Shown: piece after piece, positions 1 through 64,000 of the stretch
How the letters are laid out: the number at the start of each line of letters is the position of its first letter
Numbering within the stretch: position 1 is the stretch's first letter
DNA from: Haematobia irritans
Lineage: Eukaryota; Arthropoda; Insecta; Diptera; Muscidae
Direction: 5' to 3'
DNA: 64,000 nucleotides
Assembly: GCF_050003625.1 (NCBI RefSeq)
Contig: NC_134398.1
Span: 17,124,997-17,188,996 of the forward strand
The notes under the pieces: model-generated
What the model saw: only the letters and a program-made list of their open reading frames with translations
What the model was told of the DNA's origin: nothing
Databases searched by the model: none
Translations under genes and position numbers: made by a program

Positions 1-3000
1 TAGTACAACAGCATCGAACATTAAGATGGGTAACATAGTTTGGTTACCCAATATTTGCTTTGGGAAAGGAGGATTAATTAATTAGGTTAGGAAAATTGCA
101 AATTGCATATCCTTACATCTATCTCACTTATCCTGGTCTTTTTTCGTTCGAATGGATTTGGTTCCACCACTTTTAAACGTACTGCAGTTATATTGGACAT
201 AAAATCTGGATTATTGGCCATCATTAATCCTGAGCTATGGGTATCCAAATGGGTAAGAAACCAATTCTGAAAAGAAATGATATTTTATTATGGATTTTAT
301 TTACTGTATCTCCAGGACTCACCCGAAATGGCCCCACTAATTTAAACTCCTTGGCTTGATTTAATAGCGGTACCAGTGATGCTGGTTCACAGTCCATAAT
401 TAAACGTTGCTCATGAAAATCTTCTTCAATTTCCTTCCATAGTACTCGTACATCGTCCTGGTATTCGGCTATATTACGAATTTTAATAAAATCTCTTTCG
501 ACCGAAGCTAAATTCATAAGATCCTGTATGCGAGCCAAACCTGAAAGTAAGAGAAAACAGAAGAGTTTAAAAGAGTATAATGAAACATGGGAAGAGAGAG
601 TGAGAGAAGAGATCATTCATTCATTCATTGAATCATTCGTAGAATCATGTTCAGGTGGGCTAGGTTAGGTTAAGTAGATATTTTAGGTTCACTTACAGAG
701 TGGCTGCTATGTATTGCAACCAAAACCAAGTTTCTATCCTTTCTAAACCTGATATTTTAGGCTTACTTACAGAGTGGGTTGCTATCATTTCTAAACCGCT
801 CTTCTCACGTCTTACAGATTTATTTCAGTGGCAGTTCACTTTATTGCTTACAAGCTTACAAAAACATATTGATCTATTGCATTTAGAAATAAAATTATTC
901 GTGATGAACTTCAAGTGCGATAGTGTGTTTGTTTTATATTTGGTTGGGAAAAAATTGTATTGCTATAGAAAATTTATTTAAAATGTTATTGTTATAGAAA
1001 ATTTAATCATAGAAAATTTTTACAAAATTTTTGCAAAATTGCATCTCTATAGATGTTTTTTTTTTGCTATAAAAATTTTATTTCTATAGAAAAATTTCTC
1101 AAAATTTTATTTCTATAGAAAATGTTGTCTATATTATATTTCTATATAAAATTTTGTCAAAATTTTATTTCTATAGAAAATGTTGTCTATATTATATTTC
1201 TATATAAAATTTTGTCAAAATTTTATTTCTATAGAAAATTTTGTAAAAATTTTACTTCTATACAAAATTTTGTCAAAATTTTATTTATATAGAAAATTTT
1301 CTCAAATTTTTATTTCTATACAAAATGTTCTCAAAATTTTATTTCCTTATTAAATGTTCTCAAATTTTTATTTCTATAAAAAATGTTACCAAATTTTTAT
1401 TTCTATAGAAAATTTTGTCAAAATTTTATTTCTGTAGAAAATTTTGTCAAAATTTTATTTCTGTAGAAATTTTTGCAAAATTTTAGTTCTATAGAAAATT
1501 ATTGCAAAATTTTATCTCTATAGAAATTTTTGCAAAATTTTATCTCTATAGAAAATGTTTGCAAAATTGTGTATCTATAGACAAATTTTGCAAAATTTTA
1601 TCTCTATAGAAAATTTGTGCAAATTTTTAACTCTATAGAAAATTATTGCAAAATTTTGTCAATATTTTTTTCTGTAGAAATTTTTGCACAATTTTATTGC
1701 TATAGAAAATTTTGTCAACATTTTATTGATATAGAAATTTTTTGAAAAATTTTAGTTCTATAGAAAATTATTGCAAAATTTTATCTCTATAAAAAATTTT
1801 GTCAAAATTGTATTGCTAAGTACCTCTTAGTTGGAGAGGAATATTTTCCAAAATCTAACAAAACATTAAGAAATCTACCAAAATGTAAAACATCTATCAT
1901 TTTTGATCCGAAAAGTTAAGGTCAGAATTAATCGAAATCCACGCCGCAGTGGTAGAAAACTTGCTTAGCAACTTGAATGGACGCAACACATACAGGCTGG
2001 CGATATGGAATGAAACATTTGTTTTTAATTTAATTCTTCAAAAGCAAAAAATATGGGAAATTGGCTACCTTTGGCATTGGCATTTAGAATTGGCTACTGG
2101 TCACTTTAGTATCTTTTAACGCTAACCTTATTCTCCAAAATGCTCTAGACCTAAAAGTCCAGAGAATTGAGATCCTGAGACTATGGAAGCTATTGTGCGG
2201 TTAGAATTGAAGAAAGGCACCTCCTTAGACTATCCAGTCCATTGTGATAGCACGGAATTCTTATCACTGAATTCTGTCCGATTCTATGTTTAGCTCAATG
2301 ACAAGGAACCTTCTTTTTATAGCCGAATCCGACAGGTGTTTTACATTGCGGTGAATCCACTTAGAGAACCTTTGAAATGCTCAGAAATGTCACAAGCATT
2401 TCTCAGAGGGAATAATCCACCGCTGAAAAACTTTGTGGTTTTCGGTCGAAACCCCAGTTTCGACCCACCCACGACCTTTTTTATACAAGATGGACATGCT
2501 AACCATTGCACCAAAGTGGCTTCCGGTGAGCTCTTTCACTTTTTCTTCAATGCCATTAGTCCAAGCTGATTTTTCATTTTGTAGTATCAAATTTACTCAC
2601 CCTGTGACGTGTCATAAAGCAATGTAAATTTCTTCCATTTATAATCCTTCTGTATTATATCCAAGTAGGCTCGCGTTAAAGTGATCAAGGAAGGTGCCAC
2701 ACTGACAGACATTTGATGATTTTGCTTGCGCTGCTCCAAATCGATTTCAATATTCCAATCATATTGTACATGGGGAATACCAGCATTATTGGCTATCAAA
2801 GCCACAATATCTGCGAGGAATGGAGAATTAATAAAAATTAAAACAAAAACTGTTAGACATACCTGAGGTGGCCTTTGAAGATGGCCCAAATATGGCTATT
2901 ACTTCCTCGGCAAGGAGTTCACAAGCTGAAAGTAATATAAAGGAATAATATGATAATATACACCAAAAAAAATGTTTTCCTCTGTACTGAAATTTTAGAC

Positions 3001-6000
3001 AAACGAAACTTGGTAGATAATATTTTCTTTAAAAGCAAAAAATCCGAAAGTATGGCAAGATTTTTTCTATAATCATTTTTTATTCGTTTGTCAAAATATC
3101 TTTCTTAAAAAAGGTTTATTTCAGTGTACTCACTCAATAACTGCAGCACATAGCTATTATCATCGTTGGGCACGTAACGTTTGATGGTTTCAAATTGTAA
3201 TTCGAATAATTTTTGACTATTAAGCTGGCGTATCGCTTCGTCAAAAGCCAACTCAAGAGCATCTTCATCGCTAAAAAATAGAGCACCTGAAAAAATTAAT
3301 TTTATTAATAGACAATTTCTTCAAGAGCGATAACGATGGTAGGTACTGGTACATCCAAAAATCAAGGGCGATAAGAGGACAGACTCAACCAAGAAGGTTA
3401 CCCGCTTCATTTCTACCGCACAATGGTCAAAATCTCCTGATTTCAATCCGTTGTAAAATTTTGAAAAAGTTTTCTATAGAAACAAAACTTTGATAGAATT
3501 TTCTATAGAAATAAAATTTTGACAAAATTTTCTATAGAAATAAAATTTTGATCAAATTTTCTATAGAAATAAAATTTTGATAAAAATTCTATAGAAATAA
3601 AATTTTGACAAAAATTTTTATTGAAAAAAAGTTTTGACAAAATTTTCTATAGAAATAAAATTTTGACAAAATTTTCTATAGAAATAAAATTTTGACAAAA
3701 TTTTCTATAGAAATAAAATTTTGACCAAATTGTCTATAGAAATAAAATTTTGATAAAAATTCTATAGAAATAAAATTTTGACAAACATTTTTATTGAAAC
3801 AAAGTTTTGACAAAATTTTCTATAGAAATAAAATTTTGACAAAATTTTCTATAGAAATAAAATTTTGACAATATTGTCTATAGAAATAAAATTTTGACAA
3901 AATTTTCTATAGAAATAAAATTTTGACAAAATTTTCTATTGGAATAAAATTTTGACAAAATTTTCTATAGAAATAAAATTTTAACAAAATTTTCTATAGA
4001 AACAAAATTTTGACAAAATTTTCTATAAAAAGAAAATTTTCACAAAATGTTCTAAAGAAATAAATTTTTTACAAAATTTTCTATAGATAAAATTTTGACA
4101 AAATTTTCTATAGAAATAAAATTTTGACAATATTTTCTATAGAAATAAAATTTTGACAAAAAAAATCCATAGAAATGAAATTTTGACAACAACTATATAT
4201 ATAAAATTCAATCTATGTTTGTTTATTTGTTTGTTTGTATGAACCGAGTTGGCTCCGAAACGGCTGAACCGATTTACTTGAAACTTTCAGAGATCATAGG
4301 GGACGTTCATGTGGTGAAAATAGGGTACCTCATTTTTTGACACCTGGTCGCGGAGGGGGACCTCCCCTTTGTCGGACTTTTTGAAAATTGGACCAAAGTT
4401 GACCGATTTGCTTGAAATTTTCATTGAAGGTTGGGGTTGGCAACTAGACAAAGATCCGCTACTTTATATTTCGACATTTGGCGGCGGAGGGGGACCTCCC
4501 TTTGTTCGACTTTTTTTAAAGTACAGTGAAAAAACTAAAATTCTCTAAATTATCTGAGATTTAAAGAGAACATGCGGTGAGGTTATGGAATTAATATGGG
4601 GTAGCTGATGATTTAATATGCGGACGGGGAGGGGGACCTCCCCCTTGCCTTACTTCTTGAAACTTGGGACAAAATTATGCGATTTGCATGAAATTTTCAT
4701 TGAATGTTGGGGTTGGAATCTAGACAAAAATCCGCTACATTATTTTTCGATATTTGGTCGGGGAGGGGGGCCACCCCTTTGCCCGACTTTTTTTTAAAGT
4801 ACAGTTAAAACAAAACTAAACTCCCCCGACTGAAATTTTACGGAAAAATGGGTGAGGTTATGAAATTTATATCAGGTTCCTGATTTTTTAATAAAAATAA
4901 AAGGGCATAGGGAGACATCCGCTTCTCTTAAGTACATACAGAGAAACAATTAAACTTTACCGAGTTACTTGAAATTTACAGAGGACTGGGGAGAGATCGT
5001 AACCTCTGTCAACCGTAATAGTTGATACCTGATTTTGTGATTTTTGGACGGAAGAGAGGCCGCCCCTTTAGGCTTATAATTTGCTTGACATTTTCTGGGA
5101 CGTTTACAAAAGATACGCTTTTCGACATTTGGTCGGGGAGGAGGTCCTCCTCTAAAACTGCAAAAAAATGGCTCTTTTAACCATGTTCGTTAATCTATAT
5201 CTGTCCATAAAGCTCGAAAAATAATTGTATAAGATATAATGCGGTTGGACGTCAATTGCCTGTTTCGGTATCAGGCTGACATGAAATATAAAAAAATTTA
5301 AGTTTTCTTGAAATTTACAAAGGAAGCGGGGGAAAAGGTTATAAATGAAGAGGCAACCTTCATTGCCCCACACTTGAAGGAAAGTTTCAAGAATTTCCAG
5401 GGAAGGTTAGGGGTGCTATTCACTACGGTGTTTGTCGATATTTTATCGGGGAAAGAGAAAAATTTAAACATCTCCGATCTACTTGAAATTTACAGGGACG
5501 TGGCAGGAGGTGATTAAATTTATACATAATTTTTAAATTACTATATGATATTTCGATATCTGGTTGGGGAAGGGGAAAATTGAAATAAACTTTGTCGATT
5601 TACTTCGATAGAATTTATATGGACCATTGAGTAGTTGCGAAATTAATATAGGGTACGTGATAGTCCGATATCTGGTCGGAGTGGAGCGAAGGTGGCGAGA
5701 GGGTTCCCTTTTGTCCGTTTTTTTTTTTTTTCTTAAATTGAAAGTAGAGGGTTGTCCGTAAATGGGAACTCGGTACATAATTTTATGATTTTTGTACAGG
5801 CTTCTGCCAGACTTCTTTTTAGTAAAGAACTTAAATTTACATGAAATTGGCAGCCAACGTAGAGGGTGCATTATTTTCCAACATTTTAGCAAATGTTAAT
5901 GTGGTAAAATTTTTTACTACTTTTGCATTTTCCGATTTATTGGATGGGAAACAGTTATTCTTTGTATGTTATTATAATATAACGCTTAATTTTCAGATAT

Positions 6001-8415
6001 GTTGAGGAGAAGGATACCTTTCCTTTACAAACCACACTTAAAATTCACAAGAAATATAGAAGAAGGTACACCCTCTCCCGCCGTATTTGTACCTATAAAC
6101 GAAAAATCAAGTAGTCCGATTTGTTTAAAAGAATTCAAATCTTTTCGAATTTGTTTTCAGCACGAAGGATATAGTTGACTAAGTTAACGCAAAATGTTCC
6201 TCCAAATACGCTTCGGAAGGCGCAGCGAAGCGGGCCGGGTTACGCTAGTTTTCTATAGAAATAAAATTTTAACAAAATTTTCTATGGAAATACAATTTTT
6301 GGTAAGATTTTCTCCCAATTTTGGTAGATTATTTTTGGTTCGAATAGCAACCGTGACCGCCACACACACTCAAACATTAAGGATGGGGAATCTTCTCAAA
6401 AATAACTTTTTCTATAGAAATAAAATTTTGACAAAAATATCTATAGAAATAAAATTTTGACAACATTTTCTATAGCAATAAAATTTTGAACAAAAATTCC
6501 AAATTTTGACAAAATTTTCTATAGACATAAAATTTTGACAAAATTTTCTATAGAAATAAAATTTTAACAAATTTTTTTACAAAAAATAAAATTTTCTATA
6601 TAAATAAAATTTTGACAAAATTTTCTATAATTTAATATAAAATAAAATTTTGACAAAATTTTCTATAGAAATAAAATTTTGAAAAAAACCAAAGAAATAA
6701 AATTTTGAAAAATTTTTTTATAATTTAATATAAAATAAAATTTTGAAAAAAAAAATTTTGACATAATTTTCTATAGAAATAAAATTGTAAAAAAAATCCA
6801 AAGAAATAAAATTTTCACAACATTTTGTATAGAAATAAAATTTTAACAAAATTTACTATGGATATACAATCTTTTGGTAAGATTTTCTCCCAATTTTGGT
6901 AGATTATTTTTGGTTCGAATAGCAACCGTGACCGTCTCAAAAATAACTTTTATAGAAATAAAGTTTTGACAAAAAATTTCTTTCCATATAAAATGTTGAC
7001 TAAATTTTCTATAAAAATAAAATTTTTAAAGAAATTTTCCATAGAAAACAAATTTTGGCGAAATTTTCTATAGATAAAAATTTTGACAAAATTTTCTATA
7101 AAAATAAAATTTTGATTAAATTTTCTATAGAAATAAAATTTTGACTAATTTTTCTATAGAAATAAAATTTTGACAAAATTTTCTATAGAAATAAAATTTT
7201 GACAAAAATTTCTATAGAAAAAAAAATTTGAAAAAATTTTCCATAGAAGTAAGTAATTTTCTATAGATAAAAATTTTGACAAAATTTTCTATAAAAATAA
7301 AATTTTGATTAAATTTTCTATAGAAATAAAATTTTGACTAATTTTTCTATAGAAATAAAATTTTGACAAAATTTTCTATAGAAATAAAATTTTGACAAAA
7401 ATTTCTATAGAAAAAAAAATTTTGAAAAAATTTTCCATAGAAGTAAAATTTTGACAAGATTTTCTAAAGATTAAAGAATTTTGACAAAAGTTTCTTTAGA
7501 TATAAAATTTTGACTACATTTTCTATAAAAATAAAATTTTCGCGAAATTTTCTATAGAAATAAAATTTTCGCGAAATTTTCTATAGAAATAAAATTTTGA
7601 CTAAATTTTCTATAGAAATAAAATTTTGACTAAATTTTCTATAGAAATAAAATTTTGACAAAATTCTCTATAGAAATAAAATTTTGACAAAATTTCCTAT
7701 AGAAATAAAATTTTGACAAGATTTTCTATAGAAATAAAGTTTTGAAAACATTTTCTATAAAAATAAAATTTTTACAAAATTTTCTATAGGAATAAAATTT
7801 TGATAAAATTTTCGAAAGAAATAAAATTTTGACAAAATTTGCTATAGAAAAAAAATTTTGACAAAATTTGCTATAGTAATAAAATTTTAACAAAATTTTC
7901 TATAGAAATAAAATTTTGACAACATTTTCTATAGAAATTTATTTTTACCAAAATTTTCTATAGTACTTTATACTTGTGGAACGTCAAAAATAAGTCTTCA
8001 AAAATAACAGCTACCAAAATACCGAATGATACAAAATAACACCTCTTGTTGGAAAACCCTGTATATAGTCCCCGTATATTAGATATGACTTCATGAGTCC
8101 GCTGGATGCTTAATTTTTATATTATCCCCTTAATATTGGATATAATTTTTTTGCTTTATTGGAATTAATTGCCAAACATATTCAGGTACCCGACATATTT
8201 GCTAAGGGGTTTACCGCTGACGATTATTAATTAAATGAAATTCTTTAAATTGCAGCAGACACTTTCTTATCACTTTTAGATTTTCCACAAAAATTATTTG
8301 GAGACAATGTCTTACCCACTTTCACTGTTGTTCTCGTTTCTGACAACTCATGTGTTATTTTTATAAAATTGAAAATTATCGAGAGACACCAAAAACATCT
8401 ATAAAACCAATTCAT
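1..8415 (-). CDS. Kainate-type ionotropic glutamate receptor, 5-prime part (continues beyond window start)
   Basis: Seven coding exons are seen on the minus strand: 8415-8316, 3286-3134, 2925-2863, 2810-2601, 540-323, 266-117 and 57-1 (runs off the edge). All junctions have GT/AG sites and the phases join without error, giving 317 codons. The product starts with a hydrophobic signal peptide and then the amino-terminal (Leu/Ile/Val-binding-like) domain. Diagnostic stretches are VGALFFSDEDALELAFDEAI, EEVIAIFGPSS, DIVALIANNAGIPHVQYDWN and NWFLTHLDTHSSG. The last exon ends in MFDAVVL, which corresponds to the YDAV/SDAVWMF segment of the family. Ligand-binding lobes and channel lie outside the window. 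The 63-nt exon and the phase pattern match the plus-strand receptor at 31775-49902, so the two are paralogues. Subunits of this family form glutamate-gated cation channels in the plasma membrane. The donor of exon 6 (GAT then gtaagg) is the least certain junction. Introns 1 and 4 hold minisatellite, Helitron, SINE and mariner debris. Confidence 0.9.
946..1818 (-). repeat. 29-bp minisatellite array, reverse orientation, in receptor intron 4
   Basis: This holds about 30 diverged copies of the monomer seen across the window, here as the complement (TTTTATTTCTATAGAAAA plus TTTTGTCAAAA). At 1822-1905 follows a decayed copy of the element's left-end block in reverse (AGTACCTCTTAGTTGGAGAG, then several TCTACCAAAA-like words), so the array is the body of an inserted element. 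On the receptor transcript the AATAAA words are in sense. Confidence 0.9.
1927..1968 (+). pseudogene. Mariner-type transposase fragment (helix-turn-helix part)
   Basis: The plus strand reads NRNPRRSGRKLA and then a stop. This is the conserved N-terminal DNA-binding stretch of a mariner-like transposase. A longer relative is at 56362-56600. The rest of the gene is absent here; a C-terminal shred of what may be the same family lies at 3403-3453. Confidence 0.6.
2198..2535 (-). mobile_element. tRNA-derived SINE, diverged copy
   Basis: The body matches the better copies at 52242-52592 and 37849-38103 (shared words: CAGTCCATTGTGATA, GCTCAATGACAAGG, TTTTTATAGCCGA, AATCCACCGCTGA). The minus-strand head carries a worn pol III A box (TGGTGCAATGGTTAGCAT) and a corrupted B box. 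It sits in intron 4 of the receptor, about 65 bp from the exon-4 donor. Confidence 0.75.
2958..3130. mobile_element. Inverted-repeat MITE in the short receptor intron 2
   Basis: The ends are related in inverse (GAAATTTTAGACAAACGAAA near the left, CGTTTGTCAAAATATCTTTC near the right), and the interior is the AT-rich TTCTTTAAAAGCAAA word. Relatives are at 26540-26770 and 28105-28310. It nearly fills the intron between exons 2 and 3 (2926-3133). Confidence 0.6.
3330..3455 (+). pseudogene. Mariner-type transposase C-terminal shred
   Basis: At 3403-3453 the plus strand reads RFISTAQWSKSPDFNPL. This matches the last catalytic-Asp neighbourhood (SPDLNPL) of mariner-like transposases. It breaks directly into the 29-bp array at 3457. 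A sister fragment, RFIPTAQW, lies at 56829-56852 beside another array. Confidence 0.6.
3457..4191 (+). repeat. 29-bp minisatellite array, forward orientation
   Basis: About 25 copies of the forward monomer (TTTTCTATAGAAATAAAA, then TTTTGACAAAA) lie within receptor intron 1. It is interrupted at 4192 by a Helitron and resumes at 6249, so both parts were one array. Confidence 0.93.
4192..6248 (+). mobile_element. Non-autonomous Helitron, long copy (~2.06 kb)
   Basis: The left end reads CTATATATATAAAATTCAAT and the right end GCGGGCCGGGTTACGCTAG. The terminal CTAG follows a GC-rich stretch able to fold, as in Helitrons. There are no terminal inverted repeats and no target duplication. The host array reads through as GACAA on the left and TTTTCTATAG on the right, so insertion was between A and T of a monomer. 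The interior holds several diverged internal units around GGAGGGGGACCTCCC and TTGCTTGAAATTTTCATTGA. No Rep/helicase reading frame is visible. A shorter copy is at 20518-21807. Confidence 0.8.
6249..7966 (+). repeat. 29-bp array with two embedded right-end blocks
   Basis: This continues the array at 3457. At 6290-6350 and again at 6850-6935 the element's right-end block appears (TTTTGGTAGATTATTTTTGG, then TCGAATAGCAACCGTGACCG), each time followed by more monomers. Several element copies have therefore been joined or nested. A short segment is repeated (7060-7250 and 7255-7440). Confidence 0.88.
8316..8415 (-). CDS. Signal-peptide exon of the minus-strand glutamate receptor
   Basis: This is the first coding exon of the receptor above, 5 kb upstream of the next exon. 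It starts at ATG 8415-8413 and encodes MNWFYRCFWCLSIIFNFI, a typical hydrophobic leader. It ends ACA GTG AAA GTG G before the donor gtaaga. The single leftover G joins the GT at 3286-3285 to give the Gly of VGALFF, the usual start of the receptor amino-terminal domain. An in-frame TTG upstream is not needed as a start. The assignment rests on phase, hydrophobicity and the family position of the GALFF motif. It would be missed by homology search alone. Confidence 0.8.
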
Positions 8416-8695
8416 TTTGTTCAGGTTTTCCAAATTTGTCAATTTTTATTAATTACTTAAATAGATTATTTTTTAAATAATTTCCATAGTTTTTTATTTC
8501 ATTTAGAAACACTTTACAACATATTTTATTTTTTAATTACGTAAAATATATATGGGGAGTTTTAAAAGAACTTTTACGTTTTTGTTTTTTTTGTTCTTGG
8601 TCAAAAATATTTTTCCATTTCTCTCATGGGAAATCAATTTTCCGTTTCATTTGGTTTTTCAAAGTTTTCGCACTATTCTCGCACCGAACCAGAGA

Positions 8696-8730
8696 CCGTC
8701 CAGACTTGTCGCGTATATATAGTCAACTGA
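8696..8730 (-). promoter_or_regulatory. Inr + DPE core promoter for the minus-strand receptor
   Basis: Read on the minus strand, TCAGTT at 8730-8725 is a perfect arthropod initiator, with its A at 8728. Exactly at +28 to +33 (8701-8696) comes GGACGG, which matches five of six positions of the downstream promoter element (RGWYVT). This would give a leader of about 313 nt before ATG 8415. A TATATATA run lies between the two motifs, so a plus-strand TATA box cannot be excluded. The placement is inference from motifs and spacing. Confidence 0.5.
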
Positions 8731-8997
8731 TTTGTGTTCAAAGAATTTTCCGCATTTTTTTGTTTCCTCCTACTTTGTCCATTAAAAATTGTTTTTCCAT
8801 TTTATTTTTGAGATCTTTTCGTCATAAGTTCTTAGTTTGAAAATGCTGCTAAAGTGCTTTATTCAACTGCTTGCTACACCCAGAAAAAAATCTATTAATT
8901 ACTAAGTTAGCAAATCGTCATGGATATTGGAAATCAGTGTTACAGTTGTGACACTTTAACATATGGGCAAAATTCCTACTTTTATCTTGAACCACTA

Positions 8998-9290
8998 AAA
9001 ATACACAAAAAAAAATTTCTGATTCAATCACGAAATTAATTGATCCAATTAATTTTTAATTGAAATGTCTTCAATCACAGAAATTATAGTATCAATTAAA
9101 AAATTAATTGAAGGTCAATTAAAAAGTTAATTGATCCAATTAAAAAATTAATTGATACTATTATTTTTGTGATTGATTTTTGTTTCAATTAAAAAATTTG
9201 TTGAATCAATTAAATTTTTAATTGAATATTTTTTAAAACTCAATTAAAATTTTAATTTGAAAAATTTTCGTGAAATTTTTTTGTACGTAC
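8998..9290. mobile_element. AT-rich palindromic MITE
   Basis: The ends are inversely related (ACACAAAAAAAAATTTCTGA at left, CGTGAAATTTTTTTGTACGT at right). The interior is made of alternating AATTAATTGA and TCAATTAAAA words that fold on themselves. There are no coding signs. The stretches 8416-8997 (receptor leader and upstream DNA) and 9291-9950 hold nothing else I can name. Confidence 0.55.
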
Positions 9291-9950
9291 CATAAATACC
9301 ATACTTTTTATATTTTTGTGCCACCATTTTGTCATTTTGTACCACTTTTTATTTATATTCATCTATACACTGCAATATTTTTTGTACATTTTGATCTCAA
9401 ATAATCGAGTTTACGAGCCAAATATTATATTTGCGAGGAATTTGTTTTTTATTTTTTATCCCAATGCTTTCAGTGGACATGTGCATCGCCTAAAAGTATG
9501 CAAAGAAAATTTTCTAAATTAAATAAAATTGAAGGAGAGGTTTTTAATGAAATGGAAATAAAATGTGTGATAGGTTAATCTTAATTCTTAATTTGCATTT
9601 GCCACTTTTGAAAAAGTCCTTGTCACTTGTTTAAAATGAGTGGACCCCTTTTTACCACGAGCGGCACCTTTGGGGCCACTATGTAGAAATTCTCAACGGT
9701 AACACTGATGAGATTTCTCCGTATTTTCATACGAAATTTGACTTGACGTTCTTGTTAGGCCCTTTTCATTGACGTTGACATTGTCCCAAATTAGTAGCGA
9801 ATATGCCACTTTTTCCAAACATTGATAGTTTTGTGCCACCTTTTTGTTACATTGTGCCACCTTTTTAAATAATTCCTTTTATACTGTAATATATTTTACA
9901 AATATTGGTCCAAAAATTTACTAAGATTACGGATGTCTTCGGTGTCTCAG

Positions 9951-10045
9951 TACAGAGTAGCTGATATGTATTGCAACCTTCTTCAGGTTGCTATCATTTC
10001 TAAACTGCTCGTCATGCTATCATTTCTAAACAAATCGAGCAGCTG
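9951..10045 (+). repeat. Dispersed repeat, second copy of the 690-830 segment
   Basis: The words AGAGTAGCTGATATGTATTG and GTTGCTATCATTTCTAAACT recur in near-identical form at 697-790 (AGAGTGGCTGCTATGTATTG, GGTTGCTATCATTTCTAAAC). The family is unknown. Confidence 0.5.
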
Positions 10046-10144
10046 AAAATGTACACCTTCGGTTGGCCACCAGAACTCAAGCGCCACTGATAGTGATTGT
10101 GTGGCCGATCGTAGTTCCCCATGGCTCTCAATCCATTTAATTTT

Positions 10145-10405
10145 TGAAACCTCTGAAAGGTCACCACCACGGTCACCTAAATTTTGTCCACCTTTGACAG
10201 GTGTCCAGGTATGAGAGGTCAATTTTAATGTTTTAAATAGCACATGTCCTCAGACAACTGTCCATGTTTGAGAGGTGACCGGAGTGTCCAAGATTGAGAG
10301 GTTTCACGGTAGTAAAACATTAAAATTAACCTCTCATACCTGGACACCTCTCAAAAGTGGACAAATTTTAGGCGAACGGAGGTGTCCACCTTTCAGAGTT
10401 TTCAC
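10145..10405. mobile_element. Long inverted-repeat element (fold-back)
   Basis: The left arm (TAAATTTTGTCCACCTTTGA through ATTTTAATGTTTTAA) is matched in inverse by the right arm (TAAAACATTAAAATTAACCT through GTGGACAAATTTTA). A central spacer reads CAACTGTCCATGTTTGAGAG. The arms are ~60 bp and well preserved. The outer parts repeat the GGTGTCCA/ACCTCTCA words. A non-autonomous DNA transposon is the natural reading; the superfamily is not decided. Confidence 0.6.
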
Positions 10406-11582
10406 TGTATACATTGTGAAAAATTGTGCCACTTTTTTTAATGTAACCACAGCTAGCCACTATAGAGTGTTCCAAAATTTTAATCTCAACAATTTTCTTT
10501 ATGTGTATTTTTTTAGTTAATGGCCGTTTGAGATGGCATTCATAAAAAAAAGAAATTTAAAACAAAAATATATTTGTCGCTCTGTTTTTGTATTTCGTGT
10601 TTTTTTTTCTATTTAATTTTCAAAACTCATGTATTTTGGGGTAAATTCAAAATCCCAGCATATAAAAAAGTAAATATGACCCAAAACACACATATGTCCG
10701 TGCCATCATTTAAAACTTGTCTGGTGCTACATTGTCAAAATCTTGTTGTTGTTAATTTTCCGAAAGAAAATCAACAACAACAACAAAAACCATTCATTGG
10801 GAAAGCCGGTGGAAAAACAAACATTTTTTTGTCAAAAATAAATACAAAACGAAAAAAAGATGAACCTGTGTGTGGCGCTCTTCTCAATGAGGGAAAAATG
10901 CAATGAAACATGAAAATTCCTATAAATAGTTTTCTTGTTTTCCTCCTCCTCCTCCTTCAATGTTGATTTGTTTATTCAGAAATTTTTATTGGAAATATTT
11001 TGGCAATTGGACCAAGTATCACCACTTTTGGAAATGGGTGATCGTTAAAACATGTGTAAATGATTTTACGGAAAATTGCTTGGGAAAACAATCAATATAA
11101 CGACCATTGTGTAAACAAATAAAAAAACCGCAATTCGAATGGTAGCAATTAAGTTAGTCGTATTTTAAGGGAGAAAATGAATAAATATTAATATAATGGT
11201 ATCATGACCGAATTCATATTTCAAAGAAGTTATTAAAATTTTTGCCAATAATCGCAATAAAAAATAGGTTCCAATACAGATGGATTTATATTTGGTTCAG
11301 CCTATATTGATAGATAAGGTTCCCTAGTTTTAACGAAATTTTTCCTTAATTTAGCCCAAGAAATATTTTGTCCTTATTTTCTGTTTAAAACGAACACTTT
11401 CATGAAGTTAATGAAAATTAAAGGTTTCGTTATATCCACGAATAGTTTCGTCTGCTAATGGAACATGAAATTGTATAACATTTGAAAAGCACTGGTATGG
11501 AAAGCTAGTTGAAAAAGCACCGGTGTTGAAAAACCGTATAAAAGCGAAAAGAATAAATATTCACATAAAGGGGTTATGACTG
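10406..11582. other. Intergenic DNA without a recognisable gene
   Basis: AT-rich. An open frame at 10574-10906 has no domain, uses low-complexity stretches and lacks splice or promoter context, so I do not call it a gene. The piece 11225-11345 resembles 17895-17990 (words such as CCAATA-CA-ATGGATTTA) and is probably a dispersed repeat. Confidence 0.5.
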
Positions 11583-14500
11583 AATTACGGTAGCCAAAAT
11601 TGATCGATTTCTAGCAAAAGTGGTAGATTTTTTCACTCTTTGGTAGAATTCTTGACGTTTTGGTAGATTTTGCGAAAAATTCGTCTCCAACTCGAGGTAC
11701 ATCAATTCTCTATAGAAATTAAATCTTGACAACATTTTCTATAGAAATAAAATTGTAAAAAAAAATTCTATAGAAATAAAATTTTGACGACATAAAATTT
11801 TGACAAAATACAATTTTGGTAAATAAAATTTTGATAAAATTTTCCATAGAAATAAAATTTTGATAAAATTTTCCATAGAAATAAAATTTTGATAAAATTT
11901 TCTATAGAAATATAATTTTGATAAAATTTTCTATAGATATAAAATTTTGACAAAATTTACTATAGATATAAAATTTTGACAAAATTTTCTATAAATATAA
12001 AATTTTGGCAAAATTTTCTTTAGATATAAAATTTTGGCAAAATTTCTATAGACATAAAATTTAAAAAAAAAGTTCTATAGAATAAAATTTTGACAAAATT
12101 TTCTATAGAAATAAAATTTTGACAAAATTTTCTATAGAAATAAAATTTTAAAAAAAATTTCTAAAGAAATAAAATTTTGACGAAATAAAATTTTGAAAAA
12201 CTAAAATTTTGAAAAAATAAAATTTTGATAAATAAAATTTTGAAAAAAATTTCTATAGAAATAAAATTTTGACATACTTTACTATAGAAAAAAATTTTGA
12301 TAAAATTTTCTATAGAAATAAAATTTTGACAAAATTTTCTATATACAATTTTGACAAAATTTTCTATAGATATAAAATTTTGGCAAAATTTTCTATAGAT
12401 ATAAAATTTTGGCAAAATTTTCTATAGATATAAAATTTTGACAAAATTTTCTTTAGATATAAAATTTTGACAAAATTTTCTATAGAAATAAAATTCAGAC
12501 AAAATTTTCCATAGAAATGGTTTTTTAAAAAACAACGAAATTAAATTTTGATAAAATTTTGACATAATTTTTTATAGAAATAAAATGTAGACAAAATTTT
12601 CTATATAAATAAAATTTTGACAAAATGTTCTATAGAAATAAACTTTTGACAAAATTCTCTATAAAAATAAAATATTGACAAAATTTTCTAGAAAATTTTC
12701 TATTAAAAATTTTGTCACAATTTTCTATAGAAATAAAATTTTGACATACTTTACTATAGAAAAAAATATTCACAAAATTTTCTATAGAGATAAAATTTTG
12801 ATAAAATTTTCTATAGAAATAAAATTTTGACAAAATTTTTTATAGATATAAAATGTTGACAAAATTTTCTATAGATATAAAATTTTGACATAGTTTTTTC
12901 ATAGAAATAAAATTTAAAAAAAAAGTTCTATAGAATAAAATTTTGACAAAATTTTCTATAGAAATAAAATTTTGACAATATTTTCTATAGAAATAAAATT
13001 CTGACAAAATTTTCTATAGAAATAAAATTTTGACAAAATTTTCTATAAAAAAAACGAATTTTGATAAAATTTTGACATAATTTTTTATAGAAATAAAATT
13101 TAGACAAAATTTTCTATATAAATAAAATTTAAAAAAAATTTTATAAAATTTATAAAATAAATATTATATTAAAAATTGATAAAATTTTGACGAAATAAAA
13201 TTTTGCCAAATTTTCTATAGAAATAAAATTGTGATAAAATTTTCTATAGAAATAAAATTTTGACAAAATTTTCTATAGATATAAAATGTTGACAAAATTT
13301 TCAATAGATATAAAATTTTGGCAAAATTTTCTATAGATATAAAATTTTGACAACATTTTCTATAGGAATAAAATTTTGACAAAATTTTCTTTAGAAATAA
13401 AATTTTGACAAAATTTTCTATAGATATAAAATTTTGGCAAAATTCTCTATATATATAAAATTTTGGCAAAATTTTCTATAGATATAAAATTTTGGCAAAA
13501 TTTTCTATAGAAATAAAATTTAAAACAAATTTCTATAGAATAAAATTTTGACAAAATTTTCTATAGAAATAAAATGTTGATAACATTTTCTTTAGAAATA
13601 AAATTCTGACAAAATTTTCTATAGAAATAAAATTTTGACATAATTTTTTATAGAAATAAAATTTAAAATTTTATTTTATTTAATTTTTTATAGAAATAAA
13701 AATATAAATAAAATTTTAAAAAAATATTCTATAGAAATAAAATTTTGACAAAAATTTCTGTAGAAATAAAATTTTGACATAATTTACTATAGAAAAAAAT
13801 TTTCTATGGAAATAAAATTTTGATAAAATTTTCTATAGAGATGAAATTTAGATAAAATTTTCTATAGATATAAAATTTTGACAAAATTTTCTATAGATAA
13901 AAAATTTTGGCAAAATTTCCTATAGATATAAAATTTTGGCAAAATTTTCTATAGATATAAAATTTTGACAAAATTTTCTATAAGAATAAAATTTTGACAA
14001 AATTTTCTTTAGAAATAAAATTTTGACAAAATTTTCTATAGATATAAAATTTTTGCAAAATTCTCTACATATATAACATTTTGACAAAATTTTCTATAGA
14101 TATAAAATTTTTGGCAAAATTTTCTATAGATATAAAATTTTGACAAAATTTTCTATAGAAATAAAATTTAAAACAAATTTCTATAGAATAAAATTTTGAC
14201 AAAATTTTCTATAGAAATAAAATGTTGACAACATTTTCTTTAGAAATAAAATTCTGACAAAACTTTCTATAGAAATAAAATTTTGACATAATTTTTTATA
14301 GAAATAAAATTTAAAATTTTATTTTATTTTATTTAATTTTTTATAGAAATAAAAATATAAATAAAATCTTAAAAAAATATTCTATAGAAATAAACTTTTG
14401 ACGAAATAGAATTTTGACAAAAATTTCTGTAGAAATAAAATTTTGACATAATTTACTATAGAAAAAAATTTTCTATGGAAATAAAATTTTGATAAAATTT

Positions 14501-15100
14501 TCTATAGATATAAAATTTTGACAAAATTTTCTATAGATATAAAATTTTGACAAAATTTTCTATAGATAAAAAATTTTGGCAAAATTTCCTATAGATATAA
14601 AATTTTGGCAAAATTTTCTATAGATATAAAATTTTAACAAAATTTTCTATAGATATAAAATTTTGACAAAATTTTCTATAGATATAAAATTTTGACAAAA
14701 TTTTCTATAGAAATACAATTTTAAAAAAGTTCTATAGAATAAAATTTTGACAAAATTTTCTATAGAAATAAAATTTTGACAAAATTTTCTGCAAATATAA
14801 AATTTTGACAATATTCTCTATAAAATATTGACAAAATTTTCTGTAGAAAATTTTCTATTGAATTAAAATTTTTTCATCATTTTCTATACAAGTAAAATTT
14901 TGACAAAATTTTCTATAGAAATAAAATATTGACAACATTTTCTATAGAAATAAAATTTTGACATAATTTTCTATAGAAATAAAATTTTGACAAAATCTGC
15001 TACAGAAATATTTTTTTGAGATATTTTTTAATTTAGTAGATTTGTGGTAAAATTTTTTTAAAATTTTATAGATTATTTTGAATTTCGAGTTCTAACCGTG
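11583..15100 (+). mobile_element. 29-bp minisatellite element with both ends (copy A)
   Basis: The left end at 11587 (TTACGGTAGCC) is followed by the left block: TTTGGTAGAATTCTTGACG, TTTTGGTAGATTTTG, then CTCCAACTCGAGGTAC. About 3.3 kb of monomers follow, many carrying the GATATAAAATTTTGGCAAAA variant. The right block at 15030-15100 reads TTTAGTAGATTTGTGG, then GATTATTTTGAATTTCGAG and TCTAACCGTGG. Start and end are therefore inversely related (ACGGTAGCC and TAACCGTGG). No protein is encoded. Confidence 0.65.
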
Positions 15101-15101
15101 G

Positions 15102-15497
15102 AAAAATCGATCCAGAGAGCTCAGCAAAGCACATCATTACAGAAACTTAGACCCAGATAGAGGCAAACTGTATTTCGCTGCAGGTTATACCTTCAGAGAG
15201 ATTAGATGGGTTTTCAAAGCACGTGTAGACTTAATATATCTAAATTCACATAATCGGAATGCAGATGATCAATGTTCGCTTTGCAACCTTTCGGAGAGAG
15301 AGACACTTTACCATTTCTTAGCAGTTTGTCCAATTTTTAGAGGCCAGCGGACTCAATTCTTTTGTAAAACATACTTATCCGAGCGAGAAGTTGTACAAAT
15401 CCTAGATGGAAGAGGGGATCATGACTGGAGAAACTTGGTCAAATATATTACAACCTCAATAACATACAGGAAGCTGATAATGTCAGAGTATTCCTAA
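15102..15497 (+). pseudogene. Non-LTR retrotransposon ORF2, C-terminal fragment (copy 1)
   Basis: This is an open frame of 131 residues with no start codon, ending at TAA 15495-15497. It contains GKLYFAAGYTFREIRWVFKA and CSLCNLSERETLYHFLAVCP. The CxxC...HxxxxC knuckle is the one found after the reverse transcriptase in many insect non-LTR elements. It is fused to the right end of the minisatellite element at 15101, so it was either captured or was the insertion site. It is intact in frame but has no reverse transcriptase in front of it. Confidence 0.7.
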
Positions 15498-17248
15498 TTT
15501 ACTCCGATATTCATATATGTGCAAGCCTTAAAGTTCTTTAGAAATAAAATTTTGACAAAATTTTCTATAGATATAAAATTTTGGCAAAATTCTCTATATA
15601 TATAAAATTTTGGCAAAATTTTCTATAGATATAAAATTTTGGCAAAATTTTCTATAGAAATAAAATTTAAAACAAATTTCTATAGAATAAAATTTTGACA
15701 AAATTTTCTATAGAAATAAAATGTTGATAACATTTTCTTTAGAAATAAAATTCTGACAAAATTTTCTATAGAAATAAAATTTTGACATAATTTTTTATAG
15801 AAATAAAATTTAAAATTTTATTTTATTTAATTTTTTATAGAAATAAAAATATAAATAAAATTTTAAAAAAATATTCTATAGAAATAAAATTTTGACAAAA
15901 ATTTCTGTAGAAATAAAATTTTGACATAATTTACTATAGAAAAAAATTTTCTATGGAAATAAAATTTTGATAAAATTTTCTATAGAGATGAAATTTAGAT
16001 AAAATTTTCTATAGATATAAAATTTTGACAAAATTTTCTATAGATAAAAAATTTTGGCAAAATTTCCTATAGATATAAAATTTTGGCAAAATTTTCTATA
16101 GATATAAAATTTTGACAAAATTTTCTATAAGAATAAAATTTTGACAAAATTTTCTTTAGAAATAAAATTTTGACAAAATTTTCTATAGATATAAAATTTT
16201 TGCAAAATTCTCTACATATATAACATTTTGACAAAATTTTCTATAGATATAAAATTTTTGGCAAAATTTTCTATAGATATAAAATTTTGACAAAATTTTC
16301 TATAGAAATAAAATTTAAAACAAATTTCTATAGAATAAAATTTTGACAAAATTTTCTATAGAAATAAAATGTTGACAACATTTTCTTTAGAAATAAAATT
16401 CTGACAAAACTTTCTATAGAAATAAAATTTTGACATAATTTTTTATAGAAATAAAATTTAAAATTTTATTTTATTTTATTTAATTTTTTATAGAAATAAA
16501 AATATAAATAAAATCTTAAAAAAATATTCTATAGAAATAAACTTTTGACGAAATAGAATTTTGACAAAAATTTCTGTAGAAATAAAATTTTGACATAATT
16601 TACTATAGAAAAAAATTTTCTATGGAAATAAAATTTTGATAAAATTTTCTATAGATATAAAATTTTGACAAAATTTTCTATAGATATAAAATTTTGACAA
16701 AATTTTCTATAGATAAAAAATTTTGGCAAAATTTCCTATAGATATAAAATTTTGGCAAAATTTTCTATAGATATAAAATTTTAACAAAATTTTCTATAGA
16801 TATAAAATTTTGACAAAATTTTCTATAGATATAAAATTTTGACAAAATTTTCTATAGAAATACAATTTTAGAAAAGTTCTATAGAATAAAATTTTGACAA
16901 AATTTTCTATAGAAATAAAATTTTGACAAAATTTTCTGCAAATATAAAATTTTGACAATATTCTCTATAAAATATTGACAAAATTTTCTGTAGAAAATTT
17001 TCTATTGAATTAAAATTTTTTCATCATTTTCTATACAAGTAAAATTTTGACAAAATTTTCTATAGAAATAAAATATTGACAACATTTTCTATAGAAATAA
17101 AATTTTGACATAATTTTCTATAGAAATAAAATTTTGACAAAATCTGCTACAGAAATATTTTTTTGAGATATTTTTTAATTTAGTAGATTTGTGGTAAAAT
17201 TTTTTTAAAATTTTATAGATTATTTTGAATTTCGAGTTCTAACCGTGG

Positions 17249-17644
17249 AAAAATCGATCCAGAGAGCTCAGCAAAGCACATCATTACAGAAACTTAGACC
17301 CAGATAGAGGCAAACTGTATTTCGCTGCAGGTTATACCTTCAGAGAGATTAGATGGGTTTTCAAAGCACGTGTAGACTTAATATATCTAAATTCACATAA
17401 TCGGAATGCAGATGATCAATGTTCGCTTTGCAACCTTTCGGAGAGAGAGACACTTTACCATTTCTTAGCAGTTTGTCCAATTTTTAGAGGCCAGCGGACT
17501 CAATTCTTTTGTAAAACATACTTATCCGAGCGAGAAGTTGTACAAATCCTAGATGGAAGAGGGGATCATGACTGGAGAAACTTGGTCAAATATATTACAA
17601 CCTCAATAACATACAGGAAGCTGATAATGTCAGAGTATTCCTAA
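17249..17644 (+). pseudogene. Non-LTR retrotransposon ORF2, C-terminal fragment (copy 2)
   Basis: Second copy of the fragment at 15102-15497, displaced by exactly 2147 bp and carried by the tandem duplication. It ends at TAA 17642-17644. The reading frame and the zinc-knuckle cysteines are unchanged. Confidence 0.7.
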
Positions 17645-17976
17645 TTTACTCCGATATTCATATATGTGCAAGCCTTAAAGTTATACAAAAGTTTATAAAA
17701 TTAAATTCCGGCTGACGACAATATGTTATAGCCGTAAATCGTTGTTTCGCTTTATTTACTTTTTTTGTAAGAAAAACAAACTAAAGTAACTAAAATGCAA
17801 AATCAAAAATTTTATACCGTGTATATATAAATGAAAATTATGAAATATGTTAAAGATACTACTACTACTACTTGTAACCGTGGACTGGATTCAAATTTGC
17901 AACTGAACTTTTTCCAAGAACCCCCATAGTAATTCGGTCCCAATATACATGGATTTAACTTTGCTTTGCCCATGTC

Positions 17977-18600
17977 TATCTAGTTAGAAAATCACCATGA
18001 TGAACAGTTTTGATATTTTGAAGATTTTTTCTTTGTTATTTCAACCTTCATTCTTCTTCACAACGAAATTCAAAATTTGGTAAATTTCGTTTATTTAGTT
18101 TTTTTCTCAAGTCACTCAACACTTTCAAACCACATGTGTTTACAGTTAGAAAATCACTAGTATTGATATCTTGTTTGTGAAGTTTTTTCTTTGTCACCCT
18201 TTAGATTTTTAGTTAGGTTTTAGTTGAAGAATAGCACCGGTATCAAAGAAATACAAGCCAGTTCAAAAAGCTCCAATTTCAAACCCCGTGGTCTATCTAG
18301 TTAGAAAAGCACCATGCTAAACAGTTTTGATATTTTGTTTGCGAAGTTTTTTTCTTTGTCACCTTTACCTCCATTCCACTTACTAACTAAATAAAAAATT
18401 TTATTAATATAATTTATTTAGTTTTTCTCCAGGCACTCAACGCTTTCAAACCCCATGTGCATATAGTTAGAAAAGCACCATGATAAACAGCTTTGATATT
18501 TTGTTTTATGAAGTTTCTCTTTGTCATCTTTGTCATTTCAACCTTCATTCCAATCTACAAACTAAATTCTAAATTTTATTAATTTTCTTTATTTATTTGT
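17977..18600 (+). repeat. Four ~160-bp tandem repeats directly upstream of CFAP299
   Basis: Copies start near 17977, 18140, 18293 and 18457. Each has TAGTTAGAAAAGCACCATGA-like, TTTTGATATTTTG, TCTTTGTCACCTTT and CTCAAGCACTCAACGCTTTC words, ending in CAAACCCCATGTG. The last copy runs to within ~25 bp of the CFAP299 start codon, so the promoter and leader must lie inside the repeats. Confidence 0.75.
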
Positions 18601-18622
18601 TTACTCAAATCATCTCATCGAT

Positions 18623-21600
18623 ATGGGCTCAATAGCCCAAGATATGTTTCTTTTGGATTGTCCAACATATGAAGATTATTTGGATACATTTGTAACAATC
18701 AATGACAAACGTTATCTACGCAATGTACGTTTCTGTCATATGCTTGTCGATTTGGGTTATCGTTCGAGGACAGAGATTTATAGTCCCGAACAATTTCTGC
18801 AACGTAAGGCTGCCGTAGAAGAGTCTCTGTGGCCCATTAAAAAATCCACAATATTCTTTAGTGATGGCATGAATTCTAAAGATCCTGTTCTAGTAGAGTT
18901 GGCAGCGAGGGAACGTCCAAATGTACAGAAAATGATATCGGTAAGAAATTGAAAGAAAATATAGTATCTGTATCAAGAATTTTATTAAAAAGGCATCCAT
19001 TTTTATAACGAATCGTAAATTTCCGATCCAGGGCAGGGAGCACGATTGCCACAGTTGGTAGAATTCTACAAAAAATGGTAAATTTTTAACTGTTTTGTAG
19101 ATTGGTAGAATTCTTCATGTTTTGGTAGATTTTGCAAAATATTCCTCTCCAGCAAAGACGTACAAAATTTTCTATAGAAATAAAAATTTGACAAAATTTT
19201 CTAAAAAAATAAAACTTTGACAAAAAATAAAATTTGTCCAAAATTTTCTATAAAAATAAAATTTTGACAAAATTTTCTATGAAAAAAATTTTGACAACAT
19301 TTTCTATAAAAATAAATTTTGAAAAAAATTTCTATAAAAATAAAATGTTCCTAAAAAAATAAAATTTTGACAATTGTTCCTAAAAAATAAAATTTTGACA
19401 AATTTTCTATAAAAATAAAATTTTTACCAAATCTTTAAAATTAAATTTTGACAAAATTTTCTATAACTATAAAATGTTGACAAAATTTTCTCTAAAAATA
19501 AAATGTTGACAAAATTTTCTATAAAAATAAAATTTTGACAAAATAATTGTATAAAATAAAATTTTGACAAAATTTTTTATAAAAATAAAATTTTGACAAA
19601 ATTTTTTATAAAAATAAAATTTTGACAAAATTTTTTATAAAAATAAAATTTTGACAAAATCTTCTATAAAAATAAAATTTTGACAAAATTTTCTATAGAA
19701 AAAAAATGTTGACCAAATTTTCTATAGAAATAAAATTTTGACCAAATTTTCTATAGAAATAAAATTTTGACCAAATTTTCTATAAAAATTAAATTTTGGC
19801 AAAATTTTCTATAAAAATTAAATTTTGGCAAAATTTTCTATGAAAACAAAATTTTGACAAAATTTTCTATAAAAAAAACTTTTGACAAAATTTTCTATAA
19901 AAACAAAATTTTCTTTAAAAATAAAATGTTCCTAAAAAATAAATTTTGGACAAATTTTCTATTAACATAAAATTTTGCCAAAAATTTTATAAAATAAAAG
20001 TTTGACAAAATTGACTATAAAAATAAAATTTTAACAAAATTTACTATAGAAATTTTGACTAAATTTTCTAAAGAAATAAAATGTTGACAACATTTTCTAT
20101 AAAAATCATATCTTGACAAAATTTTCTAAAGAAATAAAATTTGACAACATTTTCTATAAAAATAAAATTTTGACAAAATTTTCTATAAAAAAAAATATAA
20201 AATTTTCTATAAAAATAAAACGTTGACAAAATTTTCTATAGAAATAAAATGTTGGCCAAATTTACTATAGAAATAAAATGTTGACAAATTTTCTATAAAA
20301 GTAAAATTTTGACAAAATTTTCTATAAACATAAAATTTTGACAAAATTTTCAATAAAAATGAAATCTTAGTAAAATTTCCTATAAAAATAAAATTTTGGC
20401 AAAATTTTCTATAAAAATAAAATTTTAGCAAAATTTTCTATAGAAATAAAATTTTGGCAAAATTTTCTATAAAAATAAATTTTTGACAAAATTTTCTATA
20501 AAAAAAATTTGACAAAATCTATATATATAAAATTCAATCTATGTTTGTTTATTTGTTTGTTTGTATGTTCCGAGTTGGCTCCGAAACGGCTGAACCGATT
20601 TACTTGACACTTTCAGAGATCGTAGGGGGCCTTCATGTGGTGAAAATAGGGTACCTCATTTTTTGACACCTGGTCGCGGAGAGGGACCTCACCTTTGTCG
20701 GACTTTTTGAAAATTGGACCAAAGTTGACCGATTTGCTAGAAATTTTCATTGAAGATTGGGGTTGGCATCTAGACAAAGATCCGCTACTTTATATTTCGA
20801 TATTTGGTGCTGGAGGGGGGGCCTCCCCTTTGTTCGACTTTTTTTTAAAGTACAGTGAAAAAACTAAAATTCTCTAAATTATCTGAGATTTACAGAGAAC
20901 ATGTGGTGAGGTTGTGGAATTAATATGGGGTACCTGATGATTTCATATGTGGATGGGGAGGGGGACCTCCCCCTTGCCCTACTTTTTGAAACTTGGAACA
21001 AAATTATGCGATTTGCTTGAAATTTTCATTGAATGTAGGGGTTGGCATTTAGACAAAAATCTGCTACATTATTTTTCGATATTTGGTCGGGGAGGGGGAC
21101 CACCCTTTGCCCGATTTTTTTTTTTTTTTTGTTGAAAGCACAAACAAAACTAAACTGCCCCGACTGAAATTTTACGAAAAAATGGGTTATAAAATTTATA
21201 TCAGGTTCCTGATTTTTTAATAAAAATAAAAGGGCATAGGGAGACATCCGCTTCTTAAGTACATACAGAGAAACAATTAAACTTTACCGAGTTACTTGAA
21301 ATTTACAGAGGACTGGGGAGAGGTTACGATATTAATAGTTCATACCTGATTTTGTGATATTTGGACGGAAGAGAGGGTGCATCATTTTCCAACATTTTAG
21401 CAAATGTTAATGTGGTAAAATTTTTTACTACTTTTGCTTATTCCGATTTATTGGATGGGAAACAGTAATTCTTTGTATGTTATTATAATATAGTGCTTAA
21501 TTTTCCGATATGTTGAGGAGAGTATACCTTTCCTTGACAAACCACACTTAAAATTCACAAGAAATATAGAAGATTGTCCAACTACTTGAATACAGAACAT

Positions 21601-24600
21601 TATTAAAAAATTTTGGAGGAAAGGGTACACCCTCTCCCGCCGTATTTGTACCTATAAACGAAAAATCAAGTAGTCCGATTTGTTTAAAAGAATTCAAATC
21701 TTTTCGAATTTGTTTTCAGCAAGTGGGATATAGTTGAATAAGTTAACGCAAAATGTTCCTCCAAATACGCTTCGGCAGGCGCAGCCAAGCGGGCCGGGTT
21801 ACGCTAGTTTTCTATAAAAATAAAATTTTCTATAAAAATAATATGTTCCTAAAAAATAAAATTTTGACAATTTTTCTTTAAAAATAAAATTTTGACAAAA
21901 ATTTTATAAAATAAAATTTTGACAAAATTGACTGTAAAAATAAAATTTTAACAAAATTGACTGTAAAAATAAAATTTTAACAAAATTCACTATAGAAATT
22001 TTGACCAAATTTTCTATAGAAATAAAATGTTGACAACATTTTCTATAAAAATCATATTTTGACAAAATTTTCTATAGAAATAAAATTTTGACAACATTTT
22101 CAAAAAAATAAAATTTTGACAATATGTTCTATAAAAATCATATATTGACAAAATTTTCTATAAAAATAAAATTTGGACAAAATTTTCTATAAAAACAAAA
22201 TTTTAACAAAACTTTTCTATAAATATAAAATTTTGACCACATTTTCGATACAAATAAAATCTTGACCAAATTTTCTATAAAAATAAAATTTTGACAAAAT
22301 TTTCAATAAAAATAAAACGTTGACAAAATTGTCTATAGAAATAAAATGTTGGCCAAATTTACTATAAAAATAAAATGTTGACAACATTTTCTATAAAAAT
22401 AAAATTTTCACAAAATTTCCTATAAAAATAAAATTTTTATAAAATTTTCTATAAAAATAAAATTTTGACAAAATTTTCAATAAAAATAAAATCTTAACAA
22501 AATTTTCTATAAAAATAAAATTTTGGCAAAATTTTCTATAGAAATAAAATTTTGGCAAAATTTTCTATAGATATAAAATTTTGACAAAAAGTTTGACAAC
22601 ATTTTCTATATAAATAAAATTTTGACAAAACTTTCTATAGAAATAAAATTTTGACAAAATTTTCTATAGAAATAAAATTAAAAAAAAAATCTATAGAAAT
22701 AAAATTTTGACAAAGTTTTCTATAGAAATAAAATTTTGACAAAAATGTTGACAACATTTTCTATAAAAATAAAATTTTGACAACATTTTCTATAAAAATA
22801 AAATTTTGACAAAATTTTTCATAAAAATAAAATTTTTATAAAACTTTCTATAAAAATGAAACGTTGACAAAATTGTCTATTGAAATAAAATGTTGGCCAA
22901 ATTTACTATAGAAATAAAATGTTGACAGCATTTTCTATAAAAATAAAATTTTGACAAAATTTCCTATAAAAATAAAATTTTGATAAAATTTTGACAAAAT
23001 TTTCAATAAAAATAAAATCTTAACAAAATTTTCTATAAAAATACAATTTTGGCAAAATTTTCTATAGAAATAAAATTTTGACAAAAAGTTTGACAACATT
23101 TTCTATATAAATAAAATTTTGACAAAACTTTCTATTGAAATAAAATGTTGACAAAAATTTCTATAGAAATAAAATTAAAAAAAAAATCTATAGAAATAAA
23201 ATTTTAACAAAATTCACTATAGAAATTTTGACCAAATTTTCTATAGAAATAAAATGTTGACAACATTTTCTATAAAAATCATATTTTGACAAAATTTTCT
23301 ATAGAAATAAAATTTTGACAACATTTTCTATAAAAATAAAATTTTGATATGTTCTATAAAAATCATATTTTGACAAAATTTTCTATAGAAATAAAATTTT
23401 GACAAATTTTTCTATAAAAACAAAATTTTAACAAAACTTTTCTATAATTATAAAATTTTGACCACATTTTCTATACAAATAAAATCTTGACCAAATTTTC
23501 TATAAAAATAAAATTTTCAATAAAAATAAAACGTTGACAAAATTGTCTATAGAAATAAAATGTTGGCCAAATTTACTATAAAAATAAAATGTTGACAACA
23601 TTTTCTATAAAAATAAAATTTTCACAAAATTTCCTATAAAAATAAAATTTTTATAAAATTTTCTATAAAAATAAAATTTTGACAAAATTTTCAATAAAAA
23701 TAAAATCTTAACAAAATTTTCTATAAAAATAAAATTTTGGCAAAATTTTCTATAGAAATAAAATGTTGACAAAAAGTTTGACAACATTTTATATATAAAT
23801 AAAATTTTGACAAAACTTTCTATAGAAATAAAATTTTGACAAAATTTTCTATAGAAATAAAATTAAAAAAAAATCTATAGAAATAAAATTTTGACAAAGT
23901 TTTCTATAGAAATAAAATTTTGACAAAAATGTTGACAACATTTTCTATAGAAATAAAATTTTGACAAAGTTTTCTAGAGAAATAAAATTTTGACAAAAAT
24001 GTTGACAACATTTTCTATAGAAATAAAATTTTGACAAAATTTTGATAAAATTTTCTATAAAAATAAAATTTTGACAACATTTTCTATAAAAATAAAATTT
24101 TGACAAAATTTTTCATAAAAATAAAATTTTTATAAAATTTTCTATAAAAATGAAACGTTGACAAAATTGTCTATAGAAATAAAATGTTGGCCAAATTTAC
24201 TATAGAAATAAAATGTTGACAGCATTTTCTATAAAAATAAAATTTTGACAAAATTTCCTATAAAAATAAAATTTTGATAAAATTTTGACAAAATTTTCAA
24301 TAAAAATAAAATCTTAACAAAATTTTCTATAAAAATAAAATTTTGGCAAAATTTTCTATAAAAATTAAATTTTGATAAAATTTTCTATAAAAATTAAATT
24401 TTGGCAAAATTTTCTATAAAAATAAAATTTTGACAAAATTTTCTATAAAAAAATTTTTGACAAAATTTTCTATAAAAATAAAATTTTGACAACATTTTCT
24501 ATAAAAATAAAATTTTGAAAAAATTTTCCATAAAAATAAAACGTTGACAAAATTTACTATAGAAATTTGGAGGAAAGGGTACACCCTCTCCCGCCGTATT

Positions 24601-26007
24601 TGTACCTATAAACGAAAAATCAAGTAGTCCGATTTGTTTAAAAGAATTCAAATCTTTTCGAATTTGTTTTCAGCAAGTGGGATATAGTTGAATAAGTTAA
24701 CGCAAAATGTTCCTCCAAATACGCTTCGGCAGGCGCAGCCAAGCGGGCCGGGTTACGCTAGTTTTCTATAAAAATAAAATTTTCTATAAAAATAATATGT
24801 TCCTAAAAAATAAAATTTTGACAATTTTTCTTTAAAAATAAAATTTTGACAAAAATTTTATAAAATAAAATTTTGACAAAATTGACTGTAAAAATAAAAT
24901 TTTAACAAAATTCACTATAGAAATTTTGACCAAATTTTCTATAGAAATAAAATGTTGACAACATTTTCTATAAAAATCATATTTTGACAAAATTTTCTAT
25001 AGAAATAAAATTTTGACAACATTTTCTATAAAAATAAAATTTTGGCAAAATTTTCTATAAAAATTAAATTGTGATAAAATTTTCTATAAAAATTAAATTT
25101 TGGCAAAATTTTCTATAAAAATAAAATTTTGACAAAATTGTCTATAAAAAATTTTTTGACAAAATTTTCTATAAAAATAAAATTTTGACAACATTTTCTA
25201 TAAAAATAAAATTTTGAAAAAATTTTCCATAAAAATAAAACGTTGACAAAATTTACTATAGAAATAAAATGTTGACAAAATTTTCTATAAAACTAAAATG
25301 TTGACTAAATTTTCTATAAAAAATAAAATTTTGACAAAATTTTCTATAAAAATAAAATTTTGACAAAATTTTCTACAAATATAAAGTTTTAACAAAATTT
25401 TCAATAAAAATAAAATCTTAACAAAATATTCTATAAAATATAAAATTTTGAAAAAATTTTCTATGAAAATAAAATTTTGACAAAAATTTCTATAAAAATA
25501 AAATTTTGACAAAATTTTTTATAAAAAAAAGGAAAATGAAGTCTTAAGTCTAAGATCCACGCATTGATAAGAGAGAATCTAATATCTTGAAATTCCCCTT
25601 CTTCTTTTCAGACTATAATTTTCATCAAACATCGCCTCAAGACAGGTTTTGAAGTTTCCTCCTATATCGACTATGAAGACAGTCTGCATAAAGCAAATCT
25701 TCAATTTGAAGGTTGCACTGACTGGGCTGGTGTCTTTGCTGAGAGAGTAAAGCTCAAACCGAAACCCAGCAATTTGAGTTACTTTGATTGGCATAAAGGT
25801 CTTGTGATGTATAATGAATCGGATAATTACATGATATTGCATGATGTAGAGTATGGGCTGATTTTTATGCATAAAGGTGACCATAAGAAAATCTGTGTGG
25901 ATATATCGAAGGAATTGTATAGAAAAAATTGCCTTAGATCTATGCATTACTCTGAGAGATATGGTCATGTGGTATTCTATGACCATGTGATACGCAAGAA
26001 AATTTGA
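18623..26007 (+). CDS. CFAP299: Cilia- and flagella-associated protein 299 (CFAP299 / C4orf22 family)
   Basis: Two exons: 18623-18940 (ATG GGC TCA, 106 codons, donor TCG then gtaaga) and 25612-26007 (acceptor cttttcag, stop TGA). The 237-residue product is close to the ~233 residues of the human protein. Conserved family stretches are TYEDYLDTFVTINDKRYL, VDLGYRSRTEIYSPEQF, TIIFIKHRLKTGFEVSSYID, KPKPSNLSYFDW, GLIFMHKGDHKKICVD and the C-terminus VVFYDHVIRKK. Family members are ciliary/flagellar proteins linked to sperm flagellum formation, so in a fly a testis role is likely (inference). No signal peptide or membrane segment. The single intron (18941-25611) is 6.7 kb of minisatellite and Helitron DNA in the sense orientation, carrying many AATAAA hexamers. 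The join is phase 0. Confidence 0.93.
19030..20517 (+). repeat. 29-bp element: left end plus array, in the CFAP299 intron
   Basis: At 19038 the left terminus reads GCACGATTGCCACAG, followed by TTGGTAGAATTCTAC, TTTTGGTAGATTTTG and CAAAATATTCCTCTCC. Forward monomers then run to the Helitron at 20518. Here most monomers carry CTATAAAAATAAAA instead of CTATAGAAATAAAA, a local variant that marks this array as one lineage. No right end is found before the exon at 25612. Confidence 0.88.
20518..21807 (+). mobile_element. Non-autonomous Helitron, short copy (1290 bp)
   Basis: Starts TCTATATATATAAAATTCAA and ends GGGCCGGGTTACGCTAG, inserted between A and T of a monomer (left GACAAAA, right TTTTCTATAAAA). 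It matches the 4192-6248 copy at both ends but lacks several hundred bp of the interior. No coding capacity is visible. Confidence 0.85.
21808..25530 (+). repeat. 29-bp array with internal duplications
   Basis: The array continues after the Helitron. Blocks recur at ~1.2-1.3 kb spacing: ACGTTGACAAAATTGTCTAT at 22317 and 23531, and the CAGCATTTTCTATAAA variant near 22926 and 24218. A further ~2.95-kb displacement repeats the Helitron tail plus flank at 24565. The intron has therefore grown by segmental duplication as well as monomer gain. Confidence 0.9.
24565..24761 (+). mobile_element. Helitron 3-prime fragment (duplicated, not a new insertion)
   Basis: Only the last ~195 bp of the Helitron are present (from GGAGGAAAGGGTACACCCTC to CTAG at 24761). 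The flank after it (ATAATATGTTCCTAAAAAAT) is the same as after 21807. It was copied together with its flank. Confidence 0.85.
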
Positions 26008-26119
26008 ATAAGAAAAGAGAACCTAGACCTAGAGTATCTCAATTGGATTTGTTGGGAGTTTTTTAATGTTTTTCTCTTTTTGCATTGTTATTTGTGATTC
26101 TTTCTGTTTTCTTGAGAGA

Positions 26120-26125
26120 AATAAA
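26120..26125 (+). promoter_or_regulatory. Poly(A) signal of CFAP299
   Basis: AATAAA lies 113 bp after the stop codon in GAGAAATAAAATTATTTC, outside any minisatellite array. A GT-rich stretch follows (TTTTGTTTTGTATGTGTT). Confidence 0.55.
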
Positions 26126-26539
26126 ATTATTTCAGCTTTTGTTTTGTATGTGTTTATCTTTTCGATATGATTTTGATGGTGGAGACAATGAAATAAATTT
26201 CATTTTAATTTGGCCCTCTTCCAAACATGACTAGACTTTAATTTTGCCACAATGTTTAGAATATGCTGATCACAACAAAGCGTCAAAAAAAAACTACTGA
26301 ACGCCATCATCAACACTACATTCTAGTTGATATTCTGGGTCATTGTTTCATCAATATTCCCCACTTTCTTTGAATGTATATATTTGGCCGCCATTAGGGA
26401 CCGGTCTACCATATACAATTTCTCCTTCGCTTTGTGTGGTATTTATTTTTTGAGGTATTTATGGTTCTGAATAGAAAACAAATCAGACCAAATACAAAAT
26501 CAGGCAAAATCGACTTTATGATACGCTAATCCGGTTGTT

Positions 26540-26772
26540 CTGAATTGATAGAAAAAAATACTTTCCACCGGAACGAAATTTTAGACAAACGAAATTTCCA
26601 TTTCCTATAAAGTACTTTGTTTTATAGCTAATAAATTTAAAATAAGCGTTTCAACCATTTTCTCTAAACTTTTTAATTTGCTTTTAAAGAAAATTTTTTT
26701 ACCGTCAAGAAAAATTTTGTTTGTCTAAAACTTCGTTCCTCAGATAAAAAATACTTTTCTTTCTGGGTAGAT
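26540..26772. mobile_element. Inverted-repeat MITE (~230 bp)
   Basis: The left arm AAAAAATACTTTCCACCGGA, then ACGAAATTTTAGACAAACGA is mirrored by the right arm (TTTTGTTTGTCTAAAACTTC, then GTTCCTCAGATAAAAAATAC). It is the best copy of the family also seen at 2958 and 28105. The flank 26126-26539 shows no gene. Confidence 0.75.
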
Positions 26773-26845
26773 CTACATTTTCGATGCCATACAAATCCTT
26801 CAACTTAGTTGGGTGCTATATATTCTAAAGGTTTATGTTCCCATA

Positions 26846-28063
26846 AAGGGTGATACGGTCAAAATTTGGTCAAGGGAAAACTCGTGTAAATCGGTGAAAT
26901 CGTTTATTTAAAAAATCAAATTAAATTTCTTTTTCAAGTTCAATAAGTATAAAATTCAGGAAAAATATTCAGTTAGGCTTTTGCTTTTCCAAATCCGAAT
27001 TGCCGGGCCTCATGCTTGACACCTGCCATCAGATTTTGTACAGCCACCTTGTCCACCTTCTTCGCCGCAGAAAGCCAGTTTACCTTGAACTGCTGCTCGT
27101 TCAATAACGCACTTGACAATAACGCACTATTTCTCAATTGGGCAGAGCTCTGGCGTGTTGGGAGGGTTCTTGTCCTTGGGAACCACCTGCACGTTGTTGG
27201 CGGCGTACCACTCCATGGCCTTTTTACCGTAATGGCAAGATGCCAAATCCGGCCAAAACAGTACGGAACAACCGTGTTTCTTCAGGAAAGGCAGCAGACG
27301 TTTATTCAAACACTCTTTCACGTAAATTTCTTGGTTGACAGTCCCGGAAGCTATGAAAATGCTGCTTTTCAAGCCACAGGTGGCTTGCCAAACCAGATAT
27401 TTCTTTGCGAACTTTGGCAGTTTTATATGCTTGAAAATATCTGCTACCTTTCCCCTTCCTTTTGCCGTATAAAACTCCTGTCCCGGAAGATGCTTGTAGT
27501 CGGCTTTGACGTAGGTTTCGTCGTCCATTACCATGCAGTCAAACTTCGTCAGCATCGTCGTATACAGCCTCCGGGATCGCGCTTTGGCCGTCGTATTTTT
27601 TGTATCATCGCGATTTGGAGTCACTACCTTCTTGTAAGTCGATATTCCGGCTCGTTTTTTTGTTGTAGACGATACACCCAGCTTATTTGCGGCATCTCGG
27701 AGAGAGAGGTTAGGGTTTCGCTTGAAACTACCGGCAATTCTCTTTGTCGTCTCAGCGGCTTCCGGTTTTCGATTTCCGGTTATTTGGCATATTTAACGGT
27801 TGATTTGGCAACTTTTAGCGATTTTTCCAGCTTTGCGTGCGAGTAGCTCGGATTTTCGCGATGCGCGAGAAAAATTTTGATACGCTGCTCTTCTTGCTTG
27901 GACGGCATTTGGACAACTGAAGAGTGAATTCCAAAATCAAAATAGGAGCAACATTCTACACACACACACACCTTCAAAATGAGGGGTGTTCAGGTTTTTT
28001 AAATACAAAATTGAAAGAAATACGTCAAGTTTATATTGACCAAATTTTGACCGTATCACTCTT
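26846..28063 (-). mobile_element. Tc1-type DNA transposon, dead copy
   Basis: Inverted ends AAGGGTGATACGGTCAAAAT at 26846 and ATTTTGACCGTATCACTCTT at 28063 are flanked by TA on both sides (26844-26845, 28064-28065), the TA target duplication of the Tc1/mariner superfamily. Total length is 1218 bp, enough for one transposase, which is present as a pseudogene on the minus strand. Confidence 0.9.
26975..27908 (-). pseudogene. Tc1-type transposase pseudogene
   Basis: Starts MPSKQEEQRIKIFLAHRENP at 27908 with a helix-turn-helix region (SYSHAKLEKSLKVAKSTV). A frameshift follows near 27785. The catalytic part in another frame has CMVMDDETYVKADY (first Asp), SVLFWPDLASCHYGKKAMEW (second Asp) and NTPELCPIEK (Glu), a DDE arrangement. 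TAG follows the last Lys, so the C-terminal ~60 residues are cut off although still recognisable downstream. It cannot make an active enzyme. The 276-residue open frame on the opposite strand is only its shadow. Confidence 0.88.
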
Positions 28064-28104
28064 TATACATATATTTAAATCTGACCCTATCAGGACAAAA
28101 TTTG

Positions 28105-28310
28105 TTAGAAAGAAGAATTTTCTTTTCGGAGGAACGAAATTTCAGACAACCAAAGTTTTTTCAACGCTATACAATTTTCTTTAAAAGCAAATAAAATAGA
28201 TTAGAGAAATCGTTAAATCGCTTATCACAAATTAGAGTTTATTTCGTCTTAAAAAATACTTTATTAGAAAAGGGAAATTTCTGTTGTCTAAAAATTCTTC
28301 TCGAGCATGT
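28105..28310. mobile_element. Third copy of the AACGAAATTT inverted-repeat MITE
   Basis: Left GGAGGAACGAAATTTCAGAC, right AAAAAATACTTTATTAGAAA, GGGAAATTTCTGTTGTCTAA; the core has the TTCTTTAAAAGCAAATAAA word shared with 26540-26772. More diverged than that copy. Confidence 0.6.
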
Positions 28311-28554
28311 CTATAGACATCGGCTTACATATGTCCGAGCGGAACAGAATGTTAGTTAAAAACATGCACCATTTTGTAAATCTGGGGTGGAACACAATGT
28401 TAGTAAAAACATGTGGGAAACATTTAAGTCTGAAGCAATTTTTAGGAAAGTTCGCCAAAGTGTATTTATGATTTATCGACAGATATGAGTTAGAAGTATG
28501 TATAGGAAAATTTAAATCATTCCTACAAATTTTTGTCTTAGCAGTGGCGATTTT

Positions 28555-28862
28555 ACAAGGAAAATGTTGGTATTTTTGCCGAAATCGGAAAAACATATAT
28601 ATGGGAGCTATATCTAAATTTGAACCGATTTCAATCAAATTTGGCACGCATAGCTAGAATGTCAATTATATTCCCTGTGCAAAATTTCACGTAAATCGAT
28701 ACACAAATTTGTCTTTTTTGTCATATGAGTGTAAAGGGTGAAGGATATATATGAGAGCTATATCTAAATCAAACCAAAATTGGCATGTATATCCAGAACT
28801 TTAATTCTACTCCATGTACTCTCAATTATAAGTTAGTTAATACGGGGTATATATTTAACAAA
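28555..28862. repeat. ~160-bp dispersed tandem repeat (ATATGGGAGCTATATC family)
   Basis: Two degenerate units: TATATGGGAGCTATATCTAA and ATATGAGAGCTATATCTAAA, with GAACCGATTTCAATCAAATT and GTCATATGAGTGTAAA between. I associate this type with muscid genomes, from general familiarity. A relative is at 34000-34275. Confidence 0.55.
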
Positions 28863-28884
28863 TAAAAGCCGTATATAATTCAGT

Positions 28885-29425
28885 TTGACAAATATTGTAT
28901 AGTAATAAAATTTTGACAAAATTTTCTATAGCAATAAAATTTTGACAAAATTTTCTATAAAAATAAAATTTTGACAAAATTTTGTATAGTAATAAAATTT
29001 TTACAAAATTTTCTATAGAAATAAAATTTTGACAAAATTTTCTACAGAAATAAAATTTTGACAAAATTTTCTATAGCAATAAAATTTTGACAAAATTTTC
29101 TATAGCAATAAAATTTTGACAAAGTTTTCTATAGAAATAAAATTTTGACAAAATTTTCTATAGAAATAAAATTTTGACAAAATTTTCTATAGAAATAAAA
29201 TTTTGACAACATTTTTGTATAGAAACAAAATCTTGACAAAATTTTGTATAGTAATAAAATTTTGACACAATTTTCTATAGAAATAAATTTTGACAAAATT
29301 TTTCTATAAAAATAAAATTTTGACAAAATTTTCTATTGTAATAAAATTTTGACAAAATTTTCTATTGTAATAAAATTTTGACAAAATTTTCTGTAGAAAT
29401 AAAATTTTGGTAGATTATTTTTGGG
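28885..29425 (+). repeat. 29-bp array with truncated right end
   Basis: About 18 forward monomers, ending at 29401 in TTTTGGTAGATTATTTTTGG, the right-end block. It is cut short and joined to GGATCGGTTATATATAACTA of the ~170-bp repeat family, so the terminal CAACCGTG is missing. Confidence 0.9.
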
Positions 29426-29489
29426 GATCGGTTATATATAACTATAGACCGATATGGACCAATTTTGGCATGGTTGTTAGCGGCCATAT

Positions 29490-30125
29490 GAAGGGTGGTT
29501 AAAATTTCAAGGGCCGATGTTGATTTTGAATAAAACACAAACTATTTAGGAAATTATTGTAATTTTATTTTATTATGATATATTGGTATTACTCAATTAT
29601 GTATAGAACAAAATATCGGCCAAATGGGCGCCGCGACCTCGGTGGCACACCTTCATCCGATGGTCCAAATTTTCGATGACGCTGAGGCATGATGGAGGTT
29701 CTATGCCGTTAATGTGCCGAATTATCTCATCCTTTAGCTCTTGAATTGTTGCTGGCTTATCGACGTACACCTTTTCTTTCAAATAACCCCAAAGAAAAAA
29801 GTCCAACGGCGTCAAATCACATGATCTTGGCAGCCAATTGACATCGACATTACGTAAGATAACACGGCCATTGAATTTTTTGCGCAAAAGAGCCATTGTT
29901 TCGTTAGCTGTGTGGCAAGTGGCACCGTCCTGCTGAAACCACATATCGTCCACATCCATATCTTCCAATTCGGGCCATAAAAAGTTCGTTATCATCTCAC
30001 GATAGCGAACACCATTCACAGTAACTGCCTGACCGGCCTCATTTTGGAAAAAATACGGCCCGATGATGCCGCCAGCCCATAAACCGCACAAAACAGTCAC
30101 TCTTTGTTGGTTTTTCGACAATCAC
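29490..30125 (-). mobile_element. DD41D (rosa-type) mariner remnant with transposase fragment
   Basis: A minus-strand frame of 174 residues (30121-29597) carries [27 protein letters not shown] and [20 protein letters not shown]. Between the Asp of QQD and the Asp of PLD I count 41 residues, the DD41D spacing of rosa-like mariners. The first catalytic Asp and the N-terminal domain are missing; the sequence breaks at 30121. No confident inverted end is visible. A better copy is at 36174-37105. Confidence 0.8.
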
Positions 30126-30299
30126 TCTTGGATGTACCCTCCACCATGGATTGCGTCGAAACTTCTACGAAAGAGTGTCATCCACAATCGAATTAATTGG
30201 GTTGTGGTATCTTAAAACTTCTTATCATCGTTTTCCAAATTGTTAGTTAGTCCATACGTGGTATATATTAGACAAAAAAGGTATATATAGGTAAGTCTA

Positions 30300-31185
30300 C
30301 AAATAATTACAAATTTATATGGACTTTTGCACGGTACGTAGAGAGCCAGAATTGAAATATGGGGGTCGCTTTTATGTGGGCTATAACAATTATGAACTTG
30401 ATATGGGCCAATTTTTGTGTGATTGGGGATCGATTTATCTGAGGGCTATATATAACTATAGACCGATATGGGCCAAATTTCAACTGACTCGGATGAAATT
30501 TGCTCCTCCAAGTTGCTCCAAAAACAAATCTCGGGATCGGTTTATATGGGGGCTATATATGATTATGGACTGATATGGACCACTTTCGGCATGGTTGTTA
30601 AATATCATATAACTACTACCACCACGTACCAAATTAAAACCAGATCGGATGAATTTTGCTTCTCCGAAAGGCACCCGGAGTCAAATCTGAGGATCGGTTT
30701 ATATGGGGGCTATATATAATTATGGACTAATATGAACCAATTCCTGCATGGTTGTTGGATACCATATACTAACATCACGTACCTAATTTCAACCGAATCG
30801 GATGAATTTTGTTCTTCCAAGGGGCTCCGGAGGTCAAATCTGGGGATCGGTTTATATGGGGGCTATATATAATTATGGACCGATTTCGACCAATTTTTTC
30901 AATGATGTTTGAGGCCATATATTAACACCACGTACCAAATTTCAGCTGAATCAGATGAATTTTGGTCTTCCAAGAGGCTCCGGAGGTCAAATCTGGTGAT
31001 CAGTTTATATGGGTGCTATATATAATTATGGACCAATTTTTGCATGGTCATTAGAGACCATATACTAACACCATGTACCAAATTTCAGCCAGATCGGATG
31101 AAATTAGTTTCTCTTAGAGGCTCCGCAAGCCAAATCGGGGGATCGGTTTATATGGGGGCTATATATATTTATTGACCGATGTGTG
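30300..31185. repeat. ~170-bp tandem repeat (GGATCGGTTTATATGGGGGC family), ~5 units
   Basis: Repeated landmarks are GGGATCGGTTTATATGGGGG, CTATATATAATTATGGACCG, TTTGCATGGTTGTTAG, CATATACTAACACCACGTAC and AGAGGCTCCGGAGGTCAAAT, spaced about 165-175 bp. The same family with its outer end is at 51266-51885. Open frames inside are shadows. Confidence 0.8.
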
Positions 31186-31530
31186 TATGTAACTCAGCCT
31201 TTAAGGTGAAGAACTTCTTACACACTACCGTATGCTTGGGAATAATGCCTTACCTGCAATGTTTGCTCATATCTCGTCCACTCTCACAATTTACCTCTTG
31301 GTAATGCTGATGAGAAATACTTTCCTCATAGGACATGTATTTAGATTTATTTAGCTCATTAATTAGCCGATTTCACCTTATAATAGTCTTTAGTGACTAT
31401 TTATTTGTTTTTCTAAATAATTTCGTTTATGCTTCAATGTTTGGTTGAATGCAATTGGCGAAAGTGCATTTTTGTCAATTAATTTTCAAATCAAGACAAA
31501 ACATGATTGCAGAACAAAAATCATTTAAAT

Positions 31531-31598
31531 TTAGGCCTTAGCCGAGGCAACATCCCCAATTTTCTTAAAGTGGTGCTGCAAATCGTCATCGTTGTCTG
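31531..31598 (-). CDS. Orphan C-terminal coding exon of an unidentified minus-strand gene
   Basis: A strong acceptor (gcttttctttctttgcag, ending at 31599) is followed by a 68-nt exon. In the phase that needs one preceding nucleotide it reads DNDDDLQHHFKKIGDVASAK, then Ala and TAA (31533-31531). Composition and codon use look coding in an otherwise AT-rich spacer. I do not recognise the protein. Upstream exons would have to lie under the start or inside the large third intron of the plus-strand receptor, which begins only 177 bp away in the opposite direction; I could not find them. The other frames have early stops or give no sensible peptide. A decayed gene end is the alternative. Confidence 0.4.
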
Positions 31599-31774
31599 CT
31601 GCAAAGAAAGAAAAGCACATAAAAAGAATTTTTACATCATCATCATCGATTTTTACTAAGAAAAAATAATGTAATCCGAGAAAAAAACCAAAATATTAAT
31701 TTCAAATTTCGTACTTTATCATCAAATTTTATTCAAGTAAATGAAGGAAGCGACAATAAGTTAATCAACAAAAA

Positions 31775-34700
31775 ATGGCTACATTGTTTAAAATTCTTTG
31801 TTATTTATTTTTAATTATATCGGTCAAGGCCAAACCTAAATTTAACATAGGTAAATATTTTGAAAAGAAAAAAAAGTAATTTTAATTTATTTTTAAATTC
31901 TAATCAATTAGGCATTATTTTGGAATCCCCCAAAGATGAATTGGAAATTGCTTTTCGTTCAGCCGTTGATAGATCGAATATCAACGAACGTAGTTTCGAG
32001 TTGGAACCTGTGGTGGTCTATGCCAGTGCCGAGGATAGTTTCATGATGGAAAAGGCAGGTGGGGTTTGTTAAGACTTGAGATTTATAGATTTTTCACTAA
32101 TATTTGAAAATTTTTATAAAAATTCCTTTAGCTTGTAATTTAATATCCCAAGGGGTTATAGCCATATTTGGTCCCATACAAGGAAGTGGTTCGGGTAAGT
32201 AAATGTAAAAAGGAAACGGAAGCGATCAAAACATCTGTGGATTCGTAATTAAACCTCTGCTATTTTTGATTAATAATTTTACGACTATTTCCTTGAAAAT
32301 CGGTTGACATGTGGAACCTGCGCCTAAAGGTGAGTATTAAGTTCGTGTTTAGCCGCTAAAGTGAAAACTAAATCACTAAAGAAAGGCATCAAATTATACA
32401 TCTTTGTTGCAAATTTTATTATAACTTGATGGGGAATAGCCCAAAGCAAAATTTCACAAAATTTTTATTCCTTAAAATGGTAAAAGTAATCGTGAAAAAA
32501 TGGCGTTTTAGCTGCTAAACTCGAACTTAATACCCACCTTAACGTAAAATTGTATGGTCCAATGCCACACAGCAATTTATGTACAGACGGACGGACTACG
32601 CGAATTGGATGGACGTTTTATACCCTGCGCCACACTGTGGAACAGGGTATTAGAAGTTAGTGCATATGTTTGCAACACCCACAAGGAGACGAGGTAGACA
32701 TATGATGTCTTTGGCAATTTCGCTCAGGGCCGGGCCAGGGCCCCTGAGTCGATGTAGCCATGTCCATCTGTCTGTGAACACATTTTTGTTATCAATGTCT
32801 AGGTGGAAATTTAAGTCCAATCGACTTCAAATGTACACACAGAAAACAGATTGGTTGGAAAACGTTTGCAGTAATTAATATTCGACACTCAGAACATAAT
32901 ATAAGTTGTCTCAATAGTTTCCCAGTATTGTAGAATATTTTTTGTCCCCTACAACCATTTGGTGAAAATTCCAATAAGTTTTCTTGTGTGTTGCAAGATA
33001 AATAGTTGTGGCAACCAAATGTCTCTTCTATAAAAAATATTTCCTGACATCGGTACGTACGACCTACCGTAAAGAAATTTCTCAACTGTTATTTAGTAAT
33101 CATCACTCACATTTGGTAACCACAGCCGAATTCGATTTGAATAATTTTTCAAATGTCAATGTCATCATTGTTAAATTCATTATATTTTGTATTATTAAAT
33201 CCATAACATGTGAACATGGATTTCAATTCAAAACCAGTAAATATGGTGGAAAATACCGCCAAGATGTAAAACCTCCATGGGCCGCATACAAGGTATTATC
33301 TTCAAAAGCTCGCAATGGACTGAAACCGAATAACAAACAATGGTTTGTAGCTGTTTATGCTTAAGGACACAAAATAAAATTTCGAATTTCAGGAATCAAT
33401 GAAATCATCAAATGCGGACTGAGGAAATCAAGTTTAGTTTTTGGACCGTAAAGCATACTACGGTGGGTTATGGGCGCTAACTTGATTCGGATTTTATTTT
33501 GAAGGCGTTTTAAAGGCTATATCATTCGTTGAACTGTTCATCAAATTTTTCATTGAGGAGGTGTTTGTGTCATGGGTAATGATGAAAAGTCAAAGATTTT
33601 CGTTCGCAAATTTCAATCTCTTATGGCATATGTACTTCCCTTGGGCCGGGTATGCCGTCTAACATATAATCATTTTTTGTGCTTCTGTATTATGCTCTAA
33701 ATAATAATAAACCTATAATTTGTAATTTAATAAAATATATGTATCTACTTTTCAATTCGATAGGGTGTATTAATGTGGTTGGGTGGTACAATCGAATAAC
33801 GAAGTCACCCATAACCTATTTCATCGGCTGACACAACCAACACCAGAAGTGATATTAGTTGCATCTCCCATCATTCGATTGTGTCGACCGAATTACTTAG
33901 GTGACACAACTGCCAACAGATAGTTGCTGCAACTTCCAAAATGAGGTTGGCAATAAATTCGATTATCACAACCAATCTGTATTCTCTGTGTAGCACAAGT
34001 ATAAGTAAGTTTTGGGTCAGAATAGAACCCTATTGATTTTGGAAGAAATCGGTTCAGTTTTAGATATATCTACCATATATTTTTCGCACGATATCTACTA
34101 ATATGACCCTAGAAGCCAGAATTTCAGCCGGATTTGCTTTAAATTTTGGACAAGGAGTGCAAGTGATAGTGTTCTAAAGTGTGGCGAATTTGCTTGAAAT
34201 CGTTTCAGATTTAGATATAGCTTCCATATAAATCTTTCTCTCGATATGCATTTATATAGCCCCAGAAGTCAGATTTTTGCCCTGATTTGCTTTTGACAAA
34301 ATTTTCTATAGAAATAAAATTTTGACAAAATTTTCTATAGAAATAAAATTTTGACAAAATTTTCTATAGAAATAAAATTTTAAAAAAGTTTTCCATAGAA
34401 ATAAAAATTTTGATAAAATTTTCTATAGTAATAAAATTCTGACAAAATTTTCTGTAGAAATAAAATTTTGACAAAATTTTCTATAGAATAAAATTTTGAC
34501 AAAATTTTCTATAGAAATAACCAGGGCTGTGGAGCCGGAATCGGAGTCGGAGTCATAAAAATTTTGCTCGACTCCGGCTAAACCAAATTTTTTAAAACAC
34601 TTCACATTTTTGTAACTAAGCAAGTTTTTACGCAAATTAGTTTCCATTGCGTTATTCATTCGATCAATGTACAGCATGATTGTAAATGAAAATCAACTTC

Positions 34701-37700
34701 CAATTACGGCCATCTTTTTATGTTTCCTAGAATGTTAGACTAGCAGATGGGCTGGATCGATCCATTTTAATGCCCATATCAATTTATTTGAAATATTTCG
34801 AACAATCGAAATTATTATTTTTTTTTTAATTTTATTTTTAGGCCATATACATATGTGGAATATTGACAGAAATTTTTTTCAAAGTCGTTTTTTATATAAA
34901 ATTTTGTCAAAATGTTATTTCTATAAAAAAATTTGTCAACATTTTATTTCTATAGCAAATTTTGTCAAAATTTTATTTCTATAAAAAATTTATTCAAAAT
35001 TTTATTACTATAGAAATATTTTTTTCTATAGAAAATGTAGTCAAAATTTTATTTCTATAGAAAATTGAGTCAAAATTTTGTTTCTATAGAATATTTTGCA
35101 AAATATTATTTCTATAGAAAATTTTGCAAAATTTTGTTTGTTACACAAAAATTTTTTCAAAATGTTATTTCTATAGAAAATTTTGCCAAAATTTTATAGT
35201 AATAGATTTTTTTATTAGAAAATTTGGTCAAAATTTTATTTCTATAGAAAATTTGGTCAAAATTTTATTTCTATAGAAAATTTTTCCAAAATTTTATAGT
35301 AATAGATTTTTTTATTAGAAAATTTGGTCAAAATGTTATTTCTATAGAAAATTTTTCCAAAATTTTATTTCTATAGAAAATTTAGTCAAAATTTTATTTC
35401 TGTAGAATATTTTGCAGAATTTTATTTACTACACAAAATTTTTTCTAAAATTATTTTTTTTTTTTAAATTTTTCAAAATTTTATTTCTATAAGAAAAAAT
35501 TTTCAAATTTTATTTCTATAGAAATTTTCTCAATTTTTTTTACTGATACTCATTGATACTCACTGCTATAAAAAATTTATTCAAAATTTTATTACTATAG
35601 AAATATTTTTTTTTTTCTATAGAAAATTTAGTCAAAATTTTATTTATATAGAAAATTTTCAAAATTGTGTTTGCTACACAATTTTTTTTTAATTGTATTT
35701 CTATTGATAATTTTTTCAAACTTTTATTTCTATAAAAATTTTTTTCCCAAATTTTATTTCTATAAAAATTTTATTCAAAATTTTATTTCTATATATTTGT
35801 CAAAATTTGATTTCTATAGAAAATTTTGTCAAAATTTTATTTCTATTGAAAATTTAGTCAAAACCTTGTTTCTGTAGAAAATTTTGCAAAATTTTATTTA
35901 CTAGACAAAAATTTTTCCAAAATTGTATTCTCACTGATACACTGTTAGAAAAATATGTTTTCCATAACGTTAGATTTAAATTTTAAGTACATAGATTTTG
36001 TAGAAGTATATACAATTTTGTCTAAATCGATTCAGATTCAAATTCATGCATATGGGAATATAAACCTTTATATAGCTCGCAACAAATTTAAAGGATTTGA
36101 GATAGTATTAATAATTTTGGTCCAAAAATACATATACTGTTGGTATCTTCTCATATTATGATGGGTACTTATAAAGGGTGATTTGTTAAGAGCTTGATAA
36201 CTTTTTTAAAAAAAAAACGCATAAAATTTGCAAAATCTCATCGGTTCTTTATTTGAAACGTTAGATTGGTCCATGACATTTACTTTTTGAAGATAATTTC
36301 ATTTAAATGTTGACCGCGGCTGCGTCTTAGGTGGTCCATTCGGAAAGTCCAATTTTGGGCAACTTTTTCGAGCATTTCGGCCGGAATAGCCCGAATTTCT
36401 TCGGAAATGTTGTCTTCCAAAGCTGGAATAGTTGCTGGCTTATTTCTGTAGACTTTAGACTTGACGTAGCCCCACAAAAAATAGTCTAAAGGCGTCAAAT
36501 CGCATGATCTTGGTGGCCAACTTACCGGTCCATTTCTTGAGATGAATTGTTCTCCGAAGTTTTCCCTCAAAATGGCCATAGAATCGCGAGCTGTGTGGCA
36601 TGTAGCGCCATCTTGTTGAAACCACATGTCAACCAAGTTCAGTTCTTCCATTTTTGGCAACAAAAAGTTTGTTAGCATCGAACGATAGCGATCGCCATTC
36701 ACCGTAACGTTGCGTCCAACAGCATCTTTGAAAAAATACGGTCCAATGATTCCACCAGCGTACAAACCACACCAAACAGTGCATTTTTCGGGATGCATGG
36801 GCAGTTCTTGAACGGCTTCTGGTTGCTCTTCACTCCAAATGCGGCAATTTTGCTTATTTACGTAGCCATTCAACCAGAAATGAGCCTCATCGCTGAACAA
36901 AATTTGTCGATAAAAAAGCGGATTTTCTGCCAACTTTTCTAGGGCCCATTCACTGAAAATTCGACGTTGTGGCAGATCGTAAGTCTATTCATGATGAAAT
37001 GTCAAAGCATACTGAGCATCTTTCTCTTTGACACCATGCCTGAAATCCCACGTGATCTGTCAAATACTAATGCATGAAAATCCTAACCTCAAAAGAATCA
37101 CCCTTTATCATTATTTTATTTATTACACATTGCCCTAAATTTGAAATATAGAGTTCAATTGGCATCTAATGTGAAATTAAGACCTTTTTTTGCACACATA
37201 AATAAATACGATACTTTATATCGATTCACTTACGGTACCCCCACAATAGAACTACAAATTAGTGGTATTATAATGAGATTTAGTTATATTACCCGGAGTC
37301 GGAGTCGAGCTGATGAAAAATGCTGGAGTCAGAGTCGAGCAAAATTGGCTCGACTCATAACATTTTGACAAAATTTTCTATAGAAATAAATTTTTGCCAA
37401 AATTTTATATAGAAATAAAATTTTGATAAAATTTTCTATAGAAATAAATTTTTGACAAATTTTTCGATAGAAATAAAATTTTGACAAAATGTTCTATAGA
37501 AATAAAATTTTGACAAAATTTTCTGTATAAATAAAATTTTGACAAAATTTTCTATACAAATAATAGTTTGACAAAATTTTATGTAGAAATAAAACTTGAC
37601 AAAATTTTCTATAGAAATAAAATTTTGACAAAATTTTCGATAGAAATAAAATTTTGACAAAATTTTCTATTGAAATAAAATTTTACAAAATTTTCTATAG

Positions 37701-40700
37701 AAATAAGATTTTGACAAAATCTTCAAACTACGATTGCCCTTGCACTTACTGATCACAACTAATCTTTGTTCTATCCGCTTATTAGGGAAAATTCCTCATA
37801 TTAGGCAGCTGTTATGCATAGGTTTCGGGTGCCTTAGTTGTTATGTCTTTAGGTTAGGTTAGGTGGCAGCCCGATGTATCAGGCTCACTTAGACTATTCA
37901 GTCCATTGTGATACCACATTGGTGAACTTCTCTCTTATCACTGAGTGCTGCCCGATTCCATGTTAAGCTCAATGACAAGGGACCTCCTTTTTATAGCCGA
38001 GTCCGAACGGCGTTCCACATTGCAGTGAAACCACTTAGAGAAGTTTTGAAACCCTCAGAAATGTCACCAGCATTACTGAGGTGGGATAATCCACCGCTGT
38101 TGTAAAGACAGGGATTGTTGTGTATGTTATGTTATATAAAATATTGTGAAGAATAATTCCAACTTTGTAGGATATTCATATCTATGGACTCGTTCAGCTC
38201 GTAGGACCAAATATAAAGAAAAATCCTATCCAAGCAAAATACTTAACTGCTAGAAGTTTTTAGGATACTGAATACATGACCGTTAAAATTCAGCTCGAAT
38301 GACCAAATGTAAAGAAAAATGCTTTACCCTTTGAGTATTTATACACTGTTAGAAAAATATGTTTTTCATATGTTCCGATATAAACAAAATGTGTTTCGGG
38401 CACAATTTTGAAACACAATATATTTAAGTGCAAACATGTAATGTTCCTAAACTAACACTAAATGTTTGGGACATCTATGTTAATATGTTAGAATAAATTA
38501 TGTTTGGGGCATGCATGTTTCATAAAAATCATATGTGTGAATGCAAACATATATAAATTTACAAATTTCGACTAAACATACATATGTTGTGATATTTTTT
38601 TCAGAGAGCGACAGAGAGAGAGTATAGAGAAAGAAATAGAGATGGAAACAGGGAGAGTTGACGAAAGATATCAACATAACACAGCAAAAGAATCAAAAGA
38701 GAACAATTTCTGTGAAACCGCTTGTATGTTGTTTCGGAAAACTGTTTTATGATCAGGCCAAAAATTTGATATGCTTAAGTCTAAATATTATTTAATTTGA
38801 ATAAAGAGAATGGACATTCGGAACCAAGAGAATAGACATTTGAAAAACAAACAGCATATGTTTTCGCCTTGGGAGCAGCATTTTATGTATGTGTGAACAT
38901 GTGTTTTGTTTATCATTTTGGCATTATGGGCACAATTTTTTTCTTGGTTCGTTAAAAGAAATCAGGGGTCTTCATAAAAATAACGAAAGGGCACTATACA
39001 CTTTTTAGAGTTGGGACAGTAAAATAAAATAAGGAGGAAATAGTGAAAAATTACAAAGTAAAATGTATAAAAACAAAGTTTAGTTCCTCCTTATTAATAA
39101 GTAGTCCACGAGGAGTTGACGGACACCTTCAAATATAAAAGCGGGCATTAAGTTCGAGTTTTGCAGCTAAAACAATTTAAAAAGTTTATTTTCTTTAAAA
39201 TGAATTATTAAAGAAAAATAAAAGGCATTTTATAACGATGTTGTTAAATGCTAGTAAACAACTGTTCACGCCTAAATAAATTTATGTTTATATTATAAAA
39301 TTGTTTATGTATGTTTATACTCGACTCCACGCTCTTCTTTTGTTAGAGTTTTTGAATTCCTTCCAACAGTTTTTGTTACAAAATTGTTATTTTTGCAATA
39401 AAAAAATAATATTTTATCCAAAAATCAGTCAATTTCGTTTATACCAAGCACTGTTACTGACTATAAATTTTTAATAACCCACATTTCGAAGTTTCATTAT
39501 AAAAATTTAATATAGTATAAATATAAATGTGTAAATTAAAAACAAAAAAGTGTTCGGTCGGAGTAGGGATTGAACCCACGACCCTTTGCATGCAAGGCAG
39601 ACATGCTAACCACTGCTCCACGTAGCAAACAAATGTATGTTTCTGTTAAATAATGTTATGTTTGCATGGGCTCGTGGGCGCTGCAAACTATGCTATATAA
39701 ATGTAACTTATAACGATAATTATCTACTGGTGACTATAACTGCTACGTAGCCCAGTGGATAGTGTGTTGGCTTACAAACTGTATGGTCCTCGGTTCGATT
39801 CTCCGTGCAGGCGAAAGGTAAAATTTATAAAAGTGAATAATTTCTTCAACATTATTTGTATTACAGAAAAAGGTGCCAAGAACTAAAATATTTCGTGAAA
39901 GTGAAAATTACGAGTATGTTAGGGAATGAACACAATCGTCTTTGCGAAAAATTCTTCCAAGCATATAATATTTTTGGGCTCAATATGCTTCCAAACATAT
40001 AATATGTACACATAAAACAAACATATTAATGTTTCGGCAGTATCCAATAATATATGTGCTTCCTGCAAAATATGTTTGGAACATATGTTAAAGAAGCGAT
40101 TTTTTTTGAGGGTGTAGATTTTTCAAAGATATCGCCATAACAATTTTGAGTCAATATACTAGACACAACAATGAATTATATCAATTTATAGAGGATTTAA
40201 CAAAAAAAAGTATGTTTTTAATTTGATTTTTAATGTAAACTGATCTTCTTCCACAGATATTGTCGCTTCAATATGCCATACACTGGATATACCACATTTG
40301 ACATTTGATTGGTCACCCAGTGAAGCATTGGATGAAAAACCATTGAGGAGTATGACTTTGAATTTTCATCCATACAATGTACTTTTCTCTCGAGGCCTAG
40401 CAGAGACAACACAAAGTTTTGGTTGGCGCTCATTTACGGTGGTCTATGAATCCGAAAAAGGTAAGGAACCATTGAAGATATTCGCTCAGTCACATGATGT
40501 AGAGATTGTTTGGGAGTAAGTTTTATGATACGCTCACGAACACTACACTGATTTAAAAACTCCCATTGAACTTTTTAAGGTAGTGCGAGGGGGATGGGTT
40601 TGAGTTATTATTGGGTTTCCAGCAAGTGAAATTTAATTCATAGATATCCCCTCTCTCATTCTTTTCTCTTCTAGAACTTCAACAACTTCAGGATATCTTT

Positions 40701-43700
40701 CAAATTGGAGAACCCGGTAGTAATCCTACCACAGTAAAACAATTACCAGAAGATCCAGATTATCGTCCATTTTTGAAGAGTATAAAAACATCAACCGATA
40801 ATTGTTTGATTTTACATTGTTCTCTGGACAAAATAATGAGTGTTCTAAGACAAGCCAATGAATTAAATATGCTGGGTGAATATCAGGTAAGAGTTTTTCT
40901 TTCCTAAAAATAGAGAATAACTCTGATGAAAACTTGTTTTTTTTTTTTTTGAAAATTTCAGAGTATTTTCATCACCACAGTGGACACCCATACCTTAGAC
41001 TTACAGGAAATATTAAATGTCGGTGCCAATATTACAACCATACGTTTAATGGATCCCACAGATTTTCAATTGCGTAATCTTGTACGAGATTGGGAAGAAC
41101 TTGAAAAACGTTCTGGGAACTTTTATCGTGTGGATCCTACACAAATTAAGGTAAGTGATTGATGTAAACAGTTTGGAATGACAACTTTAAATAATTTTTT
41201 TTGGTATTAAGACTAATATGGTCTTACTTAGCGATGCTGTCTGGATGTTTGTCAAAGGCTTGGCAGAACTTGAAATTGTCGAAGAACTTAATGCTCCCGA
41301 GCTGACATGCCGTAGGAATCGTCCTTGGGCCCATGGACGAAAGATATTGGAGTTTATAAAAGTGGTAAGAGAATCCTAGGAGAAAAACAAGTAAATACCA
41401 CAGAAAAATATTGGCAAAATTTTCTATAGAAATTAAAAGTTTGACAAAATTTTCTATAGAAATAAAATTTTGACAAAATTTTCTATGGAAACAAAATGTT
41501 GACAAAATTTTCTTTAGAAATAAAATTTTGACAAAATTTTCTATAGAAGTAAAATTTTGATAAAATTTTTTATAAAAATAAAATTTGGATAAAAATTGTC
41601 TATAGAAATAAAATTTTGGACAAACTTTTCTATAGAAATAAAATTTTGAGAAAATTTTCTATAGAAATAAAATTTTGAGAAAATTTTCTAAAGAAATAAA
41701 ATTTTGAAAAAAAATTTTCTAGAGAAATAAAATTTTCGACAAAATTTTCTATAGAAATAAAATGTTGAGAAAATTTCCTATAGAAATAAAATTTTGAGAA
41801 AATTTTCTATAGAAATAAAATTTTGACAAAATGTTCTATAGAAATAAAATTTTGAAGTAAGATTTTAACAAAATTTTCTATTGAAATCAAATTTTGAAAA
41901 AATTTTCTATAGAAATAAAATTTTGAGAAAATTTCCTATAGAAATAAAGTTTTGACAAAATTTTCTATAGAAATTATATTTTGGACAAAATTTTTTATAG
42001 AAAAAAATTTTGGACAAAATTGTCTATAGAAATAAAATTTTGACAAAATTGTCTATACAAATAAAATTTTGACAATTTTTCTATAGAAACAAAATTTTGA
42101 GAAAATTTTCTACAGAAATAAAATTTTGAGAAAATGTTCTATAGAAATAAAATTTCGAGAAAAATTTCTACAGAAATAAAATTTTGACAACATTTTGTAT
42201 AGAAATAAAATTTTGAGAAAATTTTCTATAGAAGTAAAATTTTGACAAAATTTTCTATAGAAATAAAATTTTGACAAAATTTTCTATAGAAATAAAGTTT
42301 TGAAAAAATTTTCTATAGAAATTTTGAGAAAATTTTCTATAGAAATTATATTTTGGACAAAATTTTCTATAGAAAAAAATTTTGCACAAAATTGTCTATA
42401 CAAATACAATTTTGACAAAATTATCTATAGAAACCAAATTTTGAGAAAATTTTCTACAGAAATAAAATTTTGAAAAAATGTTCTATAGAAATAAAAATTT
42501 CGAGAAAAATTTCTATAGAAATAAAATTTTGACAAAATTTTGTATAGAAATAAAATTTTGAGAAAATTTTCTATAGAAGTAAAATTTTGACAAAATTTTC
42601 TATAGAAATAAAATTTTTACAACATTTTCTATAGAAATAAAATGTTGAAAAAATTTTGTATAGAAATAAAATTTTGAGAAAATTTTCTATAAAAGTAAAA
42701 TTTTGACAGAATTTTCTATAGAAATAAAATTTTGACAAAATTGTCTGTAGAAATAAAATTTTCCAACGAAATAAAATTTTGGCAAAATTTTCTTAGAAAA
42801 AAAATTTTTAAAAATTTTCTATAGAAATAAAATTTTGACAAAATTTTCTATAGGAATAAAATTTAGAGAAAAATTTCTATAAAAATAAAATTTTGACAAA
42901 ATTTTCTATAGAAATAAAATGTTGGCAAAATTTTCTATAGAAATAAAATTTTGACAAAATTTTCTATAGAAAAAAATTTTGACAAAATTGTCTGTAGAAA
43001 TAAAATTTTCCAACGAGATAAAATTTGGCAAAATTTTCTTAGAAAAAAAAAATTCCAAAAATTTTCTATAGAAATAAAATTTTGACAAATTTTCTATAGA
43101 AATAAAATTTTGACAAAATTTTCTATAGAAATAAAATTTTGACAAAATTTTCTAGAGAAATAAAATTTTTGACAAAATTTTCTATAGAAATAAAATTTTG
43201 ACAAAATTTTCTATAGAAATAAAATTTTGACAAAATTTCCTATAGAAATAAAATTTTGACAAAATTTTCTATAGAAATGAAATTTTGACAAAATTTTCTA
43301 TAGAAATAAAATTTTGACAAAATTTTCTATAGAAATAAAATTTTGACAAAATTTCCTATAGAAATAAAATTTTGACAAAATTTTCTATAGAAATAAAATT
43401 TTGACAAAATTTTCTATAGAAATAAAATTTTGACAAAATTGTCTATACAAATAAAATTTTGAAAAATTTTTCTATAGAACTAAAATTTTGACAAAATTTT
43501 CTATAGAAGTAAAATTTTGACAAAATTTTCTATAGAAATAAAATTTTGAAAAATTTTTCTATAGAACTAAAATTTTGACAAAATTTTCTATAGAAATAAA
43601 ATTTTGACAAAATTTTCTATAGAAATAAAATTTTCACAAAATTTTCTATAGAAATAAAATTTTGACAAAATTTTCTATAGAAATAGAATTTTGACAAAAT

Positions 43701-46700
43701 TTTCTATAGAAATAAGATTTTAACAAAATTTTCCATTGCAATAAAAATTTGACAAAATTTTCTATAGAAATAATATTTTTACCATTTAGCGTTCAGATGA
43801 AGCATTTACTGGTCGCATTGATTTCAATCAGCATGGTCAACGAAGTTTTTTCACTCTACGATGTTTGGAGGTGACACCAACGGGTCTACTCGATCTATCC
43901 ACTTGGGATCCGGTAAATGGATTTATGCCTCTTGGAAATGATGACGATAGCGATAAACGAGTTGGAGCAAAATTACAAAATAAGACATTTATAATCACTT
44001 CACGTTTGGGAGCTCCCTTTCTAATGATGAAGTATTTATTCTTGGAAATTGGATTCGGAAATCCCAGTTTTATAATTTATACTTGGTCTTCCGTTTTAGG
44101 CAAGCCGAAAATGGAGAAGTCCTGGAAGGAAATGCTCGTTATGAGGGCTATTCCATGGATCTAATAGATTCCATAGCAAAACTACTTAATTTCAAATATG
44201 AATTCCAATTAGCTCCAGATGGTAGATATGGAAGTTTCAATAAAAAGACTCAACAATGGGATGGTCTGGTAAAGCAGCTCTTGGATGGAGTAAGTTTTCT
44301 AAAAATTTTTAATTGTTATAGATTTCTAATCAGTCTTTTGTTCTTAGAATGCCGATTTGGGTATTTGTGATCTTACTATGACTTCTTCAAGACGTCAAGC
44401 TGTGGACTTTACCCCACCATTTATGACCTTGGGCATTAGTATTCTGTTTATGAAACCTGAAGTTCAGCCACCCAATTTATTTTCATTTCTTCTACCATTT
44501 TCTAAAGATGTATGGGTCTATATGGCCACGGGTTATTTGGGTGTATCATTACTACTCTTTGTTGTGGCTCGTATGGCCCCAGAAGATTGGGAGAATCCCC
44601 ATCCCTGTAAGGAACCTGAAGAATATGAAAATCTCTGGACTATAACAAATACAACATGGCTGACCATGGGTTCCATAATGGGTCAAGGTTGTGATATTCT
44701 ACCAAAGTAAGTAAAAATTATGGCAAAACATTTCCAGAAAACATGCCAGAACGACTGTCCTGGGTTCCCAGAACGGATACAAGAATAGAGAAATAAATAT
44801 TACACGGGTGGATTGAAGACGGGATCGAACGGGACTGGGTGCACATGTGATGGACTCAGATCCCGAGATCCTATTCTGAATGTTGGATTATACTACAGTC
44901 CTGTGGCCGAGATGGTAATAACAGAATGTACGGAATGGCTCAGAAATATCAAGAGGTCAGAGAAATCGAGACAGCAGACATAACGGTGAAATCACGAACC
45001 GTTTTGGAATGCAAAAGGGCCCTAAGAGTTGAGAAGACATCGTTTTCGAAAAGGGGCAGCGGATGATAGTGTCGGCTAGGTTAGTTATAGTGGAATATTA
45101 TAGGTTTTTGAAAGACAATAGGACTGCAGACGGAAAGGGTCGTTGGAGTCACGACAACACCCCTAGAATTGATAGGGCATCTTCTTCGAAAAAAATTTGT
45201 AAAAGTTTTATTTCTATAGAAAATTTTGTGAAAATTTTATTTCTATAGAAAATTTTTTAAAAATTTTATTTCTGTAAAAAAATTTGTCAAAATTTTATTT
45301 CTATAGAAAATTTTGTCAAAATTTTATTTCTATAGAAAATTTTGTCAAAATTTTATTTCTACGAAAAAAATTTGTCGAAATTTTATTTCTATAGAAAATT
45401 TTGTCAAAATTTTATTTCTATAGAATTTTTTTTTTTTTTTTTAAATTTATTTCTGTAGAAAATTTTGTCAAAATTTTTGTTTCTATAAAAATTTGTCAAA
45501 ATATTATTTCTTAGAAAATTTTGTCAAAATTTTATTTCTATAGATACTTTTGTCAAACTTTTATTTCTATAGAAAAATTTAAAAAAATTTATTTCTGTAG
45601 AAAATTTTATTTCTATAGAAAATTGTGTCAAAATTTTATTTCTATAGAAAATTTTGTCAAAATTTTATTTCTATAGAAAATTTTGTCAAAATTTTATTTC
45701 AATAGAAAATTTTGTCAAAATTTCATTTCTATAGAAAATTTTATCAAAATGTTATTTCTATAGAAAATGTTGTCAAAATTTTATTTCTATAGAAAATTTT
45801 ATCAAAATGTTATATCTATAGAAAATTTTGTCAAAATTGTATTTCTACAGAAAATTTTGTTAAAATTTTATTTCTATAGAAAATTTTGTTAAAATTTAAT
45901 TCTATAGAAAATTTTGTCAACATTTTATTTCTATAGAAAATTCTATGAAAATTTTATTTCTATAGAAAATTTTGTCAAAATTGTATTTCTATAGAAAATT
46001 TTGTTAAAATTTTATTTCTATCGAAAATTTTGTTAAAATTGTATTTCTATAGAAAATTTTGTCAAAATTTTATTTGGATCGAAAATTTTATCAAAATTTT
46101 ATTTCTATAGAAAATGTTGTCAAAATTTTATTTCTATAGAAAATTTTGTCAAAATTGTATTTCTATAGAAAATTTTTCAAAATTTTATTTCTTTGGAAAA
46201 TTTTGTCAAAATTTTATTTCTATAGAAAATGTTGTCAAAATTTTATTTTTATAGAAAATTTTGTCAAAATTTTATTTTATAGAAAATGTTGTCAAAATTT
46301 TATTTTTATAGAAAATTTTGTCAAAATTTTATTTTTATAGAAAATTTTGTCAAAATTTTATTTCTATACAAAATTTTGTCAAAATTTTATTTCGATAGAA
46401 AATTTTGTCAAAATTGTATTTCTATAGAAAATGTTGTCAAAATTTTATTTCTATAGAAAATTTTGTTAAAATTTTATTTCTATAGAAAATTTTGTTAAAA
46501 TTGTATTTCTATAGAAAATTTTGTTAAAATTTTATTTCTATAGAAAAATTTGTCAAAATTTTAATTCTTTAGAAAATTTTGTCAAAATTGTATTTCTATA
46601 GAAAATGTTGTCAAAATTTTATTTCTATAGAAAATTTTGTCAACATTTTATTTCTGTAGAAAATTTTGTCAAAATTTTATATCTATAGAAAATTTTCTCA

Positions 46701-49700
46701 AAATTTTATTTCTATAGAAAATTTTGTCAAAATTTTATTCTATAGAAAATTTTCTCAAAATTTTATTTCTATAGAAAACTTTGTCAAAATTTTATTTCTA
46801 TAGAAAATTTTGTCAAAATTTTATTGCTATAGAAAAGTTTGTCAAAATTTTATTTCTATAGAAAATTTTGTCAAAATTTTATTTCTACATAAAATTTTGT
46901 CAAAATTTTATTTCTGTAGAAAATTTTATCAAAATGTTATTTCTATAGAAAATTTTGTTAAAATTGTATTTCTATAGAAAATTTTGTCAAAATTTTATTT
47001 CTATAGAAAATTTTGTCAAAATTGTATTTCTATAGAAAATTTTGTCAAAATTTTATTTCTATAGAAAATTTTGTCAAAATGTTATTTCTATATAAAATTT
47101 TGTCACAATTTTATTTCCATAGAAAATTTTGTCAAAATTTTATTTCTATAGAAAATTTTATCAAAAAATTTTTTTCTGTAGAAAATTTTGTCAATTTTTT
47201 TTTTCTATAGAAAATTTTTTCAAAAATTTTTTTTTATAGAAAATTTTGTCAAAATTTTTGTTTCTATAGAACATTTAGTCAAAATTTTATTAAAGTAAAA
47301 ATTATGGCAAAACATTTCCAGAAAACATGTCAGAACGACTGTCCTGGGTTCCCAGAACGGATACAAGAATAGAGAAATAAATATTACACGGGTGGATCGA
47401 AGACGGGAACGAACGGGACTGGGTGCACATGTGATGGACTCAGATCCCGAGATTCTATTCTGAATGTTGGATTATACTACCATCTACTACCATTATATTA
47501 CCATCTCTTCCGACCACAGGACTGGTCGGAAGAGATGGTAATAACAGAATGTATGGAATGGCTCAGAAATACCAAGAGGTCAGAAAAATCGTTAAACTTT
47601 CACACGTTAGCAGGGGGTAATGAAAGCAGACAGCAGACATAACGGTGAAATCACGAACCGTTTTGGAATGCAAAAGGGCCCTAAGAGTTGATAAGATATC
47701 GTTTTCGAAAAGGGACAGCGGATGATAGTGTAGGTTAGGTTAGTTATAGTGGAATAGTTTGTCAAAATTTTATTTCTATAGAAAATTTTGTCAAAATTTT
47801 ATTTCTACATAAAATTTTGTCAAAATTTTATTTCTATAGAAAATTTTATCAAAATGTTATTTCTATAGAAAATTTTGTTAAAATTGTATTTCTATAGAAA
47901 ATTTTGTCAAAATTTTATTTCTATAGAAAATTTTGTCAAAATTGTATTTCTATAGAAAATTTTGTCAAAATTTTATTTCTATAGAAAATTTTGTCAAAAT
48001 GTTATTTCTATATAAAATTTTGTCACAATTTTATTTCCATAAAAAATTTTGCCAAAATTTTATTTCTATAGAAAATTTTATCAAAATTTTTTTTTCTGTA
48101 GAAAATTTTGTCAATTTTTTTTTTCTATAGAAAATTTTTTCAAAAAAATTTTTTTATAGAAAATTTTGTCAAAATTTTTGTTTCTATAGAATATTTAGTC
48201 AAAATTTTATTTCTATAGAAAATGATGCCTATATTTGATCTGCAACACGTTTCCTCGATATCTCTTCAAACCAATTCTTCCATCTTACAGGGCATCCTCT
48301 ACACGCCTAGTAACCGGTATTTGGTGGTTCTTTGCCTTGATGATGTTAAATTCCTATACAGCTAATTTGGCTGCTTTCCTAACCATGTCACGTATGGGAT
48401 CATCAATCAAAAGTGCTGAAGATTTGGCAGCACAAAACAAAATAAAATATGGTGCAGTTATGGGTGGTAGTACCATGAACTTTTTCAGGGTAAGAGAGAG
48501 ATAAGGTTCCAATTGGAAATGGGCCACCTAAAGTCTATAGAAATCTCTATTTAAATTCAAATTTTTTTAGGAATCCAATTTCACTACCTATCAACGCATG
48601 TGGGCATCCATGGAATCGGATATGTCTGTCTTCACGAAAAGCAATGATGAGGGCGTTGAACGTGTACTCAAGGGTAAACGATTATATGCCTATCTTATGG
48701 AATCCACGGTATTGGAATATATAGTCGAGAGAAATTGTGATTTAGTACAAATTGGAGGATGGTTGGATTACAAAACATATGGTATAGCCATGCCATTTAG
48801 TAAGAAAATCATGATATCTCGGTTTATAAACATCTCCTTGAGAAGAAATTATTTCCTAGATTCTCCCTATCGTAAACAGATCAGTGGTGCTGTCTTGAAA
48901 TTAGGTGAAGCTGGAGCCTTAACCGAACTAAAACGTAAATGGTGGAAGGAAATGCATGGAGGTGGTAAATGTACTACTAGCGATGCAGCATCTAGTGATA
49001 CAGCAGAATTGGACATAGAGAGTGTGGGTGGTGTTTTCTTGGTTTTGGGTATGGGTCTGGTATGTGCCTATACCATAGGCCTAGTGGAATTTTTATGGAA
49101 TGTCAAATCGGTTGCTGTGGATGAAAAGGTGAGTTCTACATTTTCTTTTATCTGGTGTTCATTGGAATTTATCTGGTGTTCATTGGAATACGTTTATCTC
49201 TTACAGTTATCCCTAAAAGAAGCTCTTAAGGTTGAGACATTATTTGCTTTGAAATTTTGGATAGCCACCAAACCGGTCCATGCTAGTTCAGCAGATTCCA
49301 GTAATTCTTCGTCGTCCTCCTCCTCGTCATCTTCTTCGTCTTCGAAATCTTCAAAATCTTCCAAATCAATGGGTCTTTCAGTATCACAAAGTATGAAATC
49401 CATAAAAAGTTCCATACCAGAAACTGTACGCTCTTCTGTTCATGAGAAATTAAAGAAAATTGGTTCGATATTCTCTATGAAGTCGCTAAAATCGGATAAA
49501 CTTGACAAAGAAGTAGAGGCCGCCAATAATCAACAAATTATTCAATTATCTCCCCCGCCACCAATGCCTAGACCTTTAGCTTCTATGCATGTATCCGAAG
49601 TTTCTATGGTGGATAAGGCTACACAATTCAAATTGAAAGGTAAAACCAAGGAAAAAGTTCAGGAAACTCAAGAATCCGAAAGGGAGGAACAAAATGTATC

Positions 49701-49902
49701 TCCCCCTCCAAATCAACAACACCACCATCATCATCATCATCACCACCACCACCGTCATGCTGTTATACAGGATGACGAACAACAGGTGGAATCGGATGCT
49801 ACAGAGGAACCAAAAGAAACAAAAACTCATCATCATCATCGACGTCATAAAGATCGCAAGCGTGATAGTAAACTAAGTGGAAAAAGTCAATTGGATGCTT
49901 AA
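31775..49902 (+). CDS. clumsy: Kainate-type ionotropic glutamate receptor subunit (clumsy-like), complete
   Basis: Fourteen coding exons: 31775-31850, 31912-32058, 32132-32194, 40257-40460, 40675-40886, 40962-41150, 41212-41364, 43790-44031, 44100-44289, 44348-44706, 48291-48489, 48571-48799, 48860-49128, 49207-49902. They sum to 3228 nt, 1075 residues. Signal peptide 1-19; amino-terminal domain to ~400; S1 from [16 protein letters not shown] (~413); M1 ~546-568; pore loop ending [14 protein letters not shown]3 with [11 protein letters not shown] (~630); S2 with GSTMNFF and the ligand-site [15 protein letters not shown]4 ~810-834. The cytoplasmic tail is long and has poly-Ser (~873-898) and two poly-His runs (~1017 and ~1052). 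The S1 Arg and the Glu of MES, which bind glutamate, are present. The residue at the Q/R site is Gly, not Gln. The product is a membrane cation-channel subunit. The symbol rests on the Atg18 neighbourhood and the kainate class; another kainate paralogue remains possible. Confidence 0.95.
32329..32565. mobile_element. Fold-back MITE in receptor intron 3
   Basis: The left arm AAGGTGAGTATTAAGTTCGT, GTTTAGCCGCTAAA is inverted at the right as TTTTAGCTGCTAAACTCGAA, CTTAATACCCACCTTAACG. The spacer is ~165 bp. A single arm of the same family sits at 39145-39170 (GGGCATTAAGTTCGAG). Confidence 0.75.
32570..34275. repeat. Dispersed repeat (ATACCCTGCGCCACACTG family) split by a younger element
   Basis: The first part, 32570-32833, contains TTATACCCTGCGCCACACTG, GTGCATATGTTTGCAACACC and GTCCAATCGACTTCAAAT. 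The second part, 33992-34275, contains GCACAAGTATAAGTAAG, TTTTGGGTCAGAATAGAACC and two units of GGTTCAGTTTTAGATATA-like tandem repeat. The reading continues across the 32834-33991 insertion as expected for one older repeat. Confidence 0.6.
32834..33991. mobile_element. TIR element (~1.16 kb) nested in an older repeat
   Basis: Inverted ends TACACACAGAAAACAGATTG and CAATCTGTATTCTCTGTGTA differ by a few bases. The flanks rejoin into the older dispersed repeat. Inside, a plus-strand frame at 33008-33364 ends [46 protein letters not shown] and a stop. I do not recognise it, and it may be a decayed transposase piece or chance. Confidence 0.6.
34276..34520 (+). repeat. 29-bp array, forward
   Basis: Eight to nine forward monomers in receptor intron 3, broken at AGAAATAA (34520) and resuming at 37366 as CATTTTGACAAAA. 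A 2.8-kb composite insertion separates the halves. Confidence 0.9.
34860..35935 (-). repeat. 29-bp array, reverse orientation
   Basis: Reverse monomers (TTTTATTTCTATAGAAAA type), more diverged than neighbouring forward arrays. Unusual variants appear: TTTTATAGTAATAGATTTTT, and GTTTGTTACACAAAAATTTT replacing CTATAG. A ~115-bp block (35210-35330) is itself repeated. It has opposite orientation to the arrays on both sides of the composite insertion. Confidence 0.9.
36174..37105 (-). mobile_element. DD41D (rosa-type) mariner, N-terminally deleted
   Basis: Ends AAGGGTGATTTGTTAAGAG (36174) and AAAGAATCACCCTT (37105) with TA on both sides. The minus-strand transposase is open from ~36983 to 36280: [20 protein letters not shown], then [20 protein letters not shown] (first Asp), [15 protein letters not shown] (second) and [15 protein letters not shown] (third). 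Counting gives 41 residues between the second and third Asp. All catalytic residues remain and 235 residues are uninterrupted. The helix-turn-helix half, however, is missing: the element is only 932 bp and the sequence jumps to the right end. Confidence 0.88.
37366..37722 (+). repeat. 29-bp array, forward (continuation)
   Basis: About 12 forward monomers, continuing the array cut at 34520. It ends at AAAATCTTCAAACTACGATT without a right-end block. Confidence 0.9.
37849..38103 (-). mobile_element. tRNA-SINE, head-truncated copy
   Basis: Matches 52242-52592 from GGTTAGGTGGCAGCCCGATG to GGGATAATCCACCGCTG. It then stops just before the tRNA-related head, as expected for incomplete reverse transcription of a minus-strand SINE. 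It lies in receptor intron 3. Confidence 0.85.
39552..39630 (-). other. tRNA-like module (SINE head or tRNA relic)
   Basis: The minus strand reads GCTACGTGGAGCAGTGGTTA, then GCATGTCTGCCTTGCATGCA, then GGGTCGTGGGTTCAATCCCT. The A box is TGGAGCAGTGGTTAGC-like and the B box GGTTCAATCC is good. The acceptor-stem ends do not pair, so it is not a functional tRNA. Confidence 0.55.
39742..39815 (+). other. tRNA-like module, opposite orientation
   Basis: The plus strand reads TACGTAGCCCAGTGGATAGT, GTGTTGGCTTACAAACTGTA, TGGTCCTCGGTTCGATTCTC and CGTGCAGG. The A box (TAGCCCAGTGGATAG) and B box (GGTTCGATTC) are intact. The ends do not form a convincing acceptor stem. The orientation is opposite to the module 110 bp to the left. 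Confidence 0.5.
41400..43775 (+). repeat. 29-bp array filling receptor intron 7
   Basis: About 80 forward monomers fill the intron between exons 7 and 8 almost from splice site to splice site. The TTTTGAGAAAA variant dominates 41640-42700 and the standard TTTTGACAAAA dominates 43080-43740, so at least two expansion phases are visible. A segment is duplicated (42740-42830 and 42970-43075, CCAACGA-ATAAAATTT). Orientation puts AATAAA in the sense of the receptor transcript about 80 times. Confidence 0.93.
44709..45190 (+). pseudogene. Non-LTR retrotransposon RNase H fragment, copy 1
   Basis: Starts two bases inside receptor intron 10. In pieces the plus strand gives [20 protein letters not shown] and, after shifts, [10 protein letters not shown] and [18 protein letters not shown]. 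The first looks like the YTDGSK start and the last like the [11 protein letters not shown] helix of RNase H domains found at the end of insect non-LTR ORF2. It is frame-shifted and has stops. A second copy is at 47293-47756. Confidence 0.6.
45191..47292 (-). repeat. 29-bp array, reverse orientation, receptor intron 10
   Basis: About 72 monomers as TTTTATTTCTATAGAAAA plus TTTTGTCAAAA. Several carry TTTTGTTAAAA or GTATTTCTATAG variants that recur in order (46930-47280 and 47850-48220), showing segmental copying. Confidence 0.93.
47293..47756 (+). pseudogene. RNase H fragment, copy 2, with inverted repeat
   Basis: Copy of 44709-45190 beginning at the same base (AAGTAAAAATTATGGC). It keeps [20 protein letters not shown] and also contains TTAAACTTTCACACGTTAGC, which copy 1 has lost. 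It gained a near-perfect hairpin at 47501-47542. It ends 175 bp earlier than copy 1 and is followed by a duplicate of the array before it. Confidence 0.65.
47757..48225 (-). repeat. Duplicate of the array 46837-47292
   Basis: The monomer sequence and its individual variants (CTACATAAAATTTTGTC, GTTATTTCTATATAAAAT, ATTTCCATA) repeat at a displacement of 920 bp. The array ends 65 bp before exon 11 of the receptor. Confidence 0.9.
48571..49902 (+). CDS. Receptor exons 12-14 with two in-frame mini-introns
   Basis: An open frame runs through 48598-49902, but it hides two introns. The first is 48800-48859 (60 nt, donor A|gtaagaaaatc, acceptor ttcctag). Its removal restores [16 protein letters not shown], the invariant S2 sequence, and removes a 20-residue foreign insert. 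The second is 49129-49206 (78 nt, donor gtgagttct, acceptor tctcttacag) after VKSVAVDEK. Both lengths are multiples of three without stops, so a one-exon model looks valid but is wrong at least for the first. Confidence 0.85.
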   Translation, partial: ESNFTTYQRMWASMESDMSVFTKSNDEGVERVLKGKRLYAYLMESTVLEYIVERNCDLVQIGGWLDYKTYGIAMPFSKKIMISRFINISLRRNYFLDSPYRKQISGAVLKLGEAGALTELKRKWWKEMHGGGKCTTSDAASSDTAELDIESVGGVFLVLGMGLVCAYTIGLVEFLWNVKSVAVDEKVSSTFSFIWCSLEFIWCSLEYVYLLQLSLKEALKVETLFALKFWIATKPVHASSADSSNSSSSSSSSSSSSSKSSKSSKSMGLSVSQSMKSIKSSIPETVRSSVHEKLKKIGSIFSMKSLKSDKLDKEVEAANNQQIIQLSPPPPMPRPLASMHVSEVSMVDKATQFKLKGKTKEKVQETQESEREEQNVSPPPNQQHHHHHHHHHHHRHAVIQDDEQQVESDATEEPKETKTHHHHRRHKDRKRDSKLSGKSQLDA

Positions 49903-50094
49903 GATCGGAATAATAGAAGAAGGAAAATACAATAACCCTCCATTCTAGGGTCTTTTGAAAAATTGGACGGAAGCGATCGACGAGTCAGAGGATGGCCATG
50001 ATTTATTTCATTAAAAAATTAATGGATTCAATTTAAAAAACAAACAAAAATTGATTCTAAGTATTTTTGGTTTTATTAAAAAATTAAATGTTTT

Positions 50095-50320
50095 ACCCCC
50101 ATTTTCATGAAGCTCCGTTAGTGCTACGTTAGCTAACGAACTTTTAAACCGTGATATCTACATATCTGTCATCTTGCGTATATATTCCATATGCCAGTTA
50201 GAAACTTAACTGCTGAAAATTTTTCAATTAAAGTTAACCGGAGAGAAGATATTTGCAATTTACTTTCTATTATCTGGCAGTTAAAGCCTAACGGAGCTAC
50301 AAGAAAATGGCCGTTAGTAA
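50095..50320. mobile_element. Short inverted-repeat element (GAAGCTCCGTTAG ends)
   Basis: CATGAAGCTCCGTTAGTGC at 50106 is mirrored by GCCTAACGGAGCTACAAG at 50286. The spacer is ~165 bp. The DNA on both sides (49903-50094 and 50321-50690) is AT-rich with AATTAAA/TTTAATT words similar to the 8998 MITE and no coding sign. Confidence 0.6.
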
Positions 50321-50491
50321 ATAATATGAATCTATCAATTTTTTTAATTGAATCGATTATGAAAACTCAAATGCCTCATTTACATTTTCAATTAAAGCGG
50401 TTGTTTGAAATGTCAATTTCTAAAGCGTTTTCAATTTAAATTAAATTGTTTTTAATTCATTTTCATTTTAATTTAATTTGAAAATATTTTC

Positions 50492-50497
50492 AATAAA
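50492..50497 (+). promoter_or_regulatory. Candidate poly(A) signal downstream of the receptor
   Basis: AATAAA in TTTTCAATAAAAAGCATAT, 590 bp after the stop codon. It is the first clean hexamer I noticed outside the minisatellite arrays. Weak by itself because the region is AT-rich. Confidence 0.3.
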
Positions 50498-50694
50498 AAG
50501 CATATAAAAAATTGACTAAATAAATAAATACATTGAATTCTTATCGAATAAATGAACTTTTAAATTAAGTTAATTAATTCCAATTAAAACCCGTTTAAAT
50601 AAATTAATCGGATCGGATTTAAATATAATAAATTAACTTTTTAATTGAGCCCCATATTTTTAAATTGAAGCAATTGATATCAAATAATTGATTC

Positions 50695-51265
50695 AAAATT
50701 TTGACAAAATTTTCTATACAAATAAAATTAAAAAAACACAATTTCTATAGAAATAAAATTTTGACAAAATTTTCTATAGAAATAAAATTTTGACAACATT
50801 TTCTATAGAAATAAAATTTTGACAAAATTTTCTATAAAAATAAAATTTTGACAAAATTTTCTATAGAAATAAAATTTTGACAAAATTTTCTATGGAAATA
50901 AAATTTTGACAAAATTTTCTATAAAAATAAAATTTCGACAAAATAGAAATAAAAATTTTGACAAAATTTTCTATAGAAAGAAAATTTTGACAAAAATTTC
51001 TACAGAAATAAAATTTTAACAAAATTTTCTATAGAAATAAACTTTTGAAAAAATTTTCTATAGAAATAAAATCTTGGTAGATTATTTTTGGCTCGAGTGG
51101 CAACCATGATCATGAACCGAATAAAATTTGAACAAAATTTTCTATAGAAATAAAATTTTGACAATGATGAAAATTTTATTATGAACCAAATAAAATTTTA
51201 ACAAAATTTTCTCTAGAAATAAAATTTTGACAAAATTTTCTATAGAAATAAAATTTTGGTATATT
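50695..51265 (+). repeat. 29-bp array with two right-end blocks
   Basis: Forward monomers, a right-end block at 51075-51105 (TTGGTAGATTATTTTTGGCT, CGAGTGGCAACCATGATC), three more monomers, then a second right-end block at 51255-51290 (TTGGTATATTATTTTTGGCT, CTAGTGGCAACCATTATT). This is a nested or unequal-exchange product of the element. Confidence 0.88.
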
Positions 51266-51885
51266 ATTTTTGGCTCTAGTGGCAACCATTATTATGAACC
51301 GATATGGACCAATTTTTTTATGATTGGACCAATTTTGGTATGGTTGTTAGCGACCATATACTAACACCACGTTCCTAATTTGAACTGGATCAGATGAATT
51401 TTGCTCCTCCAAGAGGCTCCGGAGGTCAAATCTGGGGATCGGTTTATATGGGGGCTATATATAATTATGGACCGATGTGGACCAATTTTTGCATGGTTGT
51501 TAGAGACCATATACCAACATCATGTACCAAATTTCAGCCGGATCGGATGAAATTTGCTTCTCTTTGAGGCTCCGCAAGCCAAATCTGGGGATCGGTTTAT
51601 ATGGGGGCTATACGTAAAAGTGGACCGATATGGCCCATTTTCAATACCATCCGACCTACATCGATAACAACTACTTGTGCCAAGTTTCAAGTCGATAGCT
51701 TGTTTCGTTCGGAAGTTAGCGTGATTTCAACAGACGGACGGACGGACGGACATGCTTAGATCGACTCAGAATTTCACCACGACCCAGAATATATATACTT
51801 TATGGGATCTTAGAGCAATATTTCGATGTGTTACAAACGGAATGACAAAGTTAATATACCCCCATCCTATGATGGAGGGTATAAA
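51266..51885. repeat. ~170-bp tandem repeat with outer GAGGGTATAAA end
   Basis: Units like those at 30300-31185, followed by CCATTTTCAATACCATCCGA, CAGACGGACGGACGGACGGA, CAGAATTTCACCACGACCCA and ATACCCCCATCCTATGATGG, AGGGTATAAA. This outer end is common in higher-fly genomes. The unit has no coding capacity. Confidence 0.7.
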
Positions 51886-52775
51886 AAAATTCTATAGAAA
51901 CAAAAATTTTGACAAAATTTTCTATAGAAATAAAATTTTGACAAAATTTTCTATAGAAATAAAATTTTGACAAAATTTTCTATAGAAATAAAATTTTGAC
52001 AAAATTTTCTATAGAAATAAAATTTTGACAAAATTTTCTATAGAAATAAAATTTTGACAAAATTTTCTATAGAAATAAAATTTTGACAAAATTTTCTATG
52101 GAAAACAAATTTTGCCAAAATTTTCTATAGAAATAAAATTTTGACAAAATTTTCTATATAAATAAAATTTTGACACAATTTTCTATATAAATAAAATTTT
52201 GACAAAATTTTCTATAGACATAAAATTTTAAGAAAATTTTCTATAGGTTAGTTTAGGTGGCAGCCCGATGTATCAGGCTTACTTAGACTATTCAGTCCAT
52301 TGTGATACCACATTGGTGAACTTCTCTCTTATAACTAAGTGCTGCCCGATTCCATGTTAAGCTCAATGACAAGGGACCTCCTTTTTATAGCCGAGTCCGA
52401 ACGGCGTTCCACATTATAGTGAAACCACTTAGACAAGCTTTGAAACCCTCAGAAATATCACCAGCATTACTGAGGTGGGATAATCCACCGCTGAAAAGCT
52501 TTTTGGTGTTCGGTCGAAGAAGGAATCGAACCCACGACCTTGTGTATGCAAGGCGGGTATGCTAACCATTGCACCACGGTGGCTCCCAAAAAAACTTTCT
52601 ATAGAAATAAAATTTTGACAAAATGTTCTATAGAAATAAAATTTTGATAAATTTTTCTATAGAAATAAAATTTTGACAAAATTTTCTATAGAAATAAAAT
52701 TTTGAGAAAACTTTCTATAGAAATAAAATTTTGACACAATTTTCTACAGAAATAAAATTTTCTATAGAAATAAAA
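51886..52775 (+). repeat. 29-bp array interrupted by a SINE
   Basis: Very regular forward monomers (51930-52100 almost without change) to CTATA at 52241. The SINE follows, then monomers again from 52593. Low divergence suggests recent amplification. Confidence 0.92.
52242..52592 (-). mobile_element. tRNA-derived SINE, full-length copy
   Basis: Reading the minus strand from 52587: GGAGCCACCGTGGTGCAATG, GTTAGCATACCCGCCTTGCA, TACACAAGGTCGTGGGTTCG, ATTCCTTC. This gives an A box (TGGTGCAATGG) and a perfect B box (GGTTCGATTCC). The body and the tail (CCACCTAAACTAACC) match two other copies in the window. Inserted into a 29-bp monomer. Non-autonomous; depends on a LINE for movement. Confidence 0.9.
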
Positions 52776-52815
52776 TTCGCTTTGTATGTTATTGTTCAAT
52801 TGTTATTGTTGTTTT

Positions 52816-53109
52816 TGATTTCAGCTTAAAACCATGCATTAACTAAATTACTACACTTTTTGGTTTTTCGGAAAGTTCAAGTGTAGTTCACTTTGGGTTG
52901 AATTACCCGAATTTATTCTGATAATTGGTTGATAGTTTTGCTGCAAGTAGAGGATGCTGATGAGGAATGTAATTCCGAAACAGCTGTACATCCAACCATC
53001 TTGCGTGTATAGGGCATTGCCCAAATAAATTTGATAAGCATACTTTTCCTCTGTTGGTTAAGCTACACTTGTAGTTTAGTCAATGCATGGTTTTTAGCTG
53101 AGATCGAAA
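52816..53109. mobile_element. ~290-bp TIR MITE
   Basis: Left TTTGATTTCAGCTTAAAACC, ATGCATTAACTAAATTACTA; right GTAGTTTAGTCAATGCATGG, TTTTTAGCTGAGATCGAAA, inverse to each other. The interior has GGAATGTAATTCCGAAACAG and CGCAAGATGGTTGGATG-like words. Sits between two minisatellite blocks. Confidence 0.8.
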
Positions 53110-54203
53110 TAAAATTTTGATAAAATTTACTATAGATATAAGATTTTGACAAAATTTACTATAGATATAAGATTTTGACAAAAATTTTTCGACAATATTT
53201 TCTATAGAAATAAAATTTTCTATATAAAAAAAAATTACTAAATTTTTAATAGAAATAAAATTTTGACAAAATTTTCTATAGAAATAAAATTTTGAGAAAA
53301 CTTTCTATAGAAATAAAATTTTGACAAAATTTTCTATAGAAATGAAATTTTGACAAAATTTTCTTTAGAAATAAAATTTTGTCAAAATTTTCCATAGAAA
53401 TAAAATTTTGACAAAATTTTCTATAGAAATAAAATTTTGAGAAAACTTTCTATAGAAACAAAATTTTGGCAAAATTTTTATACATTTTTTTGACAAAATT
53501 TTCTTAGAAATAACATTTTTACAAAGCCACCAGTTCAAGACTGACCTGTCTGCTTCAGCTGTGGACAAATTATTAGAATTTGTGTCTTACAGGATTTTGA
53601 TATGTAAATGGGGAATGTGCACTCCTTAGCCTTTTTGTCAAACTACCATTGACCCTCTCCTCTATAGTTTTTCGATTAAAATAAAAATGTAGTTTCCGAG
53701 ATATCTTCTTTGTTTGCTTTGTCCTTCATGAGCCATTTTAAATAAAATAAAAATTTGAGAAAACTTTCTATAGAAATAAAATTTTGACAAAATTTTCTAT
53801 AGAAATGAAATTTTGACAAAATTTTCTTTAGAAATAAAATTTTGTCAAAATTTTCCATAGAAATAAAATTTTGACAAAATTTTCTATAGAAATAAAATTT
53901 TGAGAAAACTTTCTATAGAAACAAAATTTTGGCAAAATTTTTATACATTTTTTTGACAAAATTTTCTTAGAAATAACATTTTTACAAAGCCACCAGTTCA
54001 AGACTGACCTGTCTGCTTCAGCTGTGGACAAATTATTAGAATTTGTGTCTTACAGGATTTTGATATGTAAATGGGGAATGTGCACTCCTTAGCCTTTTTG
54101 TCAAACTACCATTGACCCTCTCCTCTATAGTTTTTCGATTAAAATAAAAATGTAGTTTCCGAGATATCTTCTTTGTTTGCTTTGTCCTTCATGAGCCATT
54201 TTA
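53110..54203 (+). repeat. 29-bp array and a 463-bp tandem duplication
   Basis: Forward monomers lead into a unit ending CTTTGTCCTTCATGAGCCAT. The segment ending at 53740 is repeated ending at 54203, displaced by exactly 463 bp; identical open frames at 53365-53568 and 53828-54031 show near-zero divergence. The non-repeat part (CACCAGTTCAAGACTGACCT onward) is unknown DNA. Confidence 0.88.
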
Positions 54204-55374
54204 TTGTTTTGGTTTCTTGTTTTATGAGTTCGACATGCATATACATATATACTCTTAAATATATAATAGAACTAATTAGAGAATCTTGTACAATTACAAT
54301 ATTTATAATTAATATTTGTTGTTTTTTTTATTTATTTTCATTAATGATAATAAGGTACACATTGACAATTTCCAAAGAAAATAAAAATAAAAATGATTAT
54401 TTTTTAATGATTAAAAAAACAAGAAATTACCCTAAAAATGGAATGGATTGTATAGGATATACGGGATTGTCATACTAATGTGGTATTGGAAAAAATGGGT
54501 GATTACATTTGTGAAGGACATTGCAGCCCCACATTTTTCATATAAGTAGATTTAGGTAGGTTATAGGTTTGGGAATTGGTTTGAGAATTTGGCTATAAAA
54601 CTTAAGTAATACCTTTATAGGCTAAAGGCCATTTATTTTGTTTGTTTGTTTGTTTTTTTTTAGGATGTTTTATGTAGTAGACAAAATAGTAAGTTACCAA
54701 TATATATTTATTTTTGTTTTATATTATTGATTTGCTAATTGCAATTAGGATTTTTATTTTTTAATACATTTAACATGTATATTACAATAGTTTATATATA
54801 TGTCCTTTAAAGGATGATGGAGGGAGGAATACATACATAAAAAGGGCAGAGTATTTGTTTGTTATTTTCTTATATATTTATAAATATAAATACATATAAA
54901 TAATTACTATGTTGCAACTATTTTGAACTCTTTTTATGTGATTTTTCTTTCTTTAAATTTCTATAAAACCAAAATATTTATAAATTATGTTTTTTTGAAA
55001 AAAATTAACAATTTAATATGGTTATGTTATAAACAATTTAAAACAATTTTGTTAATGTTTGCCTTTATAATACAAGAGTTTGTTGATTAAATAAATGCTA
55101 CGGAGTAAATATGATATAAATTACTTTAATGTATTTAGCCTATGGTAAATAGGCATTTTAAAATTGAATTTTCAGTTAAACATTTTTTTTTTAATTTTTC
55201 TTTTAGAGACACTTTTCATTTATTTATTTTTTGGTATTTTTCTATTTTTTATTTTTTTTTCTAATTAAAATATATATTTAATTTTTTATATTATCGTGAT
55301 TTTGGTCATAATCGTTTTATTGATCATTTCACACGTTGCGCTTTTCCTGTATTTGATGATGTCGAAGACTTTTG
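54204..55374. other. AT-rich DNA, probably the Atg18 3-prime untranslated region and spacer
   Basis: No gene or element recognised. It is dominated by A/T runs. Reverse AATAAA hexamers suitable for the minus-strand gene occur at 55321-55316 and ~55224-55219, shortly after its stop at 55375. Confidence 0.4.
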
Positions 55375-55478
55375 TCAATCCTTTGCTGCAATTGCTACAG
55401 GGGGAAATTGTCGTTCATCATACAGCTTAGTAGGTGTGTCAATGGCATCACAAAGCTTTCGAAATTTTGCAGAATCTG
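55375..55478 (-). CDS. Distal last exon of the Atg18 gene
   Basis: The acceptor ttgtttcag (ending 55479) is followed by CA GAT TCT and encodes DSAKFRKLCDAIDTPTKLYD, ERQFPPVAIAAKD, then TGA 55377-55375. The two leading bases complete the G left by donor ACAG|gtatta at 60722, giving Ala. The spliced end aligns with the acidic-FPP/HPP tail of WIPI2. Without this splice the previous exon runs on for three residues (IMA) to TAA 60710-60708, a possible alternative end. Confidence 0.78.
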
Positions 55479-58400
55479 CTGAAACAATATGGAATAATAT
55501 TGTTGATTATTTTTATGATTATATATAGCAAAAATATAGCAAAATTAAAATTCTTAACTGAAGAAGACATGAATTTATTGATATAAATGTGGGTGAAAAT
55601 TTAAAATTGGTTACTTTCCGCAGATAAAATTTTTAAAGAGGTTTAAATGAAAGATTCAAAAGCTGAATCGTTTAATCGAGTTTTTGTAAAAAAAAAAAAG
55701 AAGTTGAAGTGGTTGTTTTATAATTTTTTTTTTTTAAATTCGACTAATCTACTTTTAATGTTTTTAAAATCGAGTCAAACCGACTTTTGATGTTGTTGAA
55801 AAATGATACTTATTTAAAAAGTCGAAGTTAATATTTTGAAAAATTGAGTTTTCCAAATTAAAAAAAAAACTGCAAAATTTTCCTACTTTTACAAATTTTG
55901 AAAAAGTCCATGAAACTATTGACTTTTTCTCAAAAACTAAAATGGTCGTTTTGCTTTCCAAAAAAGAATATTACACCTAAATTAGGAATCGATATTTTTG
56001 TTGCCCAAGATCGCTATTGTATATTCACCAAATTCGACAAATCGATTTTTTATGTTCTCCAATATCGACTTTTATAGCGTAAAAATGTAAAAGTCAGAGG
56101 ATATGGATTGAGACCAACTTCAGATTGCTATAATTTCCAGTGACAGTTTATTTTATTGTTAACAAACTAACAAAGGAATTTTGATATAATTCAGATTCTA
56201 ATTAATTTTAATTCAGAAATAAAGTTATTCGCGGCGGAATTCAAGCGTGATAGTTTTTGATTACCAAATAGCCAAATATAACTGGAAAAGCAGGTGGCTA
56301 TCGTTAGAGCCCTTCAGCATTTAATTATGAATAAAAGTAGAAGTAAAAAAATAGTAACAAAATGATCCGAAATATGGAGGCCAGATTTTATGGAAATCCT
56401 CGCAGAAGTCGTAGAAAACTTGCTCGTATGCTGAACATATCGCGAGAACGTATGCAAAACATATTGAAAAATGTACTAGGAATGAAGTTAAAAAAAGTAC
56501 AAAAAATTGGAGACCCAAGAAATTGCTTCGCTTCTACGAATTTGGCCAGTTACCAAATTTGGTTTTCTCCCATGAGAAGCCATTCCAAAGCTGAAAATTA
56601 ACATTTTCGATTGGCCACCAAATTTTATGTTCCGCCGATAGTGATAGGCTGCGGTCGCTACCCGCTCGAATGCATCCGATTATCGGGAAAATATCCTAAG
56701 GGCATTATTGAAGCCCTGAGCACACAAACATTTCGACCGCAGGCCACGGACATTCCAAATGAACTCATCACCATCTTACTCAGCAAACGTAAACAAAAAA
56801 TGACATAAAAAGGAGGTTTGCACGCTTCATTCCTACCGCACAATGGTTATCAAAATCTACGAATCTTAATCACGGTTGCCCCAGTCGAAAGAATTCTACC
56901 AAAAATGGTAGTTTTTTATTGCTTGGTAGTTAGGAAGAATGCTTGATAGTTTGGTAGATTTTGCAAAATATTCCTCTCCAAGTAAGAGGTACTAAACAAT
57001 TTTATAGAAATAAAACTTTGACAAAATTTTCTATAGAAATAAAATTTTGACAAATTGTATGTGGAAAAAAAATTTTGACAAAATTATCTACAGAAATAAA
57101 ATTTTGACAAAATTTTCTATAGAAATAAAATTTTGATAAAATGTTCTATAGAAATAAAACTTTGTCCAAATTTTCTATAGAAATAACATTTTGACAAAAT
57201 TTTCTATAGAAATAACATTTTGACAAAATATATAGAAATAACATTTTAAAAAATTTTTTCTATAGAAATAGAACTTTGACAAAATTTTCTATAGAAATAA
57301 AATTTGGACAAAATTTTCTATAGAAATAAAATTTTGTCAAAATTTTCTAAAGAAATAAAACTTTGACAAAATATTCTATAGAAATAAAATTTTGAAAAAA
57401 GTGTTTGTATAGAAATAAAACTTTGTCCAAATTTTCTATAGAAATAACATTTTGACAAAATTTTCTATTAAAATAACATTTTGACAAAATTTTCAATAGA
57501 AATAACATTGTGACAAAATTTTCTATGGAAATCAAATTTTGACAAAATTTTCTATAGAAATAAAATTTTGGCAAAATTTTCTATAGAAACAAAATTTTGA
57601 CAAATTTTTCTATAGAAATAAAACTTTGTCCAAATTTTCTATAGATATAACATTTTGACAAAATTTTCTATAGAAATAACATTTTGACAACATTTTTTAT
57701 AGAAATAAAATTTTCTATAGAAATAAAACTTTATCCAAATTTTCTATAGAAATAGAATTTTAAAAAATTTTCGATAGAAATAAAATTTTGACCAAATATT
57801 CTATAGAAATAAAATTTTGAAAAAAAATTTTCTATAGAAATAAAATATTAACAAAAATTTCTATAGAAATAAAATATTAAAAAAAATTTCTATAGAAATA
57901 AAATTTTAACAAAATTTTCTAGAAATAAAATTTTAACAAAATTTTCTATAGAAATTGGAATTTGACAAAATTTTCCATAGAAATAAAATTTTGACATAAT
58001 TTTCTATAGAAAAAAAATTTTGACAAAATTTTCTATAGAAATAAAATTTTGACAAAATTTTCTATAGAAATAAAATTTTGACAAAATTTTCTATTGAAAT
58101 AACATTTTGACAAAATTTCTTATAGAAATAAAATTTGGAAAAATTTTCTATAGAAATAAAATTTCAATAAAATTTTCTATAGAAAAACAATTTTGACAAA
58201 ATTTTCTATAGAAATAAAATTTTGAAAAAATTTTCTATAGAAATAAAATTTTAACTCAATTTTTTATAGAAATAGAATTGTATAGTGTTTGTATAGAAAT
58301 AAAACTTTGTCCAAATTTTCTATAGAAATAACATTTTGACAAAATTTTCAATAGAAATAACATTGTGACAAAATTTTCTATGGAAATCAAATTTTGACAA

Positions 58401-61400
58401 AATTTTCTATGGAAATCAAATTTTGACAAAATTTTCTATAGAAATAAAATTTTGGCAAAATTTTCTATAGAAACAAAATTTTGACAAATTTTTCTATAGA
58501 AATAAAACTTTGTCCAAATTTTCTATAGATATAACATTTTGACAAAATTTTCTATAGAAATAACATTTTGACAACATTTTTTATAGAAATAAAATTTTCT
58601 ATAGAAATAAAACTTTATCCAAATTTTCTATAGAAATAGAATTTTAAAGAATTTTCGATAGAAATAAAATTTTGACAAAATATTCTATAGAAATAAAATT
58701 TTGAAAAAAAAAATTTCTATAGAAATAAAATATTAACAAAAATTTCTATAGAAATAAAATTTTGAAAAAATTTTCTATAGAAATAAAATTTTAACAAAAT
58801 TTTCTAGAAATAAAATTTTAACAAAATTTTCTATAGAAATTGGAATTTGACAAAATTTTCCATAGAAATAAAATTTTGACATAATTTTCTATAGAAAAAA
58901 AATTTTGACAAAATTTTCTATTGAAATAACATTTTGACAAAATTTCTTATAGAAATAAAATTTGGAAAAATTTTCTATAGAAATAAAATTTCAATAAAAT
59001 TTTCTATAGAAATAAAATTTTGACAAAATTTTCTATAGAAATAAAATTTTGAAAAAATTTTCTATAGAAATAAAATTTTAACTCAATTTTTTATAGAAAT
59101 AGAATTTTGACAAAATTTTCTATAGAAATAAAATTTAAAAAAAAATTTTCTATAGAAATAAAATTTTAACAAAATTGTCTGTAGAAATAGAATTTTGACA
59201 AAATTTTCTATAGAAATAGAATTTTGACAAAATTTTCTACAGAAATAAAATGTTGACAAAATTTTCTATAGAAATAAAATTTGGACAAGATTTTCTATAG
59301 AAAATTTCAATAGTAATAAAAGTTTATTTTTTTTTAAATTTTTAAGTAGATTTTTGGTAAATTTTTCTTCAAATTTTGGTAGATTATTTTTGGCACGAGT
59401 GGCATCCGTGATCGGTATTCGTAACAAATCTCCTAAATTGAGCGAATTTCACGTTTGGCGGTATACTAATTTGGTAATTTTGTTTTAGATCATCATATAG
59501 ACGGCCCACACTGCGTGTTACCCATTTATTCATACATTAACCAGCAAAAAAATTGGAAGTTCTTCCAAAGGCACAACTTCAAAAGCACCACCAAAAGATG
59601 CACTCCCAATGATGTTCATTATTTTAACTACCCAGGAAGTTATTTTAATTCAATTTTTTATAACTTGTTTTTTTTTTTTGCTAAATCCAATCTGAAAAAA
59701 TTGTGAATTTTTGAAAATGTTTGAGGTCAAACGTTTCCGACAAGCGTATGGATCCATTAAAAAATATAAAAAATTATAAAAATTATTTATTTGACAAAAT
59801 ATCACAGAAATTTAAATTACATCCAAAACATTGAATTCGGATCACACCTAAAGAAGTGATGCAAATTCAGTGCAACAGCTTTTAACATGGAGGACTTCGG
59901 TCCTATCACAAGGCCATGTTAAATTCATCGCTTCTGCATCAATTTTGCACCACTTCCGGATCCAAAAAGAACATTTTCATTACTTTTTTGGCGACGCTTT
60001 TTTGCTGAGTACCTATTGATTCTATTTGTAAAATTGAATGTAAGGCCAGATTTCCAGTCATCGCCGTTATATGTGAAAACCATATATGGTTGTTTAGGAA
60101 ATTTGCCAAACAAATACCCGTTGTATTCGCAATGTCGGCTTTGGATGCTGAAATGAATCATGTTAGACGTGCTTATATGTAAAACACAAACTAACATTAC
60201 GTGATATTACATGAGGTCGGTGCTATTCTCTAAAAGGAAATATGTAATCAACACATTCCGTTTTTCACATTTCACTCTGAACTAAATAAATATTAGCATA
60301 TGTAAGCAAATACATTACATATTTGGTCCATTCGATAAATTATTTTTTTTGAATTCATAACATGTAATCTTAAATTGGTCAAAGTTTGGGTACCATGATT
60401 TTAAACCCACCATCATAAAATGATGGTCATAGGTTATAGTGGAATTTGAAAACGATCTAAAAAGTATTTAACTCAGTATTCAATTTTATTAAATGCTATA
60501 ATCGGCTTAACTTCACACTAGTTTCACCTAATAATCTAAAGAATGTTACTTAGAATAGGATCGCATAAGAATAATGCAAAATGCCATAAGCAAAATTTAC
60601 CCTATATAAAAATTTAGCTTGTCAACAATCTGTAGCAAATAACATCGACCAATCTTACCTATAATCCTCCCCAACTTGTTATAGAATAGATAATGTAATG
60701 GAAATAATTACGCCATAATACCTGTTAAAGTATTCAAGCCTTGTTCAGAACCCCTCAAAATGCTGGCATATGAATTATCTGATGAAGGATCAGGATTTTC
60801 TATGATAACACTAACACTACTCATCGAACTTGATTTACTGTGGGGTGATGATGAAGAATTTGGCGAAGAATCCATAGTCGTGGAGTTTTTCGACGTTTTC
60901 GATGGATCAAACCCCGAAGAAGGATTACTGGTTGGTGTTGATGGTATATTTCCAGATAAGGAAATTTTATCCATGCTATCCGAGAGATTTAGTTCTATGG
61001 GGGAAAAAAAAGAAAACCATAAGTATTATCAACTTGTATGGAAAATGCTTAGAGGTTAATTATTTTACCAATCACTCCTTCTAGGGTGTATCGCAAATCA
61101 TGGACATGTAACAATTTACAGGGTCCTCCCTTTTCGCTATTGAATTCATGAATATATAAGAAACCATCTTCACAGGCCAGGAGAAGCCGTAATTCTTTTT
61201 GAATTCGTGCCAAACCACAAACATGTTTCAGTCCTGGTTGTCCCAAAACGGCTGTGGCAAAAGCACGATCTTGACTTAGAACATCACCTATTTGTGATGG
61301 TATCAAGTATGAAGTCATAGCCTTAGATAAGTAACCACTCATTGACCATGAATTCGAGGATGAAGAGGAACCATTTGTTACTGTTGTTGTAGAGGCAGGT

Positions 61401-62434
61401 TGTTCGTGATTAGAGGATGTTGTAGCCGAGCCATTTTCTGTATTATTTGTACTTGGTGCAGCAGGATTAGAGGAGGAAGATGAGCCATTTGTAGTAGAGG
61501 CTGGAGAAGCTGTGGATACTTTCTTAACGTCATCTGGAAGTTTTGAAGAAGAAAAATATTTTATTATTGATGTTTTTAAAGTTATTTGTCTAAGCAGAGG
61601 CGGAGCGTTTCATTAGACGCACCAACTTAAAAACTGTTTGTAGGCATCAATGAAAACTTCCTTTTCTGTTTACAGATCTCGAGAAATTTAATCTTACCTA
61701 TTGTTGCCTTTCTCTCTGCCGCCTCCACAGCTTTTGTGTCTATCTTAAAGATATGTACAGTTTCTGTATTGGATGATGCACATAGAAAATCGCCCGTCGT
61801 TGAAAAGACCAACGAAGCAATTCTTACACAACGCTTAACACCTCTTCGAAATTCCTGAACTTTTTGACCATTTTTAACACAGAATACTCTTATCACAGTT
61901 CCACGCTCTGAGGCTGTTGCCAACAATGTCCCACTTGGTGAAAATGCCATGGCCGACAAAGCTGTATCGTGAGCCTTTATTGTAAGGCCTGTCTTCAGTT
62001 TATTCGCATTGAAAATTCTCAACTCTCCACTGGTAGTGCAAATGGGAAAAGCTAAATGTGAATTCAACGATAACGAACATAGGCCCAATTCATTTGGTGC
62101 AATATTCTCAATGGAATGTAAGATTTTCATATCCCGAATATCATGGATGTGTATACTTTCGGCCAAACAGACTACCAAACGATAACGATTCATACGAACA
62201 CATAGAATATCCGAGGGATAGACACAATTGCAGATATCCTGTTTCTTTTTGAAATGTAACATTTTCAAACAATTCGGCTTCTGATGGGTGACCAGCACTA
62301 CCAGAGAGCTATTGAATAGACGTTCCACTATCCGTATTTCTTCATTATTTTCTTTTGCAAAAATTTCATCAATTTTATCGCTGGCATTGATCGAGTACAG
62401 ACGAAAACCATTGTTGCTTAAAACCGATATTGAT
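55375..62434 (-). CDS. Atg18b: WIPI2 / Atg18 family PROPPIN, 5-prime incomplete
   Basis: Four exons on the minus strand: 62434-61698, 61533-61069, 60994-60722 and 55478-55375 (525 codons plus stop; phases 1/1/1 agree). The protein is a seven-bladed WD-type propeller that binds PtdIns3P at forming autophagosomes and recruits the Atg16 complex. Visible family landmarks: IVERLFNSSLVVLV, HFKKKQDICN, MNRYRLVVCLAESIHIHDIR, AHDTALSAMAFSPSGTLLAT, ASERGTVIRVF, the phosphoinositide-binding FRRG (61851-61840) within EFRRGVKRC, SNTETVHIFKI, and LSQDRAFATA. The C-terminus DERQFPPVAIAAKD resembles the end of vertebrate WIPI2 (EHPPMIL). Two Ser/Thr/Asn-rich stretches (start of exon 2, most of exon 3) lengthen it beyond WIPI2. 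The first ~30 residues lie outside the window. Atg18a is the alternative name; Atg18b is preferred from its place beside a clumsy-like gene. Confidence 0.93.
56340..56866 (+). pseudogene. Mariner-type transposase pseudogene
   Basis: At 56362 the frame gives MIRNMEARFYGNPRRSRRKL, ARMLNISRERMQNILKNVLG, the N-terminal helix-turn-helix of a mariner-like transposase. After a frameshift it gives GQLPNLVFSHEKPF, where family members have an Asp in place of His, so the first catalytic residue is lost. A later shred RFIPTAQW lies at 56829-56852. The middle is replaced by unrelated sequence. Lies in Atg18 intron 3, antisense, directly before the minisatellite element. Confidence 0.7.
56869..59412 (+). 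mobile_element. 29-bp minisatellite element, best complete copy (copy B)
   Basis: Left end ATCACGGTTGCCCCAGTC, then GAAAGAATTCTACCAAAAAT, GGTAGATTTTGCAAAATATT and CCTCTCCAAGTAAGAGGTAC. About 2.3 kb of forward monomers follow. Right block at 59330-59412: TTTTTAAGTAGATTTTTGGT, then CAAATTTTGGTAGATTATTT and TTGGCACGAGTGGCATCCGT, GAT. The termini ATCACGGTTGCC and GGCATCCGTGAT are inverted repeats with one mismatch, and the inner GGTAGATTATT/AAGAATTCTACC words are also inverse. An internal ~870-bp segment is repeated (57410-58110, 58280-58980). No protein is encoded and no clear target duplication is seen. Confidence 0.75.
59430..60240. repeat. Unclassified repeat with a strong hairpin, Atg18 intron 3
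   Basis: TAACATGGAGGACTTCGGTC and the inverse CATGTTA close a stem around 59884-59923. Words such as CACTTCCGGATCCAAAAAGA and GAAGTGATGCAAATTCAG recur in inverse at both sides. Open frames at 59515-59706 (+) and 60197-59925 (-) show no family. The rest of the intron, 60241-60721, shows nothing notable. Confidence 0.4.
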
Positions 62435-62544
62435 CTGGAAAAGAAAAGAGAAAAAATTGCGAATAAGTTAATGTGATGGTATAATAGTAAAGCCATATAC
62501 ATACTACATATGTATGTACTGTACGGCTCGATTCAAATCGGTGT

Positions 62545-63760
62545 ACATTTTGACAAGAGTTTCTATAGAAGTACAATTTTGACAAGAGTTTCTATAGAAA
62601 TAAAATTTTGACAAAATTTTCTATAGAAATACAATTTTAACAAAATTTTCTATAGAAGTAAAATTTTGACAAAATTTTCTATAGAAATAAAATTATGACA
62701 AAATTTTCTATAGAAATAAAATTTTGACAAAATTTTCTATAGAAATAAAATTTTGAGAAATTTTTCTATAGAAATAAAATTTTGAGACAATTTTCTATAG
62801 AAATAAAATTTTGAAACAATTTTCTATAGAAATAAAATTTTGACACAATTTTCTATAGAAATAAAATTTTGACAAAATTTTCTATAGATATAACATTTTG
62901 ACAAAAGTTTCCATAGAAATAAAATTTTGACAAAATTTTCTTTAGAAATAAAATTTTGTCAAAATTTTCTATAGAATTAAAATTTTGACAAAATTTTCGA
63001 TAGAAATAAAATTTTGACAAAATTTTCTATAGAAATAAAATTTTGACAAAATTTTCTATAGAAATAAATTTTTGACAAAATTTTCTATAGAAATAAAATT
63101 TTGACAAAATGTTCTATAAAAATAAAATTTTGACAAAATTTTCTATAGAAAAAAAATTTTGACAAAAATGTCTATAGAATGTTTCTATAGAAATAAACTT
63201 TTGAGGAAATTTCCTATAGAAATAAAATTTTGACAAAAATCTCTATAGAAATAACATTTTGACAACATTTTCGATAGAAATAAAACTTTGACAAAATTTT
63301 CTATAGAAAAATTTTGAGGAAATTTCCTATAGAAATAAAATTTTGACAAAAATCTCTATAGAAATAACATTTTGACAAAATTTTCTATAGAAATAAAATT
63401 TTGACAAAATTTTCTATAGAAATAAAATTTTGACGAAATTTTCTATAGAAATAAAATTTTGACAAAATTTTCTATAGAAATAAAATTTTGACAAAATTTT
63501 CTATAGAAATAAAATTTTGACAAAATTTTCTACAGAAATAAAATTTTGGCAAAATTTTCTATAGAAATAAAATTTTGAAAAAATTTTCTATAGAAATAAA
63601 TTTTGAGAACATTTTCTATAGAAATGAAATTTTTAGAAAATTTTCTATAGATATAAAATTTTGAGAAAATTTTCTATGAAAAATAATGTTTTTTTTTTTT
63701 GCAAAATTTTCTGCAAATTTTAGTAGATTATTTTTGGCTCGAGTGACAACCCTGAGAAAA
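62545..63760 (+). repeat. 29-bp array with right end, upstream of the Atg18 exon
   Basis: About 40 forward monomers, then a right-end block at 63690-63755 (TTTTAGTAGATTATTTTTGG, CTCGAGTGACAACCCTGAG). No left-end block; it begins abruptly after CAAATCGGTGTACATTTTGA. Probably in the first intron of Atg18. Confidence 0.9.
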
Positions 63761-64000
63761 AATGAGCGGCATTGAAATGGGGAACGAAATTAAAAAATAA
63801 ACTAAGGAACTAGGAAAAGGAGCTGCGTAGCAGTGTTGCCAGGTAATTTTTGATTCTTCCCCCCAAATCTTAAAAAAAACCCCTAAATTGGTCTAAACTT
63901 TTTTCAAAAGCCCCCAAAAATTTTAAGAATGTAAATAGTACAAAAAGAGGCCCAAAATTTCGTTAAAAATCCTGTAGTGATACACTTTAAAAATTAAATT
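63761..64000. other. No recognisable feature
   Basis: Mixed A- and C-rich low-complexity DNA (CCCCCCAAATC, GCCCCCAAAAATT). I looked for the missing N-terminal exon of Atg18 on the minus strand and did not find it. Confidence 0.4.

Follow-up and report, generated by a model that had tools for sequence, protein, structure and literature searches.

The array loci of the window

The window, i.e. the whole stretch of 64 kb from Haematobia irritans that was analysed, contains an exon of WIPI2 with 94% identity to Musca vetustissima, the open reading frames at 27127, 29597 and 36280, which we take by eye to be Tc1/mariner-like, and the one at 48598, which is presumably glutamate-receptor-like. No Pfam family was assigned to any of these four window ORFs. 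About 25 kb, which corresponds to roughly 40% of the window, consists of a single 29-bp minisatellite, whose consensus is represented by AAAATTTTGACAAAATTTTCTATAGAAAT and whose copies are arranged head to tail in arrays of tens to more than 100 monomers. The consensus is identical in 16 of 17 array groups and is off by one base in A4. The array loci and the blocks at their edges are listed in Table 1. Helitron-like inserts are nested in two of the arrays, namely in A2 between 4191 and 6249 and in A4 between 20517 and 21808.

Table 1 Coordinates of the 29-bp arrays and of their end blocks in the window.
Feature	Position	Strand	Details
A13, left terminus TCACGGTTGCC	56870-56880	+	terminus search, at most 1 mismatch
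A13, left block	56870-56992	+	nhmmer 110.2 bits; leave-one-out 77.4 bits
A13, 29-bp array	57001-59324	+	about 80 monomers
A13, internal block duplication	57401-59106	+	about 30 monomers; 57401-58279 vs 58285-59106
A13, extended right block and right terminus	59325-59412	+	GGCATCCGTGA at 59401-59411
A3, second copy with both ends	11585-15100	+	left block 11586-11700, array 11705-15034, diverged right block 15064-15100
A3, tandem duplicate of 13387-15535	15535-17682	+	second array end and right block 17211-17247; 99.95% over 2,149 bp
A4	19040-25525	+	left block 19041-19158; array 19162-20517 and 21808-25525; without right block
A1m	952-1928	-	left block 1916-1820, array 1816-952; without right block
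A2	3454-6357	+	array 3454-4191 and 6249-6318, right block 6319-6357; without left block
A2, continued	6405-7965	+	array, second right block 6894-6931, more array
A5	28884-29430	+	array and truncated right block 29405-29430 (12.5 bits)
A10	50695-51295	+	array; two right blocks (51072, 51254) within a local duplication
A14	62546-63754	+	array and right block 63718-63754; without left block
A7	41407-43780	+	array without end blocks; occupies nearly the whole intron 41365-43789
A8m, A9m	45192-48225	-	arrays 45192-47310 and 47754-48225, without end blocks
A6, A6m	34291-37724	+ (A6), - (A6m)	arrays 34291-34520 and 37358-37724 (A6), 34826-35928 (A6m), without end blocks
A11	51886-52777	+	array 51886-52246, 52591-52777, without end blocks
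A12	53104-53524, duplicate 53745-53987	+	array without end blocks; 356-bp duplication

Two palindromes make up the monomer, one of 19 bp around a single central base and one of 12 bp. As a single strand, a dimer of the monomer folds better than any of 200 shuffles (z -4.7), which we regard as a real signal, and the fold of a lone monomer is weak (z -2.0; 9 of 200 shuffles as good). Selection on the palindrome was considered and rejected, since its signal disappears once duplicate monomers are removed: complementary double changes appeared doubled with duplicates kept (29 vs 14.7 expected and 17 vs 10.0), whereas the 486 monomers that are distinct per locus gave 15 vs 12.4 and 10 vs 7.8, an excess no better than that of shifted controls, one of which reached 10 vs 5.4. 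With respect to an origin of the monomer from the end blocks, local similarity in eight comparisons was at chance level or slightly above (1-30 of 60 shuffles as good).

End blocks and inverted termini

All left and right blocks listed in a preliminary description of this DNA could be recovered, each within tens of bases of where it had been placed. Searches of the window with nhmmer identified the left block at 56871-56992, 11586-11700 and 19041-19158 on the forward strand and at 1916-1820 on the reverse strand, with scores of 77.7-110.2 bits, compared with 6.5 bits for the next match in the window and 6.8 bits for the best match across 20 shuffled windows. Profiles built by leaving out one copy at a time recovered all four (51.9-79.6 bits). 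The right block was found nine times, always on the forward strand (6320, 6895, 15064, 17211, 29406, 51073, 51255, 59375 and 63719), with scores of 12.5-41.1 bits against 5.1 bits for the next match; as the best shuffle reached 9.7 bits, the truncated block at 29406 (12.5 bits) barely exceeds the control. Leave-one-out profiles recovered six of the seven right blocks tested, a set without 17211 and 29406, at 23.8-34.5 bits. The block at 15064 was missed by its profile; in its extended form it resembles the focal right block, i.e. that of A13 (Smith-Waterman score 60, compared with a mean of 22.1 and a maximum of 35 in 100 shuffles). Since three of the nine are local duplicates, namely 17211 of 15064 by sequence identity, and 6895 of 6320 and 51255 of 51073 as judged by reading their flanks, the right blocks represent six independent loci.

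The array adjoins the left block in four of four cases and the right block in nine of nine, the blocks always lying in the orientation of the array, the left one at its 5' edge and the right one at its 3' edge. Both blocks are capped by the same 11-bp terminus, TCACGGTTGCC, in inverted orientation. With at most one mismatch, this 11-mer has five occurrences in the window: the direct one at 56870 and inverted ones at the four right ends 6346, 6921, 51099 and 59401, which belong to three loci; the other ends carry at least two mismatches, and the outer terminus of A1m was not recognisable. As expected of a boundary, the aligned loci diverge beyond the right terminus. In a comparison for target-site duplications, which covers the two complete copies, several per cent diverged, the longest perfect direct repeat was 3 bp at each, and 500 random pairs of places averaged 3.2 bp. 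Within 56869-59412 there is no coding capacity, the longest stop-to-stop run being 54 aa on the forward and 77 aa on the reverse strand.

An order common to independent copies, as it had been proposed in the preliminary description, is present at A3 (11585-15100) and A13 (56870-59412) but not elsewhere. When we assigned the 15 array loci from the block searches, two had both ends, two the left block only, four the right block only and seven neither. In the refutation test that the preliminary description had set for itself, left and right blocks did not occur together above chance across these 15 loci (one-sided Fisher P = 0.54).

A putative non-autonomous element with an array interior

The suggestion that the arrays are the interior of a non-autonomous element is consistent with the polar blocks at the array edges, the inverted 11-bp termini and the absence of coding capacity, but gains nothing from block co-occurrence. 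Because of the former three observations we regard such an element as the best reading. Starting from the anatomy, the inverted termini, the common monomer, the block duplications and the nested inserts as observed, we favour, with moderate confidence, a non-coding, non-autonomous DNA element with an 11-bp terminal inverted repeat and a minisatellite interior, whose array would have formed mostly early and would have undergone later block duplications. In such an element the terminal inverted repeat would cap the left block (~120 bp) and the right block (~40-90 bp) with the array between them, and a transposase encoded elsewhere in the genome would most likely act on the inverted termini and move the unit together with its array, presumably by cut-and-paste. 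Most of the array length would be present at or soon after insertion in the form of identical monomers that subsequently decay independently, and some arrays may lengthen later via duplication of whole monomer blocks. As a guess, the clean array might be made by replication slippage or gap repair, aided by the hairpin-forming monomer. One or both ends are lost in many copies. Against the element speak the finding of both ends at only 2 of the 15 loci with no co-occurrence above chance, direct repeats no longer than chance at the two complete copies, the failure of the right end of one complete copy in the leave-one-out search, the left blocks and the A3 right block that look older than their arrays, the excess sharing of monomer variants at six of 14 loci, and the local duplication of an array piece that carries no end block. 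If the element is real, a single non-coding family makes up ~40% of a region of a fly genome that also bears genes, and nearly a whole intron is part of this share.

Alternatively, the 29-bp repeat could be a satellite dispersed without the help of any transposase, by segmental duplication, recombination or re-insertion of circles; the blocks would then be left over from a single ancestral element, inside which the repeat originated. We consider this rather doubtful, even if several observations agree with it: seven of the 15 array loci have neither block, end blocks are themselves caught up in local duplications, and a 460-bp array piece (46832-47291) recurs locally at 47752-48211 with 98.0% identity and without end blocks, from which it follows that arrays can spread by plain duplication. 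However, eight loci keep the polarity of the blocks and the inverted termini in spite of differing outer flanks, which the copying of array pieces alone would hardly yield, and, local duplicates aside, different loci seldom have variants in common in the same order, with only 3 of 171 segment pairs at z > 4, two of which are local duplicates.

When the arrays gained length

The sharing of variants among the monomers of a locus was analysed at 14 loci, leaving out the local duplicates of A3 and A12 as well as A9m and using a pooled spectrum without A4; this analysis supersedes an earlier within/between ratio that was unscaled for divergence. Star-likeness by mean pairwise distance was dropped as a measure, since in simulation it barely separates a burst from growth (0.95-1.00). 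At eight of the 14 loci, sharing did not exceed what independent mutation of identical monomers yields, and at the other six (A3, A4, A5, A7, A8m and A13) an excess was found. The growth in place that had been proposed for the arrays holds in part. Simulated growth over the whole life of an array resulted in median sharing ratios from 2.5 (70 monomers) to 5.0 (16 monomers), and growth confined to the first tenth of its life in ratios of 1.1-1.2. The observed ratios of the eight loci without significant excess were 0.98-2.00, where the small loci have little power (A10 with 2.00, P = 0.17; A14 with 1.51 and A6m with 1.39, both P = 0.09). Judging from the monomer variants, array formation at these eight loci looks roughly contemporary with insertion.

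The divergence of the end blocks can be compared with that of the arrays. The right blocks of A2, A10, A13 and A14 differ pairwise by 10.5-17.1% (six pairs) vs a summed divergence from the monomer consensus of 8.8-14.4%, and since these values lie close to each other, array and end look equally old at these loci. The left blocks differ by 19.0-27.6% vs monomer sums of 15.5-19.8%, and the right block of A3 by 28.6-34.3% vs 11.6-15.5%; in these cases the ends seem to be of greater age than the array or else to belong to a subfamily. Later growth by blocks amounts to ~0.88 kb in A13, 2,149 bp in A3 and 356 bp in A12. The duplication in A13 shows 96.9% identity over the full local alignment (57341-58279 vs 58229-59106), and its inner part is nearly identical.

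These data bear on a further explanation, according to which the element is short when it inserts and its array lengthens monomer by monomer in place throughout its life. The excess of variant sharing at six of the 14 loci, the older appearance of the A3 ends and the block duplications in A3, A12 and A13 fit with it, but the absence of a significant excess at the other eight, with ratios of 0.98-2.00 against the simulated 2.5-5.0, does not, nor does the window contain a short, array-free copy; we judge it unlikely. Within the favoured reading of an element whose array forms mostly early, a more radical version, to which we attach little probability, would be that a long, clean array is already in place when a copy inserts, such that transposition itself, and not slow growth at the site, makes the array by re-synthesising tens of identical 29-bp double-palindrome monomers. 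If arrays arise by transposition, the same monomer would have been the master for all loci of the window but one. How transposons seed satellites has been described as an open question (review PMC9659126), and, if our reading holds, many dated arrays of one monomer could reveal whether a minisatellite inside a transposon grows at insertion or after it.

Relation to known elements

Neither the repeat nor the block letters had a match in the literature searched; the terminus letters matched 27 papers, and none of the 20 titles listed among these concerns such an element. In viral and genome contig collections, which are without fly genomes, a pattern search returned one chance match, with no array and no ends in its 901 bases read. 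The covered parts of stable-fly, horn-fly and house-fly M-locus papers name no 29-bp repeat; from this limited check we do not claim the repeat as unpublished. The putative element family is probably a new and very abundant one of a type already described. Its repeat-filled architecture is already published for BrickBuilt, Cg_HINE, Tetris and miDNA4; the preliminary description had not been aware of a named family built in this way.

A Helentron-type non-autonomous element (of the HINE/DINE-1 kind) moved by a rolling-circle Rep/helicase is very improbable: HINEs do have tandem repeats at their centre and inverted repeats close to their ends (PMC4067079, PMC7492417), but the aligned loci diverge directly after the right terminus with no common sequence beyond. 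Judging from occupied sites, three left ends, with the flanks TTAA|T, TGAA|T and GGGA|G, do not show insertion between T and T. Mite HINEs have their 3' inverted repeat ~38-60 bp inward of the 3' end and a palindrome further out (PMC4067079), a layout that is not found at the right terminus of the fly element in the aligned loci. In Cg_HINE of the Pacific oyster, from the Helentron superfamily (PMC7492417), satellite-like arrays at dispersed sites likewise represent the central repeats of non-autonomous elements, flanked by modules of unique sequence, but the ends are those of Helentrons, and the position of the fly right terminus does not fit the HINE layout.

An assignment to foldback-type elements (Tetris, Galileo-like) was also rejected, since each locus holds a single direct array between short termini and no long inverted repeats holding both orientations. 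Tetris is likewise a transposon of flies that has no transposase, and its internal tandem repeats additionally exist as long arrays that lack the flanks of the element; however, it is a foldback element with ~220-bp repeats within long terminal inverted repeats. Galileo, a fly DNA transposon of the P superfamily in which tandem repeats also lengthen some copies, has long terminal inverted repeats holding ~140-bp repeats and 7-bp target duplications (PMC4168063), none of which was seen here. The miDNA4 MITE of Xenopus tropicalis similarly carries a satellite motif inside, with arrays arising from the MITE, but differs in sequence and host (as summarised in review PMC9659126).

BrickBuilt, a MITE of Porphyromonas gingivalis, likewise has a spacerless minisatellite (23 nt) between a "leader" and a "tail" with small inverted-repeat ends and is present in many copies, and its abstract mentions no transposase (PMC4596501). 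This order of leader, spacerless minisatellite, tail and small inverted-repeat ends is also that of the fly element, as a whole at 2 of the 15 loci only. In contrast to the fly element, with its 29-bp unit and arrays that reach more than 100 monomers and lie also inside an intron, BrickBuilt is bacterial, always intergenic and of other sequence (PMC4596501). The likeness is, as an analogy, one of architecture, with no sign of common descent. Terminal inverted repeats and absent coding capacity are features of TIR-type non-autonomous transposons that the fly element displays; the two complete copies, with ~2.5 and ~3.5 kb, are too long for a MITE in the strict sense, the length of which is given as ~400 bp (review PMC9659126).

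Ends and completeness of the element

Counts and comparisons on the putative non-autonomous element, in which a left block, a 29-bp minisatellite array and a right block follow each other, were made within the 64-kb window. Both blocks of the preliminary description were recovered by nhmmer profiles, at 4 (left) and 9 (right) places, with a clear gap to the next match and to shuffled windows except for the shortened right block at 29406, whose 12.5 bits lie little over the shuffled best of 9.7. Leave-one-out profiles found 4/4 left blocks and 6 of the 7 right blocks tested; the one missed belongs to A3, the second copy with both ends, yet in its extended form it resembles the right block of the focal copy (A13). 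Left blocks adjoin the 5' edge of an array at 4/4 places and right blocks the 3' edge at 9/9, and more array after some right blocks in A2 and A10 is due to local duplications. The outermost 11 bases of left and right ends are in inverted orientation, with TCACGGTTGCC as left terminus of the focal copy and GGCATCCGTGA, GGCAACCATGA and AGCAACCGTGA (the last one twice, as a duplicate) as right termini, and with up to one mismatch the 11-bp terminus occurs at just these 5 places in the window, the first being the query itself. Outermost bases CAC...GTG are present in some known superfamilies.

After joining of pieces split by later inserts, the arrays formed 15 loci, of which 2 have both ends, 2 the left end only, 4 the right end only and 7 neither. 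The suggestion that the two blocks occur together above chance was not borne out (one-sided Fisher P = 0.54, a test of little power with 15 loci), and end loss would produce the same picture. At the ends of A3 and A13 the longest perfect direct repeat is 3 bp, the mean for random pairs of places being 3.2 (n = 500), and no alignment between loci was found 3' of the right terminus. By eye, the sequence to the left of the focal copy resembles a Tc1-type transposase remnant. The same stretch flanks A2, and within it the edges of the two arrays are about 6 bp apart, which may reflect chance or common descent.

Age and length of the arrays

A word scan of the window identified 26.1 kb of monomer-like DNA over both strands (about 25.5 kb once eight short weak matches were dropped), and 823 nearly full monomers were obtained by cutting 17 array groups. 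The consensus AAAATTTTGACAAAATTTTCTATAGAAAT is common to 16 of the 17, that of A4 departing at position 25, and divergence from the consensus ranges from 3.2% (A11) to 10.4% (A6m). With divergences of about 3% at one extreme and 10% at the other, a single consensus might point to a master monomer under conservation. By a rough reckoning, a neutral master would be expected to change about twice over this span and would show none of these changes, as seen here, with a chance of about 0.13; the shared consensus therefore proves little on constraint.

Since inserts split A2, A4, A6 and A11, these arrays predate them, and several seemingly separate arrays are fragments of one array. The inserts in A2 and A4, which we take to be Helitron-like from their end motifs TC... 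and ...CTAG, represent one family and both lie at monomer step 15|16.

Any two of the right blocks at A2, A10, A13 and A14 are 10.5-17.1% apart, near their monomer divergence sums (8.8-14.4%), which suggests that array and right end are about equally old at these four loci. Judged likewise by divergence, the ends of A3 (right block 28.6-34.3% vs 11.6-15.5%) and, less so, the left blocks (19.0-27.6% vs 15.5-19.8%) look older than the array, or like a subfamily.

The most interesting point on the element is the timing of array formation. On the premise that an array growing in place over its life would hold monomers with common variants, a sharing ratio scaled to the divergence of each locus was determined for 14 loci. 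Sharing was not above independence at 8 of them (A10, A11, A12, A14, A1m, A2, A6, A6m; P 0.09-0.50) and exceeded it at 6, the observed value being reached in 0/200 draws each at A3, A4 and A13, with P = 0.01 at A5 and P = 0.02 at A7 and A8m. Under a uniform spectrum, a simulated burst gave ratios near 1, while simulated growth gave 1.1-1.2 when confined to the first tenth of life, 1.7-2.8 when it ran through the first half and 2.5-5.0 when it lasted the whole life. From the comparison with the observed ratios we conclude that most loci fit early array formation and a few later growth, small loci deciding little. Block duplications are a direct sign of later length gain: about 0.88 kb within the focal array, 2,149 bp in A3 (99.95% identity), 356 bp in A12 (99.7%) and a 460-bp piece copied between A8m and A9m (98.0%). 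The proposed growth in place is partly supported, by the duplications within arrays and the six loci with excess sharing but not by the other eight.

Ends present and observed sharing ratio at each array locus (m, minus strand)
Locus	Ends	Ratio
A1m	left	1.17
A2	right	1.13
A3	both	2.22
A4	left	3.91
A5	right	3.14
A6	neither	1.04
A6m	neither	1.39
A7	neither	1.54
A8m	neither	1.58
A9m	neither	
A10	right	2.00
A11	neither	0.98
A12	neither	1.01
A13	both	1.69
A14	right	1.51

Related elements

Transposons with internal arrays are already known; the present element is notable for its abundance in the window. Cg_HINE (PMC7492417), Tetris, Galileo (PMC4168063) and miDNA4 (as in the review PMC9659126) likewise carry an internal array, and BrickBuilt (PMC4596501) shows the same order of leader, minisatellite and tail, bounded by small inverted ends; the preliminary description knew no named family with this architecture. 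In the loci compared, neither a Helentron nor a Foldback layout was found, and the size of the element is not that of a MITE in the strict sense.

Other features of the window

Features in and around the arrays
Feature	Position	Remark
Left terminus, focal copy	56870	
Focal left flank	56800-56869	Tc1-like
A2 array flank	3400-3453	Tc1-like
A3 tandem duplication	13387-17682	very recent, or assembly artefact
Helitron-like insert	4192-6248	splits A2
Helitron-like insert	20518-21807	splits A4
SINE-like insert (by eye)	52247-52590	splits A11
Stretch with hAT-like end (by eye)	34521-37357	splits A6; contains reversed array 34826-35928
Intron	41365-43789	array at 41407-43780
Tandem family, period ~153 bp	30473-31180; 51325-51641	adjoins right ends of A5 and A10
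Open frames	27127-27624; 29597-30121; 36280-36933 (-)	Tc1/mariner-type transposase pieces (by eye)
Exon	61627-62502 (-)	WIPI2-like

The open frames matched no Pfam family. One array occupies nearly the whole of an intron whose flanking exons join in one open frame, in a gene that by eye is ionotropic glutamate receptor-like. The exon points to a muscid-like fly as host: the best of the 120 matches listed for it was the WIPI2-like protein of Musca vetustissima (94% identity, 88% of the query), above other flies.
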